Below are positions 1 through 64,000 of a DNA stretch of 64,000 bases, piece after piece (position 1 is the stretch's first letter; each line of letters begins with the position of its first letter). This stretch comes from Gemmatimonadota bacterium. GTDB lineage: Bacteria; Gemmatimonadota; Gemmatimonadetes; Gemmatimonadales; Gemmatimonadaceae. The translations under genes and the position numbers were made by a program. Location of the stretch: contig PMEM01000004.1 in NCBI GenBank assembly GCA_003155795.1, positions 62,001 to 126,000 of the forward strand, given 5' to 3'. Under the pieces are notes generated by a model, which ran no database searches, had not been told where the DNA came from, and saw only the letters and a program-made list of their open reading frames with translations.

Positions 1-15
1 CACCCGTTTAAGCAA

Positions 16-39
16 CCACTCGCTCTACGAGTCGAGTGG
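16..39. other. Small hairpin at window edge
   Basis: A 7-bp inverted repeat (CCACTCG at 16-22, CGAGTGG at 33-39) lies just beyond the stop codon of the AIM24-family gene. It could end that transcript, but no clear T-run follows on the minus strand, so a terminator role is weak. Bases 1-58 hold nothing else I can interpret. Confidence 0.25.
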
Positions 40-58
40 GATAAGTGATTCGGTCGGC

Positions 59-940
59 TTAATCAGCACGTCCGGTATAGTGGGCGTCTGGTGGAACTGG
101 ATGCCGTCTGGCGATGCGCGGTGCAGTATCCAGGTACACGACAGACGGCCCGTCAACAGCGAGGAGTACAAGCCCCTCCTTTGCCCAGACGGCGGCGCCT
201 ACGCTTCCGACTCCCGTGGCACTAAACCGTGGGGAATCGAGCCAGGCGAGTAGGTGCCCCGGCTTAACAACGATGCGTTCTCCATCACCGATAACGCGTC
301 GCACAATGTGGCCGCCTGCAGCGATGAAGACATCGCCGTCGCCGGTTGCGCGTTCGTACCAGAACGCCGCACCGGACGTAAGAGCAGCTAAGGGGGCGCG
401 CATCGTACCAACTCCAATCGAGATGTCACCCGAATGTGCAACCCACGCTCCGCGTCTCGACGTCAATGCCGTCCCGTTACTGATTGGAATCCGCTGGATC
501 TGACCACCAGAGTGGTTCACAAACGTCGCCATTCCCGGCTTCGTAGCACGCACCGTCAGCATCAGTGCAGATTCGCCAGCAGCCGTGCGTCCAATGAAGC
601 CGCCGAACAGTCGAAACGGAGCTGTCAGGAGCGACGGCAACCATCTGATTGCAACCGGGAGATCCGCGATCCACCCGCGGCGCTGTGCCCCAATTAGCGA
701 GACGTTTAAGACTGGACTCACGGTCGCTGAATGGAACGACCCCTTCTCCGCGAAGACGATATCGCCAGTCTCCATTGAGAACACGAGATACTGGCGGTCC
801 GCGCCAGCGATCGCGGTTTGAACTGGCGATGGTGCGTTGTCGTGCTCGGGGAAAGGCGAGCTCGCGGTAACTACATCCATCACGCGAATTCCTTCCTCGA
901 TCGCTGTATCTAATTCGTCCGGCAGGGCGACATTCGGCAT
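59..940 (-). CDS. AIM24 family protein
   Basis: 293 residues. The pattern fits the AIM24/TIGR00266 family: successive beta-rich segments with glycine-rich signatures, including GDIVFAEKGSF near residue 60, a second block around GQIQRIPISNGTALTSRRGAWVA, and GDGDVFIAAGGHI followed by ERIVVKPGHLLAW near 200-235. The family forms a trimeric TRAP-like beta fold; its bacterial function is poorly known. There is no signal peptide or clear membrane span. It begins 9 bases after the stop of the preceding gene, so the two are probably co-transcribed from the promoter region at 1862-2049. No Shine-Dalgarno sequence is visible. Family call fairly secure; role on this element unknown. Confidence 0.75.
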   Translation of the reverse strand: MPNVALPDELDTAIEEGIRVMDVVTASSPFPEHDNAPSPVQTAIAGADRQYLVFSMETGDIVFAEKGSFHSATVSPVLNVSLIGAQRRGWIADLPVAIRWLPSLLTAPFRLFGGFIGRTAAGESALMLTVRATKPGMATFVNHSGGQIQRIPISNGTALTSRRGAWVAHSGDISIGVGTMRAPLAALTSGAAFWYERATGDGDVFIAAGGHIVRRVIGDGERIVVKPGHLLAWLDSPRFSATGVGSVGAAVWAKEGLVLLAVDGPSVVYLDTAPRIARRHPVPPDAHYTGRAD

Positions 941-949
941 AGGATGCGA

Positions 950-1861
950 TTATGCCGCAGTCGCTACTTTCGTAGCGACACGAGATGTGCGTTTCTCTTG
1001 CTGGGGAGGAGCCTCGGCTGCTGTGTCGAGCGCGCCGGTCGCTGCCTTTGCCAAGTGCTGAGCAGGAGTGTATTCACACGTCGCGAGGGTCGAGAACACG
1101 CCGCGGTCGGCGGAAACGAGAAGCGACGTTGTCTCGAACTCGTACCGCAGGAGGTCCGCGAGTGCACGGTTTTTAGCCTTGGCTTGCAAACGTTCGTACG
1201 CTTCTGCCAGCGGGCGGAGCAACTTCATGTCGGCCTGCGCGTCATCGGCAGCCAAAGGCAGGGCAAGTGTGCCGACTCGGAGGAGATCGACCGCAGTGTT
1301 GTCAGGTGCGACTTCAGCCAAACCGATCCATGGCTTCGACTCGCCGCGTGGGACGCGATCAAGCACCCGACCACCTGCGGCAAGGAGTTCACGTTCTGTG
1401 CGCAGATCTGCAGCAAGTACGAAAATGCCACCTTCCGCATTTCCAGATGCTTTAAGTTCGGCTGGAGACTTCGGAATCGTGACGCCTTTCCGGACAGCGA
1501 GGAATCTCGGGTTGCCGAACGGTTCTAAGCCCGTGATCGATTGCTGGATTGCGCCGCAATAGCCGGACGTCATCGTGGGATCCATGCGTTTGTCGATCAA
1601 GACACGCATGAAGTCCCCGTAAGTTCCCGACAGCCATGTAGTTGCACCGTCACGATGTATGCGAAGGTGCTCCGCGAAGATACGCGGAGGTGCCCCTTTC
1701 ACACCAACGACAAGGTGACAAAAATCGAACGGTTCGGCATTGCCGTTACGGCCGGCATCGCGTTCCGTTTCAGCATTGTTGTCGCAGCCGAACTGAAGCA
1801 CGAGTTTCACGCCCGTTGCCGAATTCGACCGCGCAAGCAGTATCGCTGGCGCGTTCATCAT
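950..1861 (-). CDS. Hypothetical protein, first gene of AIM24 unit
   Basis: 303 residues, not recognised. It starts MMNAPAILL, has no signal peptide, and ends in an Ala/Lys/Arg-rich tail. The middle has mixed alpha/beta character (for example GVTIPKSPAELKASG and GGIFVLAADLRTERELLAAGGRVLD) but no catalytic motif I can name. The conserved GGACTGACAACT element ends only 8 bases before the ATG and no Shine-Dalgarno sequence intervenes, so the transcript may be leaderless or nearly so. It is followed after 9 bases by the AIM24-family gene and is probably its operon partner. Confidence 0.6.
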   Translation of the reverse strand: MMNAPAILLARSNSATGVKLVLQFGCDNNAETERDAGRNGNAEPFDFCHLVVGVKGAPPRIFAEHLRIHRDGATTWLSGTYGDFMRVLIDKRMDPTMTSGYCGAIQQSITGLEPFGNPRFLAVRKGVTIPKSPAELKASGNAEGGIFVLAADLRTERELLAAGGRVLDRVPRGESKPWIGLAEVAPDNTAVDLLRVGTLALPLAADDAQADMKLLRPLAEAYERLQAKAKNRALADLLRYEFETTSLLVSADRGVFSTLATCEYTPAQHLAKAATGALDTAAEAPPQQEKRTSRVATKVATAA

Positions 1862-1869
1862 AGAGTTCG

Positions 1870-1881
1870 AGTTGTCAGTCC
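1870..1881 (-). promoter_or_regulatory. Conserved regulon element, copy A
   Basis: Read on the minus strand this is GGACTGACAACT, preceded by AATCTGTA and followed by CGAACTCT, then the ATG at 1861 (8-base gap). The same 12-bp core occurs exactly at five other gene starts in the window. Promoter or operator identity is inference from position and conservation. Confidence 0.75.
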
Positions 1882-1990
1882 TACAGATTCGTCGCGGTCC
1901 AGTCGCATGCGCGATAGGTGGCGTTCCAGAAGGTACAACTACATTCGACGTGTCCGCAAGGACGAACTGCTCCTACGGATTATTCCCTTA

Positions 1991-2013
1991 CTCCGGTTAA
2001 GTATCGGCCGGAG
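1991..2013. other. Inverted repeat in intergenic region
   Basis: CTCCGG (1991-1996) and CCGGAG (2008-2013) form a 6-bp stem with an 11-base loop, in the 188-bp gap between the helicase gene stop (2050) and the next start (1861). It could be a weak terminator for the helicase transcript. No T-run follows, so this is uncertain. Confidence 0.3.
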
Positions 2014-2049
2014 CCCTGATAATTAGAGTTGCCATTGTTTCCGGATGGA

Positions 2050-3975
2050 CTATACACCCGCCCTTTGGCCTTTGAGCTCTAATTCCTCCCGGAGGCGGTC
2101 CGGCAGTGTGGTATATCGACGGTCACTGCCCGCATCGGTGACGCAGTATCGAATCCGTTCATCCGTTCCCCATGTGACAGACGCCTTCCGTGCCCGCGTG
2201 TACCCTGTGTAGTAGCGGTTCCTCGTTGCCAGGCTCCTGGCGGTAGCATCGTGGACGACCTGAAGAACAACACCGTATTCGCTCCCTTGCGTCCGGTCAA
2301 CGGTCATCGCGTATCGTAGCATGCACTCCCTGGAGGCCGATGAAGGAACGATGTATTCGTCACCGCCGGCGCGTGCAAGTGTGAAGGTCCTGCTCGCCCG
2401 ATCAATAGCGACAACCTCGGCCGCCGTGCCGTTTCGCAGGAGCGATCCATCGCTCGACTTGATCGAGCCAATTACCAATATTGGGTCGCGTTTCCGAAGG
2501 CAGTTCACCTTGTCCTGGTATGTCCAACGCAAATCTCGCTCATCAGGCGGCAGCGGATTCAACCTGTTCCGCATCATACCGCCAAGCCGGATCGTGCCTA
2601 GAGGCCCGGGCCCCTGCGGTGTGATGATTTGAACAAACTCGTGGGGGGACAAACCGTAGGCAGTCATGAGCGTCGAACATGCAGTGTCGACGATCCATCG
2701 CGCAGCCGCATCCATCGCGACCTCTTCGGCCGGGGTGGAACGCTTCGCGGCCTTTGTCGCCATTTCTCGATAGAGCGGCGGGACGCGTGCTGCGTCGTAC
2801 CATGCGGCAGTGTAGTCTTGCTTCCCGCCGAAGGGGTCAGTAAATCGCGGCATTCGGCCTTCTGCGATCGCGAGCCCGTTGTCAGTCAATAGGCCTGCGG
2901 TACGTCGCACCTCAGTCAACCTGATAACTGGTACTATCGACGGCATGTTGACCAACGTCTCGTACACCGTACCAGGACCGACTGGCAAGAGCTGATTGAC
3001 GTCACCGACCAGCACAACCGTCATGTTGTCGGGTAACGATGCGAATAGACGTTCATAGATAATTGCGTCTGGCATCGTTGCTTCATCCACGAACAGTATC
3101 GTTGCCAAAAGCGGGTGTGCGCTTTCTACGGGATACGAATCCGGCTCGGTGTCGTCCGGTGTAATCCCGAGCGTTGCATGGAGCGTTTGTACCTGCGGAA
3201 CTCCGCGAGAGTGAAGAACGTCCGCCGCTTTTCCAGTTGGTGTAGCCCCGAGCACCCGATCGCCGAGCGCACTGTAGAGACGATTGATTTCCCGGATGAC
3301 CTCCGTTTTACCGGTGCCTGCAGCGCCGGTAATCACGACCAATCGATGTCGCGCAACTGCGATCACCGCCTCTTGCTGCGACAGAGAAAGCGGGGTTCCC
3401 TCTGCAAGGCGGCGACGCACGAGCGCTTCCCTTCTCTCTGAATCTGCCGGCGGTGTGGTTAGGAGGTCTGTGATACGGCGAGCCAAGGACGCCTCGGTTG
3501 CCGCTGCAGACGGTAATGCTACAGAGTCGCCGAACACTTCGAGGACACCGTTCACCATGAGCTGATGCACAGTGTTGGCAAGACTGTCCAGCTCGACCGG
3601 TTCACCTCTTATGCGCTGGATGAGACGCGGCAGATCGAGCATCGGAACTGCCATGTCCCCACGGTCTAGCAACGCATGTCTCACAGCCCAGACTACTGAT
3701 GCAGGGGCTCGCGAACTCGTGTGCTCGATACCGTCTTCGGCCGCCCAACGGTCAGCGATCTCGAACGGGAGCCCGCCGGCGAGAACAAGCGCCCATGGAT
3801 CAGCAAGCGCATACTGCGCGAGAGAACCGCGCGCATCCTTTGCGAGCAGGTTGGCTAATGATCCGCGTACGGCAAATTCGAGCCTCTCGGCGCGCGCAGC
3901 TATTTGCGCTGCGGCCGCGCTTGTCGTCGCAGCAGAGCGCGATTCGCGCTTCATCGGTTGAGCGATAGCCGACAC
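2050..3975 (-). CDS. RecD-like superfamily 1 DNA helicase
   Basis: 641 residues. The C-terminal two thirds show SF1B helicase motifs: Walker A GAAGTGKT (217-224), motif Ia ATPTGKAADVL (about 244-254), Walker B LFVDEAT (294-300), motif III GDVNQLLPVG (324-333), and a UvrD_C_2-like end with TVDRTQGSEY and YTGYTRARK. This resembles RecD2 and conjugative-element helicases, which unwind DNA 5'-3'. The N-terminal about 200 residues are helical and unassigned; RecD2 has helix-hairpin-helix repeats there but I see no clear one. The longest start is GTG at 3975, one base past the previous stop; an in-frame ATG lies at 3954. Probably acts in plasmid replication, transfer or repair. Confidence 0.85.
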   Translation of the reverse strand: MSAIAQPMKRESRSAATTSAAAAQIAARAERLEFAVRGSLANLLAKDARGSLAQYALADPWALVLAGGLPFEIADRWAAEDGIEHTSSRAPASVVWAVRHALLDRGDMAVPMLDLPRLIQRIRGEPVELDSLANTVHQLMVNGVLEVFGDSVALPSAAATEASLARRITDLLTTPPADSERREALVRRRLAEGTPLSLSQQEAVIAVARHRLVVITGAAGTGKTEVIREINRLYSALGDRVLGATPTGKAADVLHSRGVPQVQTLHATLGITPDDTEPDSYPVESAHPLLATILFVDEATMPDAIIYERLFASLPDNMTVVLVGDVNQLLPVGPGTVYETLVNMPSIVPVIRLTEVRRTAGLLTDNGLAIAEGRMPRFTDPFGGKQDYTAAWYDAARVPPLYREMATKAAKRSTPAEEVAMDAAARWIVDTACSTLMTAYGLSPHEFVQIITPQGPGPLGTIRLGGMMRNRLNPLPPDERDLRWTYQDKVNCLRKRDPILVIGSIKSSDGSLLRNGTAAEVVAIDRASRTFTLARAGGDEYIVPSSASRECMLRYAMTVDRTQGSEYGVVLQVVHDATARSLATRNRYYTGYTRARKASVTWGTDERIRYCVTDAGSDRRYTTLPDRLREELELKGQRAGV

Positions 3976-3976
3976 G

Positions 3977-5143
3977 TTAAAGCGGAGGTAGGTTTTTGAG
4001 GAGCCGAGTGGTCGCCCGATCTTCGTCTCGAACAGCTATTTCACCAAGGAATGGCGATCCGAATCTCGGTGGATCATCAAGGATGGCCATCACGCTGAAT
4101 CGTGATTCTCTCGCTTCGTGAGCGCGACGAGAGGAATGTGCAACTCTAGAATCCTGTTGGCGTTCTTTTTCATTGCCGGGGATATTCGGCTGAATTTCCT
4201 TTAACGCTTTCCGCCCGCTTGGCATGTGAGCCCAGGTAGGGTCTGGAGCTCGCACTTCGAGTTCGTAGGCGTGGAACTTTGCCGGATTCGTAAAAACATC
4301 TTCAGGAGCTCTGTCCGGGGAACGGAATAGCTTGGTTGCATCCCAAATCTCGCCGAGCGTGAGCGGGATGCTGTGCATTACACCTGGAGGAGCAGGCAAT
4401 GGCGCCCTCACAGGCTCCGCTCCCCCCGTACCTCGAAGGCTCATGAGCGTGAAGATCGCGAAGTCCGCCGAGCGTTTGGTATAGCAGACAGATGCTGCAG
4501 CCATCCTGTCAATCACAGCCCATGCTTCGCGTACGAACGGGCTTGCCGCTCCTATACGAATAGATAGCGAGAATGCAACTTGCCCCCAGCCGAAAGTATT
4601 GAGATCCTCGATTGTATGCCCTTGAGCAAGGGAGAGTGACCCGTACCATCGCGCAAGCCAGCGCCAGACTGGGACATTTGCGGCGTGGTGTTCGATGGCA
4701 CTGAGGAGCACAGCACGGTGAGCAGATGCGCGACCTGCAGCACGAGAGGAGCTCGTTTCAATTTCTTGAGACTCAGACAATCCTACAGGAACGTCATCCG
4801 GGCCAAGCAGAACGGTCTGTCTCGCTTGTACATATCCCTCCAAAACACCTGTGGCTGCAAGCATTGCCGGGCCAGTCGGATTCGCGAGCATATCACCGCT
4901 CATCGTATCGAGTGCCGGAGGAACGCGAGCTTCCGAGGTTTGCTCAGTTTTGGCAAGCCGGGCCGCCGTTGCAAGCACCAACTGTTCCGTGGTATTCGGC
5001 GGAGCATTGCTTGCCCACTCGTCCCATACATCCGCTTCCACGCGAGCGACGGCAGGGTCAAAGGGGATGATAAGTGCCCGAAGCACAGCTTGAACCCATT
5101 CCAGGTTCAGTTCCTCAACTTGGTTTGTCACACGTTGGGTCAT
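3977..5143 (-). CDS. Hypothetical protein
   Basis: 388 residues, unrecognised. The protein is largely helical and soluble, with Trp-rich segments around 165-190 (VPVWRWLARWYGSL, FGWGQVAFSL) and a charged C-terminal third. There is no signal peptide or nucleotide-binding motif. The ATG overlaps the stop of the upstream gene by 4 bases (ATGA), so translation is probably coupled, and the helicase gene follows at once. Conserved gene packing supports a real gene in the same operon. Confidence 0.6.
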   Translation of the reverse strand: MTQRVTNQVEELNLEWVQAVLRALIIPFDPAVARVEADVWDEWASNAPPNTTEQLVLATAARLAKTEQTSEARVPPALDTMSGDMLANPTGPAMLAATGVLEGYVQARQTVLLGPDDVPVGLSESQEIETSSSRAAGRASAHRAVLLSAIEHHAANVPVWRWLARWYGSLSLAQGHTIEDLNTFGWGQVAFSLSIRIGAASPFVREAWAVIDRMAAASVCYTKRSADFAIFTLMSLRGTGGAEPVRAPLPAPPGVMHSIPLTLGEIWDATKLFRSPDRAPEDVFTNPAKFHAYELEVRAPDPTWAHMPSGRKALKEIQPNIPGNEKERQQDSRVAHSSRRAHEARESRFSVMAILDDPPRFGSPFLGEIAVRDEDRATTRLLKNLPPL

Positions 5144-6225
5144 ATGGCAGAAGCATGTGCAAGGTGTCCGACTTTTACAACAGTATCAGCGAGCAAAGCT
5201 GAAAGCAGCATGTCTGAGTTTGTTCGTTTCCAAGGTGGCAGATCCCGCGTGGCCCCCGCTACGATCGCGAATAACGCCGATGGTGTGCGATCTTCGACCG
5301 GACGGGTACCAAATGCTTTCATTATTTCATCACGCATCTTCTTACCGAGCCCCCTTTCAAGGGAGCCAGCGGCGGCGTCCACCTGCTGAGGAGTGCACCG
5401 TAGGGTCCGGATCTTACTCCACCGCTCGGACGCGCCTCGTGCTGAATGTAGAAGTGAAGGTAATGCGGCTACGAGCCGTTCTGCTAAGGCGTCCCGATTG
5501 GAGATCACATGACGATATTCCAGTGTCGGCTCTGATAGCCGAGTAGCAATTCCGTTGTGTCTTACGAGGCCAGGGGATAACGTGAGCATCGCGTGACCAG
5601 TCTCGCTATTGCGCACCACTATTCCCGGTCGATGGGCGCCGCGTTGCCGCTGGGCCGAATCATTTAACACAAACTCGATTCGCGTTTCGGTGCTGGACCG
5701 TAATGCTCGGGTTGGGGATATGCCTAATGAAGTCAACGGACGCTCCAGTAGCCGGGCTACCGCGATGTCGTTGAGAGGGGTATAGTCCGCCGTCACGATC
5801 GCGCGCACTGTTGAGTCGACGACCCGCCAGCGGAGCGTTCCCTCTCCAACTTTCTCCCGCCATACTTCGGCGACCAGACAGGCCAAAGCCATTGGGGAGA
5901 GGTCAGCGACCGCCTGCATCACACCCCATTTGATGTCGAGATGACCGGCAAGATGATGGAGTGCTACAGTATCAATATCACAGACAGTAGATACATCCTT
6001 GCCGGCACGTCGAAGCTGAAGACGGACACTCAGTGGAGATCCATCGCTTTCCTCGCGATCGCGCGAGACGAAATCGGTTGGCGCGACTGTTCGGACCCGA
6101 TCATCGCGGATCCCTTCGCGATCAGCGAGCAACACGAACAATTGCTTCCACGAGTTCGAACTGTCACCGCGGAAGCTACGCTCAATGTCGAGGCTCGAGG
6201 CCGAGTCAATCCGTGCTGGGTCCAT
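5140..6225 (-). CDS. Hypothetical protein
   Basis: 361 residues, unrecognised. Mixed alpha/beta composition without signal peptide, membrane span or familiar catalytic motif. The first part contains FVLLADREGIRDDRVRTV, and the C-terminal part ends LLADTVVKVGHLAHASAI. It overlaps the upstream gene by 20 bases and the downstream gene by 4 bases, typical of a compact operon. Function cannot be assigned. Confidence 0.55.
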   Translation of the reverse strand: MDPARIDSASSLDIERSFRGDSSNSWKQLFVLLADREGIRDDRVRTVAPTDFVSRDREESDGSPLSVRLQLRRAGKDVSTVCDIDTVALHHLAGHLDIKWGVMQAVADLSPMALACLVAEVWREKVGEGTLRWRVVDSTVRAIVTADYTPLNDIAVARLLERPLTSLGISPTRALRSSTETRIEFVLNDSAQRQRGAHRPGIVVRNSETGHAMLTLSPGLVRHNGIATRLSEPTLEYRHVISNRDALAERLVAALPSLLHSARGASERWSKIRTLRCTPQQVDAAAGSLERGLGKKMRDEIMKAFGTRPVEDRTPSALFAIVAGATRDLPPWKRTNSDMLLSALLADTVVKVGHLAHASAI

Positions 6226-8449
6226 CAGGCATTAGGGATTCACAGAAGTCGTCGAAATCGTCCTCGGTGTGTGGTGCAAGTGAGGGCGGGAGCGGCGGGA
6301 CTTCGGTGGCGGGATCAACTTCCTTTTCTGTGCATTCCGCAACAAATGGGCGTCCGTAGAGCGCATCCGCGTTCGCGGCGAAGCGACTGTCTTGCTTATC
6401 GGAAGAAGCGCGCAAATTTGCAATAATTGGTTCCCGTTCTTCCGATGGCATTACTGCTAGTAGAGCGCGGGCTTGGAGTTCTGCATTTACCGGGAAGCCA
6501 GCGCGCTCCCATGCACGGAACAGACGTCCTCGGAACTGCCGGTCCGCGAGAAGTGCAGGAGGTAGATCCAGGGGTTTTACCGTACCGTTGATTGCGTAGA
6601 CATCCTGAGACGGGTCCGGCGCTTCTATCGCCGGACCATCTTCGCGCGACAAGGCACCATTTACGTAATGGCGTTTTGTACCATCCGGCTCAATTACAGC
6701 GGCGCCTCCCCCATCGCGATGCAACGGACCCTGGACGGTGCGTGTCTCACTTCCAGTCTGCAATGTGACGAGATCATCCTTGACATAGCGGAAGATTGCG
6801 TCAACACGACGGCCACGAACGAAGACAGCCGGACCAGCCGCTTCATCGGCACTCCGGGGCAGACCAGCGAGGTCATCCTGCTTTGGATGCACGCTTGGAG
6901 CGTTACTACGACGTACGCGCGAACGAAAAGAGGGCGCTTTGGGGTGAGGAGGCTCCTGCCGTGACGGCGCGGCTGGTGCTGGCTCGTCCCAAATACCGCC
7001 GATGTCTAGCCGGGTTGGCGGAGCGAGGTCCTTGGCCACATCACCTGCGGGGAACTCGTATTCCTCGTTTTTTTGGTTTTGCGTCCAACCTTCACGCTGC
7101 TCGCCTACATCACCGGCGAGGGATTCGTATTCCTCGCTTCGCTGGTCGGGAGACCATTCTTCATCCTGCTCGCCCATTGGGGGTGAATCGAAGCCTGGTC
7201 CGACGCTTGATCCGAACTCCGGCCCACTTTCAGACTCTTGCGGGGAATCTGAGCGGCGACGGGCACTTACTGCATCCGTATCCTGAATGCCAAGATCAGC
7301 CTGAGCATCCTTGCGTCGAAGACTCCGAATCGACGTATAAAGCGATGATACGGCGTCATGAGCGTCGACCAGCTTGAACTCACCGGGTCGCATTGCGGGC
7401 GAGCCAATTTGTGCAGCCGTTGTAACGCCCGGGACTGGAGATGCTGCTGCCGCAGAAGCGCGGCCATCCGTGCGAGATACGGCATCGATCCAAGCCGCTC
7501 GATGCAGCGACTCTGACTCCCTGGCTGCATCGGAGAAGTAAGCGTCTAATGCATCTTGGTCGCCTTCGGCGGAGCGTAGAGCGACATCATCGGCCAGCCA
7601 ACGGCGGACAGCATTTGGTAGGTCGACCTCGACAATCGTACGGGCAGCAATGGTCGTACGCGCCCAAGCGCACACCGTCGCTTCATACAACACATCTCCT
7701 CTAGCATCCGCGTGAGTCAGCATTGCGTCCGCGCGAAGTGAACGTACTAAGCTGGTGGGGTCATCGTCGAGCCAGTCAGTGAGTGACGCAGCCGAGTCGC
7801 CGGACGTCGACTGAGCGGCAAACACCAAGGTCCCCATATCCTCATCACGCAATCTCGGGGAATCGCTGCTGGCTGCTGCACCACCCGTGATAGGTTGGCC
7901 AGGCGTGCCAGCGCGAGAAGATCCGCCACCAGGATCGTCCGGGCCACGATCTGGACGGTGTGTGCCGCCATTACCGTGATCATCGACCGCCTTCTGCCAG
8001 CGACCGCGATCGTCAGCACGTTCCTGCGAGCGCCTAACATCCCGGTCAGCATCGAGAATCATCGCTACTTCTGTCGAGCCAAGATTGAAGTCAGCGCCCA
8101 TGACCTCAATGAGGTCGTCTTCAGTGATCGTCTCGCCTTTATCAGCTCGCGCAATCAGTCGGTACCGCGCATTCCTCTGCCGTTGTGCGAGCGTGTAATC
8201 GAACAAGCTCATGTCTCCGCTCGCGAGGCGTAGCGAGTCTTGTGAGCGGTGCATCCAATCCCACCGACGCACATGAGCTCGCAGCAATCTGAGAGATATA
8301 TGATCGGGAGGAATTACAAGTGCCAGCGGCTCCATGAGTGGCGGACCCTTCACTTCGCTCTGAGATGCCCCGATAGCGGAACGTCCAGAACCGGCGTCGC
8401 TAGGACGAGGGCCGAATAGCCGCGAAAAGAGTCGATCCTTGTCGGCCAT
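6206..8449 (-). CDS. Large acidic protein with HREDGPA-type repeat
   Basis: 747 residues, mostly unrecognised. The middle (about residues 160-480) is acidic and of low complexity, and probably disordered. It includes two tandem 23-residue units (each GEQ...EEYE..AGDV) encoded by a 69-bp duplication at 7037-7174. Residues about 573-622 hold a beta repeat of the type LHRDGGGAAVIEPDGTK, YVNGALSREDGPAIE, INGTV. This matches the HREDGPA/VNGK repeat seen in many phage and giant-virus proteins, whose function is not established. ATG start at 8449. Possibly a scaffold or adaptor in the same pathway as its helicase and primase neighbours. Confidence 0.6.
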   Translation of the reverse strand: MADKDRLFSRLFGPRPSDAGSGRSAIGASQSEVKGPPLMEPLALVIPPDHISLRLLRAHVRRWDWMHRSQDSLRLASGDMSLFDYTLAQRQRNARYRLIARADKGETITEDDLIEVMGADFNLGSTEVAMILDADRDVRRSQERADDRGRWQKAVDDHGNGGTHRPDRGPDDPGGGSSRAGTPGQPITGGAAASSDSPRLRDEDMGTLVFAAQSTSGDSAASLTDWLDDDPTSLVRSLRADAMLTHADARGDVLYEATVCAWARTTIAARTIVEVDLPNAVRRWLADDVALRSAEGDQDALDAYFSDAARESESLHRAAWIDAVSRTDGRASAAAASPVPGVTTAAQIGSPAMRPGEFKLVDAHDAVSSLYTSIRSLRRKDAQADLGIQDTDAVSARRRSDSPQESESGPEFGSSVGPGFDSPPMGEQDEEWSPDQRSEEYESLAGDVGEQREGWTQNQKNEEYEFPAGDVAKDLAPPTRLDIGGIWDEPAPAAPSRQEPPHPKAPSFRSRVRRSNAPSVHPKQDDLAGLPRSADEAAGPAVFVRGRRVDAIFRYVKDDLVTLQTGSETRTVQGPLHRDGGGAAVIEPDGTKRHYVNGALSREDGPAIEAPDPSQDVYAINGTVKPLDLPPALLADRQFRGRLFRAWERAGFPVNAELQARALLAVMPSEEREPIIANLRASSDKQDSRFAANADALYGRPFVAECTEKEVDPATEVPPLPPSLAPHTEDDFDDFCESLMPDGPSTD
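7037..7174 (-). repeat. 69-bp in-frame tandem duplication
   Basis: Two adjacent 69-bp units (7106-7174 and 7037-7105) inside the 747-residue gene encode diverged 23-residue repeats sharing GEQ, the W, EEYE and AGDV positions. The duplication keeps the frame, and the copies have drifted, so it is not recent. Confidence 0.75.
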
Positions 8450-8451
8450 GC

Positions 8452-9666
8452 TTACAACCCTCCTGCGTCGCCGACAGCAAGTACTTCATGCTCCTCACCT
8501 TCGACATCTACCACGGACTCGAGTAACTGCGCAACGTCGTAATCGGCGACTCGCGGTGAAGTGCCGGTCGCCTCAGCACGTGCGAGGTCTCTCTCTCGTG
8601 CCGAAGCAACGTATTTCGCGAAAAACCCTGGATCAAGATTCACGAGTTTTGCTCCACGTTCGACAGCATCAGCTTGCAGCTCGATGCATGCGAGTGCTTC
8701 GGCGGTTTCGCTCAGTTCGCTCGCGACAAAGTAGGGATCTGTACATGCGATATTGACGTGCGCTGGACCGAACCTGGTGAATACGCGCGCATGCTCTTCG
8801 AAGAGCGAAACGCGTGGCAGGTTATGGACAGCGCGCGCCAGGCCAGGAGCATCACCAGCCCGAAGCAGTTCGTTCGCATCGACATCTGCAGGCATGCGTA
8901 CCACACTGATGGCTACGCCAGCGCGCGCCAATTTCCTTCCGCCTCGAAGGATTCCATCAAATCCACCTTCGTCAGCATCCAGCATCAGCACTACATGCTT
9001 GGCACGACTGCTCAGCAGGGCGAGTCGCTCACCGGAGAGTTCTTTGCCGTGCCATGCGACTGCAGGCGGCAAAGACGGGTCGCACTCCCGCGCGGCCGCG
9101 AGTGACAGTTGATCGAGTTCGCCCTCGACTGCGATGACCGTATGCGCGTCAAGCGGAAGTCTGTCAAATCCGAACATCGCTCCCGAGAGTGCGCTAGACG
9201 TGGCATCGAATCGACGAGCATCTTCGCTCACCTCGCCGGTTACAGCACGATACTTGATCCCAATGACCTGTCCAGAAGGATCTGTGAGGGGGAGTGCGAT
9301 GTATCCTCCACCGCGGGGTTTGTCACAAAGCCCTTTTCGGTCGTAGCTACGAACAGCAATACCGACGGAGAGCATAACATCATCAGAGTGGCCGAGCGCC
9401 CTCAGTGTGTCTGAGAGCATTGAACCTCCAGACTCGTCGGCGGATGCCGGAAGGTACCCAACACCGTACGACCGGGCGATTGACTCAGGGATCGCGCGGG
9501 AGTGGGTCAGGTAGTGACACGCCACCTTTCCATCCGGAGCCCAGAGGTACCCTTGGAGGATCCGTACTGCGTCAGCGAGTAAGCGGCTTTCTGGAGACGC
9601 TGTTACTCCTGGCGAAGGATCCTTACCCGGAGCAATGGCCAGAAGTTCTGAATTGGTATCGACCAT
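8452..9666 (-). CDS. DnaG-like primase catalytic core (TOPRIM), no zinc finger
   Basis: 404 residues from the ATG at 9666. A DnaG-type N-terminal catalytic region (ESIARSYGVGYLPAS, YIALPLTDPSGQVIGIKYRAV) leads into a TOPRIM domain with AVEGELDQLSL (Glu near 182) and VLMLDADEGG (DxD near 231-233), the metal-binding residues of this fold. The N-terminal CHC2 zinc finger of normal DnaG is missing, and only a helical tail follows the TOPRIM domain. The ATG overlaps the stop of the upstream gene by one base (TGATG). The zinc module may be supplied in trans by one of the CHC2 proteins at 15514 or 20920. Activity as a primase or TOPRIM nuclease is inferred. Confidence 0.8.
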   Translation of the reverse strand: MVDTNSELLAIAPGKDPSPGVTASPESRLLADAVRILQGYLWAPDGKVACHYLTHSRAIPESIARSYGVGYLPASADESGGSMLSDTLRALGHSDDVMLSVGIAVRSYDRKGLCDKPRGGGYIALPLTDPSGQVIGIKYRAVTGEVSEDARRFDATSSALSGAMFGFDRLPLDAHTVIAVEGELDQLSLAAARECDPSLPPAVAWHGKELSGERLALLSSRAKHVVLMLDADEGGFDGILRGGRKLARAGVAISVVRMPADVDANELLRAGDAPGLARAVHNLPRVSLFEEHARVFTRFGPAHVNIACTDPYFVASELSETAEALACIELQADAVERGAKLVNLDPGFFAKYVASARERDLARAEATGTSPRVADYDVAQLLESVVDVEGEEHEVLAVGDAGGL

Positions 9667-12155
9667 CAAATCGCCCTCACCGCTACAGATGCGATCGAGC
9701 CGGCGACCTCGATCATTTCTACTGATTCTTCTGGTACATTCGAGTCCACATGGATCACGCTCGACTCGGATCTCCCCCGCTCAAAGCTCAAACTCTCGCC
9801 GTCGGGAGAAAAGCGTAGCCAAGCGGATGCTTCGATCATTTCTCCGTTCTGCTTCGTACGCGCAACTTCCTGCGCCGTCCCGGAGGCACGTACAATATCC
9901 AGTGCGTCGTTCAAAGCGGTCGGCGACGAATACACGCGAGGCGGCTTCGCCCTCGAAGTGAATTTGGCCGCCGAAACGATATATTCGTGCTGCCCATCGT
10001 CGACGCTTAAATGACCTGTGCCAACCGATGGGAGAATTGCTACTTGTGCACTCGCTCCCAAGTTGCGGACGGGCTTGTCAAAGTCCAGTGGACGACCCAC
10101 TCCAAGACCACTCGCAGCCACGGAGAGCGTGCTCGAGAGGAATGCGACCTTGTCTTCCGTCAAGGCGAGTCGGCGATCCGGAGTTTCTGCGCCAGAGGCA
10201 AATTCGAATACTGAATTGCCCAACTCCTTGATAACGGCTATCATCCCAGCGCGTTCCGGCCCGATCGTTAAGGAAGAATCCCCAGCTTCGATCAAAATGC
10301 CGCCGTCCTTTCGAACAACAGATACGGCTACTCCGTCGCCCGGGTTCGCAACGAGCGCCGGGTCACTGTGTGCGGCAGCGGCACGAACCGCGATTAACTC
10401 ATCACCCCACAATGCTATTAGATCTGAAGGAGACGCGTTGAGTGCCGACTTCAGGAGTACTGCCTTGGACATATCTGTGGGCCGAGCACTCCAAGTACTC
10501 ACGACGAAATTCGTGTGGGCGCCTTCGCGCTGTCCCGGGACCTCGGCTATCATTACCGCGGTATCGTTTTTCGTGTCGCATAGTACGGCTACGTTATAGT
10601 CCACTGCGTGAAGTCCGTAGGCCGCAGGCGGGACAAGGAGATGTTCTCGGAGTCCCGCAGAGCGTGCACCACGATCCGTAACGCGGATTGCGAATTCACT
10701 GAGTAGTGAAGCCTGAGATGGCACGCGGATCCGACGTATTGATCCAACTCCTATCTCGTCAGGAATCAAATTCCGAACAGTAAGTTGGCGACTGCTACGC
10801 TGAGAGTCTTGGCGTTTTCGGCGGGCCCGCTGCTTTGCAACTGAATCCAATCTCAACGCGGTGACTCCAGCCGCAATTGAGATACGGTCCAGTGCATCCG
10901 GAGACAAGGTTGCTGCCGGCCATAGATCAGCCACAATCTCAGCCTGGGCCCTTTCGTCTGGAGAGAGCTCGTGCATCGCCTCATCATCCAGCTTGCCGTG
11001 AGCCCGGAGCGCTCCACGCAGAACGTGTATAGGCACCGCGGTGAGCCTAAGCGCGAATGAAGCGTCTAACTCACGAACCTCACCTTTAGAGACGAGCGTG
11101 ATAATGCGGCTGGTTTCGGCGTCGAGCGAGCCGTCGCCGGTCGAGTCAGTACGTTCCAACACCGCCCGCGTCGATTCGTACGGCGGCCGGGCAGCAGAGA
11201 CTCCCTTATGAGACACGATCAGAGCGAGCCGATCTGCCTGGCTTGGGATCAGTGTTGGTGACGAGAGGCCTGTCGTGTCTCCCACGTCACTGCTAAACAT
11301 GGATGCAACCACGGCATATGGTACAGCGGTTCGAACTGTCGCCGGCACTCGTTCCCGCGCATCATGGCAGGCTGCGAGCAGTATCATCGTGTGGCAATAA
11401 TCTCGTTCGATCTCTGAAACCTCCGTGGTGGTCTCGAGAGAAAGCAGTGATCTATCGGCCGCGGCGGATAGAATTGCCTTACTCGGAGTGTCGAGCTCCT
11501 CGATCACATCATTTGCCGCCAACACCCAAGCTGGCGCCTCAGTTGTCCACACCTCGTACTCACGATTGGCCAGAGACAGTCGGGCGCTTCTCACGAAACG
11601 TTCCAGTGCCACATCTTCTTGTAGCATGTCTCGATCGCGATTGGCGAGCATCGCACCACGAACCCCGAATGCCGCCATCAGTGGGAGTGGAGCATCATCT
11701 GCAATCGCTGAAGACGTTAAGGCGCGCATTACGGCCGTTCGCCCTGTTGGACGAGACCGTGTTGCCTCGATAGTAGTTGCCATCGCTCCAACCGATAGCG
11801 AGAGTGGTGGCGCACTGGAATCCATCCCGATGCCGATCTCTGCAATTGCCCGTTGTAATTCCTTCGCATCGGTCGCTGCCACCATCGCCACAGCGGCGGT
11901 CACGGTCGCGTCCCGTACCTGAGTACGGAAAGCCCCATCCTCGCTCTCGAGGCTAATCCCGAAGTCTGGATCATAGATCACGCGAACAATGGGATCATCG
12001 AGATTCGAGCCTGATGCAGCAGACATCATGCGCTGCAAGCGCGCCCTCAGAACGAGCGGACCGAGGGCGTCCTGCAGCGCACTGGCGGGAACTCTGGCTG
12101 AAGCAGAGTGCAGCGCGTTACGGGGGGTAAGATCCGATTCGAGAAAAGGTGACAT
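9666..12155 (-). CDS. Large hypothetical protein
   Basis: 829 residues, unrecognised. The first 400 residues are Ala-rich and helical; the second half is more beta-rich and reads like repeated sandwich segments (VAVSVVRKDGGILIEAGDSSLTIG and following). There is no signal peptide, membrane span or nucleotide-binding loop. It is translationally coupled to the TOPRIM gene downstream and follows a 68-bp gap after the next gene upstream. Size and position make it a candidate structural component of the 59-15235 cluster, but this is a guess. Confidence 0.55.
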   Translation of the reverse strand: MSPFLESDLTPRNALHSASARVPASALQDALGPLVLRARLQRMMSAASGSNLDDPIVRVIYDPDFGISLESEDGAFRTQVRDATVTAAVAMVAATDAKELQRAIAEIGIGMDSSAPPLSLSVGAMATTIEATRSRPTGRTAVMRALTSSAIADDAPLPLMAAFGVRGAMLANRDRDMLQEDVALERFVRSARLSLANREYEVWTTEAPAWVLAANDVIEELDTPSKAILSAAADRSLLSLETTTEVSEIERDYCHTMILLAACHDARERVPATVRTAVPYAVVASMFSSDVGDTTGLSSPTLIPSQADRLALIVSHKGVSAARPPYESTRAVLERTDSTGDGSLDAETSRIITLVSKGEVRELDASFALRLTAVPIHVLRGALRAHGKLDDEAMHELSPDERAQAEIVADLWPAATLSPDALDRISIAAGVTALRLDSVAKQRARRKRQDSQRSSRQLTVRNLIPDEIGVGSIRRIRVPSQASLLSEFAIRVTDRGARSAGLREHLLVPPAAYGLHAVDYNVAVLCDTKNDTAVMIAEVPGQREGAHTNFVVSTWSARPTDMSKAVLLKSALNASPSDLIALWGDELIAVRAAAAHSDPALVANPGDGVAVSVVRKDGGILIEAGDSSLTIGPERAGMIAVIKELGNSVFEFASGAETPDRRLALTEDKVAFLSSTLSVAASGLGVGRPLDFDKPVRNLGASAQVAILPSVGTGHLSVDDGQHEYIVSAAKFTSRAKPPRVYSSPTALNDALDIVRASGTAQEVARTKQNGEMIEASAWLRFSPDGESLSFERGRSESSVIHVDSNVPEESVEMIEVAGSIASVAVRAI

Positions 12156-12223
12156 TGTCAGGCAATGAGGATGGACAGCGGGTGGGACACAATCAGAGAA
12201 GACAGCCCCAGATGGGTGCAGTT

Positions 12224-12955
12224 CTACAACACCGCCGAGCCCTCCGATCCAGTAGTCCGCTTTTCTGCAGCCTTAACGACATCTACCAGTGCCTGCCTAT
12301 AGGCCAGCGGCAAAACGCCGCTGATAGAGGCCGGTGCTTGGCGTTGGATGAGGGCGAAGGTGTCAGCCAGTACTGCCGACGCATCGGAAATCATCAACGA
12401 GGTTGGCGGAAAGCATGACATAGGTTCACGCGATCTAGTTGATTGCCCAGCTACAGCTTCGATAAACGCATTGAGAGTGGAAAGAGTGTCTCTTGGCGAC
12501 CGGAATCGAGGTTCAGCCACGATGACAGAGAAAGGGCTGTCGTGTGCCCAGCACACTTCTAGCGCAAGGCAAGTAGTTACCGGCGACCCAATCGGAATGC
12601 GTATCACTCTTGGCGGTTCTCCGAGCGCCTTTGCGTCTGCGCAAACGACCCCTGCTACCGCGGCAGCGAATGCCACGCATCCAACAACGTCGCGCGTGTC
12701 ATCTGGAAACTGATGTGAGTTCCCTTCACTGTTGCTGCGCCTCTCCTGCACGATCAGTGTGAGCCTCGTCGTACCGTGCGCATCGTAAAGCCACCGAAGC
12801 GCCAGATACCCCGGCATGCACTGAACAGCAACGTGAGGTAAAGGCACGCGGGCGCTCGGCGGCTGTGGTGCATTCACGCACTCGTCGATAATGGTCACCG
12901 GTCGGTTAAACTCGCTTCCGATTCGCGCCAGCGCGCGCACGGGTTGCGGCTTCAA
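12224..12955 (-). CDS. Hypothetical protein
   Basis: Up to 243 residues, unrecognised. The longest reading starts with TTG at 12955 and overlaps the upstream gene by 50 bases. GTG codons at 12940 and at 12898 (8 bases after the upstream stop) are plausible shorter starts. An Ala/Val/Cys-rich stretch near residue 95 (VVGCVAFAAAVAGVVCADA) could be a buried helix. No motif points to a function. Confidence 0.5.
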   Translation of the reverse strand: MKPQPVRALARIGSEFNRPVTIIDECVNAPQPPSARVPLPHVAVQCMPGYLALRWLYDAHGTTRLTLIVQERRSNSEGNSHQFPDDTRDVVGCVAFAAAVAGVVCADAKALGEPPRVIRIPIGSPVTTCLALEVCWAHDSPFSVIVAEPRFRSPRDTLSTLNAFIEAVAGQSTRSREPMSCFPPTSLMISDASAVLADTFALIQRQAPASISGVLPLAYRQALVDVVKAAEKRTTGSEGSAVL

Positions 12956-13748
12956 TCAAACGCGGCATCGCGTTCACGATCGGCAGGTCCGAAGGGGGAA
13001 TGTTTGCAGGGGGTGAATCGTCCGGGCCCGGAAAGCACTCCAGTAGGCCTAACACGAGACCTATAGCGACCAATGTCAGAGCGTCCGTCCGGTTGAGTGG
13101 TGCCGAGTTCAGCATCGTGAAGAAGATGAACGACGGTTGCATGGAGAGTCGGACGGGTGGGAGCTGTGCTACGTCCGGGGCGGGACGCCCAGCCTCGCGC
13201 GCCGCCTCCCAGACTTCGTCAATCTCCGCCTCCCATGCTTCTACAAATGCCTGCACGAGTGGCTCATAAAATCCGCTCGCATCCTGGACCATTGCAACGT
13301 CGATTGTAACCTTGTTGTCTTCCGAGAACACGAACTCGCGGCGACCGCCAAAGTCAATCTCTCTTGCTTGTGCCAACATGGCCGCGAACTGTTCCTGACG
13401 GGAAATTCTCGGTAGGGGTCGCACGGCTCGCTCTCGTATATCTGAGATTTCCTTCTGAATTGAGACAATGAAGGATCGCAGGTCAGTTGCGATCTCATCT
13501 TCGCGGCGAGCAAGTGCGACGTCCGAACCGAAGTCGTAAGGATTGAGACCGGCGAGCGGTATTTCATCCACTTCTGCTTCCTGAACGCAATAGGCATACA
13601 CCTTCTCTAATTCCGCAACTGCTGGCGTGATATACAGGCTTTCGATCAAGTTGAATCGATCCGCGAGCCGCTCCTCTGGGGTAGCATCCCCTTCACGAAG
13701 GTCAACGGAGTGTGAGGATGACGTTTGTGATGGCAACGAGATAGTCAT
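12906..13748 (-). CDS. Hypothetical protein with C-terminal hydrophobic segment
   Basis: 280 residues from the ATG at 13748 (MTISLPSQ), which lies 2 bases after the stop of the gene upstream. A longer reading to 13856 would overlap that gene by over 100 bases and looks spurious. The body is acidic and helical. Near the C-terminus, LTLVAIGLVLGLLECF could be a membrane or buried helix. No family recognised. Confidence 0.55.
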   Translation of the reverse strand: MTISLPSQTSSSHSVDLREGDATPEERLADRFNLIESLYITPAVAELEKVYAYCVQEAEVDEIPLAGLNPYDFGSDVALARREDEIATDLRSFIVSIQKEISDIRERAVRPLPRISRQEQFAAMLAQAREIDFGGRREFVFSEDNKVTIDVAMVQDASGFYEPLVQAFVEAWEAEIDEVWEAAREAGRPAPDVAQLPPVRLSMQPSFIFFTMLNSAPLNRTDALTLVAIGLVLGLLECFPGPDDSPPANIPPSDLPIVNAMPRLIEAATRARAGANRKRV

Positions 13749-13750
13749 TG

Positions 13751-14272
13751 TTAGCTCAGGCTTAGAGAACGTGGGAAGGAACATGGGTAGATGAACGCGT
13801 CGCCGGTGGACCGGTAAAAGGTGTGAGCTTTTCTTCCTGCGCGTCGTTGCGCACAAGCGAGTCGGCCGTTGATGTCGCCAGCCATGGCACCGTCAACACC
13901 CGGCCAGAAGCGGATCGCAATCTCGAATCGAAACCCGATATCTTGTAGGGCAAGCGCCTCTTCACACGTGATCACATCGAGTGGTAACGCAGCGAGTGGA
14001 TTCCCCAACGGACATCCGGCATCAATGTCCGCGTCGTCTACGACGACCATATCTACATTCGCTGCAACTCTCGATGAGATACCTCGCATGGCCGTCAGTG
14101 CTGCGAGCCATGGGAGTTTCCAGTGCACAAGGTGATACTCGTACGACTCGTACGGCCGGGCCGATGCACTTCTCGCAGCGAGGCGAACGGTTTTCCTGGT
14201 CAACCAATCAACCCGCTTGCTCAGCGACGGGTCGGCTGGGAGCGGTGCGACTCGAATTTCCAGATTGTTCAT
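13751..14272 (-). CDS. Hypothetical protein
   Basis: 173 residues, unrecognised. A GGAGA Shine-Dalgarno sequence just upstream of the ATG supports the start. The sequence has a basic N-terminal half and a VDMVVVDDADIDAG segment near the middle, a beta strand followed by acidic residues, but this is too little for an assignment. It sits in the minus-strand operon 2 bases before the next gene. Confidence 0.5.
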   Translation of the reverse strand: MNNLEIRVAPLPADPSLSKRVDWLTRKTVRLAARSASARPYESYEYHLVHWKLPWLAALTAMRGISSRVAANVDMVVVDDADIDAGCPLGNPLAALPLDVITCEEALALQDIGFRFEIAIRFWPGVDGAMAGDINGRLACAQRRAGRKAHTFYRSTGDAFIYPCSFPRSLSLS

Positions 14273-14293
14273 CTCGTTCTCCGTCGCGTAGGG

Positions 14294-15235
14294 TTAGAGG
14301 GCATGGTGACGAAGGAATGGACGTGCGAGGAAGAGGTCCACTCCACATGCGACAAAGTCGCCGGCGTAATTCAGCTCCCCTGCATTTCGCGCCGCGACAA
14401 CTTTGTAGGCCGCGCGCCCAACACCAGGTACGCGTGCGAGCATAGAGGCGTCCGCGCTCCCTACATCAATCGGGTAGGATTTACGGAGTGTATCCACCGC
14501 AGCGCGGTCGACATCTTGCGGCGACAGTATCGCTCCAATGCTGTCACACGGAATGTCTGATGGGGTGAGGTTCATCGACCACATCGTGTCCACTGCATGT
14601 GCGACACGTTCTATGTGTACAGAACGAGTTTCTGCGCTCAAAGCGATTGCGATCGTGGTAACATGATCTTCACGCTCGAGATCGCGGATTGCATCAAGGA
14701 CGGCGAGATCCGATATAAGTCCCAGTCGGATGCGTGCAATAATTGATCGGCTTGCCGTCGGATAGTCATCACCTCGAGATGGCACTCGCAAGCACTCACG
14801 AAGCACCCCCCAGCGGATTGGATCGTCAGCGATCCACGGCGACGCCGCATCCAACGGGATTACAACTCCAACGTTCGACCATCGATCGTCAGTCCAGAAC
14901 GCCTCGAACATCTCCGCAGTCACGGCTGGCGGTGCCTCGACGTCTGTTGGGATAGACGCCTTGAGAGCAACCGCAACCGCGGCTGCTTGTCGGAGTATCC
15001 CCTCCGCGCCATTCGCGCCTATCGCCGGCTCGTCCGCACTTAGGAGAATTCCACCAGTTCGGCGTCCGCTAGTTGTTGACATGTCGGTTTTGCGAATGGC
15101 AAAAGCAACGGCCTCCGGCTCTGCTTGAAACGCAGCAGCCGAGAGCCGGAAGTGCCAGACATGCGAGACGCGTCCGCGCTCCCCACATAGCATCGGTGCG
15201 GGACGCACGTCGAACAGGGTGGCGCGATCAGGCAT
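14294..15235 (-). CDS. Hypothetical protein with possible helix-hairpin-helix
   Basis: 313 residues from the ATG at 15235, chosen because GGAGG lies about 10 bases upstream; a longer reading reaches 15298. It is probably the first gene of the run down to 2050. Near the C-terminus, DASMLARVPGVGRAAYKVVAAR resembles a helix-hairpin-helix DNA-binding motif (LxxVPGVGxxxA), consistent with a DNA-handling role beside the helicase and primase proteins. The rest is not recognised. HhH call tentative. Confidence 0.55.
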   Translation of the reverse strand: MPDRATLFDVRPAPMLCGERGRVSHVWHFRLSAAAFQAEPEAVAFAIRKTDMSTTSGRRTGGILLSADEPAIGANGAEGILRQAAAVAVALKASIPTDVEAPPAVTAEMFEAFWTDDRWSNVGVVIPLDAASPWIADDPIRWGVLRECLRVPSRGDDYPTASRSIIARIRLGLISDLAVLDAIRDLEREDHVTTIAIALSAETRSVHIERVAHAVDTMWSMNLTPSDIPCDSIGAILSPQDVDRAAVDTLRKSYPIDVGSADASMLARVPGVGRAAYKVVAARNAGELNYAGDFVACGVDLFLARPFLRHHAL

Positions 15236-15513
15236 GAGCCGATCCCCCTCCAGGTACTGAGTTTGAGTTGTTCGCCCAACAGTTTGAGTTTCCTGCAACT
15301 ACGGACCGACTCAGCAACGGTCGCGGTCATTTGAACCGCAACCATACTGGCTTTTGTAATGTGCCTTCTTCCTCCCATCAGGGCAAGGATTTCGTCGTCA
15401 GGTTTTCGAGCAATGGGCCAGCGATCTCTCACTCACCCTCTTGTAGTAGGATCGGCGTCTTACGTGCTGTCTTAATCGTCTTGGATCATGTTCCCTCAAT
15501 TTCTGTTTTTTAA
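15236..15513. promoter_or_regulatory. Divergent intergenic promoter region
   Basis: A 278-bp gap between divergently transcribed genes must hold promoters for both. It contains a direct repeat GTTTGAGTT flanking GTTCGCCCAAC (about 15260-15295). The GGACTGACAACT element is absent. No confident -10/-35 pair was found. Confidence 0.4.
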
Positions 15514-17064
15514 GTGACCGCTCCCCTACCCGGATCACGAACTACATCTCGCCGGCCGACGTCAAGCAGACAGTCGGCGGGGCTCGTCGACGTTGAGGCC
15601 GTGAAGGCTCAACTCGACATCCTCACGTTGGCCCGGTCGTTCCACGGCATCAACCTCAAACAGAAGGGCCCCTTCCACCGTGGAGGATGCCCCTGCTGTG
15701 GTGCGAGTGAGAAGAAGGAGCCCTTTCAGGTTGATCCGCGTCCGACCGGGAAGAAAGGGCCACACTTCCACTGCTTCTCATGCGGAGAAAGCGGCGACGT
15801 CTTCAACCTCTTTGCGTTGCAGCAACGAGGTGACCCGCAGATCCCCAAAAATCAATTCATCGCGACGGTCCGGGCTGCGGCCGAAGCGTACGGGATAACG
15901 ATTCCGGAAGCAGGCTCGGGAACCAGACGTTCACCCGAACAAGTGCTCCGTGGCGAGATCCAGACAGCGTGGGCGAGCGCTCACGAGTATTTGCGTGGGC
16001 GGTTTCTCGACAGGACCGGACGGAATGGGACTGACGAGAATGGCCACAACCGTCCACTTGGAGCAGCATCACGCATCGGGATATTCGATGACGGGTTGGA
16101 AGACCATCTGACAAAGCTCGGGATTTCCAAAGAGGCACGAGCCAGAGCTGGTCTCTCTTCCGAGGATCTCGAGATGTTCGCTCCTGGCGTGGTGCTACTA
16201 CGGATGGCAGGAGGGATCCCAGCAGGGTTATCACAGCAGTTCGCCAATCGAGAATGGGTACATCGTCGATCTTCCGAAACGTTGTTCGAGCCAGCGTTCT
16301 TATCATCTCGCCCGAGCGGTCGACCCGCCAACCGTGTACTGATTCTTGTTGCCGATGCAGACCGGGCTGGGCGACTCGCAGCGAACCTCGCTGCTCTGGC
16401 GCAAGCAGACGAGGATGAGGCACGTCGCGTTGCCACAATCGGGATAGTCGCCGCGCCATTTAACGATCCACTCGATCTCGAGTCTCTGGCACGATCGACG
16501 AAACGCGCAGTCATTCTCGCACCTGGACCTGACACGCCAACACGTGCAACGTCGGAGCAGGGTGCGCGACTGTTCGCAGCCGGCATTGCAGTTCGTGTTG
16601 CCGAGGCAACGCCGTATGCCTCGGGTACTGCCCCTATCGGAGACCGAACCGATCACGGGGTCCGCGCGCTTGATACATGGGATCAGGCCGATGACTACTT
16701 TGCATGGCAGGCGAAGCAGATCCCGAATGCTACAGGACTTGATGCGTGGCAGAAGCGACGAGTCCCCGCTCTGCTGTCTCTCATGCCGGACTCACTGATG
16801 CAGGAAGTCTTTGCTTACCGAGCGAGCCAGGCAGCAGAGGAAGCCTTGCAGCGCATCGGCGCTACAATACATGTCGATGCAAACACACAGATCACCCCAC
16901 AAGAAAACCATGTGCCGGATGGTCCCCCTGCGAAAGGCCGTCGCGTAACTGACAGCATGGGCGAGCCTACTGCAAATCCTACGGACAATGGCGTTGGCGA
17001 GCCATCTCTCGAGGAAGGGACGGTGCTTCCCGCAGAAGACAATACGCTGTCTCTCGGGTTTTAG
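15514..17064 (+). CDS. CHC2 zinc-finger primase-like protein with degenerate TOPRIM
   Basis: 516 residues. The N-terminus has a DnaG-type zinc ribbon with ligands at C59/C62 (CPCC) and C87/C90 (FHCFSCGESGDVFNL). A region near 275-290 (RVLILVADADRAGRLAANLAA) resembles the DxD..AG segment of TOPRIM, and RAVILAPGPDTPT near 331-343 is a similar but degenerate strand. I see no convincing EGxxD glutamate motif, so catalysis is doubtful. The tail (about 440-516) is of low complexity. The start is GTG directly after an in-frame stop, with no Shine-Dalgarno sequence. It converges with the MBL gene, 3 bases apart. Likely a primase accessory or template-recognition protein. Confidence 0.75.
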   Translation: MTAPLPGSRTTSRRPTSSRQSAGLVDVEAVKAQLDILTLARSFHGINLKQKGPFHRGGCPCCGASEKKEPFQVDPRPTGKKGPHFHCFSCGESGDVFNLFALQQRGDPQIPKNQFIATVRAAAEAYGITIPEAGSGTRRSPEQVLRGEIQTAWASAHEYLRGRFLDRTGRNGTDENGHNRPLGAASRIGIFDDGLEDHLTKLGISKEARARAGLSSEDLEMFAPGVVLLRMAGGIPAGLSQQFANREWVHRRSSETLFEPAFLSSRPSGRPANRVLILVADADRAGRLAANLAALAQADEDEARRVATIGIVAAPFNDPLDLESLARSTKRAVILAPGPDTPTRATSEQGARLFAAGIAVRVAEATPYASGTAPIGDRTDHGVRALDTWDQADDYFAWQAKQIPNATGLDAWQKRRVPALLSLMPDSLMQEVFAYRASQAAEEALQRIGATIHVDANTQITPQENHVPDGPPAKGRRVTDSMGEPTANPTDNGVGEPSLEEGTVLPAEDNTLSLGF

Positions 17065-17067
17065 CCC

Positions 17068-20049
17068 TTATATCACTCCGTCGGTTTCTGATAGTGCAAG
17101 GCTGTACGTGGGTTCCTCCGCTTCGTGGAGTACTTCTACGAACTTTGCCCTGTTTTTGTGTAGCATATCGCCGTGCGTCACGCGAATAAATACATCAGCT
17201 TGATAGAGGGCGAATGCTATTCGTTCAGTTTCATCCAAAGCGATGCGTGTTCCCGGATCCGCCTGCGGAGCAATTGCGTCGATCGCTGCGACAACCTGAC
17301 GTACGTCGAATGGATACTGGACGATGAGCCGGGACGCTTCAACAGGGGCCATGCCGAGGACGGACCGTGCATCGTTCACTCCCGTCAATATCCTGGCGAA
17401 CTGAATCTCGTACCCGTCGGCGGGAAAAAGTATTCGAGCGTCAGTTAGCATAGACCGGAGTTGCCGAAGACTAAGCGAAACGGTCGTCGCAATCCCACTA
17501 CCGATCACAGCGTCACGCAAGGCAGACAGAACCACCAGTCCCTCTTCGCTAATTACCTTGATGCTACCAGTCGTTTCGACAATAGTGTCCCATGCATTAC
17601 GACGCTCGGCGACAGCCGTTGCATCTAGAGCGTTTCTCTGCAGTAGATCTCGTTTCCACTCAGCGTCGTTGAGCATCGCTTCAGCACCGAGCTGCAGATC
17701 AGTTAGTACCCGGCGCATGAGTGAAGCCCATTTGTCGGACGAACCCCATGCGTCCATGCCGATAGGAGCGCTGCTAATCGGTAGCACTACGTCGCGGGCC
17801 CTGACCCGTTGCTCGCGAGTTAGAGCGACCACCGCCGGGTGAATTACCTCAGTGTCCGGACATTCTGGCGGGCCAATCAGTGCCAATCGCGGATAGTGCG
17901 ATCGGTATCGCACCACAGCGATGCCCGGCTCGGCCGGCGGTATGTCCACCGCATCCCAATACGAGTCATTGGTCTGGCTGGGTTGGTCGTTTTCGAGTTC
18001 GATAGTTGCCGCGCGACGAGCTTCCCAGGTGATGTAGCCGTCTCGGTTTCTACGATGGAACCACGTCCCCTCGTTGTCCTCCAGCACTTCACTCACACAA
18101 CGGATTGCGATGCGCCTTTTGAGACTATCTCGCTGGACTCCGAAGACATCAAGTGACAAGTCTCGTGGCGTATCTGTCGCGCGAGGCGAGGCGCGTAAGG
18201 ACTGGACGACACGATCTATGTTGGTCCCACGCATTAATAGTTCGACGGACCGATCGGCAGTGGCTCGCCATAGGTCGATTTCTGTTTCAGGCGAACGCTC
18301 CGGATTAACGGGCAGGACGAGATCATCAAGGTTCTTCGGTGACCACGTCTGCGTTACCGCGCCACCGGTATTGAGTAAATCCTGCGTGCGCTTCCTAAGC
18401 GCGGCAATTGCGTCCGGGTCTCCATGCGCAAATACAACGTGATCAGGGGCGAGCATCGACATCAGCCTGGCAATGGTTTCCGGGGCAGCGTGCGCACGTA
18501 ACCTGAACCACGACACTGCAAGTGCAAGCGGATACTTCTCACCATTGATCGTAAGCTTACGTTCGTTCGGCGACGAGTCGGCTAATCTCTTTGCGGCAGC
18601 ACCTGGTGATTCCTCATCCTGATAGCCAGATAGGAATAGAGCGTTGGCTGGGTTCGTTCCAAGCTCCGTGATCCAGCGAAGAACCGGTCCGGCGGTGATC
18701 ATTCCGCTCGTCGTGACAACTACATACGGCCGGTTACGCATCCGGCGCTTGAGCATCGGATGATATAGAAATATGAGGGCGCGGGCGTCAGTAATCGCGC
18801 CACCGCTCGTCGCGTTGCGTTGAACGAGGCTGGAGAGAGCATGTCGGTGATGCTCGCAAATCGTTGTGACTGGTCGAATCATCCCATCCAAGTAACATGG
18901 GATATACGGGAGCATCGCGTACTTATCGACTTCATCCCATATCGAATCGTTCGTTGGCGGCCGGAAACGGATGTCATGGCCGGTACGCGCGCAATACTGC
19001 TCCCATCGTGTGGTCAGATCGGTGAGCAATAAATCCCACACCGGATCGTTTTTGTTTGGGTATTCGTCCGGCTTTCTGTTCATCGCAGCACAGTAGTCGA
19101 GCCAGCGCATATTCGCATTACGGATGATGAGGGCGACTTCCGTGGAACGCCCAAGGGCGAACGCAGGAATGATGACCTTTCCACCCTCACGAACCACCAT
19201 TGCAACGGCACGTCTTAGTCGATCTCGCTCCTCTTCGATGGCTGGGAGTGTTTCGCTCCCGTAGGTTGACTCCGTGACGACGATGTGGGGACGGAACGCC
19301 AGAAGTGACGGAGCGTCAACCGAATCGATAGCGAGAGTACAGTCGTCGCCAATATCCCCGAGTAACGCGAAACGTATCGATTCACCGGACCGCGCCCAAC
19401 CACCTACAGCCTCATCAAGCAACAGTTGTTCAGGGCGCCCGTTGGCTACACGCGTCATTGTAACGAGAAAACTTGCGGCGCCAACAATGTGACCAGCAGC
19501 GACGGGTTGTACAGTGACTATCACCCCACGATCGGGGTATGCTCGGGTGATTTTGGAATACGGCGGAAGCTCCAACATTGCATCTACTGCCGCAGCCGCA
19601 TCTTCTTCGTCATACGCGATGTCAGTTACGGCATAGAAAGGATTGCTCTCGGCTTGCGCCTTCTGTACTCGAACAGAATCTTCGAGTATGACTCGGGTGA
19701 TGTCACGAGTGAGCGGAGTGCAGTAGATCGGAATTTCGTCAAGTTTGTCAGCGAAGCGTCGGCAGAGGATCGGGAGTGCCCCGACGTGATCGAAGTGCGC
19801 ATGCGTAATGAGCACCATGTCGGGTGTGTGCAGATCATCCCAATTCGGGAAAGGATGAGATCGCCCCTTGGCTCGCCCCCCAGCGTCAACCAAAATCGTT
19901 ACGCCCCAGCATCTCACTTCGTAGCTGGTACCGCCAACCTCGCCTGCTCCACCAAAGTGTCTGATGTGAGGTTTGGCCTGGTTTGTGTTTACCTCACGGT
20001 CAGACGGGATTGGCCCCGTCGAAGTCCGGGTTGCTGACTGGGTTACCAA
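17068..20049 (-). CDS. Beta-CASP metallo-beta-lactamase fold nuclease-like protein
   Basis: 993 residues, much longer than typical RNase J or CPSF-type proteins. The first 570 residues show the family motifs in order: HAHFDHVG (83-90), GHIVGA (186-191), GDIGDD (231-236), TESTYG (259-264), IPAFALGRSTE (294-304), then SGMITAGP, SGYQDEESPG and VFAHGDPDA (roughly 455-550). These are the zinc-binding and beta-CASP signatures of RNA/DNA-processing MBL proteins. The C-terminal about 420 residues are unassigned. The reading starts with TTG at 20049; no ATG is available before the catalytic motif. It follows the sigma-like gene by 94 bases and may have its own promoter there. Confidence 0.85.
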   Translation of the reverse strand: MVTQSATRTSTGPIPSDREVNTNQAKPHIRHFGGAGEVGGTSYEVRCWGVTILVDAGGRAKGRSHPFPNWDDLHTPDMVLITHAHFDHVGALPILCRRFADKLDEIPIYCTPLTRDITRVILEDSVRVQKAQAESNPFYAVTDIAYDEEDAAAAVDAMLELPPYSKITRAYPDRGVIVTVQPVAAGHIVGAASFLVTMTRVANGRPEQLLLDEAVGGWARSGESIRFALLGDIGDDCTLAIDSVDAPSLLAFRPHIVVTESTYGSETLPAIEEERDRLRRAVAMVVREGGKVIIPAFALGRSTEVALIIRNANMRWLDYCAAMNRKPDEYPNKNDPVWDLLLTDLTTRWEQYCARTGHDIRFRPPTNDSIWDEVDKYAMLPYIPCYLDGMIRPVTTICEHHRHALSSLVQRNATSGGAITDARALIFLYHPMLKRRMRNRPYVVVTTSGMITAGPVLRWITELGTNPANALFLSGYQDEESPGAAAKRLADSSPNERKLTINGEKYPLALAVSWFRLRAHAAPETIARLMSMLAPDHVVFAHGDPDAIAALRKRTQDLLNTGGAVTQTWSPKNLDDLVLPVNPERSPETEIDLWRATADRSVELLMRGTNIDRVVQSLRASPRATDTPRDLSLDVFGVQRDSLKRRIAIRCVSEVLEDNEGTWFHRRNRDGYITWEARRAATIELENDQPSQTNDSYWDAVDIPPAEPGIAVVRYRSHYPRLALIGPPECPDTEVIHPAVVALTREQRVRARDVVLPISSAPIGMDAWGSSDKWASLMRRVLTDLQLGAEAMLNDAEWKRDLLQRNALDATAVAERRNAWDTIVETTGSIKVISEEGLVVLSALRDAVIGSGIATTVSLSLRQLRSMLTDARILFPADGYEIQFARILTGVNDARSVLGMAPVEASRLIVQYPFDVRQVVAAIDAIAPQADPGTRIALDETERIAFALYQADVFIRVTHGDMLHKNRAKFVEVLHEAEEPTYSLALSETDGVI

Positions 20050-20094
20050 GACGATTTGGCGGAGGAGTAGGGTCTATACAATTCAGTCGAAATC

Positions 20095-20106
20095 ATTGCA
20101 TGCAAT
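20095..20106. promoter_or_regulatory. Perfect 12-bp palindrome upstream of MBL gene
   Basis: ATTGCATGCAAT is a perfect palindrome 45 bases upstream of the TTG start of the beta-CASP gene. A TGTATA box lies between palindrome and gene on the minus strand (around 20075-20080). Together they suggest a regulated internal promoter; this is inferred from sequence shape only. Confidence 0.35.
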
Positions 20107-20143
20107 ATCGTGCATACTGGCAGTGGTTGGGAAATTCTCACGA

Positions 20144-20923
20144 TCATAAATCCTCCTCATCCAGGGGCACCCCTAAGCTTTCATATAAGTGCGCCTTCAA
20201 GCGGCGGCGAAGGACGGAGATCCTTTGCTGGCTCATTCCACTAAGAGCAGCCGCTTCGGCTTGCGTATGAGTCCCATTTCCTGGCAGACCCGTGAATCGA
20301 CCGACGGCAAACATCGCCTCCAACGCGCAACGTTGCTCGTCGGTGGTTGTTACCGCCTCGATGGCCATCATAACGATACGTTCGATCACCTCTGGTGTTG
20401 GAGAGCCAGGTGTCTCAGAGAAGCTGTCCCACGGACTATCATCGGCGAGTTGGACATGCTTCGAGTCACGCGGTACGTCCCGAACCATGTAGTTGGCGAT
20501 CTGCCCATTTATCCGCATGGTGAGGTAGATCACCCACTCTCCGCCCGATACTGCTGTGGTTTTTGTGATGGCCTCTGCGATTACATCATACACCCGGCAG
20601 ATAGCATCTTCCCGGGTTGGGGCGGCAGACCCGCCAGTTTTAATGAGGCGTACAACCGCCGCCTCGATTGCCTGCTTCGCCGAACGGTACAGCACCCCGG
20701 CAGCCTTTGTATGCAGCCGAATCGCATCGTCCGAGTGATCTCGCAGAACTGCAAGGGCAGTCACAGCCAGACGTCGGTCTGAGACTCCGCTTTGGGCGCG
20801 CAACCAACGGTGCCGATCGACTGAATCGACCGGCATGATTGGCTGACCCGCAATATCCTCCCATGCTGGTGGTACGACATGAACTCGCGGTGCTGGGGAC
20901 CCAGCATCAAGAACGCGTGTCAC
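20144..20923 (-). CDS. Sigma-70-like transcription factor
   Basis: 259 residues. The C-terminal part (about 190-250) has a sigma region 4-type helix-turn-helix: TDEQRCALEAMF, then THTQAEAAALSGMSQQRISVLRRRLKAHL. The middle segment WVIYLTMRINGQIANYMVRD resembles the region 2 motif of FliA/SigF-type factors (F.tYa..RIrGai.d.lR). The N-terminal part is not recognised. The GTG start overlaps the upstream stop by 4 bases (GTGA). It could be a plasmid-encoded sigma factor directing the shared element upstream of the pilus and transfer genes; a replication-related HTH protein is the alternative. Sigma identity is moderate, target inferred. Confidence 0.6.
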   Translation of the reverse strand: MTRVLDAGSPAPRVHVVPPAWEDIAGQPIMPVDSVDRHRWLRAQSGVSDRRLAVTALAVLRDHSDDAIRLHTKAAGVLYRSAKQAIEAAVVRLIKTGGSAAPTREDAICRVYDVIAEAITKTTAVSGGEWVIYLTMRINGQIANYMVRDVPRDSKHVQLADDSPWDSFSETPGSPTPEVIERIVMMAIEAVTTTDEQRCALEAMFAVGRFTGLPGNGTHTQAEAAALSGMSQQRISVLRRRLKAHLYESLGVPLDEEDL

Positions 20924-22221
20924 GCAGCCGCCTCTACTGTTCTAGGTGTCGAAGCACCTTGGGTGCTTGCTTGAGCCAGCCAACCCGCCATTACGAGACG
21001 TCGCAAGGGGGTAGCTATTTCAGCAACAGCCGCACTCGCATTGAATCCAGGTAGGCAGGCAACTGCGACCTCGAGAGGGTGGAGCACCACATCGTCCTGG
21101 CTCGCTCCCGGACGTACGTCGCAGATCCCATCAACCCACTCAAGCAGCGGCCCGCGTGCCCACCAAGCGACATCATCGTTATTCGTCACTACCCCGACAG
21201 CATCTCGGCCGCGGAGCTGCGTCCTAACTCGAGGGGCATCTTGGGAGGTTCCCCACCGCCACGCAGGGACGAGATGTGGTCCTGGAACCTCGAACGCGTG
21301 GTCCCAGAACGAACGAGCGTCGCGCCACACGACAACGGTTTCAGATTCCCGATCGGCGCTCGGGTCAGCGTCGCGCTTGCTCCACCCTGGAGTTTCATCC
21401 GGAGTTGCGAGGATGGCAAAGCGCGGGTCGACCGTCCGGCCCGGTTCCGTGCAATATGTCCGATCGCCGTTCCTATCGAGCACTGCCAGTCCCGCAAGCC
21501 TTCCGCGATCAATCAGAGGCCAGATCAAATGGCCCGCTGGAACGCGATCGAAGAGCATGCTGTCACTCGTATCTGTTGCGGTAAATCGCTGATCAACAAG
21601 ACCGAGTCTGTGAAAAGCTGGCCATGCGTCGGTCGAGCAGTATCGTACGATGTTCGCGCTGAGGCAGTTCCCTTCCGGTACGAACCCTGCACCGCAGTCA
21701 TCTGCAAGCGCCAACGAAACCCCAATCTCTCTGCAGGCTTGTTCATACTGCTCTCTCTGCGAATCACGAGCAGCGTGATAAAATCGGACTGCAAAGTCCA
21801 GGGCGATTGGATGACGAGCAATGTCGAGTCGAGTCTCCGCATGCATGGACGACTGGCCGTCATTGCGGGGCAGCTCCACGCCAGTCGCTTCGCTTAGCCA
21901 GGCGAGAGCGTCAGGAAACGAGGCGATCGCGCCACGCGGACGTTGCTGCAGATAATCAATGATATCCCCAGAGGCGCCGCATTTGTGACAGTAGTATTTC
22001 TGCCCTCCCGGAAGCACAACAAAATTAGGATTTCGACCGGAATGAATCGGGCAAGGACCACGGTAGGTTCGACCTTGACGTACGAGGCGTACCCCATCTT
22101 GGCGGAGTACCTCGGCGAGAGGCAGTCGAGATGCCACTTTCTCAAGGAACGCCCGAGTTTCAGCCCGTCGCTCAACCATGCGCTCCGCCAGCGAGCTATT
22201 CACGTGTGCCGTCCCGAGCAC
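20920..22221 (-). CDS. CHC2 zinc-finger primase-like protein
   Basis: 433 residues. A canonical CHC2 zinc ribbon is at residues 57-81 (CPIH at 57-60, YYCHKCGASGDIIDY around 76-90), as in the DnaG N-terminus. Next comes a segment resembling the DnaG core N-terminal subdomain (ALADDCGAGFVPEGN, HLIWPLIDRGRLAGLAVLDRNGD). No intact TOPRIM EGxxD/DxD pair is visible. The longest start is GTG at 22221, overlapping the upstream gene by 26 bases; ATG at 22179 is an alternative. With the TOPRIM protein at 8452 it might make a split primase. Confidence 0.7.
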   Translation of the reverse strand: MLGTAHVNSSLAERMVERRAETRAFLEKVASRLPLAEVLRQDGVRLVRQGRTYRGPCPIHSGRNPNFVVLPGGQKYYCHKCGASGDIIDYLQQRPRGAIASFPDALAWLSEATGVELPRNDGQSSMHAETRLDIARHPIALDFAVRFYHAARDSQREQYEQACREIGVSLALADDCGAGFVPEGNCLSANIVRYCSTDAWPAFHRLGLVDQRFTATDTSDSMLFDRVPAGHLIWPLIDRGRLAGLAVLDRNGDRTYCTEPGRTVDPRFAILATPDETPGWSKRDADPSADRESETVVVWRDARSFWDHAFEVPGPHLVPAWRWGTSQDAPRVRTQLRGRDAVGVVTNNDDVAWWARGPLLEWVDGICDVRPGASQDDVVLHPLEVAVACLPGFNASAAVAEIATPLRRLVMAGWLAQASTQGASTPRTVEAAA

Positions 22222-22744
22222 TTAGAATGAATGCATAATCGAACCGTGCGAGTACCTCTGGGCGAACGCGCTGCATCACGTCACCGTCAACACAATCCGG
22301 ATCCAGTAGCATTCGACCGTCGAGAACAAAAGCGTGCCCCATCCCATCAGTCCGACCTGCATCAAACTGCACCAGGAGCGCGAGCAAGCGCCGACCACCG
22401 AATGCCCACCACGTTTCAGAAGGCCTCGAGACTAACGCTTCGCGACTGAGCTCGGTCGGACGGAAAGGGGTATTGCGTTCGAAGAACGAACGGATCTCAC
22501 GCACATTGAGCGGGCCTTTATGCCCGAGCGAATCGACAACGGACTTGAGGCTTCGGCCACAAGCGAACGCTAGAGCACGCTGACCGCACATGTGCTCATG
22601 AGGTTGCGGGGTACACTTGGTGGTGCGTGGCTTGACGCCACTCCAACCCGATTGCGCCTCAACTGTAGCGGCAGCATCGGCAACGCGGTGATTCGCGAGC
22701 CTCCGGAGCGAACTAGCAGAACGATTCATACGCGAGTCACTCAT
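22196..22744 (-). CDS. Putative papain-like (C39-like) cysteine peptidase
   Basis: 182 residues. After a basic, probably disordered N-terminus, HMCGQRALAFACGRSL places a Cys at the start of a helix, followed by LLALLVQFD and MGHAFVLDGRMLLDPDC. Cys-helix, His-strand and DP are the order of catalytic Cys and His in C39-like peptidases such as those that process prepeptides. There is no signal peptide, so action would be cytoplasmic unless exported another way. Its start overlaps the helicase stop by 4 bases. Fold assignment tentative. Confidence 0.5.
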   Translation of the reverse strand: MSDSRMNRSASSLRRLANHRVADAAATVEAQSGWSGVKPRTTKCTPQPHEHMCGQRALAFACGRSLKSVVDSLGHKGPLNVREIRSFFERNTPFRPTELSREALVSRPSETWWAFGGRRLLALLVQFDAGRTDGMGHAFVLDGRMLLDPDCVDGDVMQRVRPEVLARFDYAFILSARDGTRE

Positions 22745-24639
22745 GCGGCCTGAGCCTCAAGGACGGTTCCGTGTTTGGTAGCTACAAGACGAATGAGCTC
22801 AGAAGCGACACCAGCCGTAAGCCGATCGAGTTTATCGACCTCCATTTTCGGGTAGAGGGATTTAACTCGATCACGTGCGGCTTGGCTCGCCGGCCTGTGC
22901 ATCCATTGTTCTGCCAGCGACTTCCTATATAAACGGCCAGCTTCAGGGTGTTCGCGCACGGCTTTACGTTCGGCCTCGTCGCGCGCGCCTTGCAAGTCGT
23001 CGTAACTTCCAACCTCGCTTGCAACCCCTTTCGTATTCAAAACAGAGAGGATGTAGCGCCCGAGCTGATCCTTTGGTGCGATCCGCAGAGAACCCGCGTC
23101 ACCTAGTGTGAGATCGATTCCCTTATCGAGATCCGTCTGCCACCGGAAGTCACTGTCTGCAAACTCCGCGGGCAAGGCATATACGAGTTGAATGATTGCC
23201 TCTGGTGATGCCGCAAAGGCGTCCAATATCCAAGAACGACGTTCCGCCGCAGTCCATTCCTGTTCCTCTTCGTCCCCTGAAAGACCATCTATGCCAACGA
23301 TCTTCATTGGGTCACCGCCCCCGAACAAAGCGTCACCTGATGCCGAGCTGCGCCGGAGTGCGGCCGCGATCTCCAACTCCGCGACTGCATCTCCGAGTGG
23401 CATCCTCTCGAGAGCGGCAATTGCCTCCTGATCTGACCAGTCGACTTTCAAACCGAGGACGTCCGGCACCGTCACCATGCCGGCTTCCACTGCATGCTCC
23501 GGGATCGCCTGTAAGTAGACAGCTCGAGGTTTTAGGTTTCTCGTCTTGCGGGTCACAGCATCTTTTATGACGCGTTTACGCACGACGCGTCCAAACTCTT
23601 GTGCAGCAAGGACGCTGGATCTCGTTGGTTTCATATCAACGGCGATGTTGATACCGTCATCGTCGAAACCTTCAAGCAACAGGTTGACCGACACAAGCAC
23701 CTCGAATTGCTCTGCACGAAACCCCGTAAGTAGCGAGCGCCGGGTTTTATCGTCAAGGTCCCCGCCTATGTACTCAGCGGCGATGTTTGCCGCTCGAAAT
23801 GCGTCGACAACGTGGTGCGCGTGAGTCCTATTTACGGCGAAGCCAATCGCTCGAGGTTCCATCTTCCATCGACGCACCTGGTCGCGTACCGTGAGATACG
23901 CACCAACCACTGTGCAAGTGATTTCTTCTCGGTCCATAAGAGATGCAAGTTGCCGGGTATTGAAATCGCCTTTTGAAGCCACTGTCAGCAAATCGGCTCC
24001 AATCGTGACTTTGCGGTAACGAGTATCACACAACCATCCCTGGCGCATCCCGTCGCTGACAGTGCAGGAGTACGCAACGGTGTCGAATAGATGGCGCAGC
24101 GTCTCTCCGTCTGCGCGATTGGGAGTTGCTGTGAAGCCGTGGACAAGCGCTCCCGAGTCAGTCTTGCCATTGAAGTGATCGACAACGCGCGTATATGCAC
24201 TCCCGAGCGTCGCATGATGCGCCTCGTCAATGATGATGAGGCCGAATGTGTCCGGTGCGAGCGATTCGAGTGTTCGGGGCTGACTCATTGATTGAATCGA
24301 GGCAATCAATACATGGACATCCGTAAGGTCGGGCAGTTTCCCGCCGGAAAAAACCTTCACCGCCGCGCGAGGTTCCCACACATTGAATGTTCGCTCGGCT
24401 TGAGCGAGTAACTCACCACGGTGTGCGAGGACAAGCACGCGACCGACACGATCGCCACGACGACCATCCGGGCCACCGCTCGCCCTCAGACGTCTGGGCA
24501 GGTTAGCGAAAACGACAGTCTTCCCAGCGCCAGTAGGGAGGACGGTCAGTATCCGTCTCACCCCCCTGACGTGTTGGCCAACGATCGCTGTTAGCGCGGC
24601 GGGCTGTATGTCGCGCAGCTCGTTCTTCTCCGTACTCAC
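22741..24639 (-). CDS. DEAD/DEAH-box superfamily 2 helicase
   Basis: 632 residues. SF2 motifs are clear: Q-like region IQPAALTAI (11-19), Walker A LPTGAGKT (34-41), motif Ia VLAHRGELLAQ (70-80), motif II DEAH (138-141), motif III HGFTATPNR (167-175), then motif V/VI-like LLLEGFDDDGINIAVDMKPT and QEFGRVVRK. The arrangement fits the RadD/ResIII group. The about 250-residue C-terminal part is not recognised. It begins 12 bases after the stop of the 468-residue gene in the pilus run. Probable DNA helicase or translocase in replication or repair. Confidence 0.85.
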   Translation of the reverse strand: MSTEKNELRDIQPAALTAIVGQHVRGVRRILTVLPTGAGKTVVFANLPRRLRASGGPDGRRGDRVGRVLVLAHRGELLAQAERTFNVWEPRAAVKVFSGGKLPDLTDVHVLIASIQSMSQPRTLESLAPDTFGLIIIDEAHHATLGSAYTRVVDHFNGKTDSGALVHGFTATPNRADGETLRHLFDTVAYSCTVSDGMRQGWLCDTRYRKVTIGADLLTVASKGDFNTRQLASLMDREEITCTVVGAYLTVRDQVRRWKMEPRAIGFAVNRTHAHHVVDAFRAANIAAEYIGGDLDDKTRRSLLTGFRAEQFEVLVSVNLLLEGFDDDGINIAVDMKPTRSSVLAAQEFGRVVRKRVIKDAVTRKTRNLKPRAVYLQAIPEHAVEAGMVTVPDVLGLKVDWSDQEAIAALERMPLGDAVAELEIAAALRRSSASGDALFGGGDPMKIVGIDGLSGDEEEQEWTAAERRSWILDAFAASPEAIIQLVYALPAEFADSDFRWQTDLDKGIDLTLGDAGSLRIAPKDQLGRYILSVLNTKGVASEVGSYDDLQGARDEAERKAVREHPEAGRLYRKSLAEQWMHRPASQAARDRVKSLYPKMEVDKLDRLTAGVASELIRLVATKHGTVLEAQAA

Positions 24640-24651
24640 GAAATGCGGTTC

Positions 24652-26058
24652 TTAGAGGCCGGTGTACTTGAGGAGCCGGGCTACGATCGCTTCGGCGAGC
24701 TCATTTGTAGGATCACCAGCTGGCTTCGTCGTCCAGAGTTCGATCGGGCCGACAGCAGTTGCGTCCGAGTAGACACTGACTCCTGCTTCAGTAATCTCTC
24801 CTGTCAGATACACACCGGCGGGATTCAGCGCCCCGACGCTCACGGGAAGGATGCGATCAAACCGCTCACAATTTGTCAGGTCTGCCCGACGATGTGCGGA
24901 CCGGAAGTTGACGACAGGGACACCACGATCTTCGAGCATCTTACGGACTCTCGTTGCTACCTCTTCACATCCATTGCTTCCTCTTACTGAGTAGGTTGGG
25001 GCGATAACCGGCGTAACCGTTATCGTTTGAGACACACGCCGACGGCCAGCCTCGATGGTGACTTCCATCTTGGCCGCGCGATCTGGGCTAACAGACTCAC
25101 CGAACCGGATGTAGCAGGTGAACGTTCCATCGTGCTCAACGCGAGTATCAGCGACGTCGAGAGGTGAGAACCAGCCGGTCTTACACGATCCTTTAGTAAT
25201 CGCTACTGGATGAAGCGCGTCACTGTCCTCGTCGTACCCGGGGCGGAGCGCGACGGAATCTTGAAGGGCGAACCGTAGCGCTACCGGCTTCTCTCGGCCG
25301 ATGATGACTGGTACTGAGTTGCCTGGTCCGTGCACGACGAGCACCGACTTAGGCGGGGGTGGCACTCTTGGGGCCGCCATCCGAGGTGGGACGTACTTCG
25401 CGAGCGCGTTGGCAATTGCATTCAACGATAAGTCCGATGCAAGTACTTTTGCCGGTGTCACGCCAACGAAGGTATCAACCGAACGAGAAGATATTGTGGC
25501 CAGTGCTTCGCCCGCATCTACAGCCACACCTTCCACAGGCTCGGCCGAGGTAGTTGCGAGATTGGATGGGGCGACAGCCACATCCTGCGGTTCCACTTGT
25601 GGCTCGGTCGGCGCAGCAGCGACCTCAGCGGGTAGAGGGGGAGCAATCTGTCGCTCGATTGGTCGTGTTGTTGTTTCGGACTGTAATCCAGTAGGTATGT
25701 ATTTCTCCCGTGGAGCTTCAAACATCGCTACAGCGGCTATTTCCGTACCGGATTCCACGTATTGAACGCGTGCCGGCACAGAGAGATCCCCTGCCACAAA
25801 TGCCGAGCGGCTTACATCCCAGGTGAGCGAATCTGCGAGACCCAGCCTAGCGCGAACACGTCGAGCTAAACGGTCAACGGCGCATTGGCGGGCATCGGGC
25901 TGCAATGTCCCGCACGAGGTACGGAGTGTGTCTGTCGTTACACCGCCGGACTGCGCGCTCAACGCTGTGACAGGAGATGAAACACCGACGGTAATCGCGG
26001 CGAGGATGACGAATAGATGCCGACTAAAGTTGTGCTCGAAATTAAAGGCTCTACGCAT
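24652..26058 (-). CDS. Secreted protein of the pilus operon, unknown family
   Basis: 468 residues. A signal peptide is evident: basic start MRRAFNF, hydrophobic LFVILAAITVGVSS, likely cleavage near ALSAQ. Residues about 150-240 are rich in Pro/Ala/Val and look like a linker, followed by a beta-rich part and a final alpha/beta domain (EEVATRVRKMLEDRGVPVV to AEAIVARLLKY). There is no lipobox. Its place right behind the secretin gene suggests a periplasmic or outer-membrane accessory of the pilus machine. It overlaps the preceding gene by 8 bases. Confidence 0.6.
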   Translation of the reverse strand: MRRAFNFEHNFSRHLFVILAAITVGVSSPVTALSAQSGGVTTDTLRTSCGTLQPDARQCAVDRLARRVRARLGLADSLTWDVSRSAFVAGDLSVPARVQYVESGTEIAAVAMFEAPREKYIPTGLQSETTTRPIERQIAPPLPAEVAAAPTEPQVEPQDVAVAPSNLATTSAEPVEGVAVDAGEALATISSRSVDTFVGVTPAKVLASDLSLNAIANALAKYVPPRMAAPRVPPPPKSVLVVHGPGNSVPVIIGREKPVALRFALQDSVALRPGYDEDSDALHPVAITKGSCKTGWFSPLDVADTRVEHDGTFTCYIRFGESVSPDRAAKMEVTIEAGRRRVSQTITVTPVIAPTYSVRGSNGCEEVATRVRKMLEDRGVPVVNFRSAHRRADLTNCERFDRILPVSVGALNPAGVYLTGEITEAGVSVYSDATAVGPIELWTTKPAGDPTNELAEAIVARLLKYTGL

Positions 26059-26719
26059 GATGATTACCGTTCATTGGTCGGCTAGATGGAGCACGTCCAG
26101 ACTTTGACGCTTGTCTAGTGAGTTGATCCTGCAGGAACTGGTGTGTGTGAATTGCCTCTGGCTCTGCATTTCCTTCGAGTGCGCGAAGTAGTAGCTCTAA
26201 TATCGAAGGCTGAGTTACCTGCCACCGGACGATCTCGGTGAGTCTCGAGGCAGGCACTGGTGCTGTGCCAACCGGTCCTTCCAAGGCAACGTCCATGGCC
26301 TCTCTACAGTCCGCAACCAGTCCGGCACGAGCTGCGAAGTGAACGACACACCAGCGTACAGCATCAACAACCGGCGGCTCAACCGCTTCGGCGCCATTTG
26401 TACCATCGATTGCCCGAAGGACGCGCTGGGCTGCCACGAACCATTCAACAAGCGCAGCCGGTGGGACTCGATCCCCCCCACCTTGCTTGAGGAATTCCTC
26501 AGCTAGCGCAGTGCGACGTTCACTCGGGAGTGTCACATCATCCAGTAAGGACAGTACAAGTCCGGACACATCCGACGAATCATTCGATAGCAGGAATCCA
26601 GGTAGCGCATTACTTGGGATTCTCGGCTGCCTTGGTGCGATTTCAGAAGCAGCACGCTTCTTCCGCCAAGAAAACCATTCCTTCCCCTTTGCGTTGGTGC
26701 GAATTGACGGCATTGTCAT
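26051..26719 (-). CDS. Hypothetical cytoplasmic protein of pilus operon
   Basis: 222 residues, unrecognised. Basic N-terminus (KGKEWFSWRKKRA), then a helical body; no signal peptide. Its ATG overlaps the secretin stop by 4 bases, so expression is tied to PilQ. Possibly a cytoplasmic partner of the pilus assembly proteins; no motif supports more. Confidence 0.5.
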   Translation of the reverse strand: MTMPSIRTNAKGKEWFSWRKKRAASEIAPRQPRIPSNALPGFLLSNDSSDVSGLVLSLLDDVTLPSERRTALAEEFLKQGGGDRVPPAALVEWFVAAQRVLRAIDGTNGAEAVEPPVVDAVRWCVVHFAARAGLVADCREAMDVALEGPVGTAPVPASRLTEIVRWQVTQPSILELLLRALEGNAEPEAIHTHQFLQDQLTRQASKSGRAPSSRPMNGNHHA

Positions 26720-28782
26720 TCCTCCGTCGTAGCAGTGACGAGGACCACGAGTACGCGCGAGGTCTTCGACTGCGATGTCGAGCGGAACAGGCTCCCGATT
26801 ATGGGAATATTCGACAGGTATGGCACGCCGGTTTGCGTCTTTGTCTCCATCGCGTCCTGCAGCCCGCCAATCACCTTAGTTTCACCGTCCCGTGCGCGGA
26901 ACTGTGAGCTGTAGTGATTGATCTTGAACTGCACGCCAGAATCTCCGAGTCCGCTCGGAACCGCACTTGATTGCTCGACATCCACATCGAGCGCGATCAT
27001 ACTGTCAGGCTCTGCGCGCGGGGTAACACTCAACTTCGTGCCTGTCTCTTCCAGTCCTACCGCTGCACCAGGGCCGGAGGCGATCTGTTGCCCACCTTGT
27101 GCCGCACCAAAACCTGAGTTGGCGTTAGGCGTCGAACCGACCCCACCGGCAATCCCCTGCCCTGGCTGAGTCGGACCAAACCCTTGAGTACGGAGTGGTG
27201 TGCGTTCTCCTGAATTGCTGGAGAACGTCTCGCCCTCGCGGACGAACCCTGTCTGCCGAGACACGACACGAGCTATACCGCTCTGCTCGAGTGCTTCGAC
27301 GAAAGTCGCGACGGAGTAACGGCCCGCGATAGCAGAGAGCAGCAACCGGGCAGCCGGTGATGTTACACGGGTTGGTGTGATTGCTCCACCAACACCAGCC
27401 GTACTCCGGACAACGTTGAAGAAGTTCGGATCGCCAGTCTGGACGCCAGGTGGATACATCGATGTCGCACCGGTTCCAGTTGTTGTACTACTGCTCCCAT
27501 TCTGGTTTGCGAGTGGGATCGGAAGCCCGCCAACTGAGTTTCCACCCCGCTGGGCGAAGTCAGTTGTGAACCCGAGATCGCGCGCGTCGTTCTGTGACAT
27601 CGAGACGATAACAGCGCTCACACGATACTGCCGATCTGGACGATCCAATTTTCGTAACACGTCGGCAACACGCGCGATGGCGTCTGGGGTATCCCTAACG
27701 AGCAGATCCCCGCGAGTGCCGATAGCCGTGACGGTACCGCGACCTTTGGTCAAATGAGGTTGCAGTGCGCTAACGACCTTATCAACGGGTGTGACATACG
27801 TGATATGGAAGGCGTGGGTCTCCAGAGGGATAGTCTTTTCGAGTTCTGCTACTGACGTCGTCTGTTCGACGGTGATCACACTGTCGTCGCTTACAAGGAG
27901 ACGTAGGCCGTAAACACGTGCCATGCTCTTGAGCACCGCAGGCCATTTTGCGTTGTTGTAGTTTCCCGACACCGTGATCGTGTCAGTTCCAAGGCCTGCA
28001 ACGATTGAACGACCTGAGAGCCTTGCAAGTCCAGCGAGGGCGTCTGGCAAGGGCGTGCCTGGGTACGACAATGATGGTACAGCAGTCGCGGTTTCCTCCC
28101 AATGCCGTAGCCGGTTGATAGTTGCACTGTCGGCGCTGATCGCCCCATCGTCGGTGAGCTCGCGGGCGCCGCGAGTACGCATCGGACCACCGGGCCATGC
28201 AGCTAGCTGATCCGTTGGCTTGCTCCGAGCCACCTTTGCCGACGCTGTGGCTTTGTCGTAGGCAGCAACTCGCTCTGGCACGAGGGAGAATTGCTTTGCA
28301 GGGATTTCCTCGCCAGTTCCGTCAATGATTACTCTAACGAGAACACCTTTCTCGTCTACAGGCGTAGCCATTATCGGATCTGTAACCACTCGGTAGCCAC
28401 GCAGGTCTGCGACACGGATTGTGATTCGAGCGGTAGTATCGTTCCCTTCAACCGCAGCGATTGATGTCACTCCGCCTATTCCCACTGATCTGGACACAGT
28501 GCCGGCCACACCAGCCCCAACGAGATCGAGGGTGATGGTCCCAGCCCTTCGCGCAGCCTGATCGCGAAGTGTAGCACCGACAGGCATACGGAATGCGACT
28601 TCGGTCTGCATAACTGTCGCACGCACAGTCACCTCGCGAACCTGCGATTCCGGCGCTGGTGCCCTGAGCGACACATCCTGGGCGTTTGCATTGTTAGGGC
28701 TGACGCCAGCAGCGAGGCCAGAACCGCACACAATCGCACTCGTGAAGACTGCGCGACCGAAACAACGAATTGAGTTAATCAT
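26716..28782 (-). CDS. pilQ: PilQ/GspD-family secretin
   Basis: 688 residues; forms the outer-membrane ring through which a type IV pilus or secreted substrate passes. Signal peptide at 1-35 ending NNANAQ. An AMIN-like peptidoglycan-binding region (about 40-170) and short N-domains lead to the secretin domain, with VGLEETGTKLSVTPRAEPD, the FRARDGETKVIGGL segment, and the hallmark GVPYLSNIPIIGSLFRSTSQ before TSRVLVVLVTA at the end. Lies between PilP-like and unknown accessory genes in the expected PilM-N-O-P-Q order. Family call strong. Confidence 0.92.
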   Translation of the reverse strand: MINSIRCFGRAVFTSAIVCGSGLAAGVSPNNANAQDVSLRAPAPESQVREVTVRATVMQTEVAFRMPVGATLRDQAARRAGTITLDLVGAGVAGTVSRSVGIGGVTSIAAVEGNDTTARITIRVADLRGYRVVTDPIMATPVDEKGVLVRVIIDGTGEEIPAKQFSLVPERVAAYDKATASAKVARSKPTDQLAAWPGGPMRTRGARELTDDGAISADSATINRLRHWEETATAVPSLSYPGTPLPDALAGLARLSGRSIVAGLGTDTITVSGNYNNAKWPAVLKSMARVYGLRLLVSDDSVITVEQTTSVAELEKTIPLETHAFHITYVTPVDKVVSALQPHLTKGRGTVTAIGTRGDLLVRDTPDAIARVADVLRKLDRPDRQYRVSAVIVSMSQNDARDLGFTTDFAQRGGNSVGGLPIPLANQNGSSSTTTGTGATSMYPPGVQTGDPNFFNVVRSTAGVGGAITPTRVTSPAARLLLSAIAGRYSVATFVEALEQSGIARVVSRQTGFVREGETFSSNSGERTPLRTQGFGPTQPGQGIAGGVGSTPNANSGFGAAQGGQQIASGPGAAVGLEETGTKLSVTPRAEPDSMIALDVDVEQSSAVPSGLGDSGVQFKINHYSSQFRARDGETKVIGGLQDAMETKTQTGVPYLSNIPIIGSLFRSTSQSKTSRVLVVLVTATTEE

Positions 28783-28800
28783 GGGTTTGTGTGGGTTGGC

Positions 28801-29418
28801 TTACGGATTTGGCGCAAGACGCGGCACAGTGGTCGAGAGCATTGGTCGTACATGTGTGCTGTCGTCTCGAACGTTGGCGCGGAATGTTGGGGCGGAGCTC
28901 TGAGCCACGGGAGATTCAGGCAGTAGCGGCAGATCACCACCGGGAAGTGCCGCGGGAGTTCCAACTGCGTAGTCCCCATTTGCAGAACCAGCCGAAGTCG
29001 CTTTCCCCGCTTTCGACCTCGAGTACCGCTGCAATGAGAGGTGTGCGACTGTACCCTGTGCCGAACCGTACCCAAGCGATACACCGCCCTCCGTTACACC
29101 GATTACCCTCCAACCGTCCAACCAGTCACCGACACCAACAACAACGAACCGTCCGTTGCCTCTGAGAGTCGCAACGCTTTTATCGCCCGACACGATTATC
29201 GAAGTGGCAGTGAGTGCAGGTGCGGCCGGTGGCGGTCCCGCTTTGGCGCGTGCTGTGACAGCGCGACGCGGTGATCGGAAAGGATCTCGCAATGTTGAGG
29301 TTGCAAGTGACGTCGTAGTAGTCGCCTGCGCTCCGACATTCGGGGCCGTTGCAATAGCTCCAATGAGGACTAATGCTGTAAATAAAGTGCTCATCTGAAA
29401 ATCTCTGATTGAATACAT
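28801..29418 (-). CDS. PilP-like pilus assembly protein
   Basis: 205 residues. N-terminal hydrophobic stretch (MSTLFTALVLIGAIATAPNVGAQ) preceded by MYSIRDFQ, which supplies the positive charge of a signal sequence and supports the start at 29418 over the inner ATG at 29394. LRDPFRSP follows, the DPF motif typical of PilP, then a small beta domain (ATLRGNGRFVVVGVGDWLDGWRVIGVTEGGVSL). PilP links the PilN/O inner-membrane complex to the PilQ secretin. No lipobox Cys is visible, unlike many PilP proteins. Confidence 0.7.
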   Translation of the reverse strand: MYSIRDFQMSTLFTALVLIGAIATAPNVGAQATTTTSLATSTLRDPFRSPRRAVTARAKAGPPPAAPALTATSIIVSGDKSVATLRGNGRFVVVGVGDWLDGWRVIGVTEGGVSLGYGSAQGTVAHLSLQRYSRSKAGKATSAGSANGDYAVGTPAALPGGDLPLLPESPVAQSSAPTFRANVRDDSTHVRPMLSTTVPRLAPNP

Positions 29419-29426
29419 AGCTCGCC

Positions 29427-30101
29427 CTACTCCCCAGACGGTTGAGTAGTACCTGGCATCGGGAGCGACGACGATGGAGCTCCTGGCACTAAGCCCGGTC
29501 GCACACCCGGTGGAAGCGGGTTTGCAGCAACGAAGGTCGAGTGCTGTGTGATAATTGAAATGGCGATATCCGCTGTGAGAGGACCGTCACCACTTGTCGA
29601 TGGTGTCAGTCGACGAATTGTCGGCACAACCATGATACGCCCCGCCCTCGTCGGAAGCGCATCGACAAATCCCACAACATCGCCCCATGTACCTGTAACG
29701 CCGACTTGGAACGTCTCTGCACCGTACGGCGCAGCGACCATCGACACTTGGTTGGTAGTCACGATTGTTGAGTCGGGCGCCAGCGGCCCGGACTTCAAAC
29801 GAAAACGACGGGCCAAGGCATCGACGTTGATCATCAGTGCTGGAATGTCCACGGAGGGTGTTATCATTGCCTCCGCAGCCAGTATCTCATCCTCGCTTTG
29901 ATGTGCCTGCTTCCGGAGTGCCGTAGTATCCTGGTGGCTGAGTCCGCGAAGCTTCGAGATACGGTCCCGAACGGAGTCCTGCGCAATGTGTTCTTTCGCA
30001 ACGCTAGCCATCAAGCGCGGACGTTGGATTCGGAATGCAGCGGCTCCAATGAGGAGAACTGCGACCGGGAGGAGAATGGACGATGAGGATTTCTTTGCCA
30101 T
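29427..30101 (-). CDS. PilO-like inner-membrane pilus assembly protein
   Basis: 224 residues. One N-terminal membrane helix (about 8-24, SILLPVAVLLIGAAAF), a coiled-coil region (about 30-80), then a ferredoxin-like domain with FQVGVTGTWGDVVGFVDALPTRAGRIMVV, the characteristic PilO segment. A Pro-rich tail follows. Its position between the PilMN fusion and PilP matches the usual order. PilO pairs with PilN to align the platform with the secretin. Confidence 0.8.
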   Translation of the reverse strand: MAKKSSSSILLPVAVLLIGAAAFRIQRPRLMASVAKEHIAQDSVRDRISKLRGLSHQDTTALRKQAHQSEDEILAAEAMITPSVDIPALMINVDALARRFRLKSGPLAPDSTIVTTNQVSMVAAPYGAETFQVGVTGTWGDVVGFVDALPTRAGRIMVVPTIRRLTPSTSGDGPLTADIAISIITQHSTFVAANPLPPGVRPGLVPGAPSSSLPMPGTTQPSGE

Positions 30102-30130
30102 GATTCAGTTCAGATCAGATTGAAGTCGCA

Positions 30131-32050
30131 TCATTCGCCTGCTGGGACTGTCGACATTGTAGTGTGAGTCGGTGAAAACCCCCGCCCATTCGTCGTGAGG
30201 CTTGGATTTGGCTGTGTAGGCGTCAAGCTCTGATGAGGGACCGCGCCCTGAAGGACAGTCTCAAGCGGACCAACACTCGCACCAGTTCGAGTCGGAGTTT
30301 TGAGTGTCAGGGTAACTGTAAACGGGAATGTTCCTGCGGTATCAGTTGGAGCAATTCCACCCGCGCCGGTTGAAACCGGAACGCCGTTTGTGATGGCGTA
30401 GGTGACGGTAGCGAAGGCTGGGTCGCTCCGAAGTGCGCTAAAGTAAGAAGCGAAACTACTCAACGATTCAGAACGTCCGTAGACGGCCATCGTCCCCGGG
30501 ATGTTGCTCTCAACTCGCATCAACCAAACATTGCCGTTCGACATTGATGCAGCCCGCGCCAAACCGGCGAGTTGCTGGTGCGGGGTGGCAGCCAACTCTC
30601 GTAACGCATCGAGGGATCCCGCTTTCCGAAACGAAGTGCGGAATTGCTCCAGCTTAGTTGAATCTTCGAAGACGCTAGCAGACATCGCCTGTGCCTTCCG
30701 TCTCAACTCCGCTGTTCCTTTGCGCATCTGCGATCGCTGCACCATGGGCAGGGCTGTGGCGCCGAGTAACCCTAGCCCGCCGAGATACATCGCCGCGACG
30801 ATTCGCTGTTGCGCAGCATGACTAAGCTGGCGTGACGGCCTCGAAGATTTTGTTGGATTGCGATTGCTCGTCCGAGGTGGTTCCGCCGCTTGAGGCATCC
30901 CTGACTCTGAGCGCAATGATGCAGGGAGGATGTCAAGTTCGATCAACGGTGTAAGGTCAGTCGCTAGGGCGTTGCGATCGGGAGAGCTCCCTGCGAGGGC
31001 AATCGAGTTGAGCGCGTGGCCGAAGGCAACCGTAAACCGACCTGCATGCCGGACAATCTCCGGCGTGGCACCTGAGAGTTGGGCTACCGGACGAAATGCG
31101 TACACCGCAATCCCACCACCGAGGTCCATGTCAACAGCCACCTCGTCGTCTGCAATCGGGCCAGACAGGTACACGGACTCGATACGAGGAGCATCCTCGC
31201 GCTCAACGCTCTTTGCGCTCGCCGCCTCCCACATAGTCTTGAGCCGTGCATCGAGGCCGCGGACTTCCATGTCCACCAGCGACCACACCTCGTGACGCCC
31301 GTCATCGCCGAACGCGACGAGTCCGTCATCGTTCAGAGTTGCCCATGCGTTCTCGAGTGTACGACCGGAGGATGCGGCGAGGTTGCGCGTAATACCGAGC
31401 ATCCCTCCCGCCGATCGTTGAATGAACGAGACCTCTCCGCGGCTGAGTAGTACAGTTGTGAGATCGAGGGCATCTACATGAACGAACGCCGCGTAATCAG
31501 AAGCGATATTGATACTGCTGCCCAGGAAGGCTCGTAGTGCTGCCGTGGTGCGTAGGTCAATAGCGGGGCGAATCTGGGGCACTACAGCCTGCAACGCATC
31601 TACCGCCGCGACAACAAGCTGTGGTCGAACAGCAGCCGTGAACGGATCCCATTTCTTATCGCGGCGATTTGGAACTGGTATTACGGCAACAACCGGGGCG
31701 TCCACCTTACCCTGCCTCGCGGGCAGCCCCTTGATCGAGCTCGCATACTTACGTCTTTCACTCAGCATCCGATCGACGGAGCTAATATCTGCACGCGTAA
31801 ACTCGGCTTTGCCGGTCATCTCGTTGACACCGACAGTGGCATTCGAGATCCCGGCACTCTTGGAATTAATCAAACGGCTAACTACATGCTCTGACGCCGG
31901 TGCAACTCCACCTACAAGATCTGAGGGAGCGAGTTCTTCCAACCCCCCGCTTATGACCGATACGCCCTTTCGGTCCGATTTGATCGACAGAACTGCTCGC
32001 TCCACGCCGAAGAGATCGATGCCGAGTGCCGTGACTTTACTTCGCGCCAT
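30131..32050 (-). CDS. PilM-PilN fusion protein
   Basis: 639 residues. The N-terminal about 360 residues resemble PilM, an actin-like ATPase fold (ALGIDLFGVERAVLSI at the start, later SAGGMLGITRNLAA and VYLSGPIADDEVAVDM). After a Pro/Ser-rich linker there is one membrane helix at about 416-437 (RIVAAMYLGGLGLLGATALPMV), a coiled coil and a PilN-like domain (LAGLARAASMSNGNVWLMRVES to SSFASYFSALRSD). The two are separate proteins in most type IV pilus systems; GspL of type II secretion has a comparable fused plan. A perfect AGGAGG six bases before the ATG supports the start. Confidence 0.82.
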   Translation of the reverse strand: MARSKVTALGIDLFGVERAVLSIKSDRKGVSVISGGLEELAPSDLVGGVAPASEHVVSRLINSKSAGISNATVGVNEMTGKAEFTRADISSVDRMLSERRKYASSIKGLPARQGKVDAPVVAVIPVPNRRDKKWDPFTAAVRPQLVVAAVDALQAVVPQIRPAIDLRTTAALRAFLGSSINIASDYAAFVHVDALDLTTVLLSRGEVSFIQRSAGGMLGITRNLAASSGRTLENAWATLNDDGLVAFGDDGRHEVWSLVDMEVRGLDARLKTMWEAASAKSVEREDAPRIESVYLSGPIADDEVAVDMDLGGGIAVYAFRPVAQLSGATPEIVRHAGRFTVAFGHALNSIALAGSSPDRNALATDLTPLIELDILPASLRSESGMPQAAEPPRTSNRNPTKSSRPSRQLSHAAQQRIVAAMYLGGLGLLGATALPMVQRSQMRKGTAELRRKAQAMSASVFEDSTKLEQFRTSFRKAGSLDALRELAATPHQQLAGLARAASMSNGNVWLMRVESNIPGTMAVYGRSESLSSFASYFSALRSDPAFATVTYAITNGVPVSTGAGGIAPTDTAGTFPFTVTLTLKTPTRTGASVGPLETVLQGAVPHQSLTPTQPNPSLTTNGRGFSPTHTTMSTVPAGE

Positions 32051-32089
32051 TACTGCCTCCTGTGCGGCCTATCAACGAATTAGAATCGA

Positions 32090-33880
32090 TCACAGACGTC
32101 CCATGTTGCTTGCGATTCCCGCACGTGCATCAGCGGGAAGGAAACTCATTGCTACACGAACATCCACAGCACCGCTACTGACCGCCGCCTTTACCGATTG
32201 CTCCAGCGTAACGCCTCCGTCTTCGAGGGAAGCGCGACGACACGAGTCGTCGAGTTCATTGAACTGTTGGTTGGATATATTCGCGGTTACCGCATCCGTT
32301 ACCGGGACGGCTTCGAAGAGCCGCATAACGCCGCCATTAGAACGCGGGCACGCAACCTGGAAATAGACCTGGCGCAATACGCCGGCGAGCTGCGCTGCGA
32401 CATTACCGCGCTTTTGCGCGTCGAACATCTCGATCATCCGCCGAATAGCGTCTGCGGCAGAACCGGCGTGGATAGTCGTAAAGCACAGGTGTCCTGTCTG
32501 CGCAGCCTCAAGCAGTGCGGCGAGGGTTTCCGTGTCGCGAGTTTCGGCGACAACGATGACGTCGGGATCTTGGCGGAGTGCCGACTTGACGCCGGTCGCA
32601 TATGTGAAAGTGTCCTTCCCGATCTGGCGCTGAACAAACGTGGCTCGATAGCGCTTCGAGTCCGAGTAACGGTACTCGATCGGATCTTCGAGAGCGATGA
32701 TCTTTTCCCATGCATGTTCGCCGTAGTAAGACAGCATTGATGCTTGGGTCGTCGACTTACCGGCTCCTGTCGCACCCGCGAAGACGATCAAACCATGAGG
32801 AATTCCCAGGACATCCTCGGTACATCTCGGCAACCCAATCTCGCGAAGCGGGATGATGTCTTTCGGAAGTGCGCGAATAGCCAGGGTGTAAGCACCATCC
32901 GCTGTTGCAATATTGCAGCGGTATCTAGTTCCCGTGCGCTTATCCTCGTACATGACATCCATTTCACTCATGATGTCTGTGCCGGCAGCATTCAGTTCAG
33001 CTTCCAAGCGCCGCGAACGGGCTTCCATATCTGCGTAGTGCTCAGGTTTGAGCAGGACGCTTAGTAGTGTCAGTACGTGCATCTTAGTGATCGGATCGTG
33101 GTGAATCCGTTGGACTAAATTGCCGACTCTGAATGCGGGGGCTTTGCCCTCGTCGATATGCAGATCAGACGCCTTGCACAATGCCATTTCAGCAAGCAGG
33201 GCGTTGAGTAGATGGCTCTGCCCCTCTCCCGGTGCAGCGGCAAATAGGGCTACATCGCGAACGTCGGCCGATAGGCGTCCGGAGTCTTCGCCTTCACTGG
33301 CTGACTCGGGATCTGTGCCATCAAGGAAGACGAGGTGCCCTCTCTCTGGCGAGTCGATCGCATCCCCGAGCGTAGGACCACTTCCGTAGCCTGACTCAAC
33401 ACCCAACTGTTGGGCGAGCATATCGGCCATGGCGTGCAATTCTTCTTTCGGTGTTGATTCTGCGAACGCTTGAACTTCTGCGCCAGATAACCCTCCGCCG
33501 ATAGCGTCGGACTCTTCATCGTCGCGAGCCCCTTGATACAACGACGGACGCGGTGCGCCGAATTTGCGTACGGTTCGAATCTCTGGCGCAGAAGGACGGA
33601 CGCTTCTGACTGATGCTTTCGAACCATCGGAAGCGTCTTGCAATGGGACTTCGTCAAGCAGTACAAGTGACCCAGTGCGCGCCGCTGACGAACCACCGTT
33701 CCCGTTTGCGACGAGTGCTGCAGTGGTGTTGCCTTGTGCGACCGCGTCAGAATCGACAGACATCTCCTCGGTCGAGGCCGCCGCCGCTTGCCGTTGGGCT
33801 GCCGCGCGTTCAAGTAGCTGGTTCCGAACTTCCTGTCCGCCCTGCGCCATCATGCGGCGAAGCGACATGCGAGGTGTCAC
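32090..33880 (-). CDS. PilT/PilU-type pilus ATPase
   Basis: 596 residues. The N-terminal about 220 residues are low-complexity and without known domain. The rest is PilT-like: KASDLHIDEG (236-245), RYRCNIATADGAYTLAIRALP (319-339), Walker A GATGAGKST (369-377), Asp box EDPIEY (398-403), Walker B DPDVIVVAETRD (438-449) and His box GHLCFTTIHAG (463-473). There are no tetra-cysteine metal motifs or MshEN domains as in PilB. It is the only pilus ATPase in the window. Reading starts GTG at 33880; ATGs at 33868, 33853 and 33850 are alternatives. First gene of the long pilus run, behind element copy B. Confidence 0.9.
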   Translation of the reverse strand: MTPRMSLRRMMAQGGQEVRNQLLERAAAQRQAAAASTEEMSVDSDAVAQGNTTAALVANGNGGSSAARTGSLVLLDEVPLQDASDGSKASVRSVRPSAPEIRTVRKFGAPRPSLYQGARDDEESDAIGGGLSGAEVQAFAESTPKEELHAMADMLAQQLGVESGYGSGPTLGDAIDSPERGHLVFLDGTDPESASEGEDSGRLSADVRDVALFAAAPGEGQSHLLNALLAEMALCKASDLHIDEGKAPAFRVGNLVQRIHHDPITKMHVLTLLSVLLKPEHYADMEARSRRLEAELNAAGTDIMSEMDVMYEDKRTGTRYRCNIATADGAYTLAIRALPKDIIPLREIGLPRCTEDVLGIPHGLIVFAGATGAGKSTTQASMLSYYGEHAWEKIIALEDPIEYRYSDSKRYRATFVQRQIGKDTFTYATGVKSALRQDPDVIVVAETRDTETLAALLEAAQTGHLCFTTIHAGSAADAIRRMIEMFDAQKRGNVAAQLAGVLRQVYFQVACPRSNGGVMRLFEAVPVTDAVTANISNQQFNELDDSCRRASLEDGGVTLEQSVKAAVSSGAVDVRVAMSFLPADARAGIASNMGRL

Positions 33881-34029
33881 GACTTATCCCGATCTGCGCA
33901 GCGAGACCCCCGACCCTGATAGCGACGCGCGCACTACGCGCATTCGGCTACCGATCATCCGACGCACCACTCCCATATACGGAAGGGCGCGGCCGGATCG
34001 GTCGCGAATTCCACTACTGGTGTTCTCCG

Positions 34030-34041
34030 AGTTGTCAGTCC
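34030..34041 (-). promoter_or_regulatory. Conserved regulon element, copy B
   Basis: Minus-strand GGACTGACAACT, preceded by ATCTGTA and followed by CGGAGAAC, 149 bases upstream of the PilT-like start. It lies in the 333-bp gap 33881-34213, which otherwise shows no gene. The long distance implies an untranslated leader or an operator rather than a core promoter next to the start codon. Confidence 0.72.
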
Positions 34042-34213
34042 TACAGATTTTGGCGCCCTCATTCGTGCACGCGATCAGCCAACACCTACAGCTTGGCCTT
34101 ATGCACTACGAATGGAACGTGGATCAATCTACCGAGTCTCGCCACTCGAACGCAATCTGGCGACGGGACCACGGGCCCTGCTCTGCCCTAAATATCGGCA
34201 GCAACATGAATTC

Positions 34214-35368
34214 CTACGATTGTACAGCGAGCTCAGGCAGAAAATCCTTAAGCGGTGAGCCCATGAGCTTGGCCCGAATTGCCTCGTATCTGGCATCGGA
34301 CCAATCCGAAACGGCCTTCATTTCGTTGCGGTCGGTCTGGCGCGAAAGGAGACTGGAAATCATACGAGAGATCCACGAGACAGTTCCACCTGGAACCGTG
34401 CGTTCCTGCGCGGCGCTAGGCTGCCAAGCGAGTCGATTTGCCACCTCCATTCCATCGGGCTCCGCGTATGGGAGTCTTGCTACCCTTGCGCTCTCCTCGA
34501 GAGCTGGGACAGCAACATCGAGCGGGATTCCGGTTCCCATTCCCAAGGCATCCCATGTAGAAACGATCGTAGTGGAATGCCCGCCGAGGATCATCCGATC
34601 AATAACACCCGTTGCGTCCGGTGCCGTTTCGATGGAGGTTGGGTCAGTCTCATCCCAACGAGAGGTTCCGTCAGAATTCCAGTCCCAGCGTGGGGCTAAC
34701 GGCTCTACGTACGACGCGGATTCAACGGTGGTGCCTTCCAGGACACGTACAATTGCATCCGGCGCGAACCTGAGCAAAGCCGCGGCGTACGCTATCGCGT
34801 GTAGGTGGATCTCCCCGTTCATGAAGATGACTGGCGCATCAAAGCGCTGACGGTTCATCAAGCGCGCGTATCCACCAGTGTACTCAACTGGAGGCAACCC
34901 AAAGCCGGCACTCCCAGTCGCCCCGCACGGCCATGAGTGGTGCACGGCCCAGGTTGTTAGCACATGGTCCGCAAGGTCGCGCACCGGAATGGTCCTTCGG
35001 ATCCATTTCGAGGTGATAAGCGAGAGGACATTCGGCGCGATCTCGACAATACCTGGTACTTCAGCGTGCGAGTACCAGACGTCCGTGGCGCGTCCGCCCA
35101 TGAGACGTTGCAAACCGATGGGTAAGTCGCGGAATGGTACGCTCATACCTTCGGCCACGTGATCGAAAGCCGCTTCGTACGCTGCTGGATAACGAAAGGC
35201 ACCGTTACCGTTCAGTCCGCCAGATTCTGATTTGAGACACGCCTCCCAGAAAGTGGCTAACGCCAACAGGGCGCCCACCGGGGGAGTGTCTGCAAGCTTA
35301 GGGGCGATCCCGTATGCTGAACGGAAGTCCTTCAAGGAAAGTTTGTTGCTCTGAGGTGTCATAGTCAT
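34214..35368 (-). CDS. Hypothetical protein
   Basis: 384 residues from the ATG at 35368, which has GGAGA five bases upstream; a reading from the ATG at 35380 adds four residues. Unrecognised and soluble. It contains NGEIHLHAIAYAAALLRFAPDAIVRVLEG and VSTWDALGMGTG, which suggest a globular alpha/beta fold, and no known motif. Lies alone between two element-bearing promoter regions in the pilus neighbourhood. Confidence 0.55.
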   Translation of the reverse strand: MTMTPQSNKLSLKDFRSAYGIAPKLADTPPVGALLALATFWEACLKSESGGLNGNGAFRYPAAYEAAFDHVAEGMSVPFRDLPIGLQRLMGGRATDVWYSHAEVPGIVEIAPNVLSLITSKWIRRTIPVRDLADHVLTTWAVHHSWPCGATGSAGFGLPPVEYTGGYARLMNRQRFDAPVIFMNGEIHLHAIAYAAALLRFAPDAIVRVLEGTTVESASYVEPLAPRWDWNSDGTSRWDETDPTSIETAPDATGVIDRMILGGHSTTIVSTWDALGMGTGIPLDVAVPALEESARVARLPYAEPDGMEVANRLAWQPSAAQERTVPGGTVSWISRMISSLLSRQTDRNEMKAVSDWSDARYEAIRAKLMGSPLKDFLPELAVQS

Positions 35369-35409
35369 GTGGGTCTCCATCGTCGCATTAGCCTACTGAT
35401 CGGATTGGC

Positions 35410-35428
35410 GACTTGAGTTCGTCAAGTC
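35410..35428. promoter_or_regulatory. Inverted repeat upstream of 384-residue gene
   Basis: GACTTG and CAAGTC flank 7 bases, in the 147-bp gap before the start at 35368. The position suits an operator; there is no other support. Confidence 0.3.
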
Positions 35429-35479
35429 TGGCGTCTCGGATGCTACCCCTACAGTGAGACAATACAACCGGCTTCCGGC

Positions 35480-35497
35480 GAAGGCGCAGGCGCCTTC
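35480..35497 (-). terminator. Possible terminator after 531-residue gene
   Basis: A GC-rich hairpin (GAAGGCG / CGCCTTC with a 4-base loop) lies 19 bases beyond the stop codon at 35516. The T-run is poor, so termination strength is uncertain. Confidence 0.45.
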
Positions 35498-35515
35498 TTG
35501 AATGGGGGAAGTCAT

Positions 35516-37111
35516 CTAGGCAATCTGTGCTGGTGAAGCGTATGCCTCACGATCTTCGACCGCGGGCTGAATCCATGTCTGCTCCGCGTCCAAAGGCTCC
35601 ATATCTCGAGGGCCTGTCTCGGCTCGCCTGGCATCGGGGTGCCGTCGCACAAGATCCTGCCAATCCACCATTTCACCGCTTGCGTTAAGGAGAGGGCGAA
35701 AGCCCTCCTGTTCCTCGAACAGTAGGTCGGCAACGGGGGCGATTCGTCCGGGCCATTTCGGCGAACCAATCAATTCGCCACGCGTCAGGGGGCGGATGAT
35801 CCCAATGGCGGCGCGAATCAATTCAGCTTCCACCAACCGACTCACGTATCGATCAATTCGGAGATACTCAGGATCTCTCTCTCCATCGCGAAACGCAGGA
35901 AGCACTTCCTCTAAGAATTCCGGCGCTGCATCGATTTCCACAGCGCGCTGTGCAAGCATACGATACCGCGGATGGACGTCAGAGCCGGCGGGGCGTCGGA
36001 ACACATCCCCATCTGCTCCCTGGAGTCGATCATAACGCAGTTCATCGTATCGCCGAGTGAGAGCAATCTCGCCAGCGCGAGCAATCTGCATCGCACCACT
36101 TACACCAACTGCCTCCAGATTCGACTTTATAATAGAGAGCGGATCTCCGTGGTTACGGATCCTCCGATACGTGACAAGCTGGGCAATGTTTACAAGTGGC
36201 GGGCGCGGGAAGATAGTAAGGCTGCCTTCAGGCGCAGTAACGTCGAGTATGTAGCTACGCTCCGCTCGCTCGACTGCCGGCAACTGCGCCTCAAACTCAC
36301 GGAACGCGTCGACCCTGGCACAAACTGAGCCGCGATCCCTCACCGCTGCCTTCTGTGGTAACGCGGTTTCGAGTTCGATTAGCGCACCGAAGTCAGGCGC
36401 TTGGCGTTCTACCCGTTCAATCTGCTCGGAGAGTTGCCGTGCCCACTCACCTGCGTCACCTGCGCAGCTCGGTAGGCTCGTGGCGCGGATCGATGGCAAC
36501 GACTTCGGACGACGCCACTGCGCGAGTCGATCACCTAATGTGAGAGATCGCCCGTATGCGTTGTAGAGTCCCTCGCCGATTGCGGCCGCTTCTGCTCCAA
36601 CAAGCCTGGGATCCTCGGGTGCGAGGTTCGGCAACGGCAGGTTGCAGCCAGCGTGTATGTAACGCTGGACGAGTGTAGCGAGCATGATATTGCTGGCGCT
36701 GGCTACAACCGCATTGCGCAGCACGGATGCAGTTTTTGGCGACCCGTACTGCTGTAATACGAGTTCCATCCGCTGGGCGAATACCTCAGTTTCGTGCTGA
36801 TGCCAGTCCAGCGCAGGACCGGCACGTTCGACTTCAGACGCCCGGGATGCAGAACGGAGGTAACTGTCCACTTCAGAGCGTACCGCGGGATCAGCGAGGG
36901 GCGACCAGGATGGCGCCGCAAGGGTGGCATCGAGCAGGGTCTGACGCGCCTGGGCAATGGCCCCGACATGTGCCTCCAGTCGTGCCAAAGCATAAAGACC
37001 CACCGCAGCAGGGGAGCAGCGGTCTTCAATCATGCACCGCAATTCATGCTCGGTGGTATCGATGCCGATCGGCGTTGCGTCGACAGCGTTATGCGCTCGT
37101 ATGCCGGACAT
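35516..37111 (-). CDS. Hypothetical protein controlled by conserved element
   Basis: 531 residues from the ATG at 37111, supported by GGGAGA seven bases upstream; a GTG at 37159 extends it by 16 residues. Unrecognised. Largely helical with Ala/Glu/Arg-rich segments, no signal peptide and no nucleotide-binding motif; possibly an alpha-solenoid. The conserved element C lies 48-96 bases upstream depending on the start, which ties it to the pilus/transfer regulon. Confidence 0.6.
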   Translation of the reverse strand: MSGIRAHNAVDATPIGIDTTEHELRCMIEDRCSPAAVGLYALARLEAHVGAIAQARQTLLDATLAAPSWSPLADPAVRSEVDSYLRSASRASEVERAGPALDWHQHETEVFAQRMELVLQQYGSPKTASVLRNAVVASASNIMLATLVQRYIHAGCNLPLPNLAPEDPRLVGAEAAAIGEGLYNAYGRSLTLGDRLAQWRRPKSLPSIRATSLPSCAGDAGEWARQLSEQIERVERQAPDFGALIELETALPQKAAVRDRGSVCARVDAFREFEAQLPAVERAERSYILDVTAPEGSLTIFPRPPLVNIAQLVTYRRIRNHGDPLSIIKSNLEAVGVSGAMQIARAGEIALTRRYDELRYDRLQGADGDVFRRPAGSDVHPRYRMLAQRAVEIDAAPEFLEEVLPAFRDGERDPEYLRIDRYVSRLVEAELIRAAIGIIRPLTRGELIGSPKWPGRIAPVADLLFEEQEGFRPLLNASGEMVDWQDLVRRHPDARRAETGPRDMEPLDAEQTWIQPAVEDREAYASPAQIA

Positions 37112-37207
37112 AATCCGTCTCCCGTACACGGTTCCAGATCGCTCAACCCCATCAACCACTGTGCCCGTAACCAGGCCACATCAGCAGGTGGAGTTGTGTC
37201 GACCCTG

Positions 37208-37219
37208 AGTTGTCAGTCC
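37208..37219 (-). promoter_or_regulatory. Conserved regulon element, copy C
   Basis: Minus-strand GGACTGACAACT preceded by ATTCGTG and followed by CAGGG. It faces the 531-residue gene in a 466-bp gap between divergent genes; copy D in the same gap faces the other way. Confidence 0.75.
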
Positions 37220-37370
37220 CACGAATTCAGATTCGTTCACCGATACCGCGACGTAACCAACCCCCACGGCATCGAGCCTACTACAGACAGCACGAGTATC
37301 TATCCGATACTATCCCAAGGAGGGCTACGCCTCGAGAACTCGTATATCGAAAGGTCGGCTCCCTTCATCC

Positions 37371-37434
37371 GATTGGCAAGCTATAACTTGTCGGAGAGTA
37401 TTTAGGCCTCATCCCCCTGCTTCTGATTGGCAAG
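37371..37434 (+). repeat. Direct repeat GATTGGCAAG
   Basis: GATTGGCAAG occurs at 37371-37380 and 37425-37434, 54 bases apart, just upstream of element D. It could be a pair of binding sites in this divergent control region. Chance is not excluded. Confidence 0.35.
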
Positions 37435-37456
37435 GCGATGGGCACCAGAATCAGTA

Positions 37457-37468
37457 GGACTGACAACT
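37457..37468 (+). promoter_or_regulatory. Conserved regulon element, copy D
   Basis: Plus-strand GGACTGACAACT, preceded by AATCAGTA and followed by CGAGCTG, 109 bases upstream of the metallopeptidase-like lipoprotein start at 37578. Confidence 0.75.
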
Positions 37469-37577
37469 CGAGCTGCACCGTCCTTCGAGGCTACACAAAA
37501 CGTGTAGAGCTCGCGCGGGCGCATGCAGTACCGCTCGGCAACACTGCCGGGGATCGCCTAGACTCCGAGGTCTTTTA

Positions 37578-40232
37578 ATGCCGCACTCGTCAGCTTCGTT
37601 TCGCTTTTGCCATGCAGCCGTCTTATGGGCTGCATTTGTTGGTGGGGTCAGTATCGCTGTCTCGTGCAGTAGCAGTGTGGACGGACCCAGCGGCCCTGGA
37701 GACCCATCATCAATCTCGATGGTGACAATTTCACCACCATCGGCTTCCGTGGATGTTGGGAGCACAGACACACTTACGGCCACCGCGCTCCTACAGGATG
37801 GTGCCGCCGTCGGGAATGCTTCTATAGCCCTCACTCACTCGACTCCATCTGTCGCTTCTCTGTCGGTGTCGGGTAGCACTGCTTTTGTTACAGGAGTCGC
37901 ACCTGGTACGGACACAATAACCGCGACGGCGCAGTCTCCTCACAATCCTATCGTGAGTAAGGCTCTGATTACGGTCACGACGCCGACCGCACGGGTCGCA
38001 CAGATCCGCTTCCCTGCTCGGCTGATCGTAATTTCTCCGTCGCAGGGAATCCCGGTGGCTCCGACAATAACGGATCAGGCTGGCAACAAGATCGGAGCAG
38101 CCGATGTCAGTTTTGTTGTCTCGCCGACGTCCATCGGATCAGTGAATGGACAGGGATCGTTTGTAGCCGGCGTCGCCGGCACGGGGACAATAACGGCGAC
38201 ATCGAATAGTCACACCGACACGCTCAGGGTGAAAATCAGCGGCGGTACGGGCGATCTGCCCGTCGCCTTATCCGATACAGTCATCCGTGATGGCGCACCG
38301 TTAACCATTACGTCGTCGACCTCACTTACTGGCGCATCTGTATCGATCGCTGCGCGTGGAGCTCAGGTCGCCACTTCTGGCGCAGGTGGTATTACAGCGG
38401 CGCCTGATCCTCAGACTTTTGCGTCTTGCGTTCCACTCGGCACACCCGCTTCGATCATCATTACGGCTTCTGGGTCGACACGTACAGTATCGCTTCCGCT
38501 TTTCTCACCCGCCATAATAGCCATCAGCATTGGGGACGCATCGACAGTCTCGGATGCAATTTCGAAGGGTTGCCCGATCAGTGTTGCCCAGCCAGGTACT
38601 TACCTCGTAATGCCGTTCACCTGGGATCAACATGAATCCGACATGCTCGGAGAAGGCACCTCAGCCCCATCCGTCGCAAACGTTGAAGTAAACGTCGCCT
38701 TCAATGGTTTTACACAAACCCTAGGGACAAGCGCGAACCGGCTTGCACCATCGAGATCTGTTGGGGTTCCTTCGTTTGCAACAGCACCCTTGCGTTCGGG
38801 GGGGGCAACATTAGCTCGAGTGCAACATCTACCCAAACGCGATGTACTAGCGATCCCAAATCGGTCTTTGCACATCCCAACATATCGCATCAACCCCAAC
38901 TGGTATCGCGCTGTTATGGCGGAGCGGGGGGTACGAGTTGGTGTCATACCTGGTCCAGTCGCATCACTAACCCCCCCGACTTCTGGCGGCGCTTGCGCGA
39001 TCCCTCTAACGCTCGGCGCGACAATTCAGATCGGCACTTTCCGATTGTCTGACGGCACGTATGCCCAGCCAGGTGCGCCGATAGGAAGCGCTACAGATCC
39101 GACCCAAGGTTCCCCAATTGAGTCGTGGACGTTAGTGGGCATTGGTACAAAGGTCGCTGTCTTCGCAGATACCGCTCTGGTCAACGCAATGCCCAGTATG
39201 CAAGGCGCCGATGTCAGGTTACAAAAGCTTGCTGCTGCATATGATTCCACGGTAGCTCCATTCATCGAACGCAATTCGGTTGGTGTTGAGGACCGCGACG
39301 GGAATGGTCGTGTAGTTGTGCTCGTAGCAAAGAATGCGCAGAACGCGTATGCCTTCCCAACCGGGTATGGCCGCGTAGACTGTCAACAGGCAGGCAACAC
39401 CAACGGCGAAGCCATCCAGCCGACATTTACGGATTTCTTCGCGAGCGATGCGAAATTCCAGGCAGGGTTTGCAAAAGTTGTTTCAACGCTAGTACATGAG
39501 ACCTCGCACCTCGCAGACGAACGGAACATTTACTTCCCGACAAACGGCACGCCACGAAAGGAGACTTGGTGGTCCGCCGAAGGCCAGGCCGTGCTCATGC
39601 AGTATCTATGGGCATACGGACCGGACGTTTCCGCGGGTCAAGCTTTTTCGGGCAACACTGCCACGCCTCCGGTCCGGACGATCGAGGGTAGTTCGACAGG
39701 TGGATTCTGTGAACTCAGCAATCATGCGGTACTGACGCAGTGGTATCAACTGTCATCATACGGACTTGCGTGTCAATATACACGTTATCTCTTCGCCCAA
39801 TCGTATCGTCTCAACCCACGTCAATCCATTCAATCGCTATATACGGCATGGGCCAACATCATTGACAGGCGATCTACAGGAACCGCGCGGACAGGAATGG
39901 TTGCGAGCGTCACATCTGATCATGACGCGATGCGTGATTGGCTCCTCTCGTGGTACGCAGATAGTTACGTCCCAAGTGCAAATCCATTTTTCACAGAACC
40001 GTCTGTTGATCTTCGTGCGTGGTGGTCGACCTGGAACCGAGGGACTTATCCGGTGCCTGATGTCTCACTTGCAGTTGGCTCAACACAAACAGCGACGTTG
40101 ACTGAACCAGACGCCCGTTTCTATGAAACGACGGTCAAAGCAGGAGGGACGTATTACTTCGCAATCACGGGCACTAACGGATCGGCACTTAATACTGGGA
40201 CAGTGGATGTAGCTCTGTTTAGAACCCGGTGA
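37578..40232 (+). CDS. Lipoprotein with Big domains and HExxH metallopeptidase motif
   Basis: 884 residues. The signal sequence ends at a lipobox-like SIAVSC with Cys30, so the protein is probably lipid-anchored in the envelope. Residues about 45-215 hold bacterial Ig-like (Big_2) repeats (SVDVGSTDTLTATALL, FVTGVAPGTDTITATA, FVAGVAGTGTITATS). Further on, VEDRDGNGRVVVLVAKN precedes HETSH (640-644) and a downstream Glu in WWSAEGQ (668). This is the zinc-binding arrangement of gluzincin-type peptidases, resembling M30/hyicolysin-like proteins. GAGG seven bases before the ATG supports the start. May cut surface proteins or cell-wall material at transfer or adhesion. Confidence 0.75.
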   Translation: MPHSSASFRFCHAAVLWAAFVGGVSIAVSCSSSVDGPSGPGDPSSISMVTISPPSASVDVGSTDTLTATALLQDGAAVGNASIALTHSTPSVASLSVSGSTAFVTGVAPGTDTITATAQSPHNPIVSKALITVTTPTARVAQIRFPARLIVISPSQGIPVAPTITDQAGNKIGAADVSFVVSPTSIGSVNGQGSFVAGVAGTGTITATSNSHTDTLRVKISGGTGDLPVALSDTVIRDGAPLTITSSTSLTGASVSIAARGAQVATSGAGGITAAPDPQTFASCVPLGTPASIIITASGSTRTVSLPLFSPAIIAISIGDASTVSDAISKGCPISVAQPGTYLVMPFTWDQHESDMLGEGTSAPSVANVEVNVAFNGFTQTLGTSANRLAPSRSVGVPSFATAPLRSGGATLARVQHLPKRDVLAIPNRSLHIPTYRINPNWYRAVMAERGVRVGVIPGPVASLTPPTSGGACAIPLTLGATIQIGTFRLSDGTYAQPGAPIGSATDPTQGSPIESWTLVGIGTKVAVFADTALVNAMPSMQGADVRLQKLAAAYDSTVAPFIERNSVGVEDRDGNGRVVVLVAKNAQNAYAFPTGYGRVDCQQAGNTNGEAIQPTFTDFFASDAKFQAGFAKVVSTLVHETSHLADERNIYFPTNGTPRKETWWSAEGQAVLMQYLWAYGPDVSAGQAFSGNTATPPVRTIEGSSTGGFCELSNHAVLTQWYQLSSYGLACQYTRYLFAQSYRLNPRQSIQSLYTAWANIIDRRSTGTARTGMVASVTSDHDAMRDWLLSWYADSYVPSANPFFTEPSVDLRAWWSTWNRGTYPVPDVSLAVGSTQTATLTEPDARFYETTVKAGGTYYFAITGTNGSALNTGTVDVALFRTR

Positions 40233-40251
40233 GTTCTAAGTGCTCAGTCGC

Positions 40252-40288
40252 AAAGAAGGGCCCGGATTCATAACCCGGGCCCTTCTTT
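40252..40288. terminator. Bidirectional rho-independent terminator
   Basis: A 14-bp perfect stem (arms 40252-40265 and 40275-40288, GC core with AAAGAA/TTCTTT ends, 9-base loop) sits between the convergent lipoprotein and 923-residue pilin-like genes. The A/T ends allow it to work in both directions. Confidence 0.88.
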
Positions 40289-40305
40289 AGTCTCATCGGA
40301 TAATT

Positions 40306-43077
40306 CTACGGTTTTGACCAGTCCTTGTACGTAGTCGCGGTGACTGTGATCCCACTTGTAATAAATCGGTACTTCGCCGAGTATGATTGGGAAACGGTAG
40401 TCTGCGTAGGCGCAAGGCTAAATGGGCCACTGTAAGCTATGCTTACGCCAGTCGCGTTGATGTATCCCCCGCTACCGTTGATGGAGCACCGTAACGGGTT
40501 ACTGCAATATGTCTGTGACCACGATCCGGGAGTTAAGGTAATCGTATAGTTTTGCGACTGACTGCCAGAATAGAGACTTCCCGAGCACGTGAAGTTCAGT
40601 GTATGGTCCCCACCTACCGAACCCGGCACGCAATTGAAGTCACCGTAATCTCCGAGTGAGCCTGACACGCTCGTCCCACCAGTAAACCGAATTGCGTTCT
40701 GCCAGGGATTACAACGAGAGTCACTCTGTGTGAGCCCTGCGGGCGCTCCGGAATAGGAGCATGGGGGGTCAGGCGGCACACAGGAAGAGCTATATACAGA
40801 TATCGACCCATTGTATGGGCAGGGGTTGATCTGCACACTTACGGATCCTGTCGACCAACTCGACCATGTACCCCACTGATTCAACACCTGCACCTGCCAA
40901 TTTACGGTTCCGACGTTGTTCAGCGTACGTGTGACTGTCGGATAGTTGCCGTAGTACTGAACACCCTCGATATACCAGTTGTATGTAGTAATCGAGCCAC
41001 CAGGTGTTGACGAACCGCTCGCATCGAACGTGGCGTTGTTTCGTTCAACGACGGCACCTGGACCTGAACCTCGCGCGACAGGCGTTGAGATGCATGTCCA
41101 TGATACAGATGAGGGTGTGCTCCATGCACCGAGATCATTCTCGACCTGCAAGGCTGCACTGTAACTTCCTGGCGCGGGGCAATAGACGGCTACACTGGAC
41201 GATGACGACGATGCAGATCCAGACCAGGAATATGCAGCGATCGACCGCCCCTTACCATCGACTGAACCCGCACTCAATGTCACATACTGCCCGACATCCT
41301 GAGTTCCAACGTTCACTGTTGCTGTCGCGGTAGGGACAGCGTAAACGGTAATGCAGCCCGTGGCCAAGTTGCTCCAAGCGCCGAGGTCATTGCTCACCTG
41401 CAATTGCCAACAGGTGCTCATTGGCCCAGGCGCTGTCACCGATCCACCAGAGCACGTGTAGTAGTAAGCTCCGAAGATACCCCACTGGCACGTTTGTAAC
41501 GCGCGTCCGTTGCCAGTAGTGCTACCCATCCCCAGGTTGACTGTCTGCCCGGTTGTCACAGCAGATGGCGTCACGACAGGAGCTGCGACAGGCGGCGGGT
41601 ATGCGTAGTAGGTAGCTGGGTACGACCACGCACTCCAAGCACCGAGATCCGATTGCCCCCGGCATTGGTATGTGTGATTCCCTGCGGTTGATGGAGTAGT
41701 GCTCACGGTCGCACCGCTCGAGCCACTACCATCAATTGACCATTGGTAGCTGCCAATTGAACGACCCTTTCCGTCGACAGCGCAAGAAAGAGTGACCGCC
41801 TGGCCGACGGTCACCGGATTCGGTGTTCCAGTCGCGGTTGCTGTTGGGACGGCATATACTGCGACACATCCGGACTGCTGGGTGCTTGTGAGGTTACGAG
41901 CATTCGTCACCTTTGCCGTCCAGCAGACGTTGCCAGGTGCAAAAGTAAGAGACAAAGTTGGCTGACTGTAGCTCGATCCACCGATCACCCAACCGTACTG
42001 CGTTACGGCATTGCCACCGATGTCGTATGAGCCACTCATGTCAAAGTTGACCGGTACGCCAGTGGTGACAGGGTTCGGCGTTGCATTCGCCACTGCTATT
42101 GGAGGAGGGTATGCGCAGGCATCGGTTAGGCTGCCGAAATTGCTTGCTCCAGGTGTGTTGCAACGCGGAGCTGACGACGATGGTCCAGCTACGACCGGAA
42201 CGTCTCCTGCAGTCGTCGCGACGTTAATAGCGGCGGATCCGATCGGCCATTCCAAGTGCTCTGGACGAAGTGTTACAGATTGTCTTTGCCGTTGTGCAAT
42301 TGGGGCGAAGGTCGCGCGCACCAAACGGATCGCTGCTGCCGAACCTGCCGTGTTGCCACTGGCGTCGAGGTATGTGAACACAGGACCAGTAACAAACGGG
42401 CCGTAGGCACGAGTGGGACTCCCCCCATTGATCGTTTCAGTCAATACTGACCCGGCAAGTAGCCCAACTTCGGCTGCGGGAGCAGCCTGAATCGTGAATG
42501 ATCTCGTGGACCATACACGCACAGACGCACCAGCGATAATGGTTCCATTGCTGGGCGGAGATACGATCCCAGCAGCGACAGTAGGGGCACCATCACAGAC
42601 ACCGGATTGTGCGGCATTAGCAATTACACCCAGGTCCCACGTATCGTCCGAGGGGTCAGGGGTTCCGCGGCTATTCCGCACAGCAACAGAGTCACCGGAT
42701 CGGATATTGGCGAGTTCGGCGGTTGTCAGACGAACTTGCAGAGTCGGAGAGCTATACGAGCAAACTGCAGCGGACGGTGCCTGTCGCTTCCGAAAGGACA
42801 GCGAGGTTGCACCGACGACCGTGAGGTCGCCGAGTTGCGGTGCAGTTCGAGACACTTCCCCCACTCTCGCATCAAGAGCAGCTCGAGCGACGGATCGGTC
42901 CGATCTCTCTTTCGAGGCATCCACCGTTGCTGCAAACATGCCGGTAGCCTTGCCGACAGTTCCAACGACGATACTCAAGATGAGTACGGCAATCAAAACT
43001 TCGATCAATGTCATGCCGGTCCGACGACGGCGGTTACTGAACACGGACAGTGCCACTGCGATCGATTGTGAGTGCAT
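40306..43077 (-). CDS. Giant prepilin-like protein with PKD-like repeats
   Basis: 923 residues, far above the size of usual minor pilins. The N-terminus has a type III prepilin signal: a basic leader ending RRRRTG, then MTLIEVLIAVLILSIVVGTVG, with Glu at mature position 5. After a PilW/PilJ-like N-terminal region come about five PKD/Ig-like repeats (about 300-760) with recurring units such as DLGAWS, PTATAT and GKGRSI, many cysteines, and a beta-rich Ser/Tyr/Asn-rich end. Probably exposed at the pilus tip as an adhesin. Last gene of the pilin operon; its start overlaps the previous gene by 44 bases. Confidence 0.82.
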   Translation of the reverse strand: MHSQSIAVALSVFSNRRRRTGMTLIEVLIAVLILSIVVGTVGKATGMFAATVDASKERSDRSVARAALDARVGEVSRTAPQLGDLTVVGATSLSFRKRQAPSAAVCSYSSPTLQVRLTTAELANIRSGDSVAVRNSRGTPDPSDDTWDLGVIANAAQSGVCDGAPTVAAGIVSPPSNGTIIAGASVRVWSTRSFTIQAAPAAEVGLLAGSVLTETINGGSPTRAYGPFVTGPVFTYLDASGNTAGSAAAIRLVRATFAPIAQRQRQSVTLRPEHLEWPIGSAAINVATTAGDVPVVAGPSSSAPRCNTPGASNFGSLTDACAYPPPIAVANATPNPVTTGVPVNFDMSGSYDIGGNAVTQYGWVIGGSSYSQPTLSLTFAPGNVCWTAKVTNARNLTSTQQSGCVAVYAVPTATATGTPNPVTVGQAVTLSCAVDGKGRSIGSYQWSIDGSGSSGATVSTTPSTAGNHTYQCRGQSDLGAWSAWSYPATYYAYPPPVAAPVVTPSAVTTGQTVNLGMGSTTGNGRALQTCQWGIFGAYYYTCSGGSVTAPGPMSTCWQLQVSNDLGAWSNLATGCITVYAVPTATATVNVGTQDVGQYVTLSAGSVDGKGRSIAAYSWSGSASSSSSSVAVYCPAPGSYSAALQVENDLGAWSTPSSVSWTCISTPVARGSGPGAVVERNNATFDASGSSTPGGSITTYNWYIEGVQYYGNYPTVTRTLNNVGTVNWQVQVLNQWGTWSSWSTGSVSVQINPCPYNGSISVYSSSCVPPDPPCSYSGAPAGLTQSDSRCNPWQNAIRFTGGTSVSGSLGDYGDFNCVPGSVGGDHTLNFTCSGSLYSGSQSQNYTITLTPGSWSQTYCSNPLRCSINGSGGYINATGVSIAYSGPFSLAPTQTTVSQSYSAKYRFITSGITVTATTYKDWSKP

Positions 43078-43459
43078 ACGTCACCTCTGGAGTTGTGAGG
43101 GTGGTGCTAAGATTCGAATCCAACGTTCCATCAGAGTAGACCTGCGCCGAAACATTGGCCGCTGTTATGGAGGGGGGAAATGTTTCGTAATACGGCGTGA
43201 GCATCGTCCCGTCCTGTTCAACCCAGGCGTGCCCTTGCTGGAGTTTCACAGTTACTACGGACGCCGTGTATTTTCGGGCAACGACTTGACTTGACGTAAC
43301 CACGGATTGAACGACGTGGATCGCCTCGCGCTCTGTAGCGGCAGAGCGGAGGGACTGATTACCAGTTGTCAGGAATGCGGCAATGCCTGCCATGACAACG
43401 AGGACGATGAGAACTTCAATGAGCGTAAACCCATCGCGAGGATGTTTGATCGTCATCAT
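43034..43459 (-). CDS. FimT/GspH-like minor prepilin
   Basis: 141 residues. A short leader ending in DG is followed by FTLIEVLIVLVVMAGIAAFL, the classic prepilin motif with Phe at mature position 1 and Glu at 5. The C-terminal domain is small and beta-rich, as in FimT/GspH pseudopilins. ATG overlaps the preceding stop by 4 bases. Likely helps start pilus assembly or forms part of the tip complex. Confidence 0.87.
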   Translation of the reverse strand: MMTIKHPRDGFTLIEVLIVLVVMAGIAAFLTTGNQSLRSAATEREAIHVVQSVVTSSQVVARKYTASVVTVKLQQGHAWVEQDGTMLTPYYETFPPSITAANVSAQVYSDGTLDSNLSTTLTTPEVTYALTIDRSGTVRVQ

Positions 43460-44622
43460 CTATTGTCTCTCCCTTGGAACAGATCTGCGAGCGTAGTGCT
43501 CAGCACGGGCCTGGAGAGTTGTCGGGAATACGAGATGCGACTCACCGCACAACTTGAGTGAATGGCCCACCCGGAGACAAAGGAGAAGGTGCCATTGGGG
43601 TCGAGGCCGAACACACTCCCGTATACACGACTTGCGCCTGTCACAGTAAGCGAGCCGGATCGGACAATGATGATGCCACCGAAGAACGCACTGTTCTGGA
43701 GCGTCACTGAGCCGTCTGCTACAATGATGCCGACTCCGAAGCCACCATCGATCGTGAGTGGCCCCTGTGCATAAATAACCGGGATGTATTCCTGACATCC
43801 CTTGTTTTGACCTGCCTGATCGCCCCATCCTGCACAACTATTCGGACCGTCTGTGACCGGATTGGGTGCCGGCGTAATTGTTGTGCCGGGTGGGTAAACG
43901 AGGTTCGCATGCGCAATCAACGACTGAACGTTGGCGCCGCCATACTGCGAGAGATTCGCGGCCGTTAAGGCCGCGTTCACCGCCACCATCGGTGTGGGTG
44001 AGCCGTACCAAGTCGTGCTGTCGTCACGGATGATCTGACTACGGTTCGCGACGTAAACGCCTGGGCTAGTTGGCTCTGCACCTGGGCATCCAAATGTCGA
44101 ACCCCAAAATGGTACGTCATTCCCATTGAGATTGAATCCGTTGTACAGCGCAACCTTTCCGACCGTTACTATTGGTGCGTCCCAGGGGAATTGAAGCAGT
44201 GGTATCTCCCCATGAACACTCCTGGAGGCTGATGCGGTTGGCGAAGTAGCTGAAGCCGTGAACCGAAAAGAAGTGTTCGACTCCCTAGTAGCTGTCACCG
44301 TACTGGTAACTGGTCCTTCAGTTAACGACTCGAACGAGTAGGTCCGAGTATCGCTTGAGCCGATCGCTAAATGCCTCCACGCGACCGGCCATTCATCGAC
44401 GGCTAGCCCGACTGCACTCGCGGCCGCAGCGTCAACTCTGACAGCCTGTTTTGCACTCACTGGTGCGCGAAGTGGTGTACCAGAGGACACTTCTGCTGAG
44501 ATAGTCAGAAGCGCGATGATTGCGGCCATGAGGATCGCGATAACGATCGCAGAGCCGCGGCGGTTGCGAAAACCGGAATGGTTTCGTAGACCGGAAGTTG
44601 AGTTCACTCGCGTCCGCGTCAT
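43456..44622 (-). CDS. PilX-like pilus accessory protein
   Basis: 388 residues. The N-terminus RNRRGSAIVIAILMAAIIALLTISAEV resembles PilX-type proteins: a basic leader, Gly, then a hydrophobic helix, but with Ser-Ala-Ile rather than the standard FTLIE. The C-terminal half has beta-helix-like segments (GPLTIDGGFGVGIIVADGSVTLQNSAFFGGIIIVRSG). It lies between two other pilin-like genes and overlaps each by 4 bases. A polymer-forming/bactofilin-like beta solenoid is possible. Confidence 0.75.
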   Translation of the reverse strand: MTRTRVNSTSGLRNHSGFRNRRGSAIVIAILMAAIIALLTISAEVSSGTPLRAPVSAKQAVRVDAAAASAVGLAVDEWPVAWRHLAIGSSDTRTYSFESLTEGPVTSTVTATRESNTSFRFTASATSPTASASRSVHGEIPLLQFPWDAPIVTVGKVALYNGFNLNGNDVPFWGSTFGCPGAEPTSPGVYVANRSQIIRDDSTTWYGSPTPMVAVNAALTAANLSQYGGANVQSLIAHANLVYPPGTTITPAPNPVTDGPNSCAGWGDQAGQNKGCQEYIPVIYAQGPLTIDGGFGVGIIVADGSVTLQNSAFFGGIIIVRSGSLTVTGASRVYGSVFGLDPNGTFSFVSGWAIHSSCAVSRISYSRQLSRPVLSTTLADLFQGRDNR

Positions 44623-45140
44623 GGTCGGGTATCCCCTTGGTCGAACCCAGTGACGGACATCAAATAGGGATTGAAGTCAATCTGGAATGTGTCAGGACGT
44701 ATCGCTGCGTCCGGTCGAGCGTCCGCTACGATTATTTCGTAACGTGGTATGCGCGCCGTGTTCGGGTTGGCAATGCGTGTGTAGGTGGCAGTAACCGAGT
44801 CAAACGTCGTTGCTTGAGTTCCAGTCGGGAAGAAACTCGCACTCGATGTCTCCGCAAAAGCAGCCACAACGCGACGCGGGGTTTCCATTTGCACAAGAGC
44901 TGAACGCGCATCAGCTACGCGCTTTGACCATTCGGCGAGATGCCCCGACGCCATCGCGAATACGAGTAGGAGCAACACGCACGCGGCGAGAGTATCGATG
45001 AGTGCGACGCCTCGCCGTCCACGATTGAATGGTGCGCGCCGTGTTGAAGACCTGGACAATGGGATCTGCTGCATATGACGAATACAGCCCCGACGCGAGT
45101 CGGCGTACGCCCCCACAAGAGTACGAGGGCCGGCCGTCAT
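44619..45140 (-). CDS. PilV-like minor prepilin
   Basis: 173 residues. A 40-residue basic leader ends at GRRG, followed by VALIDTLAACVLLLLVFAMASG, a prepilin-like helix in which Asp replaces the usual Glu5. The leader is longer than normal and the true start may be internal. The ATG at 45140 overlaps the stop of the upstream gene by 4 bases, which supports the long form. The globular domain is short. Confidence 0.7.
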   Translation of the reverse strand: MTAGPRTLVGAYADSRRGCIRHMQQIPLSRSSTRRAPFNRGRRGVALIDTLAACVLLLLVFAMASGHLAEWSKRVADARSALVQMETPRRVVAAFAETSSASFFPTGTQATTFDSVTATYTRIANPNTARIPRYEIIVADARPDAAIRPDTFQIDFNPYLMSVTGFDQGDTRP

Positions 45141-46582
45141 GAATGCATCCCAAACAACGCCCGCAAGCCCACATGCACCATCGCGGTGGATCTTTGCTGA
45201 GGACCACCGGAATCCTGGAGGCCTACCTCCATCATCGCGCGCTGGCCAACGGGTATCTGGATCCCGCCATCGACTGCGAATCGGGTTCCAGTGAAGCCAG
45301 ATCGTTTGGTCACTCCGAGAGCTACGGAAAGGAAGGGCGACAGAACTGACCGTCCCGCCCCGTTCGGCGCGACACGAATCCCCGCTGTAGCGTACTGGTT
45401 ATCCCTTGTACGACTGCTAGCCGACAACGCACCAATACTCACACCCAACGAAGCGGATTCATTCAACGGGTGGTCAATGCTGACCTCTCCCCCAGTTACA
45501 TTCGCTCCCTGCGATCCCGTTGCTCGCGTAGCAGCTACGGTAACGCCTAGCGGTGCTGGCCCCGCAGGCTGCCTTGACTCGGTCCAAGCGTCTGCGATGG
45601 TTTTATCATCGGCGACACGAGTGATCCTCGTGGGCGCTGGAAATCCAGTCGAGGTAAAAAGATCTCCGATTGAATAGACTCTGCCTTGAGGGTCTGGTTC
45701 AGAAGCTACCTGTGGGATATGCGTTGCAGACGATAGGCGAACCGCAGTCGTACCCTGCTCGATCACCGGGGCTGAGTTTACCTTCGCTGAATCGTGAACC
45801 AGCGAGCTGGCAAAGTGCCAATTTGTTTCATTCAGCCTGTCGCTCGAAGCGGGGTGGGTAGCTATTGCGATTGGGGCTGCGTGGCCAACGGTTGCCATAC
45901 CGTTCGGTGTTGGTCGACCATCTCCGGGAGTTGGCTGGCGACGTGAAGCAAGATTGAAAACAGGAATTCGCTCAGTCGCCTTCGGCTCTTGTGGAGTTGC
46001 CGGCTGAGGCGGCAAAGGAGTACGTGGCGGTGACTGAGGAGTCTCGTGCTTAATGGGGACCGGGGCTGCAATTAAGGACCCGCTTGGAGGTATTGGCGAT
46101 CCGCCGAACCTGGAGGCCGCCACTGAGAGCCACCCCTCACCGGGAAGCGGATCTCCAATCTTGCTCGCAGGAGTAAATGCTGGCGGTGATGCAACTCGTT
46201 TCTGGGTCATCTCTGCGATTCCTGCGGCAGAGAGAACGACACTACGAACATCAGTACCGTTGGAGATCACGACATGTTGTTCAGCTATGTGAGCGCCGGA
46301 GATGCGGATCACGACGACGAGGCGATCGACCCCTACAACTTGACCCGCCGACCATCGAACGGCATGGGCTGTGACCTCCGCTGCCCCAGGAGCCACGCGA
46401 ATGACGGAAGCAGAGGCAGGCAGCATAAGCGATACTCCGTCTGCGGGCTGGAGTATAGCGAGGCCTAGCGACTTTCCGTCTTCTCCGTTCAAGACGACGG
46501 CCACTGGTGCGTTCTGCGCGTTTGCCATCGCAATCGGAGCGGCTAGGGCGAGCATCAGTGACACGGCAACACAGCAGTGCAT
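45137..46582 (-). CDS. Secreted protein, possibly outer-membrane
   Basis: 481 residues from the ATG at 46582, chosen because it yields a clean signal peptide (MHCCVAVSLMLALAAPIAMANAQ). A longer reading from a TTG at 46687 would bury the signal and overlap the zinc-ribbon gene. The middle is Pro/Ser/Thr-rich. The last about 120 residues (SLGVSIGALSASSRTRDNQ to MVHVGLRALFGMHS) alternate hydrophobic and polar residues like beta strands of a small barrel. Likely an outer-membrane accessory of the pilin operon. Confidence 0.6.
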   Translation of the reverse strand: MHCCVAVSLMLALAAPIAMANAQNAPVAVVLNGEDGKSLGLAILQPADGVSLMLPASASVIRVAPGAAEVTAHAVRWSAGQVVGVDRLVVVIRISGAHIAEQHVVISNGTDVRSVVLSAAGIAEMTQKRVASPPAFTPASKIGDPLPGEGWLSVAASRFGGSPIPPSGSLIAAPVPIKHETPQSPPRTPLPPQPATPQEPKATERIPVFNLASRRQPTPGDGRPTPNGMATVGHAAPIAIATHPASSDRLNETNWHFASSLVHDSAKVNSAPVIEQGTTAVRLSSATHIPQVASEPDPQGRVYSIGDLFTSTGFPAPTRITRVADDKTIADAWTESRQPAGPAPLGVTVAATRATGSQGANVTGGEVSIDHPLNESASLGVSIGALSASSRTRDNQYATAGIRVAPNGAGRSVLSPFLSVALGVTKRSGFTGTRFAVDGGIQIPVGQRAMMEVGLQDSGGPQQRSTAMVHVGLRALFGMHS

Positions 46583-46628
46583 CGCCGCGTTGCGGGAGAG
46601 CACTTCTCGGAGGACGACCGGGTACGTC

Positions 46629-46847
46629 TTACTCGATGTCGGCGCTCTGTTCACCGTCAGTCTCCACGATGTAGCCGAATGCGCCAATAGCCCGCCAGAG
46701 GATTTCCCTGGAGTCTTGATGACGCAGCGAACTATTGAGTTTTTGTTCCTTCAGTTTCGTAACTGCTCGGCACTCTGAGCAGGTTCCTGCCAACGCACGT
46801 AATGCTCCCGCGCCTTTACAGTATCGGCACTCCCAGCCAGACACCAC
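46629..46847 (-). CDS. Small zinc-ribbon protein
   Basis: 72 residues. CRYCKGAG and CSECRAV provide two CxxC pairs 12 residues apart, a zinc ribbon reminiscent of DnaJ-type CxxCxGxG. The C-terminal half is charged. It lies first in the pilin operon, 46 bases before the signal-peptide gene. Small size and lack of neighbours for comparison keep this moderate. Confidence 0.5.
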   Translation of the reverse strand: MVSGWECRYCKGAGALRALAGTCSECRAVTKLKEQKLNSSLRHQDSREILWRAIGAFGYIVETDGEQSADIE

Positions 46848-46910
46848 ACAACCCAGAAGTGTAAATGTACCGGAGGGAGCTACCGAGACTAATTATCCGC
46901 GATCGCATCC

Positions 46911-46922
46911 ATGATACATCCC
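46911..46922. promoter_or_regulatory. Shared 12-mer ATGATACATCCC, copy 1
   Basis: The same 12 bases occur at 54579-54590, also in a divergent intergenic region upstream of a regulon element. Read on the minus strand it contains TATCAT, with TTGCGG 17 bases upstream, which could be a promoter for the pilin operon. Tentative. Confidence 0.35.
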
Positions 46923-47023
46923 TGGCACGGGGACCGCAATCATGGGGCTTTCGTGAGCGGTGCATTGCGTGTACCGTGTACAAGGGACGCCCGGCCACAA
47001 CGCGGTCGTCTCCACAATTCGTA

Positions 47024-47035
47024 GGACTGACAACT
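47024..47035 (+). promoter_or_regulatory. Conserved regulon element, copy E
   Basis: Plus-strand GGACTGACAACT preceded by ATTCGTA, 19-25 bases before the PilC start. GAGG lies between element and start. Confidence 0.78.
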
Positions 47036-47054
47036 AATCAGAATCGAGGTCCGC

Positions 47055-48215
47055 GTGGGCATGTCCCTCCAGTCGGCAATTATCGGTGTATTCCCGTTCG
47101 GGGAAAGCCGAAATCAGGATGAACAGGTTGAGGTGGGAGAGTTCACCTATATTCCGCCGTCGCGGCTCGTAGAGATTCTGGAGCCCGCCGCCAGCATGGT
47201 CGGGTCCTCGCGTATTTCACCAGACGAGGCGTTTGATTCTGTCGCCGCCAGCTTAGAAGATCCGATCTCACGGGAAGTTTGCTTTACATTGGCACGAGAC
47301 ATTCGCGATGGTGTCGCTTTGGCGGATGCGATGGGTCGATTCCCCAGGACGTTCAGTCCAGAGGTCACAGCGATGATCGCGGTAGGGGCCGAGGGCGGTG
47401 CAATGGCTGAGGCGCTGAACGAGGTTGCCGCACATCTCACCGAGGACACGGAGCTCTGGGAGTCTGTGGCTAAAGCAGCCAGGTATCCAATGTTTGTGCT
47501 CGTTGCGTTCTTTGCGACGTTGCTCGCAACGATTACGGCCGTGATTCCCAAGGAAGAGGCAACATTTAGCGACCTGATGGAGAAGGCTCCCGACCTCATG
47601 CCAGTTGGTACAAGGGTCCTCCTCTGGATGAGCCAGGAATACCGCGCGCACTGGATCATCGTGTCCGCAGCTTTCGCCGTCCTGACCATAGGCCTGATAC
47701 GCTACATCAAGAGTTACGAGGGCAAGCAGATGCTCAACAAGATGCTCCTCACAATACCAGTAACGAAGCGTGTCACACTGAGTGTCATTCGTGCTCGCTT
47801 CCTACGCCACGCCGGGCGACTGATGCGAAGCAAAAAGCCTAGCTCCGAGGCATTCCTACTCGCTGCGCGATCAGTCCCGATCGAAGAGTTGGCGGAGCGG
47901 TATCAGGAGATTGGCCCGCGAATCCAAGAAGGATTCTCAGTTACAGAGGTACTTCGAGATTCAGAGCTATTTCCGGGGCGCGTAATCACTTATGCAGGCG
48001 CCGGCGAACGATCTGGCTTCATGGCAGACATGCTTGAGAAAGCAGCGCGACACGAAACACGTCAGGCAGATAAGGCATTGGCGAAGTTGCTTGCAGCTCT
48101 GCCGAATTACATGCTACTCTTTGTATCAATTTTTGTCGTCGCGCTCGTTTACGCGCAATATGCTGGAATTTTCGCGGTCAACCGTTACTACCAAACGCTT
48201 GCGATGCATCCGTGA
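47055..48215 (+). CDS. PilC/GspF-family platform protein
   Basis: 386 residues. Inner-membrane platform protein of type IV pili and type II secretion. Two T2SSF domains are visible: the first (about 55-160) ends before a membrane span MFVLVAFFATLLATITAVI; a second span is IIVSAAFAVLTIGLI (about 205-220); the second domain contains RFLRHAGRLMRSKKPSSEAFLLAA and ITYAGAGERSGFMADML; a final span is YMLLFVSIFVVALVYAQY. Start is GTG at 47055 or ATG at 47061, with GAGG upstream. It lies opposite the pilin operon and apart from the pilM-Q run, as an element-controlled unit of its own. Confidence 0.88.
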   Translation: MGMSLQSAIIGVFPFGESRNQDEQVEVGEFTYIPPSRLVEILEPAASMVGSSRISPDEAFDSVAASLEDPISREVCFTLARDIRDGVALADAMGRFPRTFSPEVTAMIAVGAEGGAMAEALNEVAAHLTEDTELWESVAKAARYPMFVLVAFFATLLATITAVIPKEEATFSDLMEKAPDLMPVGTRVLLWMSQEYRAHWIIVSAAFAVLTIGLIRYIKSYEGKQMLNKMLLTIPVTKRVTLSVIRARFLRHAGRLMRSKKPSSEAFLLAARSVPIEELAERYQEIGPRIQEGFSVTEVLRDSELFPGRVITYAGAGERSGFMADMLEKAARHETRQADKALAKLLAALPNYMLLFVSIFVVALVYAQYAGIFAVNRYYQTLAMHP

Positions 48216-48305
48216 GTCAGTAATTGATTATTTGGCTAACACATGAAATGATGTTTTACATGGCGTCGATTTCGTGCCAACTCTGATTCCTGCAATTTCT
48301 CTGAC

Positions 48306-49622
48306 ATGACCGACGCATCCACGCAACTAGACCCGGTATTGACCGTTGATTTGGCCGCCAGGGTCGCCCTGCGTCCATTATTACCGCCCGAGAAAACAAC
48401 CGCGCACCGGGCTGGCATGGTCCAAACTGAGTGCCCTTACTGCAAGTCAGCTTCTTGTTTCGCTACCGATGTTGAGTTCCGATGTGAGGAGTGTGGCGGA
48501 GCCGGCGGTGTTCTCGAATACTGCATGGCGCGAGATGGGCGCACCGAGGATGATGCGAGCGCGTGGTTGGCATCTCGTGCGCTAACCGCCGATGAAGCGT
48601 CACGCTATATCGAGCGATGTGGTGCTGCCGCTCTCGCAAATGACGTCGCTAGGAAGTGGTATCACACTCAATTCATCAACAACGAAGATGCATGCGCCTG
48701 GTGGGACCATCGTGGCTTTACTCTCGATCGCGCAAAGGCTGAGATGATCGGCCTGGCACCCGCTGATGCCCGAAGCTTCCTCGACGCGATGAAGCAAGCG
48801 TACGTATCGCGTGACGCTCTCATCGATGCCGGGCTGGTTGTAGCTGGGCGTACGGCCGGCACTGTTACAGTCCGATTCCGGGACCGACTGTTATTCCCCA
48901 TCACGGACAGTCGCGATGTATCAACGATCGCGTTCACCGGCCGCGCCATGCAGGAAGATTCCCACGATGGCAAGAGACCGAAGTATCTCAACACTGGCGC
49001 TTCCCTACTCTGGCAAAAAAGACGAACTCTGTACGGCCTCGGGCAAGCACGGGCGACGATTGCGAAGACGCGCACAGTTTATCTCGTCGAAGGCCAGTTC
49101 GGGGTACTCCGGTGCATAGTGTCTGACGTCAAGAACGTCGTGGCATCATCCGGTACCGCGTTCACTCCCGCCCAGGCCGCTTTGCTTGCGGCTATCGCCC
49201 GTGGAGAAAAGCCTCGCTCGGAAATCAGACTGGTTATTTCCTATGACGAGGATGCAGGACGTCTCGCACGTGCCGCGGCTCGTGTTGGGTTGATCGCCGG
49301 CTTCTCGGTTCGTATTGTACCCTTTCCGAAGGGCGAGGATGATCCCGACGCATACGGTCGTACTCATGGCGGGTCTGCACTCCAGGCGCTCTTACACTCC
49401 GGTGTCGATGCACTCGAGGTAGTGTACCGCGCCTCCTCTATGCATACCGGTGATGACCTTGCGTGTGTTCCGTTGCGAGAAAGAATGCGAGCCATTGATG
49501 ATGTTCGTGACTATGTACTCGCCGCATCTTCACCGAAAGTTAGGAAGGCAAGCGCAACTGCTGCAGCCGGTTGGTATGGTACCACGCCTGAAGAGATGTT
49601 AAACGGGTCGCAGGCAGCGTAA
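48306..49622 (+). CDS. DnaG-like DNA primase (zinc finger plus TOPRIM)
   Basis: 438 residues. The most complete of the primase proteins here: zinc ribbon C43/C46 (CPYC) and C60/C63 (CEEC), catalytic core with RFRDRLLFPI (190-199) and KRPKYLNT (223-230), LYGLGQA (242-248), then TOPRIM with VEGQFGVL (261-268) and SYDEDAG (312-318). The C-terminal DnaB-binding domain of chromosomal DnaG is absent or replaced by a short helical tail. Probably makes RNA primers for plasmid replication. It follows pilC after 90 bases and ends at a shared terminator. Confidence 0.88.
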   Translation: MTDASTQLDPVLTVDLAARVALRPLLPPEKTTAHRAGMVQTECPYCKSASCFATDVEFRCEECGGAGGVLEYCMARDGRTEDDASAWLASRALTADEASRYIERCGAAALANDVARKWYHTQFINNEDACAWWDHRGFTLDRAKAEMIGLAPADARSFLDAMKQAYVSRDALIDAGLVVAGRTAGTVTVRFRDRLLFPITDSRDVSTIAFTGRAMQEDSHDGKRPKYLNTGASLLWQKRRTLYGLGQARATIAKTRTVYLVEGQFGVLRCIVSDVKNVVASSGTAFTPAQAALLAAIARGEKPRSEIRLVISYDEDAGRLARAAARVGLIAGFSVRIVPFPKGEDDPDAYGRTHGGSALQALLHSGVDALEVVYRASSMHTGDDLACVPLRERMRAIDDVRDYVLAASSPKVRKASATAAAGWYGTTPEEMLNGSQAA

Positions 49623-49626
49623 CAGG

Positions 49627-49658
49627 AGCGGGGGCTCCGGATTCGGCGCCCCCGCTTT
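49627..49658. terminator. Terminator between primase and parB
   Basis: A 9-bp perfect GC-rich stem (AGCGGGGGC at 49627-49635, GCCCCCGCT at 49648-49656) followed by TTT lies between the convergent primase and parB genes. Good for the primase transcript, weaker for the other direction. Confidence 0.75.
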
Positions 49659-49684
49659 CATCGCCACCTCCAGAACTGCTGAAT

Positions 49685-50971
49685 TTACGCAGACCCGGCA
49701 GCCTCGACAGCACGCAATAGGTCTCGCAGCTCGCGGACCGTGTCGCGTCGCTCACTTGTCGACAGATCAGCGAGTGCCTTTTTAATGACGAGGTAGGCCC
49801 CCGGCATGTTTGGTGATGTCGGTCGATACACAACAGCCTCTGGTGACACTATATCCGTAAGAGCTGATACGAGTGGCTCCACCATGTCGAGAAAGCGCCT
49901 GCCTTCCGACTGAGAGTATGATTCGCGCGAGACGGGTTTTGTGATCTTCACCTGAAACGTTCGAAATGAATCCGGGTCGCGCAGTGACTGATACGTATAG
50001 TTGGGGTTGTCACGATCCCCGGGAATAACCACACGTGGGCGACGGGTCTTGGATCCGCGTAGGGTCTCAACGTGTTTGGCTAATACCTCTGCGCGCTTGT
50101 CAGGACGAGCCTTCGCCGCGCGAAGAAGCGGTCCTTTATCGAGCTGCTGCACTAGAGACCAGTCGATTTCAACGCTATCCCCTATTGTTGCTCCCGCCGC
50201 ACGGAGAACTTCTTCCGTAATAGTTTCGCCTATCCGGCGATACTCCGAAATTGTCCCCTTCCCTGTGCCAAAAATGATGCCGACGATTTCGTCGTATGCG
50301 ACTTGATTGTCCTCACGGAGACGATCCCGCACATCGCAGACATTCCTCGCTTTTTCCCATGGGCGTAAATCCTCTCGCTGCGCGTTCTCCATTGCAGTAA
50401 CGATCGCGGCTTGCGAATCTGATATTTCGTCGGCGTCGTCAACAATCGCCGGTATAAGTGTATGCCTCTCGCTGACGAGCGTGTCTGGATCGTCGGCCAA
50501 TAAACGAAAAGCGCGTGAACGCCGGGCGCCATGCTCGAGCTGGTACGGCGCGGTGCCGTTCCGTCCGAAGGCACGAACCCGCACAGGTAATTGTAGACCT
50601 GAAAGCTTGATCGTTGTGGCGAGTTCGTTTATCGACTTCGGATCGTAGTACTTGCGCGATTGCGCAGGTGTGTCGCGCACCTCGGCTACGGGTATCATCC
50701 TCAACCCGAATCCCTCTGTACTACGAGGGAAGTTCACGTATGGATCCCGCCGCGCGATCCCGGATTCCAAACGCGGCTCATTTGGCGAGTTGGTCGGGAC
50801 GATGAGTTCCGTAGCCCGTTTCTCAATTTCCTTGGTCCGCTGTTCCGTACCAATTACCGTCTGGACATAACTCGGATCAACATCTGCAAAGCGGCGTTGC
50901 TTCCCACGATCAGCGTCTAATTGTTTAAGAGAGACGCTGCTTCCTGAAAACAATCTGACTTTCTTGCTCAT
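49685..50971 (-). CDS. parB: ParB-family partition protein
   Basis: 428 residues. The ParB/Srx nuclease-like domain is recognisable: RKYYDPKSINELATTIKLSGLQLPVRVRA and GARRSRAFRLLA (148-159, normally GERRxRA), with ENAQREDLRPWEKA after it. An HTH follows (about 235-260, AYDEIVGIIFGTGKGTISEYRRI). The basic N-terminus suits ParA contact. The gene overlaps parA by 4 bases. Expected to bind the four palindromes at 51837-52272. The C-terminal domain is not recognised. Confidence 0.9.
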   Translation of the reverse strand: MSKKVRLFSGSSVSLKQLDADRGKQRRFADVDPSYVQTVIGTEQRTKEIEKRATELIVPTNSPNEPRLESGIARRDPYVNFPRSTEGFGLRMIPVAEVRDTPAQSRKYYDPKSINELATTIKLSGLQLPVRVRAFGRNGTAPYQLEHGARRSRAFRLLADDPDTLVSERHTLIPAIVDDADEISDSQAAIVTAMENAQREDLRPWEKARNVCDVRDRLREDNQVAYDEIVGIIFGTGKGTISEYRRIGETITEEVLRAAGATIGDSVEIDWSLVQQLDKGPLLRAAKARPDKRAEVLAKHVETLRGSKTRRPRVVIPGDRDNPNYTYQSLRDPDSFRTFQVKITKPVSRESYSQSEGRRFLDMVEPLVSALTDIVSPEAVVYRPTSPNMPGAYLVIKKALADLSTSERRDTVRELRDLLRAVEAAGSA

Positions 50972-51729
50972 TGCCGAACTCCCGCGAGATCTTTTGCGAT
51001 TAACGCTCCAAGTGCATGGTATGCATCGGCCACCTTCTCGCCCTGACAGACAAGTACCGACGGTGCGAATTCAGCACCTGCGTTTTTCGCCGCGGCGCTC
51101 ACTGGAATGGAGACGCCGTACACTTCCCTTGCGAAGTCATTCTGTAGCTCCGCGATCGCCTCGCGCGTAAGCCGCTCACGTCCATCGGCTTTTGTAAGCA
51201 CGACTCGGACGAGTATGTCGGGACGGACTTGGCGCACAACTTCGAGAGTATCTGGTAACTGCTCTCTCGAATCGTGACTTGTGTCGGTAGGAACAACTAC
51301 AAGATCAGCCGCCAATATCGTTCCGAAGGTCGGCGCACCCATGACAGGCATCGTATCGACCACCACATAATCGACGTTCTGCTTGGCGCGCTCTATGTGT
51401 TCCCGAATCTGATCCGTCGTGGCACCAGCGAGTGACATGGAAGCACGGTACAGCAGGAGTTCACCGCCAGCCTCCTCGATTGGAGCAAGCGGAACCAAAT
51501 GCGGAGGGGCCGTCAACGCATCCGGGACACGTCCTGTGCGGATCGGGCGGACACCCCCTTCCCCGTCGTCTTCCAGTGTTGCCGACGACCGTGTGGAGCT
51601 TCCTTGCGGATCACAGTCTACCAAGGCTACTCGTTTGCCTTGCAGCGCCAGAACAGTAGCCACCGATAGCGAGCAAGCGGTTTTCATCGTACCGCCTTTG
51701 GTCCCTACAAACGTCACCGTTTTTGCCAT
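50968..51729 (-). CDS. parA: ParA-family partition ATPase
   Basis: 253 residues. Deviant Walker A GTKGGTMKTA (9-18), VALVDCDPQGSST (34-46), and YVVVDTMPVMGAPTFGTILAADLVVVPTDTS, the switch regions of ParA/Soj ATPases. No N-terminal HTH extension, so it is of the short (type Ib-like or chromosomal-like) kind. First gene of the parAB operon, directly beside the parS-like cluster. Separates plasmid copies at division. Confidence 0.93.
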   Translation of the reverse strand: MAKTVTFVGTKGGTMKTACSLSVATVLALQGKRVALVDCDPQGSSTRSSATLEDDGEGGVRPIRTGRVPDALTAPPHLVPLAPIEEAGGELLLYRASMSLAGATTDQIREHIERAKQNVDYVVVDTMPVMGAPTFGTILAADLVVVPTDTSHDSREQLPDTLEVVRQVRPDILVRVVLTKADGRERLTREAIAELQNDFAREVYGVSIPVSAAAKNAGAEFAPSVLVCQGEKVADAYHALGALIAKDLAGVRQ

Positions 51730-51836
51730 TCCAACCCCGTTATGTCTGCTATCTAGTAGCCCAGACGATGCAAGCTAGCTCCCGATCATCAACCTGGTCG
51801 ATCAATATACATTGGATGGTTCCAAAAGCCACTCTA

Positions 51837-51851
51837 GTTCGGCTGCCGAAC
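51837..51851. repeat. parS-like palindrome 1
   Basis: GTTCGGCTGCCGAAC, a 15-bp palindrome with one central base, 108 bases upstream of parA. One of four copies in 436 bp. Confidence 0.82.
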
Positions 51852-52024
51852 CCAGGCGCGACTCGTCGAGTGATTTGGAATAGAGCACTATGGACTCCCA
51901 GCGTCAGGACTTCGCCGGATCCATTGCTCGGATCGTTGGCAAACTGACACACACAGCTATCTCCACGCCAACCCAAAAGGAGCCTAAACAGCGGGCACTG
52001 AACCGAACCGCCAGCTACAACTCG

Positions 52025-52039
52025 GTTCGGCAGCCGAAC
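52025..52039. repeat. parS-like palindrome 2
   Basis: GTTCGGCAGCCGAAC, same palindrome with A at the centre, that is, the opposite orientation of the others. Confidence 0.82.
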
Positions 52040-52095
52040 TCAGTGGTAGCTGCCCATCTGGTTAGTGAGCGAGAGTTAGCGACTATGATGGAACG

Positions 52096-52110
52096 GTTCG
52101 GCTGCCGAAC
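52096..52110. repeat. parS-like palindrome 3
   Basis: GTTCGGCTGCCGAAC, identical to copy 1. Confidence 0.82.
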
Positions 52111-52257
52111 TCAACGCTTGATGTCCCTCCAGCAAGAACGCCCCCAAGAGGGAAGCTTGAGTCGGTGGAGAGTAGCCTGTTCAGCGCTTAGGTTCTGCTA
52201 CTTATCAGACTCAGACTGGGAGGGGCAGGGCGGCACGGGGTCACTCACTCGAAGCCG

Positions 52258-52272
52258 GTTCGGCTGCCGAAC
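52258..52272. repeat. parS-like palindrome 4
   Basis: GTTCGGCTGCCGAAC, identical to copy 1. The 51730-52403 stretch has no gene I can support; it looks like a partition centromere. Confidence 0.82.
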
Positions 52273-52403
52273 TGGATTCGACATCCAGGATGATGACCAT
52301 GGCTCACCCCAGGTTGTATCTTTACCGGGTAAAGCTTCCACGAAAAGGTACCGAGTCCGGCTTGGATACGTAAGTTATTCTGAGTAAACGACTTAGTGTC
52401 AGG

Positions 52404-52462
52404 TCTCAGTAAATATGGGACTGTCTCACTAAATGTGGGACTGGTCCCAACTTACTTGAGAC
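52404..52462 (+). promoter_or_regulatory. 20-bp tandem repeat and 40-bp dyad operator/iteron
   Basis: Two adjacent 20-bp units (52404-52423 and 52424-52443) differ at two bases and share TCTCA/G, TAAAT and TGGGACTG. Overlapping them is a dyad: GTCTCA, 8 bases, GGGAC, TG, GTCCC, 8 bases, TGAGAC (52423-52462). It ends 41 bases before the HTH gene start. Such layouts are typical of autoregulatory operators or replication iterons. Confidence 0.7.
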
Positions 52463-52503
52463 AACCGTCAATCATCTCACGCTTATCCTACAGGAAGCAA
52501 CGA

Positions 52504-53232
52504 GTGAGCATCATGCCTAGACAACGCCAATCTCGCAAGACAAAAGATCGTAGGGGTAGGCGAAGGGTGCAGTTGACACGGGCGGCGGCCTTGGAGATCA
52601 CTCGAGGCCACATCGTCGATCGCTCTATTGCAGTCGCCAAGCACCTGGAGGAACTTCACTGCAGTCAGTCCGATCTCGCCAGAGAATGCGACTTGAGTTC
52701 GGGGGTGATTTCTCGGCTTGCTGGAATTGGGCGTGCGTTGTCGTCGTTGGGGCCGCAGCAAATATCGAGATACAAGTCCTCGCGGATCACATGGAAAGTG
52801 GTGCAGGGCATCCCGGTAAAAGACCGCCCAAGGGAGGACATCCTTGCGGCGCTCAGCAGACCACTCGTGACTCTGCCGGACGATAAGCGGCGGCGCCGGG
52901 TCAGACGAACGACCATCAAAAGTGCTTCATTTGTTGACCTGGATTGGATAACGGATCCCAGCCTGACGGACAATAATCCTTCATCCTTCGTCCACGCGTA
53001 TCGGTCCTACCTGCGAGAGTTGCACGAGAAAGTGGACCGAACTCTGCGGGAAGCGATAGCCGCCACGCAGATTAAGGACACAGGAATTCCTATGGCTGGC
53101 CAATCTCTGGCCTCCATCATGGAGGCAATCAAAGGGAAGCGCGCCACGGCTCCCAACAAGGATGCCATCGAGGCAAGGAGGATGTTCGACGATCTAGATG
53201 CGGCGCTCCGCCCAGTGCTGGGACTCAGATAG
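52504..53232 (+). CDS. HTH DNA-binding protein (regulator or replication initiator)
   Basis: 242 residues from the GTG at 52504, chosen because AGGAAG lies six bases upstream; the longer reading to 52396 runs through the operator repeats. The N-terminus is very basic (PRQRQSRKTKDRRGRRRVQL). An XRE-like helix-turn-helix follows (HCSQSDLARECDLSSGVISRLAGIG, about 46-72). The rest is helical and unassigned. Its position between parS sites and recombinase, behind iteron-like repeats, makes a replication initiator or copy-control regulator plausible, but no Rep family is recognised. Confidence 0.6.
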   Translation: MSIMPRQRQSRKTKDRRGRRRVQLTRAAALEITRGHIVDRSIAVAKHLEELHCSQSDLARECDLSSGVISRLAGIGRALSSLGPQQISRYKSSRITWKVVQGIPVKDRPREDILAALSRPLVTLPDDKRRRRVRRTTIKSASFVDLDWITDPSLTDNNPSSFVHAYRSYLRELHEKVDRTLREAIAATQIKDTGIPMAGQSLASIMEAIKGKRATAPNKDAIEARRMFDDLDAALRPVLGLR

Positions 53233-54493
53233 CCATGCTCAGCGGAGTATCTAGTTCGTTACTGCTCGGTGCCTTATCCAAACCCACTCCCGAGTCATCA
53301 ACCAATCTGAGCATTCGGCTCCGATACTCGGAAGCGATCCCCCGTTGGCTGACCCCCATCTGCTGCTGAAGGAGTGTGCTCAATTCCTCACCGCTCTTGA
53401 GTGTATCTAACAGGGAGAGCCCCAGGGCGTGGCGCAAAAGAGAAGGAGAAATCAATATCGGATTTTCCCTATCCTTTACCTTCGCACGCTGCGAGCGAGG
53501 GACGTTCTTCGGGGCACCTTTGCGCCGATCGCCCTCTTTGAGGGGAAGACCTGAAACCAGTCGCCAAACCACCCGACGGTTGAGTGGCGCACCCGTTTCC
53601 GGAACAATGAAGAGCGGGGCAGCCTCGTCCAAAGTCTCAGCCAGCAGCACCCGGTGATTAATCCAGGCTACGATTGGCAGCTTCGCACGGCTGCCGTACA
53701 GGATTTGAACTTCTTTGAATCTGTCCAGCCCTGTTCGACCATGTGTACGTCTAGGCCGGAGCGCGAGCCAGAAATCCTCCAAGTCTGTCGCCGTCATCTC
53801 TACGATGGGTTTCCCCATCAACACATCTCTGAATTTCATCCCAGCGATGTCAGACGCTACGGCGCCACCATAACGACAGAACGCGACAGCAGCCGCCCGC
53901 ATGATCGTATACGTGTCTGCTGTATGAGCTCCGCGCATCCCTGCAGCTGAGTTCAGGATATACTCTACCTCTTCGTCGATCTTGCTGACATGGGCAACCG
54001 TGGGTATCCGCGACCTCGTGTTTTCTCGAGGTTGTGTCTGCTCCCCATCGATCGAAACCGCGGCCGAGGGCGAGATCTCCCTGCTGAGAAGAACCGACTC
54101 ACCCTCGTGCTCTACTTGGGCCAGCGGGAGTTGCAGCGATGCCGGACGGTGCCTGCCAATGGAGACGACGAAGTGTCGTAATACCTGGCGAGCCAGCCGC
54201 TGCTTAACCCTCTTGTGCTTGAGTGAAGAGAGAAACCCCGCGATTGTGGAATCGGTGACCGCTTCCTGCAACGTGAGACGATTCGATTTGTCCTTGTCCC
54301 CCACACACCAGGTGGAAAACAAGTCCAAAACATCATTGTACATCTCAAAGGATCGAGTGACCAACTCCTGATTCTCGACGCGGGCCTCCAAGTACCGCGC
54401 GGCCGCGACGCCAACCTCCCCACGGGCTTTCATTAGAGAGACAGCCTTTGCGACGACGGGCGAATGCGGGTTAAGGAACGAGACTTCGCGCAT
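53225..54493 (-). CDS. Tyrosine-recombinase-like protein, divergent active site
   Basis: 422 residues from the ATG at 54493 (AAGGA five bases upstream); a TTG at 54544 would add 17. The N-terminal region (about 30-130) looks like a SAM-like DNA-binding domain. The catalytic region shows FCRYGGAVASDIAGMKFRD (about 215-235) and ISPSLLRHALGLSLLDTLKSGEELSTLLQQQMGVS..ASEYRS near the end, matching HxLRH...LGHs...Y of tyrosine recombinases, with Ser for the first His and Val for the His/Trp after LG. May resolve multimers or integrate; activity uncertain. It converges with the HTH gene, overlapping it by 8 bases. Confidence 0.65.
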   Translation of the reverse strand: MREVSFLNPHSPVVAKAVSLMKARGEVGVAAARYLEARVENQELVTRSFEMYNDVLDLFSTWCVGDKDKSNRLTLQEAVTDSTIAGFLSSLKHKRVKQRLARQVLRHFVVSIGRHRPASLQLPLAQVEHEGESVLLSREISPSAAVSIDGEQTQPRENTRSRIPTVAHVSKIDEEVEYILNSAAGMRGAHTADTYTIMRAAAVAFCRYGGAVASDIAGMKFRDVLMGKPIVEMTATDLEDFWLALRPRRTHGRTGLDRFKEVQILYGSRAKLPIVAWINHRVLLAETLDEAAPLFIVPETGAPLNRRVVWRLVSGLPLKEGDRRKGAPKNVPRSQRAKVKDRENPILISPSLLRHALGLSLLDTLKSGEELSTLLQQQMGVSQRGIASEYRSRMLRLVDDSGVGLDKAPSSNELDTPLSMAI

Positions 54494-54578
54494 GTGAGTC
54501 CTTGAAGAATGAGCGGTACTAAGGTAGTTGGCCTCGTGTTCCAATAGTGTTGCCTTTTCCGGAACACATGCCGATCTT

Positions 54579-54590
54579 ATGATACATCCC
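54579..54590. promoter_or_regulatory. Shared 12-mer ATGATACATCCC, copy 2
   Basis: Identical to 46911-46922. It lies in the gap between the recombinase and coupling-protein genes, 42 bases before element F. Confidence 0.35.
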
Positions 54591-54632
54591 GCTACTCGCA
54601 GCTCGCAGTCGAGTAGAGAGACACGATTCGTT

Positions 54633-54644
54633 GGACTGACAACT
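54633..54644 (+). promoter_or_regulatory. Conserved regulon element, copy F
   Basis: Plus-strand GGACTGACAACT preceded by ATTCGTT; the coupling-protein ATG follows after 7 bases without a Shine-Dalgarno sequence, as for copy A. Confidence 0.78.
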
Positions 54645-54651
54645 AGACCCT

Positions 54652-57600
54652 ATGCCTGTGACTTCACCTAAGAAGCCCACAGCACCTGCGTCCACAACCG
54701 CCGCTGAAAAGCCGAGCGTTGCAGGCGGAGCTGTGCTTGATTCGCGTACTCGAAGCTTGTACTCCACAAAACGTGAGTCCAAGTACAATCGACGCGACAA
54801 CGATCGTAGCGTAGCGGCCGCAGGGTTTTTCCTCGCGGCGATCCTTGCAATTCCGATAATACTCATTCGATTGGGTTTTCTTTCCCCGTCGTTCCTGCAC
54901 TTGGCTCAACGAACTCTTGTTGGCTGGTGGACGACACTCGGGACAGTTAATTCCGTAATTGTGGCATGCGTGTTTGTGATTGCTGTATTCAGTACCTTGG
55001 TTTGGGTTGTCCATCAGTATCGTCATCGTCACGACCCGATCGACATTACACTACCGCCGATCACCCCACCAGCTTGCACATTTTTCTCGCGTGATTTCGT
55101 ATTAGGGCAGGGATGTACTGAAGATGGCCTTCAGCCTGGCGATATTTTTCCAGCCACCCGCGACGACAGCGATATACTGCCGGAGTTCAACGTATTCATC
55201 CGTGCAGAGGGCGCATTCCAGAACACGAAGCTTGAGGGAGCTCCCGGTACCGGTAAGTCAAAGGCCATTGAGTCTCTCATTGCTCAGGCAGTTCGAAAAT
55301 ATCCATCTCCCCCAGATATCCCTCGAGATGAATCCGGTGCATGGTTCCCCGTACCATCGTGGGACACAGACGAGCATGAACGCGTCCTCACTTACGTGGA
55401 ACATGAGCGTCGACGGTACCTAGCCTGGGAAACCAGATCTCCACGTGAGTTCTCTAAAAGTGTTCAAGCACTACGCCGATGGAGGGACAAACGTCACGGT
55501 GGGGAACACTTCGTCAACGCGGCCGGCGATCCCGTTCTCACGGCTGCATACGGCGGCCTCGGCAGTGAAGAGGAAGTAATAACGCGTAATGCTCAGCTCG
55601 CAGAACTTCACAGCCGCCGTCCAACCATCCTTGTAATCAATGCGAAGCCGGAAAGTGACGGCAAAAGTCTAGTTGATCACCTGGTGCGTTGCGCCGCTGC
55701 GGATTCCCCCGAGCGGGCAGCACAAGTCTATCTAGTATCCCCAGATCTTGGTACCTCAGTCGCAATGTTCGATCTGGCGAGAACTAACGCCGATCTAGCG
55801 AGCACAATAGCAACGACCATCAGTATCGTTGATGGCGAGACTGACCGTTTTTGGACTAGCCAGATGACGTCAGTAGTCGCCTGCCTCGTTGGCGTTATGA
55901 AAGCATTGATGCCGGGTAGAATCACTTGGCTGACATTACTCAATCTACTTCGGTCCAAGGAGACCTTTGACAATTTCGTCTCGGACGCGCAGGCCCGATT
56001 CAACGATCAGGCGGAAGCGGAGCGAAAGAACGAGCGTGTCGAAGGACCATTGGTGAATCACGTTGAGTTAAGTGAGTTGCAGCGTTTCGCAGAACTCGAC
56101 ATTAAAAAGTTCACCGAGACAACGGCTCAAATACTCAACTTCGGCGGCAAGCTTACTGCCGGCGACCTTGTCCGGACGATGGCTCCAGAAGTCCCGACAT
56201 TCGGTACGATGGATGAGGTAGTTCGAGAGGGTGGACTCCTCGGCATCGACATGCCCTTGACGCGGTACCAAGACGTATCTAGGGCTGTCAATACGATGCT
56301 AGTGAATGCATACGTAGCTGCCATCATGGAAGTCGCAAGAACGACACCGTCGGGAGAGATGCGCGACTCGTACATATTCATCGATGAAGCCGCGTCGTAT
56401 ATGACTGAGGTGCTTGAGCGGGCGTTATCCCAGAACCGATCCGCGCAGATGGGAGCATTCCTCGCCTATCAGATTCGCACTCAGTTCGACGCTACAGAAA
56501 CGTCCGCAAGTAAGACTCTCGGGACCACCTGCGCGAATACCATCTCGTTCCGCGACCCCGACGGCATATCGGCAGAGCTTAAGTCAAAGTCCTACGGTAT
56601 GGTCGAGACAATGGTAGAGGATTTTGGCATTACCGAAAGTCTCGGTCGGGTACAGGGGACGAAAGGCAAGGCCGGCAGTGATGGAGGCGGGCTGACTCAA
56701 TCTGGCTCCATTCGGCAATCCATACGTGACGTCCCCCGCTTCAAGCCGGAGATTGTTCAGTCCCTTCCACAGGGGCATGCGATCGTCATGGTGAGCGACG
56801 GCCGCAATCCCTATCCGGCACGCCGTATCAGGATCTTGCGTACGGTGGACATCCCCTGGCTTGCAGATATTGACAAGGTGAATCGAAGTGCGCGTGACTA
56901 TGTGCCACCGATTCCTATGTGCGTACTCTCCGGGAATATCACTGACTGGACTGCTGTCGATCGGCTCAAGGTGCTCGCAGAGGCATCCGATCCAACAAGA
57001 GACGATGTGTTCGCGATGCGCACATTATGGTCGTGCGGCGAGATCTGGGGAGTACTTCTCTTCACGCGGACATTCGCGTGTGTCATAGAGTCAAAGGACG
57101 TTGAAAAGCATTCGGCGCTAATTGAGCGTGCATTGAGCGGTATCCTGAAGCCTGGGTACTCGACACCCAACAAGCCGACAGTCGTGCTTGTTAACGAGGA
57201 GGACGGGCGGAAGCTGGTGCAATCCTTCGGGTTCGACCTCTCCATGCCGTTTCCGATTGTGCAGGCGGCAGAAGCAATCCAGCCCCCAAGTCCAGCCCGA
57301 ATTACTGAAGCTAGAACTGCTGCGGCAGGTCTAAGCCCGGACGTTGATGCCTACCTGTCGCCAAGCTTGACCGGAGTGAGGGCCAGCGTGCGAGGAGTCC
57401 AGTGGTTCATGGTATCGCAAGCGATGCGAACGGTGCTCGATATCTATCGCGACGTCGATGGATATCTCCGGAACTTCGATTCTACGCTTCCACAACATCT
57501 TCGTGCAGAGTGGGCGGACGCTGTGGCCGACGATGGTCCGGTTACGGGTCCGCCACAAACGATGGTAAACCCACAAGCGATTACGCTCACGCAGCCGACG

Positions 57601-58095
57601 ATTACGCCTCCAGCACCAGCGCAGCCTATTGGCCCGCCTATACCAGTACAGACCACACCAGCACCTGCAGCCACACACGCACAGGGGAAGGTTGGCCGGC
57701 GCCGCGGTGCTGCTGCAGTTCCAACAGTGGATGCAGTTCTTTCTTTCCTCCAAGGGAACAGTGCTCCGGGGAATGCTCCAGTAGTACTGGTTGCAACCAC
57801 TCCTGCCGTAGCAGTGCCAACGGTGGCCCCAATCCACTTCCCCTCATCAGCGGACAATGACATTACTCAATCAGCCGTTACTCATTCCGCTTCCCAACCC
57901 GCCACAGTTGGATCTGTCGAAACCGGAAGCCCTGGGGTTCTGGATGCAGGGTCTACCGGAGTTGAGATACAAGGAAGCGGAGTCAGCGGCGTTCTGGAGT
58001 CGGATGCCCCCGCTGACAATACCTCAGTTCCTGTCGCTTCGGCTTCGACGTCCGGTGACGTGGGTATCCCTCGCGACAATCCGTTCGACATATGA
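54652..58095 (+). CDS. VirD4/TraD-like conjugative coupling ATPase
   Basis: 1147 residues. Two N-terminal membrane helices (about 54-75 and 100-121), then an ATPase with Walker A EGAPGTGKS (195-203) and Walker B YIFIDEAASYM near 572-582, followed by LAYQIRTQFDATETSASKTLGTTCANTISF, the AxQ-type motif of TraG/TraD/VirD4 proteins. The C-terminal about 150 residues are rich in Pro/Ala/Thr/Ser. Coupling proteins link relaxase-DNA complexes to an envelope channel. No VirB-type type IV secretion gene is present in the window; the pilus machine is the only channel system seen. First gene of a three-gene unit. Confidence 0.82.
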   Translation: MPVTSPKKPTAPASTTAAEKPSVAGGAVLDSRTRSLYSTKRESKYNRRDNDRSVAAAGFFLAAILAIPIILIRLGFLSPSFLHLAQRTLVGWWTTLGTVNSVIVACVFVIAVFSTLVWVVHQYRHRHDPIDITLPPITPPACTFFSRDFVLGQGCTEDGLQPGDIFPATRDDSDILPEFNVFIRAEGAFQNTKLEGAPGTGKSKAIESLIAQAVRKYPSPPDIPRDESGAWFPVPSWDTDEHERVLTYVEHERRRYLAWETRSPREFSKSVQALRRWRDKRHGGEHFVNAAGDPVLTAAYGGLGSEEEVITRNAQLAELHSRRPTILVINAKPESDGKSLVDHLVRCAAADSPERAAQVYLVSPDLGTSVAMFDLARTNADLASTIATTISIVDGETDRFWTSQMTSVVACLVGVMKALMPGRITWLTLLNLLRSKETFDNFVSDAQARFNDQAEAERKNERVEGPLVNHVELSELQRFAELDIKKFTETTAQILNFGGKLTAGDLVRTMAPEVPTFGTMDEVVREGGLLGIDMPLTRYQDVSRAVNTMLVNAYVAAIMEVARTTPSGEMRDSYIFIDEAASYMTEVLERALSQNRSAQMGAFLAYQIRTQFDATETSASKTLGTTCANTISFRDPDGISAELKSKSYGMVETMVEDFGITESLGRVQGTKGKAGSDGGGLTQSGSIRQSIRDVPRFKPEIVQSLPQGHAIVMVSDGRNPYPARRIRILRTVDIPWLADIDKVNRSARDYVPPIPMCVLSGNITDWTAVDRLKVLAEASDPTRDDVFAMRTLWSCGEIWGVLLFTRTFACVIESKDVEKHSALIERALSGILKPGYSTPNKPTVVLVNEEDGRKLVQSFGFDLSMPFPIVQAAEAIQPPSPARITEARTAAAGLSPDVDAYLSPSLTGVRASVRGVQWFMVSQAMRTVLDIYRDVDGYLRNFDSTLPQHLRAEWADAVADDGPVTGPPQTMVNPQAITLTQPTITPPAPAQPIGPPIPVQTTPAPAATHAQGKVGRRRGAAAVPTVDAVLSFLQGNSAPGNAPVVLVATTPAVAVPTVAPIHFPSSADNDITQSAVTHSASQPATVGSVETGSPGVLDAGSTGVEIQGSGVSGVLESDAPADNTSVPVASASTSGDVGIPRDNPFDI

Positions 58096-58108
58096 ACGCC
58101 TCACCACA

Positions 58109-58840
58109 ATGCGAGTGGGACGTGGAGTGCCTTACGAATGGAGCATGTTACGCTCGTACCAACGTATCTGGGAGCGAAGCCACCGTGATGCTGTGTTCAC
58201 CCTTGATGCGAGCAAAGTCCGGAAGCATCGTGCCTCCGCAATGGTCTTCGCGCCGCTAATGGGGTGGGTGAAGCCTGATACTCAGATCGAGCGTCGGTTC
58301 TTGATGGCCGGGTTCCCTCCCTCAGTGACGTACCGGGAACGCCGAGCTGCAACACGAGAAGCATTACGCGTAGGAGTCCAGCGCGGCTACATCAAGATGT
58401 GCGACTCCATAAGCGTACCAACTTGGGCGTATCGACCCGCTACGATCTGGTGTAAGACGACCCAAATTGCCGAACGCCGCTGGAAGGAGTCTACCATTGA
58501 GCACGGCCAGCTCGCCGTGGAAGCGGCGCTCGCTGCACTCAGTTCCAACGGGGAATTCCAAGACGGCGTCGCGTTCGAGACAGAGGCCGACTTCCTCGCG
58601 GCTTCTCGAAGCACACGACAGATCCGCCGCGGAGAGTTACTCGGTTCCATCGCCGACCTAATCACGATCGAACCAACGGGGAGCCGGCGAGCAACCGAGA
58701 TAATTTCCGAGAACTACCGCGACACCAATATCACAACCAAGTACGAAGGACTCGCGAACCGAGTCGACTTTGTGGCAACCAGCCCATCCGTAGCGCGGCG
58801 CGTGGTTGCAGCTATCGGGGCTCCCTGCCTTCACTTCTGA
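58109..58840 (+). CDS. Replication-relaxation-like protein (short start)
   Basis: 243 residues from the ATG at 58109; an ORF from 57857 would overlap the coupling-protein gene by 239 bases and its N-terminal part looks like a shadow frame. The C-terminal domain (FQDGVAFETEADFL, RRGELLGSIADLITIE, ISENYRDTNITTKYEGLANRVDFVATSPSVARRVV) resembles the Replic_Relax family, associated with plasmid relaxation and mobilisation in some bacteria. It lacks the HUH motif of ordinary relaxases. Start and family call are moderate. Confidence 0.5.
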   Translation: MRVGRGVPYEWSMLRSYQRIWERSHRDAVFTLDASKVRKHRASAMVFAPLMGWVKPDTQIERRFLMAGFPPSVTYRERRAATREALRVGVQRGYIKMCDSISVPTWAYRPATIWCKTTQIAERRWKESTIEHGQLAVEAALAALSSNGEFQDGVAFETEADFLAASRSTRQIRRGELLGSIADLITIEPTGSRRATEIISENYRDTNITTKYEGLANRVDFVATSPSVARRVVAAIGAPCLHF

Positions 58841-58848
58841 GATCCTTT

Positions 58849-60084
58849 ATGCCGAACCAAAGCAGCCTCCCATCAAGTAGTGATACTCTCGCACGGTCTA
58901 CTCGGCCGAAGCGACGCGCCACCGCAGTGGTGCGCCCAGTGGTTAATAACGAGGAGGCGAGTATAGCGATCGATCCGATTCTGCCGACGCTCTTGCCTAT
59001 TCAGTCCGAGCGAGAAACCCCGCTAGATCATGGAACGTCGCCGTTGATATCGCAATCGGTTCACACGCCCGGCAGAATCCGAGCGTCTATTGATGCCGCA
59101 GCCGACGGATCTCTTGACAATAACAAGGCTGAAGCAGGAGCTAGTGAACGTGCCGCTGCATTACCAAAACGCGACCTCGTTCACAGGCTTCGGACCAGCA
59201 GGGAACCAGAAGCGAAGTATTTGGGCAATCACCATTCAAAGGTGATCGTCGACTTGCTTGGCGTCTTCGGCGTGATCGACCTGCGTACCGCGGTTGCTTT
59301 GAGTGAGTGTATTGGTGGTGCGTCTCAGCGTTATTACACGATGCGTGTCGCAGCACTTCAGCGGGTCGGTGTGCTCCGCCGCGACAAGAGTAGTGATCTT
59401 CGCCTCGGACGTTTGCTCGGCCGATCCTATCTGCTAGTGCCAGATGCGAGATGGTCTCTCGCAGTCGAAGCGTTTGGCGCCGACCGTGTTGCCGGTGACT
59501 GGAGCGACGCAACGAGGAGTGCATTCGTGGAGCGATTGGCCCTCGTTCATTTGATTCTGGAGCGCGTACTATCGGGGTGGAAGCTTGTACGCGGCGCAGA
59601 CTGGATAAGGGGTCTCGGGACGCTGGACCGAAGCAAATCGTTGGGCGCTCGGACTCGTTCGGTTACAGAAGCGCTCAGAGACGGACTCGTGCGATTCGAG
59701 AATCCAGAGAGTGTGTGGGGGCTCCTTCCGCCAACGGCGGACCAGATTCCAGCGCTACTTGTGGGACGTGGTGCCATATCAATGAAACACCTCTCGAGTG
59801 TTCTCACGACGGCACGGCGGGTTGCTCCGGTCGAAGTGATCTGCTATCATCGGAGTTCGAAACGAGTAGAGCACGTACGACGGATCGTGATGAAGAAGCT
59901 CGGAGGGGTGGGGGACTCGACTGTGAACGTCCTCCCATCAGCCTCTGGTTTCAGGTGGTCACGTAGTCGTCGTGAACTACTCAAACAGGTTGAGGGGCAT
60001 CTCGATCCACAGGTGCGTTCATCGTTGATTGCGATGCTCGCGAGTGCCGCATCACCCAAGCAGGGTTCGGCGTTGGCAAGTTAA
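58849..60084 (+). CDS. Replication-relaxation-like protein with winged helix
   Basis: 411 residues. The N-terminal about 110 residues are disordered and charged. A winged-helix region follows (KVIVDLLGVFGVIDLRTAVALSECIG, RYYTMRVAALQRVGVLRRD, about 128-180), as at the start of Replic_Relax proteins, then an alpha/beta domain (VEVICYHRSSKRVEHVRRIVMKKLG). It begins 8 bases after the preceding gene and ends the transfer unit. Could be a mobilisation or DNA-processing partner of the coupling ATPase. Confidence 0.5.
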   Translation: MPNQSSLPSSSDTLARSTRPKRRATAVVRPVVNNEEASIAIDPILPTLLPIQSERETPLDHGTSPLISQSVHTPGRIRASIDAAADGSLDNNKAEAGASERAAALPKRDLVHRLRTSREPEAKYLGNHHSKVIVDLLGVFGVIDLRTAVALSECIGGASQRYYTMRVAALQRVGVLRRDKSSDLRLGRLLGRSYLLVPDARWSLAVEAFGADRVAGDWSDATRSAFVERLALVHLILERVLSGWKLVRGADWIRGLGTLDRSKSLGARTRSVTEALRDGLVRFENPESVWGLLPPTADQIPALLVGRGAISMKHLSSVLTTARRVAPVEVICYHRSSKRVEHVRRIVMKKLGGVGDSTVNVLPSASGFRWSRSRRELLKQVEGHLDPQVRSSLIAMLASAASPKQGSALAS

Positions 60085-60131
60085 TTAGGCAATCTCGAAA
60101 GAAACTCCGTAGGGTAAAGATCAATAAGCAG

Positions 60132-60172
60132 AAGGCCATGGTGAAATCACCGTGGCCTTTTCTTCGTTTTGT
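60132..60172 (+). terminator. Strong rho-independent terminator
   Basis: A 13-bp stem with one mismatch (arms 60132-60144 and 60147-60159), loop AA, followed by TTTTCTTCGTTTT. Ends the coupling-protein transcription unit. Confidence 0.9.
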
Positions 60173-60230
60173 TTTAGATATGCTTTCTAAAATATGATGG
60201 GACAAGCAGTGCCGCTGCTAGTCGAAAAAG

Positions 60231-60299
60231 ACCTAAGTAGGCGAGAAAAATGACCTAAGTTGATGCGACTGACTGCGGAAAACACCTAAGTTGATGCGA
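60231..60299 (+). repeat. Direct repeats ACCTAAGT(TGATGCGA)
   Basis: ACCTAAGTTGATGCGA at 60253-60268 and 60284-60299 (31 bases apart), plus a partial ACCTAAGT at 60231. Iteron-like spacing beyond the terminator; origin or regulator site is possible. Confidence 0.55.
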
Positions 60300-60599
60300 A
60301 TAGCTGCGTACCTCAACTGAGAGGCAGTCGTGTCCATCCGAGAGGCTCGCCGTAGCTAAGTGAGCGTTACCGGTCGGCTCCCCAGCCGCAAGACCACAAT
60401 TGGATCCGCGTGTTACGAGTCTCTCCACGAGCACGACCTCTTCGTGCTTCACGAGTTTGACCAGATCGATATAGAGTTCGATCCGCAGCCGGCCACACTT
60501 AAATACCGAGACGCACAGTGAAAGTCTCAGTGGAGTGGATCCGCTTTGCGCACCCAATACGTCTGCATCGTTCGTGGCCATTCATGGGGCACATGGCGC

Positions 60600-60900
60600 A
60601 GACGTGCAACCCAACTCGGTTATCGCCGATACTCTAATGGTCAAGTACATTGCTTCGCACACTGATGATGAACGCCTATGACTCCAGAGTATTACCAGCA
60701 GATCATCGAGTTTGAGCAATTCTCATCTTCTTTGGTATTTCACACTGTGCAAATAACACCGTATCCATTGGAACGGTTGATTTGCTTCTAATCGAGTGGC
60801 GGTGATTTGAATATTCAAATGGCTGTGATACTTATCGAACATGCTCATGCAAGCGCTTGTGTTTCAACATGTTAAATGATCATCTCCTTCAAAAACGAAT
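60600..60900. other. AT-rich palindromic region, candidate origin
   Basis: AT-rich compared with the rest and without a supported gene. It contains a perfect 16-bp palindrome ATTTGAATATTCAAAT (60805-60820), then CAAGCGCTTG (60850-60859), AACATGTT (60866-60873) and ATGATCAT (60876-60883). The clustering suits a replication or transfer origin, but this is inference. Confidence 0.4.
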
Positions 60901-61110
60901 CGTTGCGCAAAACCCGGTCATATGGTGTGTAGTGGTGCATATGTGGTCGGCCCGACGAGGCTGAGGGTGTGGTGGGTACCTTGGATGATGTAAGTCTCAA
61001 TCATCACTTCGTGCTGTGGTCGCGGTGCTGTTGCTATTGACGTGAGTCTGGTAGGTGGTACACGAGTGAAAGTCTGTTCGCAGATTGGTAATGGGGGATT
61101 GAAACTGGGA

Positions 61111-61350
61111 GAGCCAGAGCCTCGTCGCATTTGTAGCTGGTACAGCGGGGGCGCCTCATGCCTTGAGTTCCGGTGCGGTAGTTGGAGTATGGTCGTGGTT
61201 AAGATCGGGCGGAGAGCCAGAGCCTCGTCGCATCCGTAGCTGGTACAGCAGGGGCGGTTCATGCCTGGAGTTCCGGTTCGGTGGTTGGAGTGATGTGCTC
61301 GGTTGAGATTGGGCGGACAGCCAGAGCCTCGTCGCATCCGAGGCTGGTAC
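61111..61350. repeat. Three tandem copies of a ~103-bp unit
   Basis: Units starting at 61111, 61214 and 61318 each contain CCAGAGCCTCGTCGCAT followed by CTGGTACAGC and a G-rich tract. CCAG and CTGG can pair, and the third copy has an extended stem (CCTCG/CGAGG). ORFs across it are repetitive and unlikely to be genes. Confidence 0.75.
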
Positions 61351-61488
61351 AGCGGGGGCGCCTTCTGCCTTGAGTGGCGGTCATTGGATCGAGGTGCTGT
61401 CTCTTCCCGAGGTCCAGTCGAACGCAGCCTCCCGGCTGCCGGGTGACCTCAGCGTATCGCGAGGCTCTCGTAGGTTATTGAGAATCGC

Positions 61489-61778
61489 GTCGCGTAGCCG
61501 CGACACTGGTGTGGTCGTTGACCCGTCGGCGATTGGGCCGGTCTGCGCCGGAGTACCGGATGCCCTCTTGTAGTCCGCGTCGCGTGAACGCGACACCGGT
61601 TCGCGATCGAGTGGGTCGGTAACAGTGAGGGTCTCACGCCGGCGGGCCGGCTGGGTCTTGAGACCGCGCCGCGTTCCGCGGCACTCGTGTTGTTCACTGA
61701 CCACGGCGTACCCGAGCGCAACACCACACGGTCTTGTAGCCTCTGTAATCATTGAGATTCGCGGCGCGTGGCCGCGCC
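61489..61778. repeat. Four-copy hairpin array with compensatory stem changes
   Basis: Hairpins at 61489-61504, 61579-61594, 61668-61682 and 61763-61778, about 90-95 bases apart. Each has a 6-bp stem ending in GCG/CGC with a 3-4 base loop, then AC. Stems differ in paired fashion: GTCGCG/CGCGAC twice, GCCGCG/CGCGGC, GGCGCG/CGCGCC. Flanks share TTG(A/T)(G)A before and GTGTGGTC-like sequence after. Covariation implies the structure matters, in RNA or single-stranded DNA. Confidence 0.75.
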
Positions 61779-62030
61779 ACAGGTGTGGTCTTTGGGTTAT
61801 GGGTCATGGTACTGCGAGGGTATCGGCAGCGATCGGAGGCGGGGCGGTTAAGTATTGAGAGCATGGTACCCGTTGGGGATGGGGTGTATCGGACGGACTA
61901 TCTACGGGGTGGCCATGCGTCATGAACCTGCGGCGATCGGGAGCCTGGACACCTTGGTCTCCTAATACAGGTCGAGTAGGTGTCGAAGTAGTCCGTTGAT
62001 ATCTGATCGGGAGACGGTGGGGGTGCGCGG
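61779..62030. other. Region before the methyltransferase, no gene seen
   Basis: About 250 bases between the hairpin array and the methyltransferase. No protein-coding signal or known RNA is convincing. It must hold the methyltransferase promoter unless transcription starts in the array. Confidence 0.4.
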
Positions 62031-63581
62031 GTGCATCTGAAGGTGTCACCCCTACCGCGGACCATCCCTATGTCAGTAGCCACACCATCAGCAGGAACCT
62101 CCTTCAACTCGACCGCTCGCCGGCGTATGGCTGTCCGGGTAACGGCCGCCAAGCTGGGTAGCGCGAAGGGGAACCCGCGATACTACGCGCAGGGAAGGTA
62201 CCTCTCACGAGCTGGCTTTCTGCCGGGGGTGTACCTGAGCCTCACGACTTCCGGCGATGGTGACAGTGCGGCACTCGAAATCGTACCGGTCTCAATGCCG
62301 ACAGGGAATCGGGTGTCAGCCAAGACGGTTGGGAGGAGTGATGACACCGCGCACCGTGTACCTGTCATCGATCTCAACGCGCCCATCCTTCGCCAGCTAT
62401 TCGGCGACGGGGCAGCGATACATGTGAGAGTCGAGGAAGGGCGGATAGTCATTACCCGACCGGAGCTCGATCGCCGTATTGCCTCGCGCCTCCGTGATGG
62501 TAGCGAGGGGTCGGTGTTCTCTGGTGGCGGGCTACTGACCGAGGCTGCTCGACTCGCCGGCTTCACCCCGAGGTTCGCTGTGGAGTGGGACGAGCGTTAC
62601 GCGGCTATTTATGAGCAGAACCATCCCACTGCATCCATGTACTGCATGAGCGTACACGAGGCAGCCTTCGCCGACCTCCCCAAGGTCGAGCTACTCACGA
62701 TGGGGATCCCGTGCGAACCATGGAGCATGGCTACCCGTCAGGCGAAAGGGTCGGGCGGGCAGAAGCGCGATGGGACTTTACCAGCAACCGCTCACCCATT
62801 GGGCGACATGGCGGCATGGGCTTTCGCGATAGTCATAAGAACTAATCCACGGACTATCGTGATCGAGGAAGCCCCGGGGTTCGCCACTAGTGAGACTGCC
62901 TTCCTGCTTCGGGGTGCTCTTTCACGAATGGGGTACGCGGTTGACTGCCGAGTGGTGGATGCAAGCACCTGTGGATATGCCACAAAGCGGAAGCGCACCA
63001 TCATGGTTGCCCAGACTCCCGAGGATGGCAGCCGGTTCGAACCATTCCCAGAGGAGCGCGAGGCCACCCGACCCGTGCGCGAGTACCTCGACACAGAGGT
63101 CACAGACAGTCAGTGGTTCGATCGTGAGAGCAAGGCTTGGGTATTCGACCATGCCGAGAAGCAGGGCGCCAAGGGGAATGGCTTCGGAATCCAAACGATC
63201 GACTTGGAGGCAAAGGCGGTAGGCGCCCTCAAAAAGAGAATGCTCGCGGGTCAGGGTGACTCACCCGTTGTTCCGCATCCCTCACGACCGGATACGTACC
63301 GCTGGCTCACCCTATCTGAAATGCGCCGGTTCAACGGTGTGCCGGACTCTTATGAGCTGGGCGATGCAATGACAACCGCCGGCGAGGTCGTTGGGCAAGG
63401 TGTCCACGTCGAACTGTTCGCGGACGTGATCGCTCGATCGACCGGGCGCGCAGGGTCGGTAGCGTCCAGTGAGATTGTGGAGCACATAGGCGAGGCGGGG
63501 AAGGTTGCGACCACGGAGCAGACGGCAGCCGTGCTGGCTTCCCCCGTACCAACTCGCGCGCAGCTTGCTCTATTCGGGTGA
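62031..63581 (+). CDS. C5 cytosine-specific DNA methyltransferase
   Basis: 516 residues from a GTG at 62031; the ATG at 62070 is an equally possible start. Catalytic motifs: I SVFSGGGLLTEAARLAGF (161-178), IV GIPCEPWS with the catalytic Cys228, VI EEAPGF (279-284; usually ENV), VIII GYATKRKRTIMVA (315-327), and X-like VGQGVHVELF near the end. Residues about 35-150 form an extra N-terminal domain (RYYAQGRYLSRAGFLPGVYLSL to HVRVEEGRIVITRP) that resembles SymE/AbrB-like beta barrels. No restriction enzyme gene is adjacent, so an orphan methylase protecting the element or acting in regulation is likely. Confidence 0.87.
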   Translation: MHLKVSPLPRTIPMSVATPSAGTSFNSTARRRMAVRVTAAKLGSAKGNPRYYAQGRYLSRAGFLPGVYLSLTTSGDGDSAALEIVPVSMPTGNRVSAKTVGRSDDTAHRVPVIDLNAPILRQLFGDGAAIHVRVEEGRIVITRPELDRRIASRLRDGSEGSVFSGGGLLTEAARLAGFTPRFAVEWDERYAAIYEQNHPTASMYCMSVHEAAFADLPKVELLTMGIPCEPWSMATRQAKGSGGQKRDGTLPATAHPLGDMAAWAFAIVIRTNPRTIVIEEAPGFATSETAFLLRGALSRMGYAVDCRVVDASTCGYATKRKRTIMVAQTPEDGSRFEPFPEEREATRPVREYLDTEVTDSQWFDRESKAWVFDHAEKQGAKGNGFGIQTIDLEAKAVGALKKRMLAGQGDSPVVPHPSRPDTYRWLTLSEMRRFNGVPDSYELGDAMTTAGEVVGQGVHVELFADVIARSTGRAGSVASSEIVEHIGEAGKVATTEQTAAVLASPVPTRAQLALFG

Positions 63582-63698
63582 TGGGGTGGCACTCGCCGGC
63601 GACGGGGATCTGATCACCCTGTTGCCGCGAGACCGGGGAGCCCGCAGGCGCATCAGAATGGAGACCCCTTCTTCCATTCATCGATACTGAGGCTACCC

Positions 63699-64000
63699 AT
63701 GACAGTTGTCGCCGCCGAACCTGCTTCCCGAACCAAGATCACCGATCAGTCCGGAGCCACACCGGATCAGGGTACTGCAGAGCGTACAGTCATCTGGTCG
63801 ATCAGCCTCATAAGTACGTCACCGGCCGATGCCGCAATCCAGGCACTGGAGGCACACCGCGACCCCGTTAGCTTCGCCACGGTGTTCACGGTATACGAGC
63901 CCGACGGATCGAGCATGAAGATCGACGTCCGTGACCCCGACCGGCCGGTCACGCTCGATCGGGAACCCCTCTACACCTCAATCCAAGTGGGCCAGCCCTA
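63699..64000 (+). CDS. Partial hypothetical protein, runs off the window
   Basis: Open from the ATG at 63699 to the window end (100 residues seen). GAGG six bases upstream supports the start, and the frame has no stop. The protein begins MTVVAAEPASRTK and contains VIWSISLISTSPADAAIQALEAHRD and a TVFTVYEPDGSSMKIDV stretch. It is not recognised. It follows the methyltransferase by 117 bases on the same strand. Confidence 0.6.
   Translation, partial: MTVVAAEPASRTKITDQSGATPDQGTAERTVIWSISLISTSPADAAIQALEAHRDPVSFATVFTVYEPDGSSMKIDVRDPDRPVTLDREPLYTSIQVGQP

Follow-up and report, generated by a model that had tools for sequence, protein, structure and literature searches.

The window analyzed here is the whole stretch of 64,000 nucleotides, which corresponds to positions 62001-126000 of contig C14 (196,270 bp) in the MAG G000 (3.98 Mb). 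Positions given below are those of the window, unless they are indicated as contig positions. A tightly packed run of genes, all of them on the minus strand, is found at 59-15235. An earlier note on this DNA described it as a minus-strand cluster of eleven genes, eight of them coding for unrecognized proteins, and took its overlaps and 2-9 base gaps as the mark of an operon. Every ORF named there is present and all eleven genes are real, but a further ORF had been missed: The run contains twelve genes. None of the eight proteins has a significant family match, and the added ORF brings the number of proteins without a recognizable family to nine. The other three are a RecD-like helicase, a DnaG-type TOPRIM protein and an AIM24 protein; in calling them helicase, TOPRIM and AIM24, the note was correct. 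The packing is indeed operon-like, but the range given for the gaps was too narrow: Neighboring genes overlap by 1, 4, 20 and 50 bases, and the intergenic gaps measure 2, 2, 9, 21, 22, 68 and 188 bases. This geometry suggests that the run is co-transcribed.

Codon scores were calculated with the rest of contig C14 as the training set, comparing six frames per gene. Every gene of the run has a clearly positive score in the annotated frame, and a negative score, or one close to zero, in the other five. Open frames of 747 or 829 codons, as found in the two largest genes, would arise by chance with a probability of only about 1e-12 to 1e-13. The twelfth gene (12224-12955, minus strand) fills the only large gap of the run, where it is the sole frame with a positive codon score. 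It has a TTG start, whose position is uncertain, and codes for at most 243 amino acids.

The helicase (2050-3954, minus strand, 634 amino acids, or 641 from an alternative GTG start at 3975) is a standalone RecD/RecD2-like SF1 DNA helicase. It matches the Pfam families AAA_30 (1.7e-29) and UvrD_C_2, and the RecD2 structure PDB 3e1s (9e-31). RecD-like helicases are found on 317 plasmids; proteins annotated there as ATP-dependent RecD-like DNA helicase resemble it over 86-94% of the length, with 27-30% identity. The TOPRIM protein (8452-9666, minus strand, 404 amino acids) corresponds to the RNA-polymerase/TOPRIM part of a DnaG-type primase, with matches to Toprim_2 (4.8e-10), DNAG_N (1.7e-4) and, over residues 45-270, PDB 4e2k (2e-10). 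The acidic positions of the EGxxD and DxD motifs are retained, and no N-terminal CHC2 zinc ribbon is found by Pfam on the same chain. The last gene (59-940, minus strand) codes for an AIM24/TIGR00266-family protein of 293 amino acids (Pfam AIM24 4.3e-27, PDB 1yox 5e-9), which clears the PF01987 cut-off with 95.6 bits against 25.7. AIM24 proteins are present on about 31 PLSDB plasmids, and in none of the seven surroundings that we have read are they beside a T4SS. We know of no role for this family in bacteria.

The remaining proteins were recognized as coding by their frames and codon scores. They have 303 amino acids (950-1861, between the AIM24 and helicase genes), 388 (3977-5143), 361 (5140-6225), 747 (6206-8449), 829 (9666-12155), at most 243 (12224-12955), 280 (12906-13748), 173 (13751-14272) and 313 (14294-15235, the first gene of the run), all on the minus strand. 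Profile searches, which the earlier note had proposed, leave these nine without a family: No significant match was obtained with Pfam, PHROGs (covering the run except 14294-15235 and the AIM24 gene), NCBIfam or PADLOC (covering ten proteins of the cluster), apart from a helix-hairpin-helix tail at the C-terminus of the 313-amino acid protein. This tail matches TIGR03916 (8.4e-6 over 58 amino acids, far under the cut-off of that profile) and HHH_3 (0.063), and possibly binds DNA. The 747-amino acid protein contains a tandem 23-amino acid repeat within its acidic middle part.

The 361-amino acid protein shows a faint DUF932-like pattern, seen by eye, at residues 139-244. When an alignment of seven DUF932 proteins of the phylum was compared with 257 sequences (the proteins of the contig plus shuffles), this protein came first, by a small margin (25.2 against 22.8 for the runner-up, E 0.015, 105 columns). 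Pfam does not find PF06067 (DUF932) in it at E<=1, nor anywhere in G000 at E<=0.001, and the likeness may serve as a lead only. Marginal matches in other genomes (E 0.001-0.006) are short and scattered, and were discarded as chance. Models made by AlphaFold2 from single sequences have a pLDDT of 38 for this protein and 35 for the 829-amino acid protein; such models are meaningless for the fold.

Within the collections searched, the large proteins without a family are seen in this plasmid only. For the 829-amino acid protein, homologues are absent from plasmids, phages and viral contigs. The 361-amino acid protein has no homologue in plasmids and no relative in viral contigs, and the 747-amino acid protein has no relative in viral contigs. 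A phage replication module, which the earlier note had named as the finding that would count against a new system, is not what we see: PHROGs gives no match for the family-less proteins scanned, and those searched for relatives in phages and viruses have none. As a candidate origin of the run it was rejected, with matches limited to generic primases.

An intergenic region (15236-15600) lies between divergent genes which start at 15235 (minus strand) and at about 15514 or 15601 (plus strand), and is the likely promoter region of the operon. A sigma70-like site was looked for in this region and none was found; the repeats present are short and imperfect. Inside the run, the 68- and 188-base gaps could also have room for promoters.

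Two proteins coded beyond this region contain a CHC2 zinc ribbon and no recognizable catalytic domain. One of them (15514-17064, plus strand) matches only Zn_ribbon_DnaG (2.5e-8) and PDB 1d0q (1.5e-4), and is possibly a separate zinc-binding partner of the primase. In the other (20920-22179, minus strand), the same matches are stronger (1.4e-16 and 1.8e-9). Our hypothesis is that both might serve the TOPRIM protein at 8452-9666 in trans. A zinc ribbon and a catalytic core of a DnaG-type primase on separate proteins would make a primase acting in trans testable. Besides these proteins, the plasmid codes for a protein which is DnaG-like along its full length, zinc-ribbon region included (48306-49622, plus strand). 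A longer DnaG match is found on contig C48 and is probably the DnaG of the host. Since it sits on another contig, the primases of C14 are extra.

The end of the AIM24 gene is 59 bases from the edge of the window. A VirB2-like pilin gene (contig 61497-62015, TrbC 1.4e-3) is found 43 bases further on the same strand, followed by genes for a VirB3-like small membrane protein (contig 61061-61465, assigned by position and length) and a VirB4-type ATPase (contig 57680-61036). The latter has a Walker A motif and 25% identity to h014 of G015:C14, a second element which is described below; h014 matches plasmid TraC/VirB4 proteins. The ATPase has no direct PDB match, and a VirB4 alignment gives no match to viral contigs. 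Four smaller genes on the same strand separate it from a VirB6/TrbL-like gene (contig 51589-53730, TrbL 6.2e-5, slightly under the cut-off). VirB8-like (contig 48901-49683, by position), VirB9-like (contig 47687-48880, profile alignment to h021 of G015 with 97% probability) and VirB10/TrbI (contig 46314-47690, TrbI 1.9e-9, above the cut-off) genes are also present. All these genes are on the minus strand, as in the run.

The contig also contains ParB and ParA partition genes (49685-51729, minus strand; ParB_N 5.4e-9, AAA_31 2.4e-20), a TraD/TrwB-like coupling ATPase of 1147 amino acids (54652-58095, plus strand; TrwB_AAD_bind 1.3e-6), which has a homologue in G015:C14 and a single, distant match among 72,556 plasmids, and a VirD4-like coupling ATPase (contig 20500-24150; T4SS-DNA_transf 3.4e-19). 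An RPA-type replication protein (1.1e-6), likely to be the initiator of the plasmid, is coded along with a sliding clamp, a ribonucleotide reductase, an ArdC-N/thymidylate-kinase protein and several DNA methylases. ParA/ParB, the RPA-type Rep, the clamp and the reductase point to a plasmid. Its ends do not overlap and the circle is not closed, so that strictly it might be an integrated element instead. The parts of a T4SS found on it include a VirB4-type ATPase, VirB6 and VirB10 membrane parts and a coupling protein. No relaxase was found on the contig with three of the relaxase family profiles, PF03432 (Relaxase), PF08751 (TrwC) and PF13814 (Replic_Relax), in a search which covered part of the genes. 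A scan of the called proteins for HUH relaxase-type motifs gives no candidate within the cluster. The 196-kb contig is most likely a conjugative megaplasmid of roughly 200 kb. It is very divergent from the plasmid database: This is a new plasmid, probably conjugative, and among the papers searched for Gemmatimonadota plasmids and type IV secretion, none came up that deals specifically with one of this kind.

The carriers are uncultured peat-soil Gemmatimonadota. Among 395 sampled genomes of the phylum, only one further genome, the MAG G003 of the same genus, contains the 829-amino acid protein. Two abutting contigs of G003 (18.7 and 68.5 kb) cover contig positions 56,462-143,872, and these 87 kb are 99.9-100% identical. 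In the public databases, the match is to PLEG01000002.1, "Gemmatimonadetes bacterium isolate palsa_1236". A break at contig 64280-64332 had the appearance of a short deletion in this copy, but is in fact a stretch of N in the G003 assembly. Two other genomes of the genus have neither the coupling protein nor VirB4. Such a distribution fits a mobile plasmid; a single plasmid misbinned into two MAGs from related samples could also produce it.

The earlier note had proposed looking for conserved gene order elsewhere, and this was found in G015:C14, a 61-kb contig from another genus of the same family. Its gene order is helicase (h007), two proteins without a family (h008 and h009), AIM24 (h010), h011 and virB2-3-4-like genes. 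Homologues of VirB6, VirB8/9/10-like proteins, VirD4 and the TraD-like protein follow downstream in matching order. Identities are low, about 21-29% (about 26% for the helicase). Profile comparison gives probabilities of 99.9% for VirB4, 99.4% for the helicase, 97.3% for VirB9, 96.9% for AIM24 and 88.7% for VirB10; for the family-less proteins, compared without the 243-amino acid ORF, no partner was found. Some differences are also present. In G015:C14, two genes instead of one separate the helicase and AIM24 genes, and the extra gene h011 is located between AIM24 and virB2. Ahead of the helicase there is neither a TOPRIM gene nor any of the large proteins without a family. With the TOPRIM gene missing from the equivalent position in G015, the primase is not seen to belong to the conserved core. 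In four other Gemmatimonadota virB4 loci (G115, G201, G122 and G359), no helicase or AIM24 homologue is found beside virB4. The conserved order of helicase, AIM24 and virB2-3-4 links AIM24 to DNA transfer, and this link is testable.

Replication, transfer and defence were the three roles which the note had suggested for a novel module. Of these, transfer is supported by our data. We favor, with some reserve, a reading of the cluster as the upstream DNA-processing and establishment end of a conjugation operon, with accessory proteins specific to this plasmid. Gene content, the plasmid setting, the same-strand continuation into a VirB-type secretion operon and the helicase, AIM24, virB order in a distant second element all argue for it. 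Against it count the lack of a relaxase match with the profiles used, the missing TOPRIM gene in G015, the seven plasmid surroundings and the four virB4 loci in which AIM24 and secretion genes are not neighbors, and the room for promoters in the 68- and 188-base gaps. The RecD-like helicase would unwind the DNA of the plasmid while it is transferred or established. Primers on the incoming single strand would be laid by the TOPRIM protein, perhaps together with a separate CHC2 partner, so that the strand becomes double-stranded, and binding or annealing of single strands may be the task of the 361-amino acid protein. For AIM24 and the remaining proteins without a family, we propose accessory roles, either in the transfer apparatus or in establishment.

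Replication survives in part. The run might be a replication or repair module (helicase, primase and perhaps an annealing-type protein) which serves vegetative replication and merely lies beside the virB operon; we consider this possible, about one chance in four. It does code for a DnaG-type catalytic protein and a helicase, and the plasmid has other replisome parts: clamp, complete DnaG and ribonucleotide reductase. RecD-like helicases are found on many large plasmids, and the four surroundings that we have read contain no annotated T4SS, AIM24 or virB genes alongside, unlike the helicase of the run; in one Variovorax plasmid, the helicase is close to a TOPRIM gene and an H3TH exonuclease. 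On the other hand, the contig has its likely RPA-type initiator, ParA/ParB, clamp and complete DnaG outside the run, and the helicase keeps its position near AIM24-virB2-3-4 in the second element at only about 26% identity.

It is rather doubtful that the genes ahead of the helicase are an accessory cargo operon, for example for anti-defence or establishment, with transfer limited to the helicase and AIM24. In G015, the genes ahead of the helicase are wholly different (ArdC-like, recombinase and UvrD-like, by inspection), and the 829-amino acid protein is found in this plasmid only, but the proteins without a family are tightly packed, with overlaps, with the TOPRIM gene and, nearly, with that of the helicase. 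We regard as improbable a bolder version of the transfer proposal, in which the nine proteins, the helicase and the primase lacking a zinc ribbon are a new conjugative DNA-processing complex, which would replace the classical relaxase-helicase and primase and contain a relaxase from a family not described so far. A defence module is very unlikely: The helicase matches PADLOC RecD models (typeIV_RecD 2.1e-44), but such helicases are generic, the one other PADLOC match is weak (0.0026), none of the ten cluster proteins scanned has a csf match as in Type IV-D CRISPR-Cas, and no CRISPR-like repeats are found in window 1-24000.

If the cluster belongs to a conjugation operon, as we favor, it would work like a transfer helicase combined with plasmid primases such as RP4 TraC and ColIb-P9 Sog, and proteins of the run would be transferred to the recipient. 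A passage of PMC8406263, citing Wilkins and Thomas 2000, states that the SogL primase of the IncI1 plasmid ColIb-P9 is delivered to recipients by the conjugation system. Several features of our plasmid differ from RP4/ColIb-P9-type regions: No relaxase was found with the profiles used, the primase lacks its own zinc ribbon, there are nine proteins without a family, and an AIM24 gene precedes virB2. VirB/Trb-type T4SS regions resemble our contig in the order of VirB2/3/4/6/10-like genes. The likeness to the RP4 TraC and ColIb-P9 Sog transfer regions consists of genes for a TOPRIM primase and a helicase which adjoin the mating-pair-formation genes and share their strand.

The 747-aa unknown protein of the minus-strand cluster contains a 23-aa repeat, which corresponds to a 69-nt tandem repeat in its gene (window 7031-7168). 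Other minus-strand genes of the window include one (17068-20049) for a metallo-hydrolase of beta-CASP/RNase J-like type that is very long, at 916-993 aa. Its N-terminal half has relatives on many plasmids, and the C-terminal half is unassigned. A 259-aa protein also coded on this strand (20144-20923) weakly resembles sigma factors of the ECF type (TIGR02937, E 0.016) and is possibly a plasmid sigma factor.

The plasmid also codes for a DNA polymerase III beta clamp (L007:1509-2744), a ribonucleotide reductase (L008:603-2552) and an RPA-type replication protein (L008:6436-8244); L007 and L008 are other stretches of the same contig, each with its own coordinates. In L008, a 568-aa protein (8534-10240) combines three domains in a single chain: ArdC N-terminal anti-restriction, M78 peptidase and thymidylate kinase. 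Another L008 protein (460 aa, 14031-15413) matches the Mom DNA-modification family below the threshold (1.2e-4).

Genes resembling those of type IV pilus or type II secretion systems are present in the same plasmid (window 26716-48215): a secretin (26716-28782), a T2SSE ATPase (32090-33880), T2SSF (47055-48215) and a 923-aa protein (40306-43077) that has PKD repeats as well as a prepilin N-methylation motif. They may correspond to a thin mating pilus, as in IncI plasmids.
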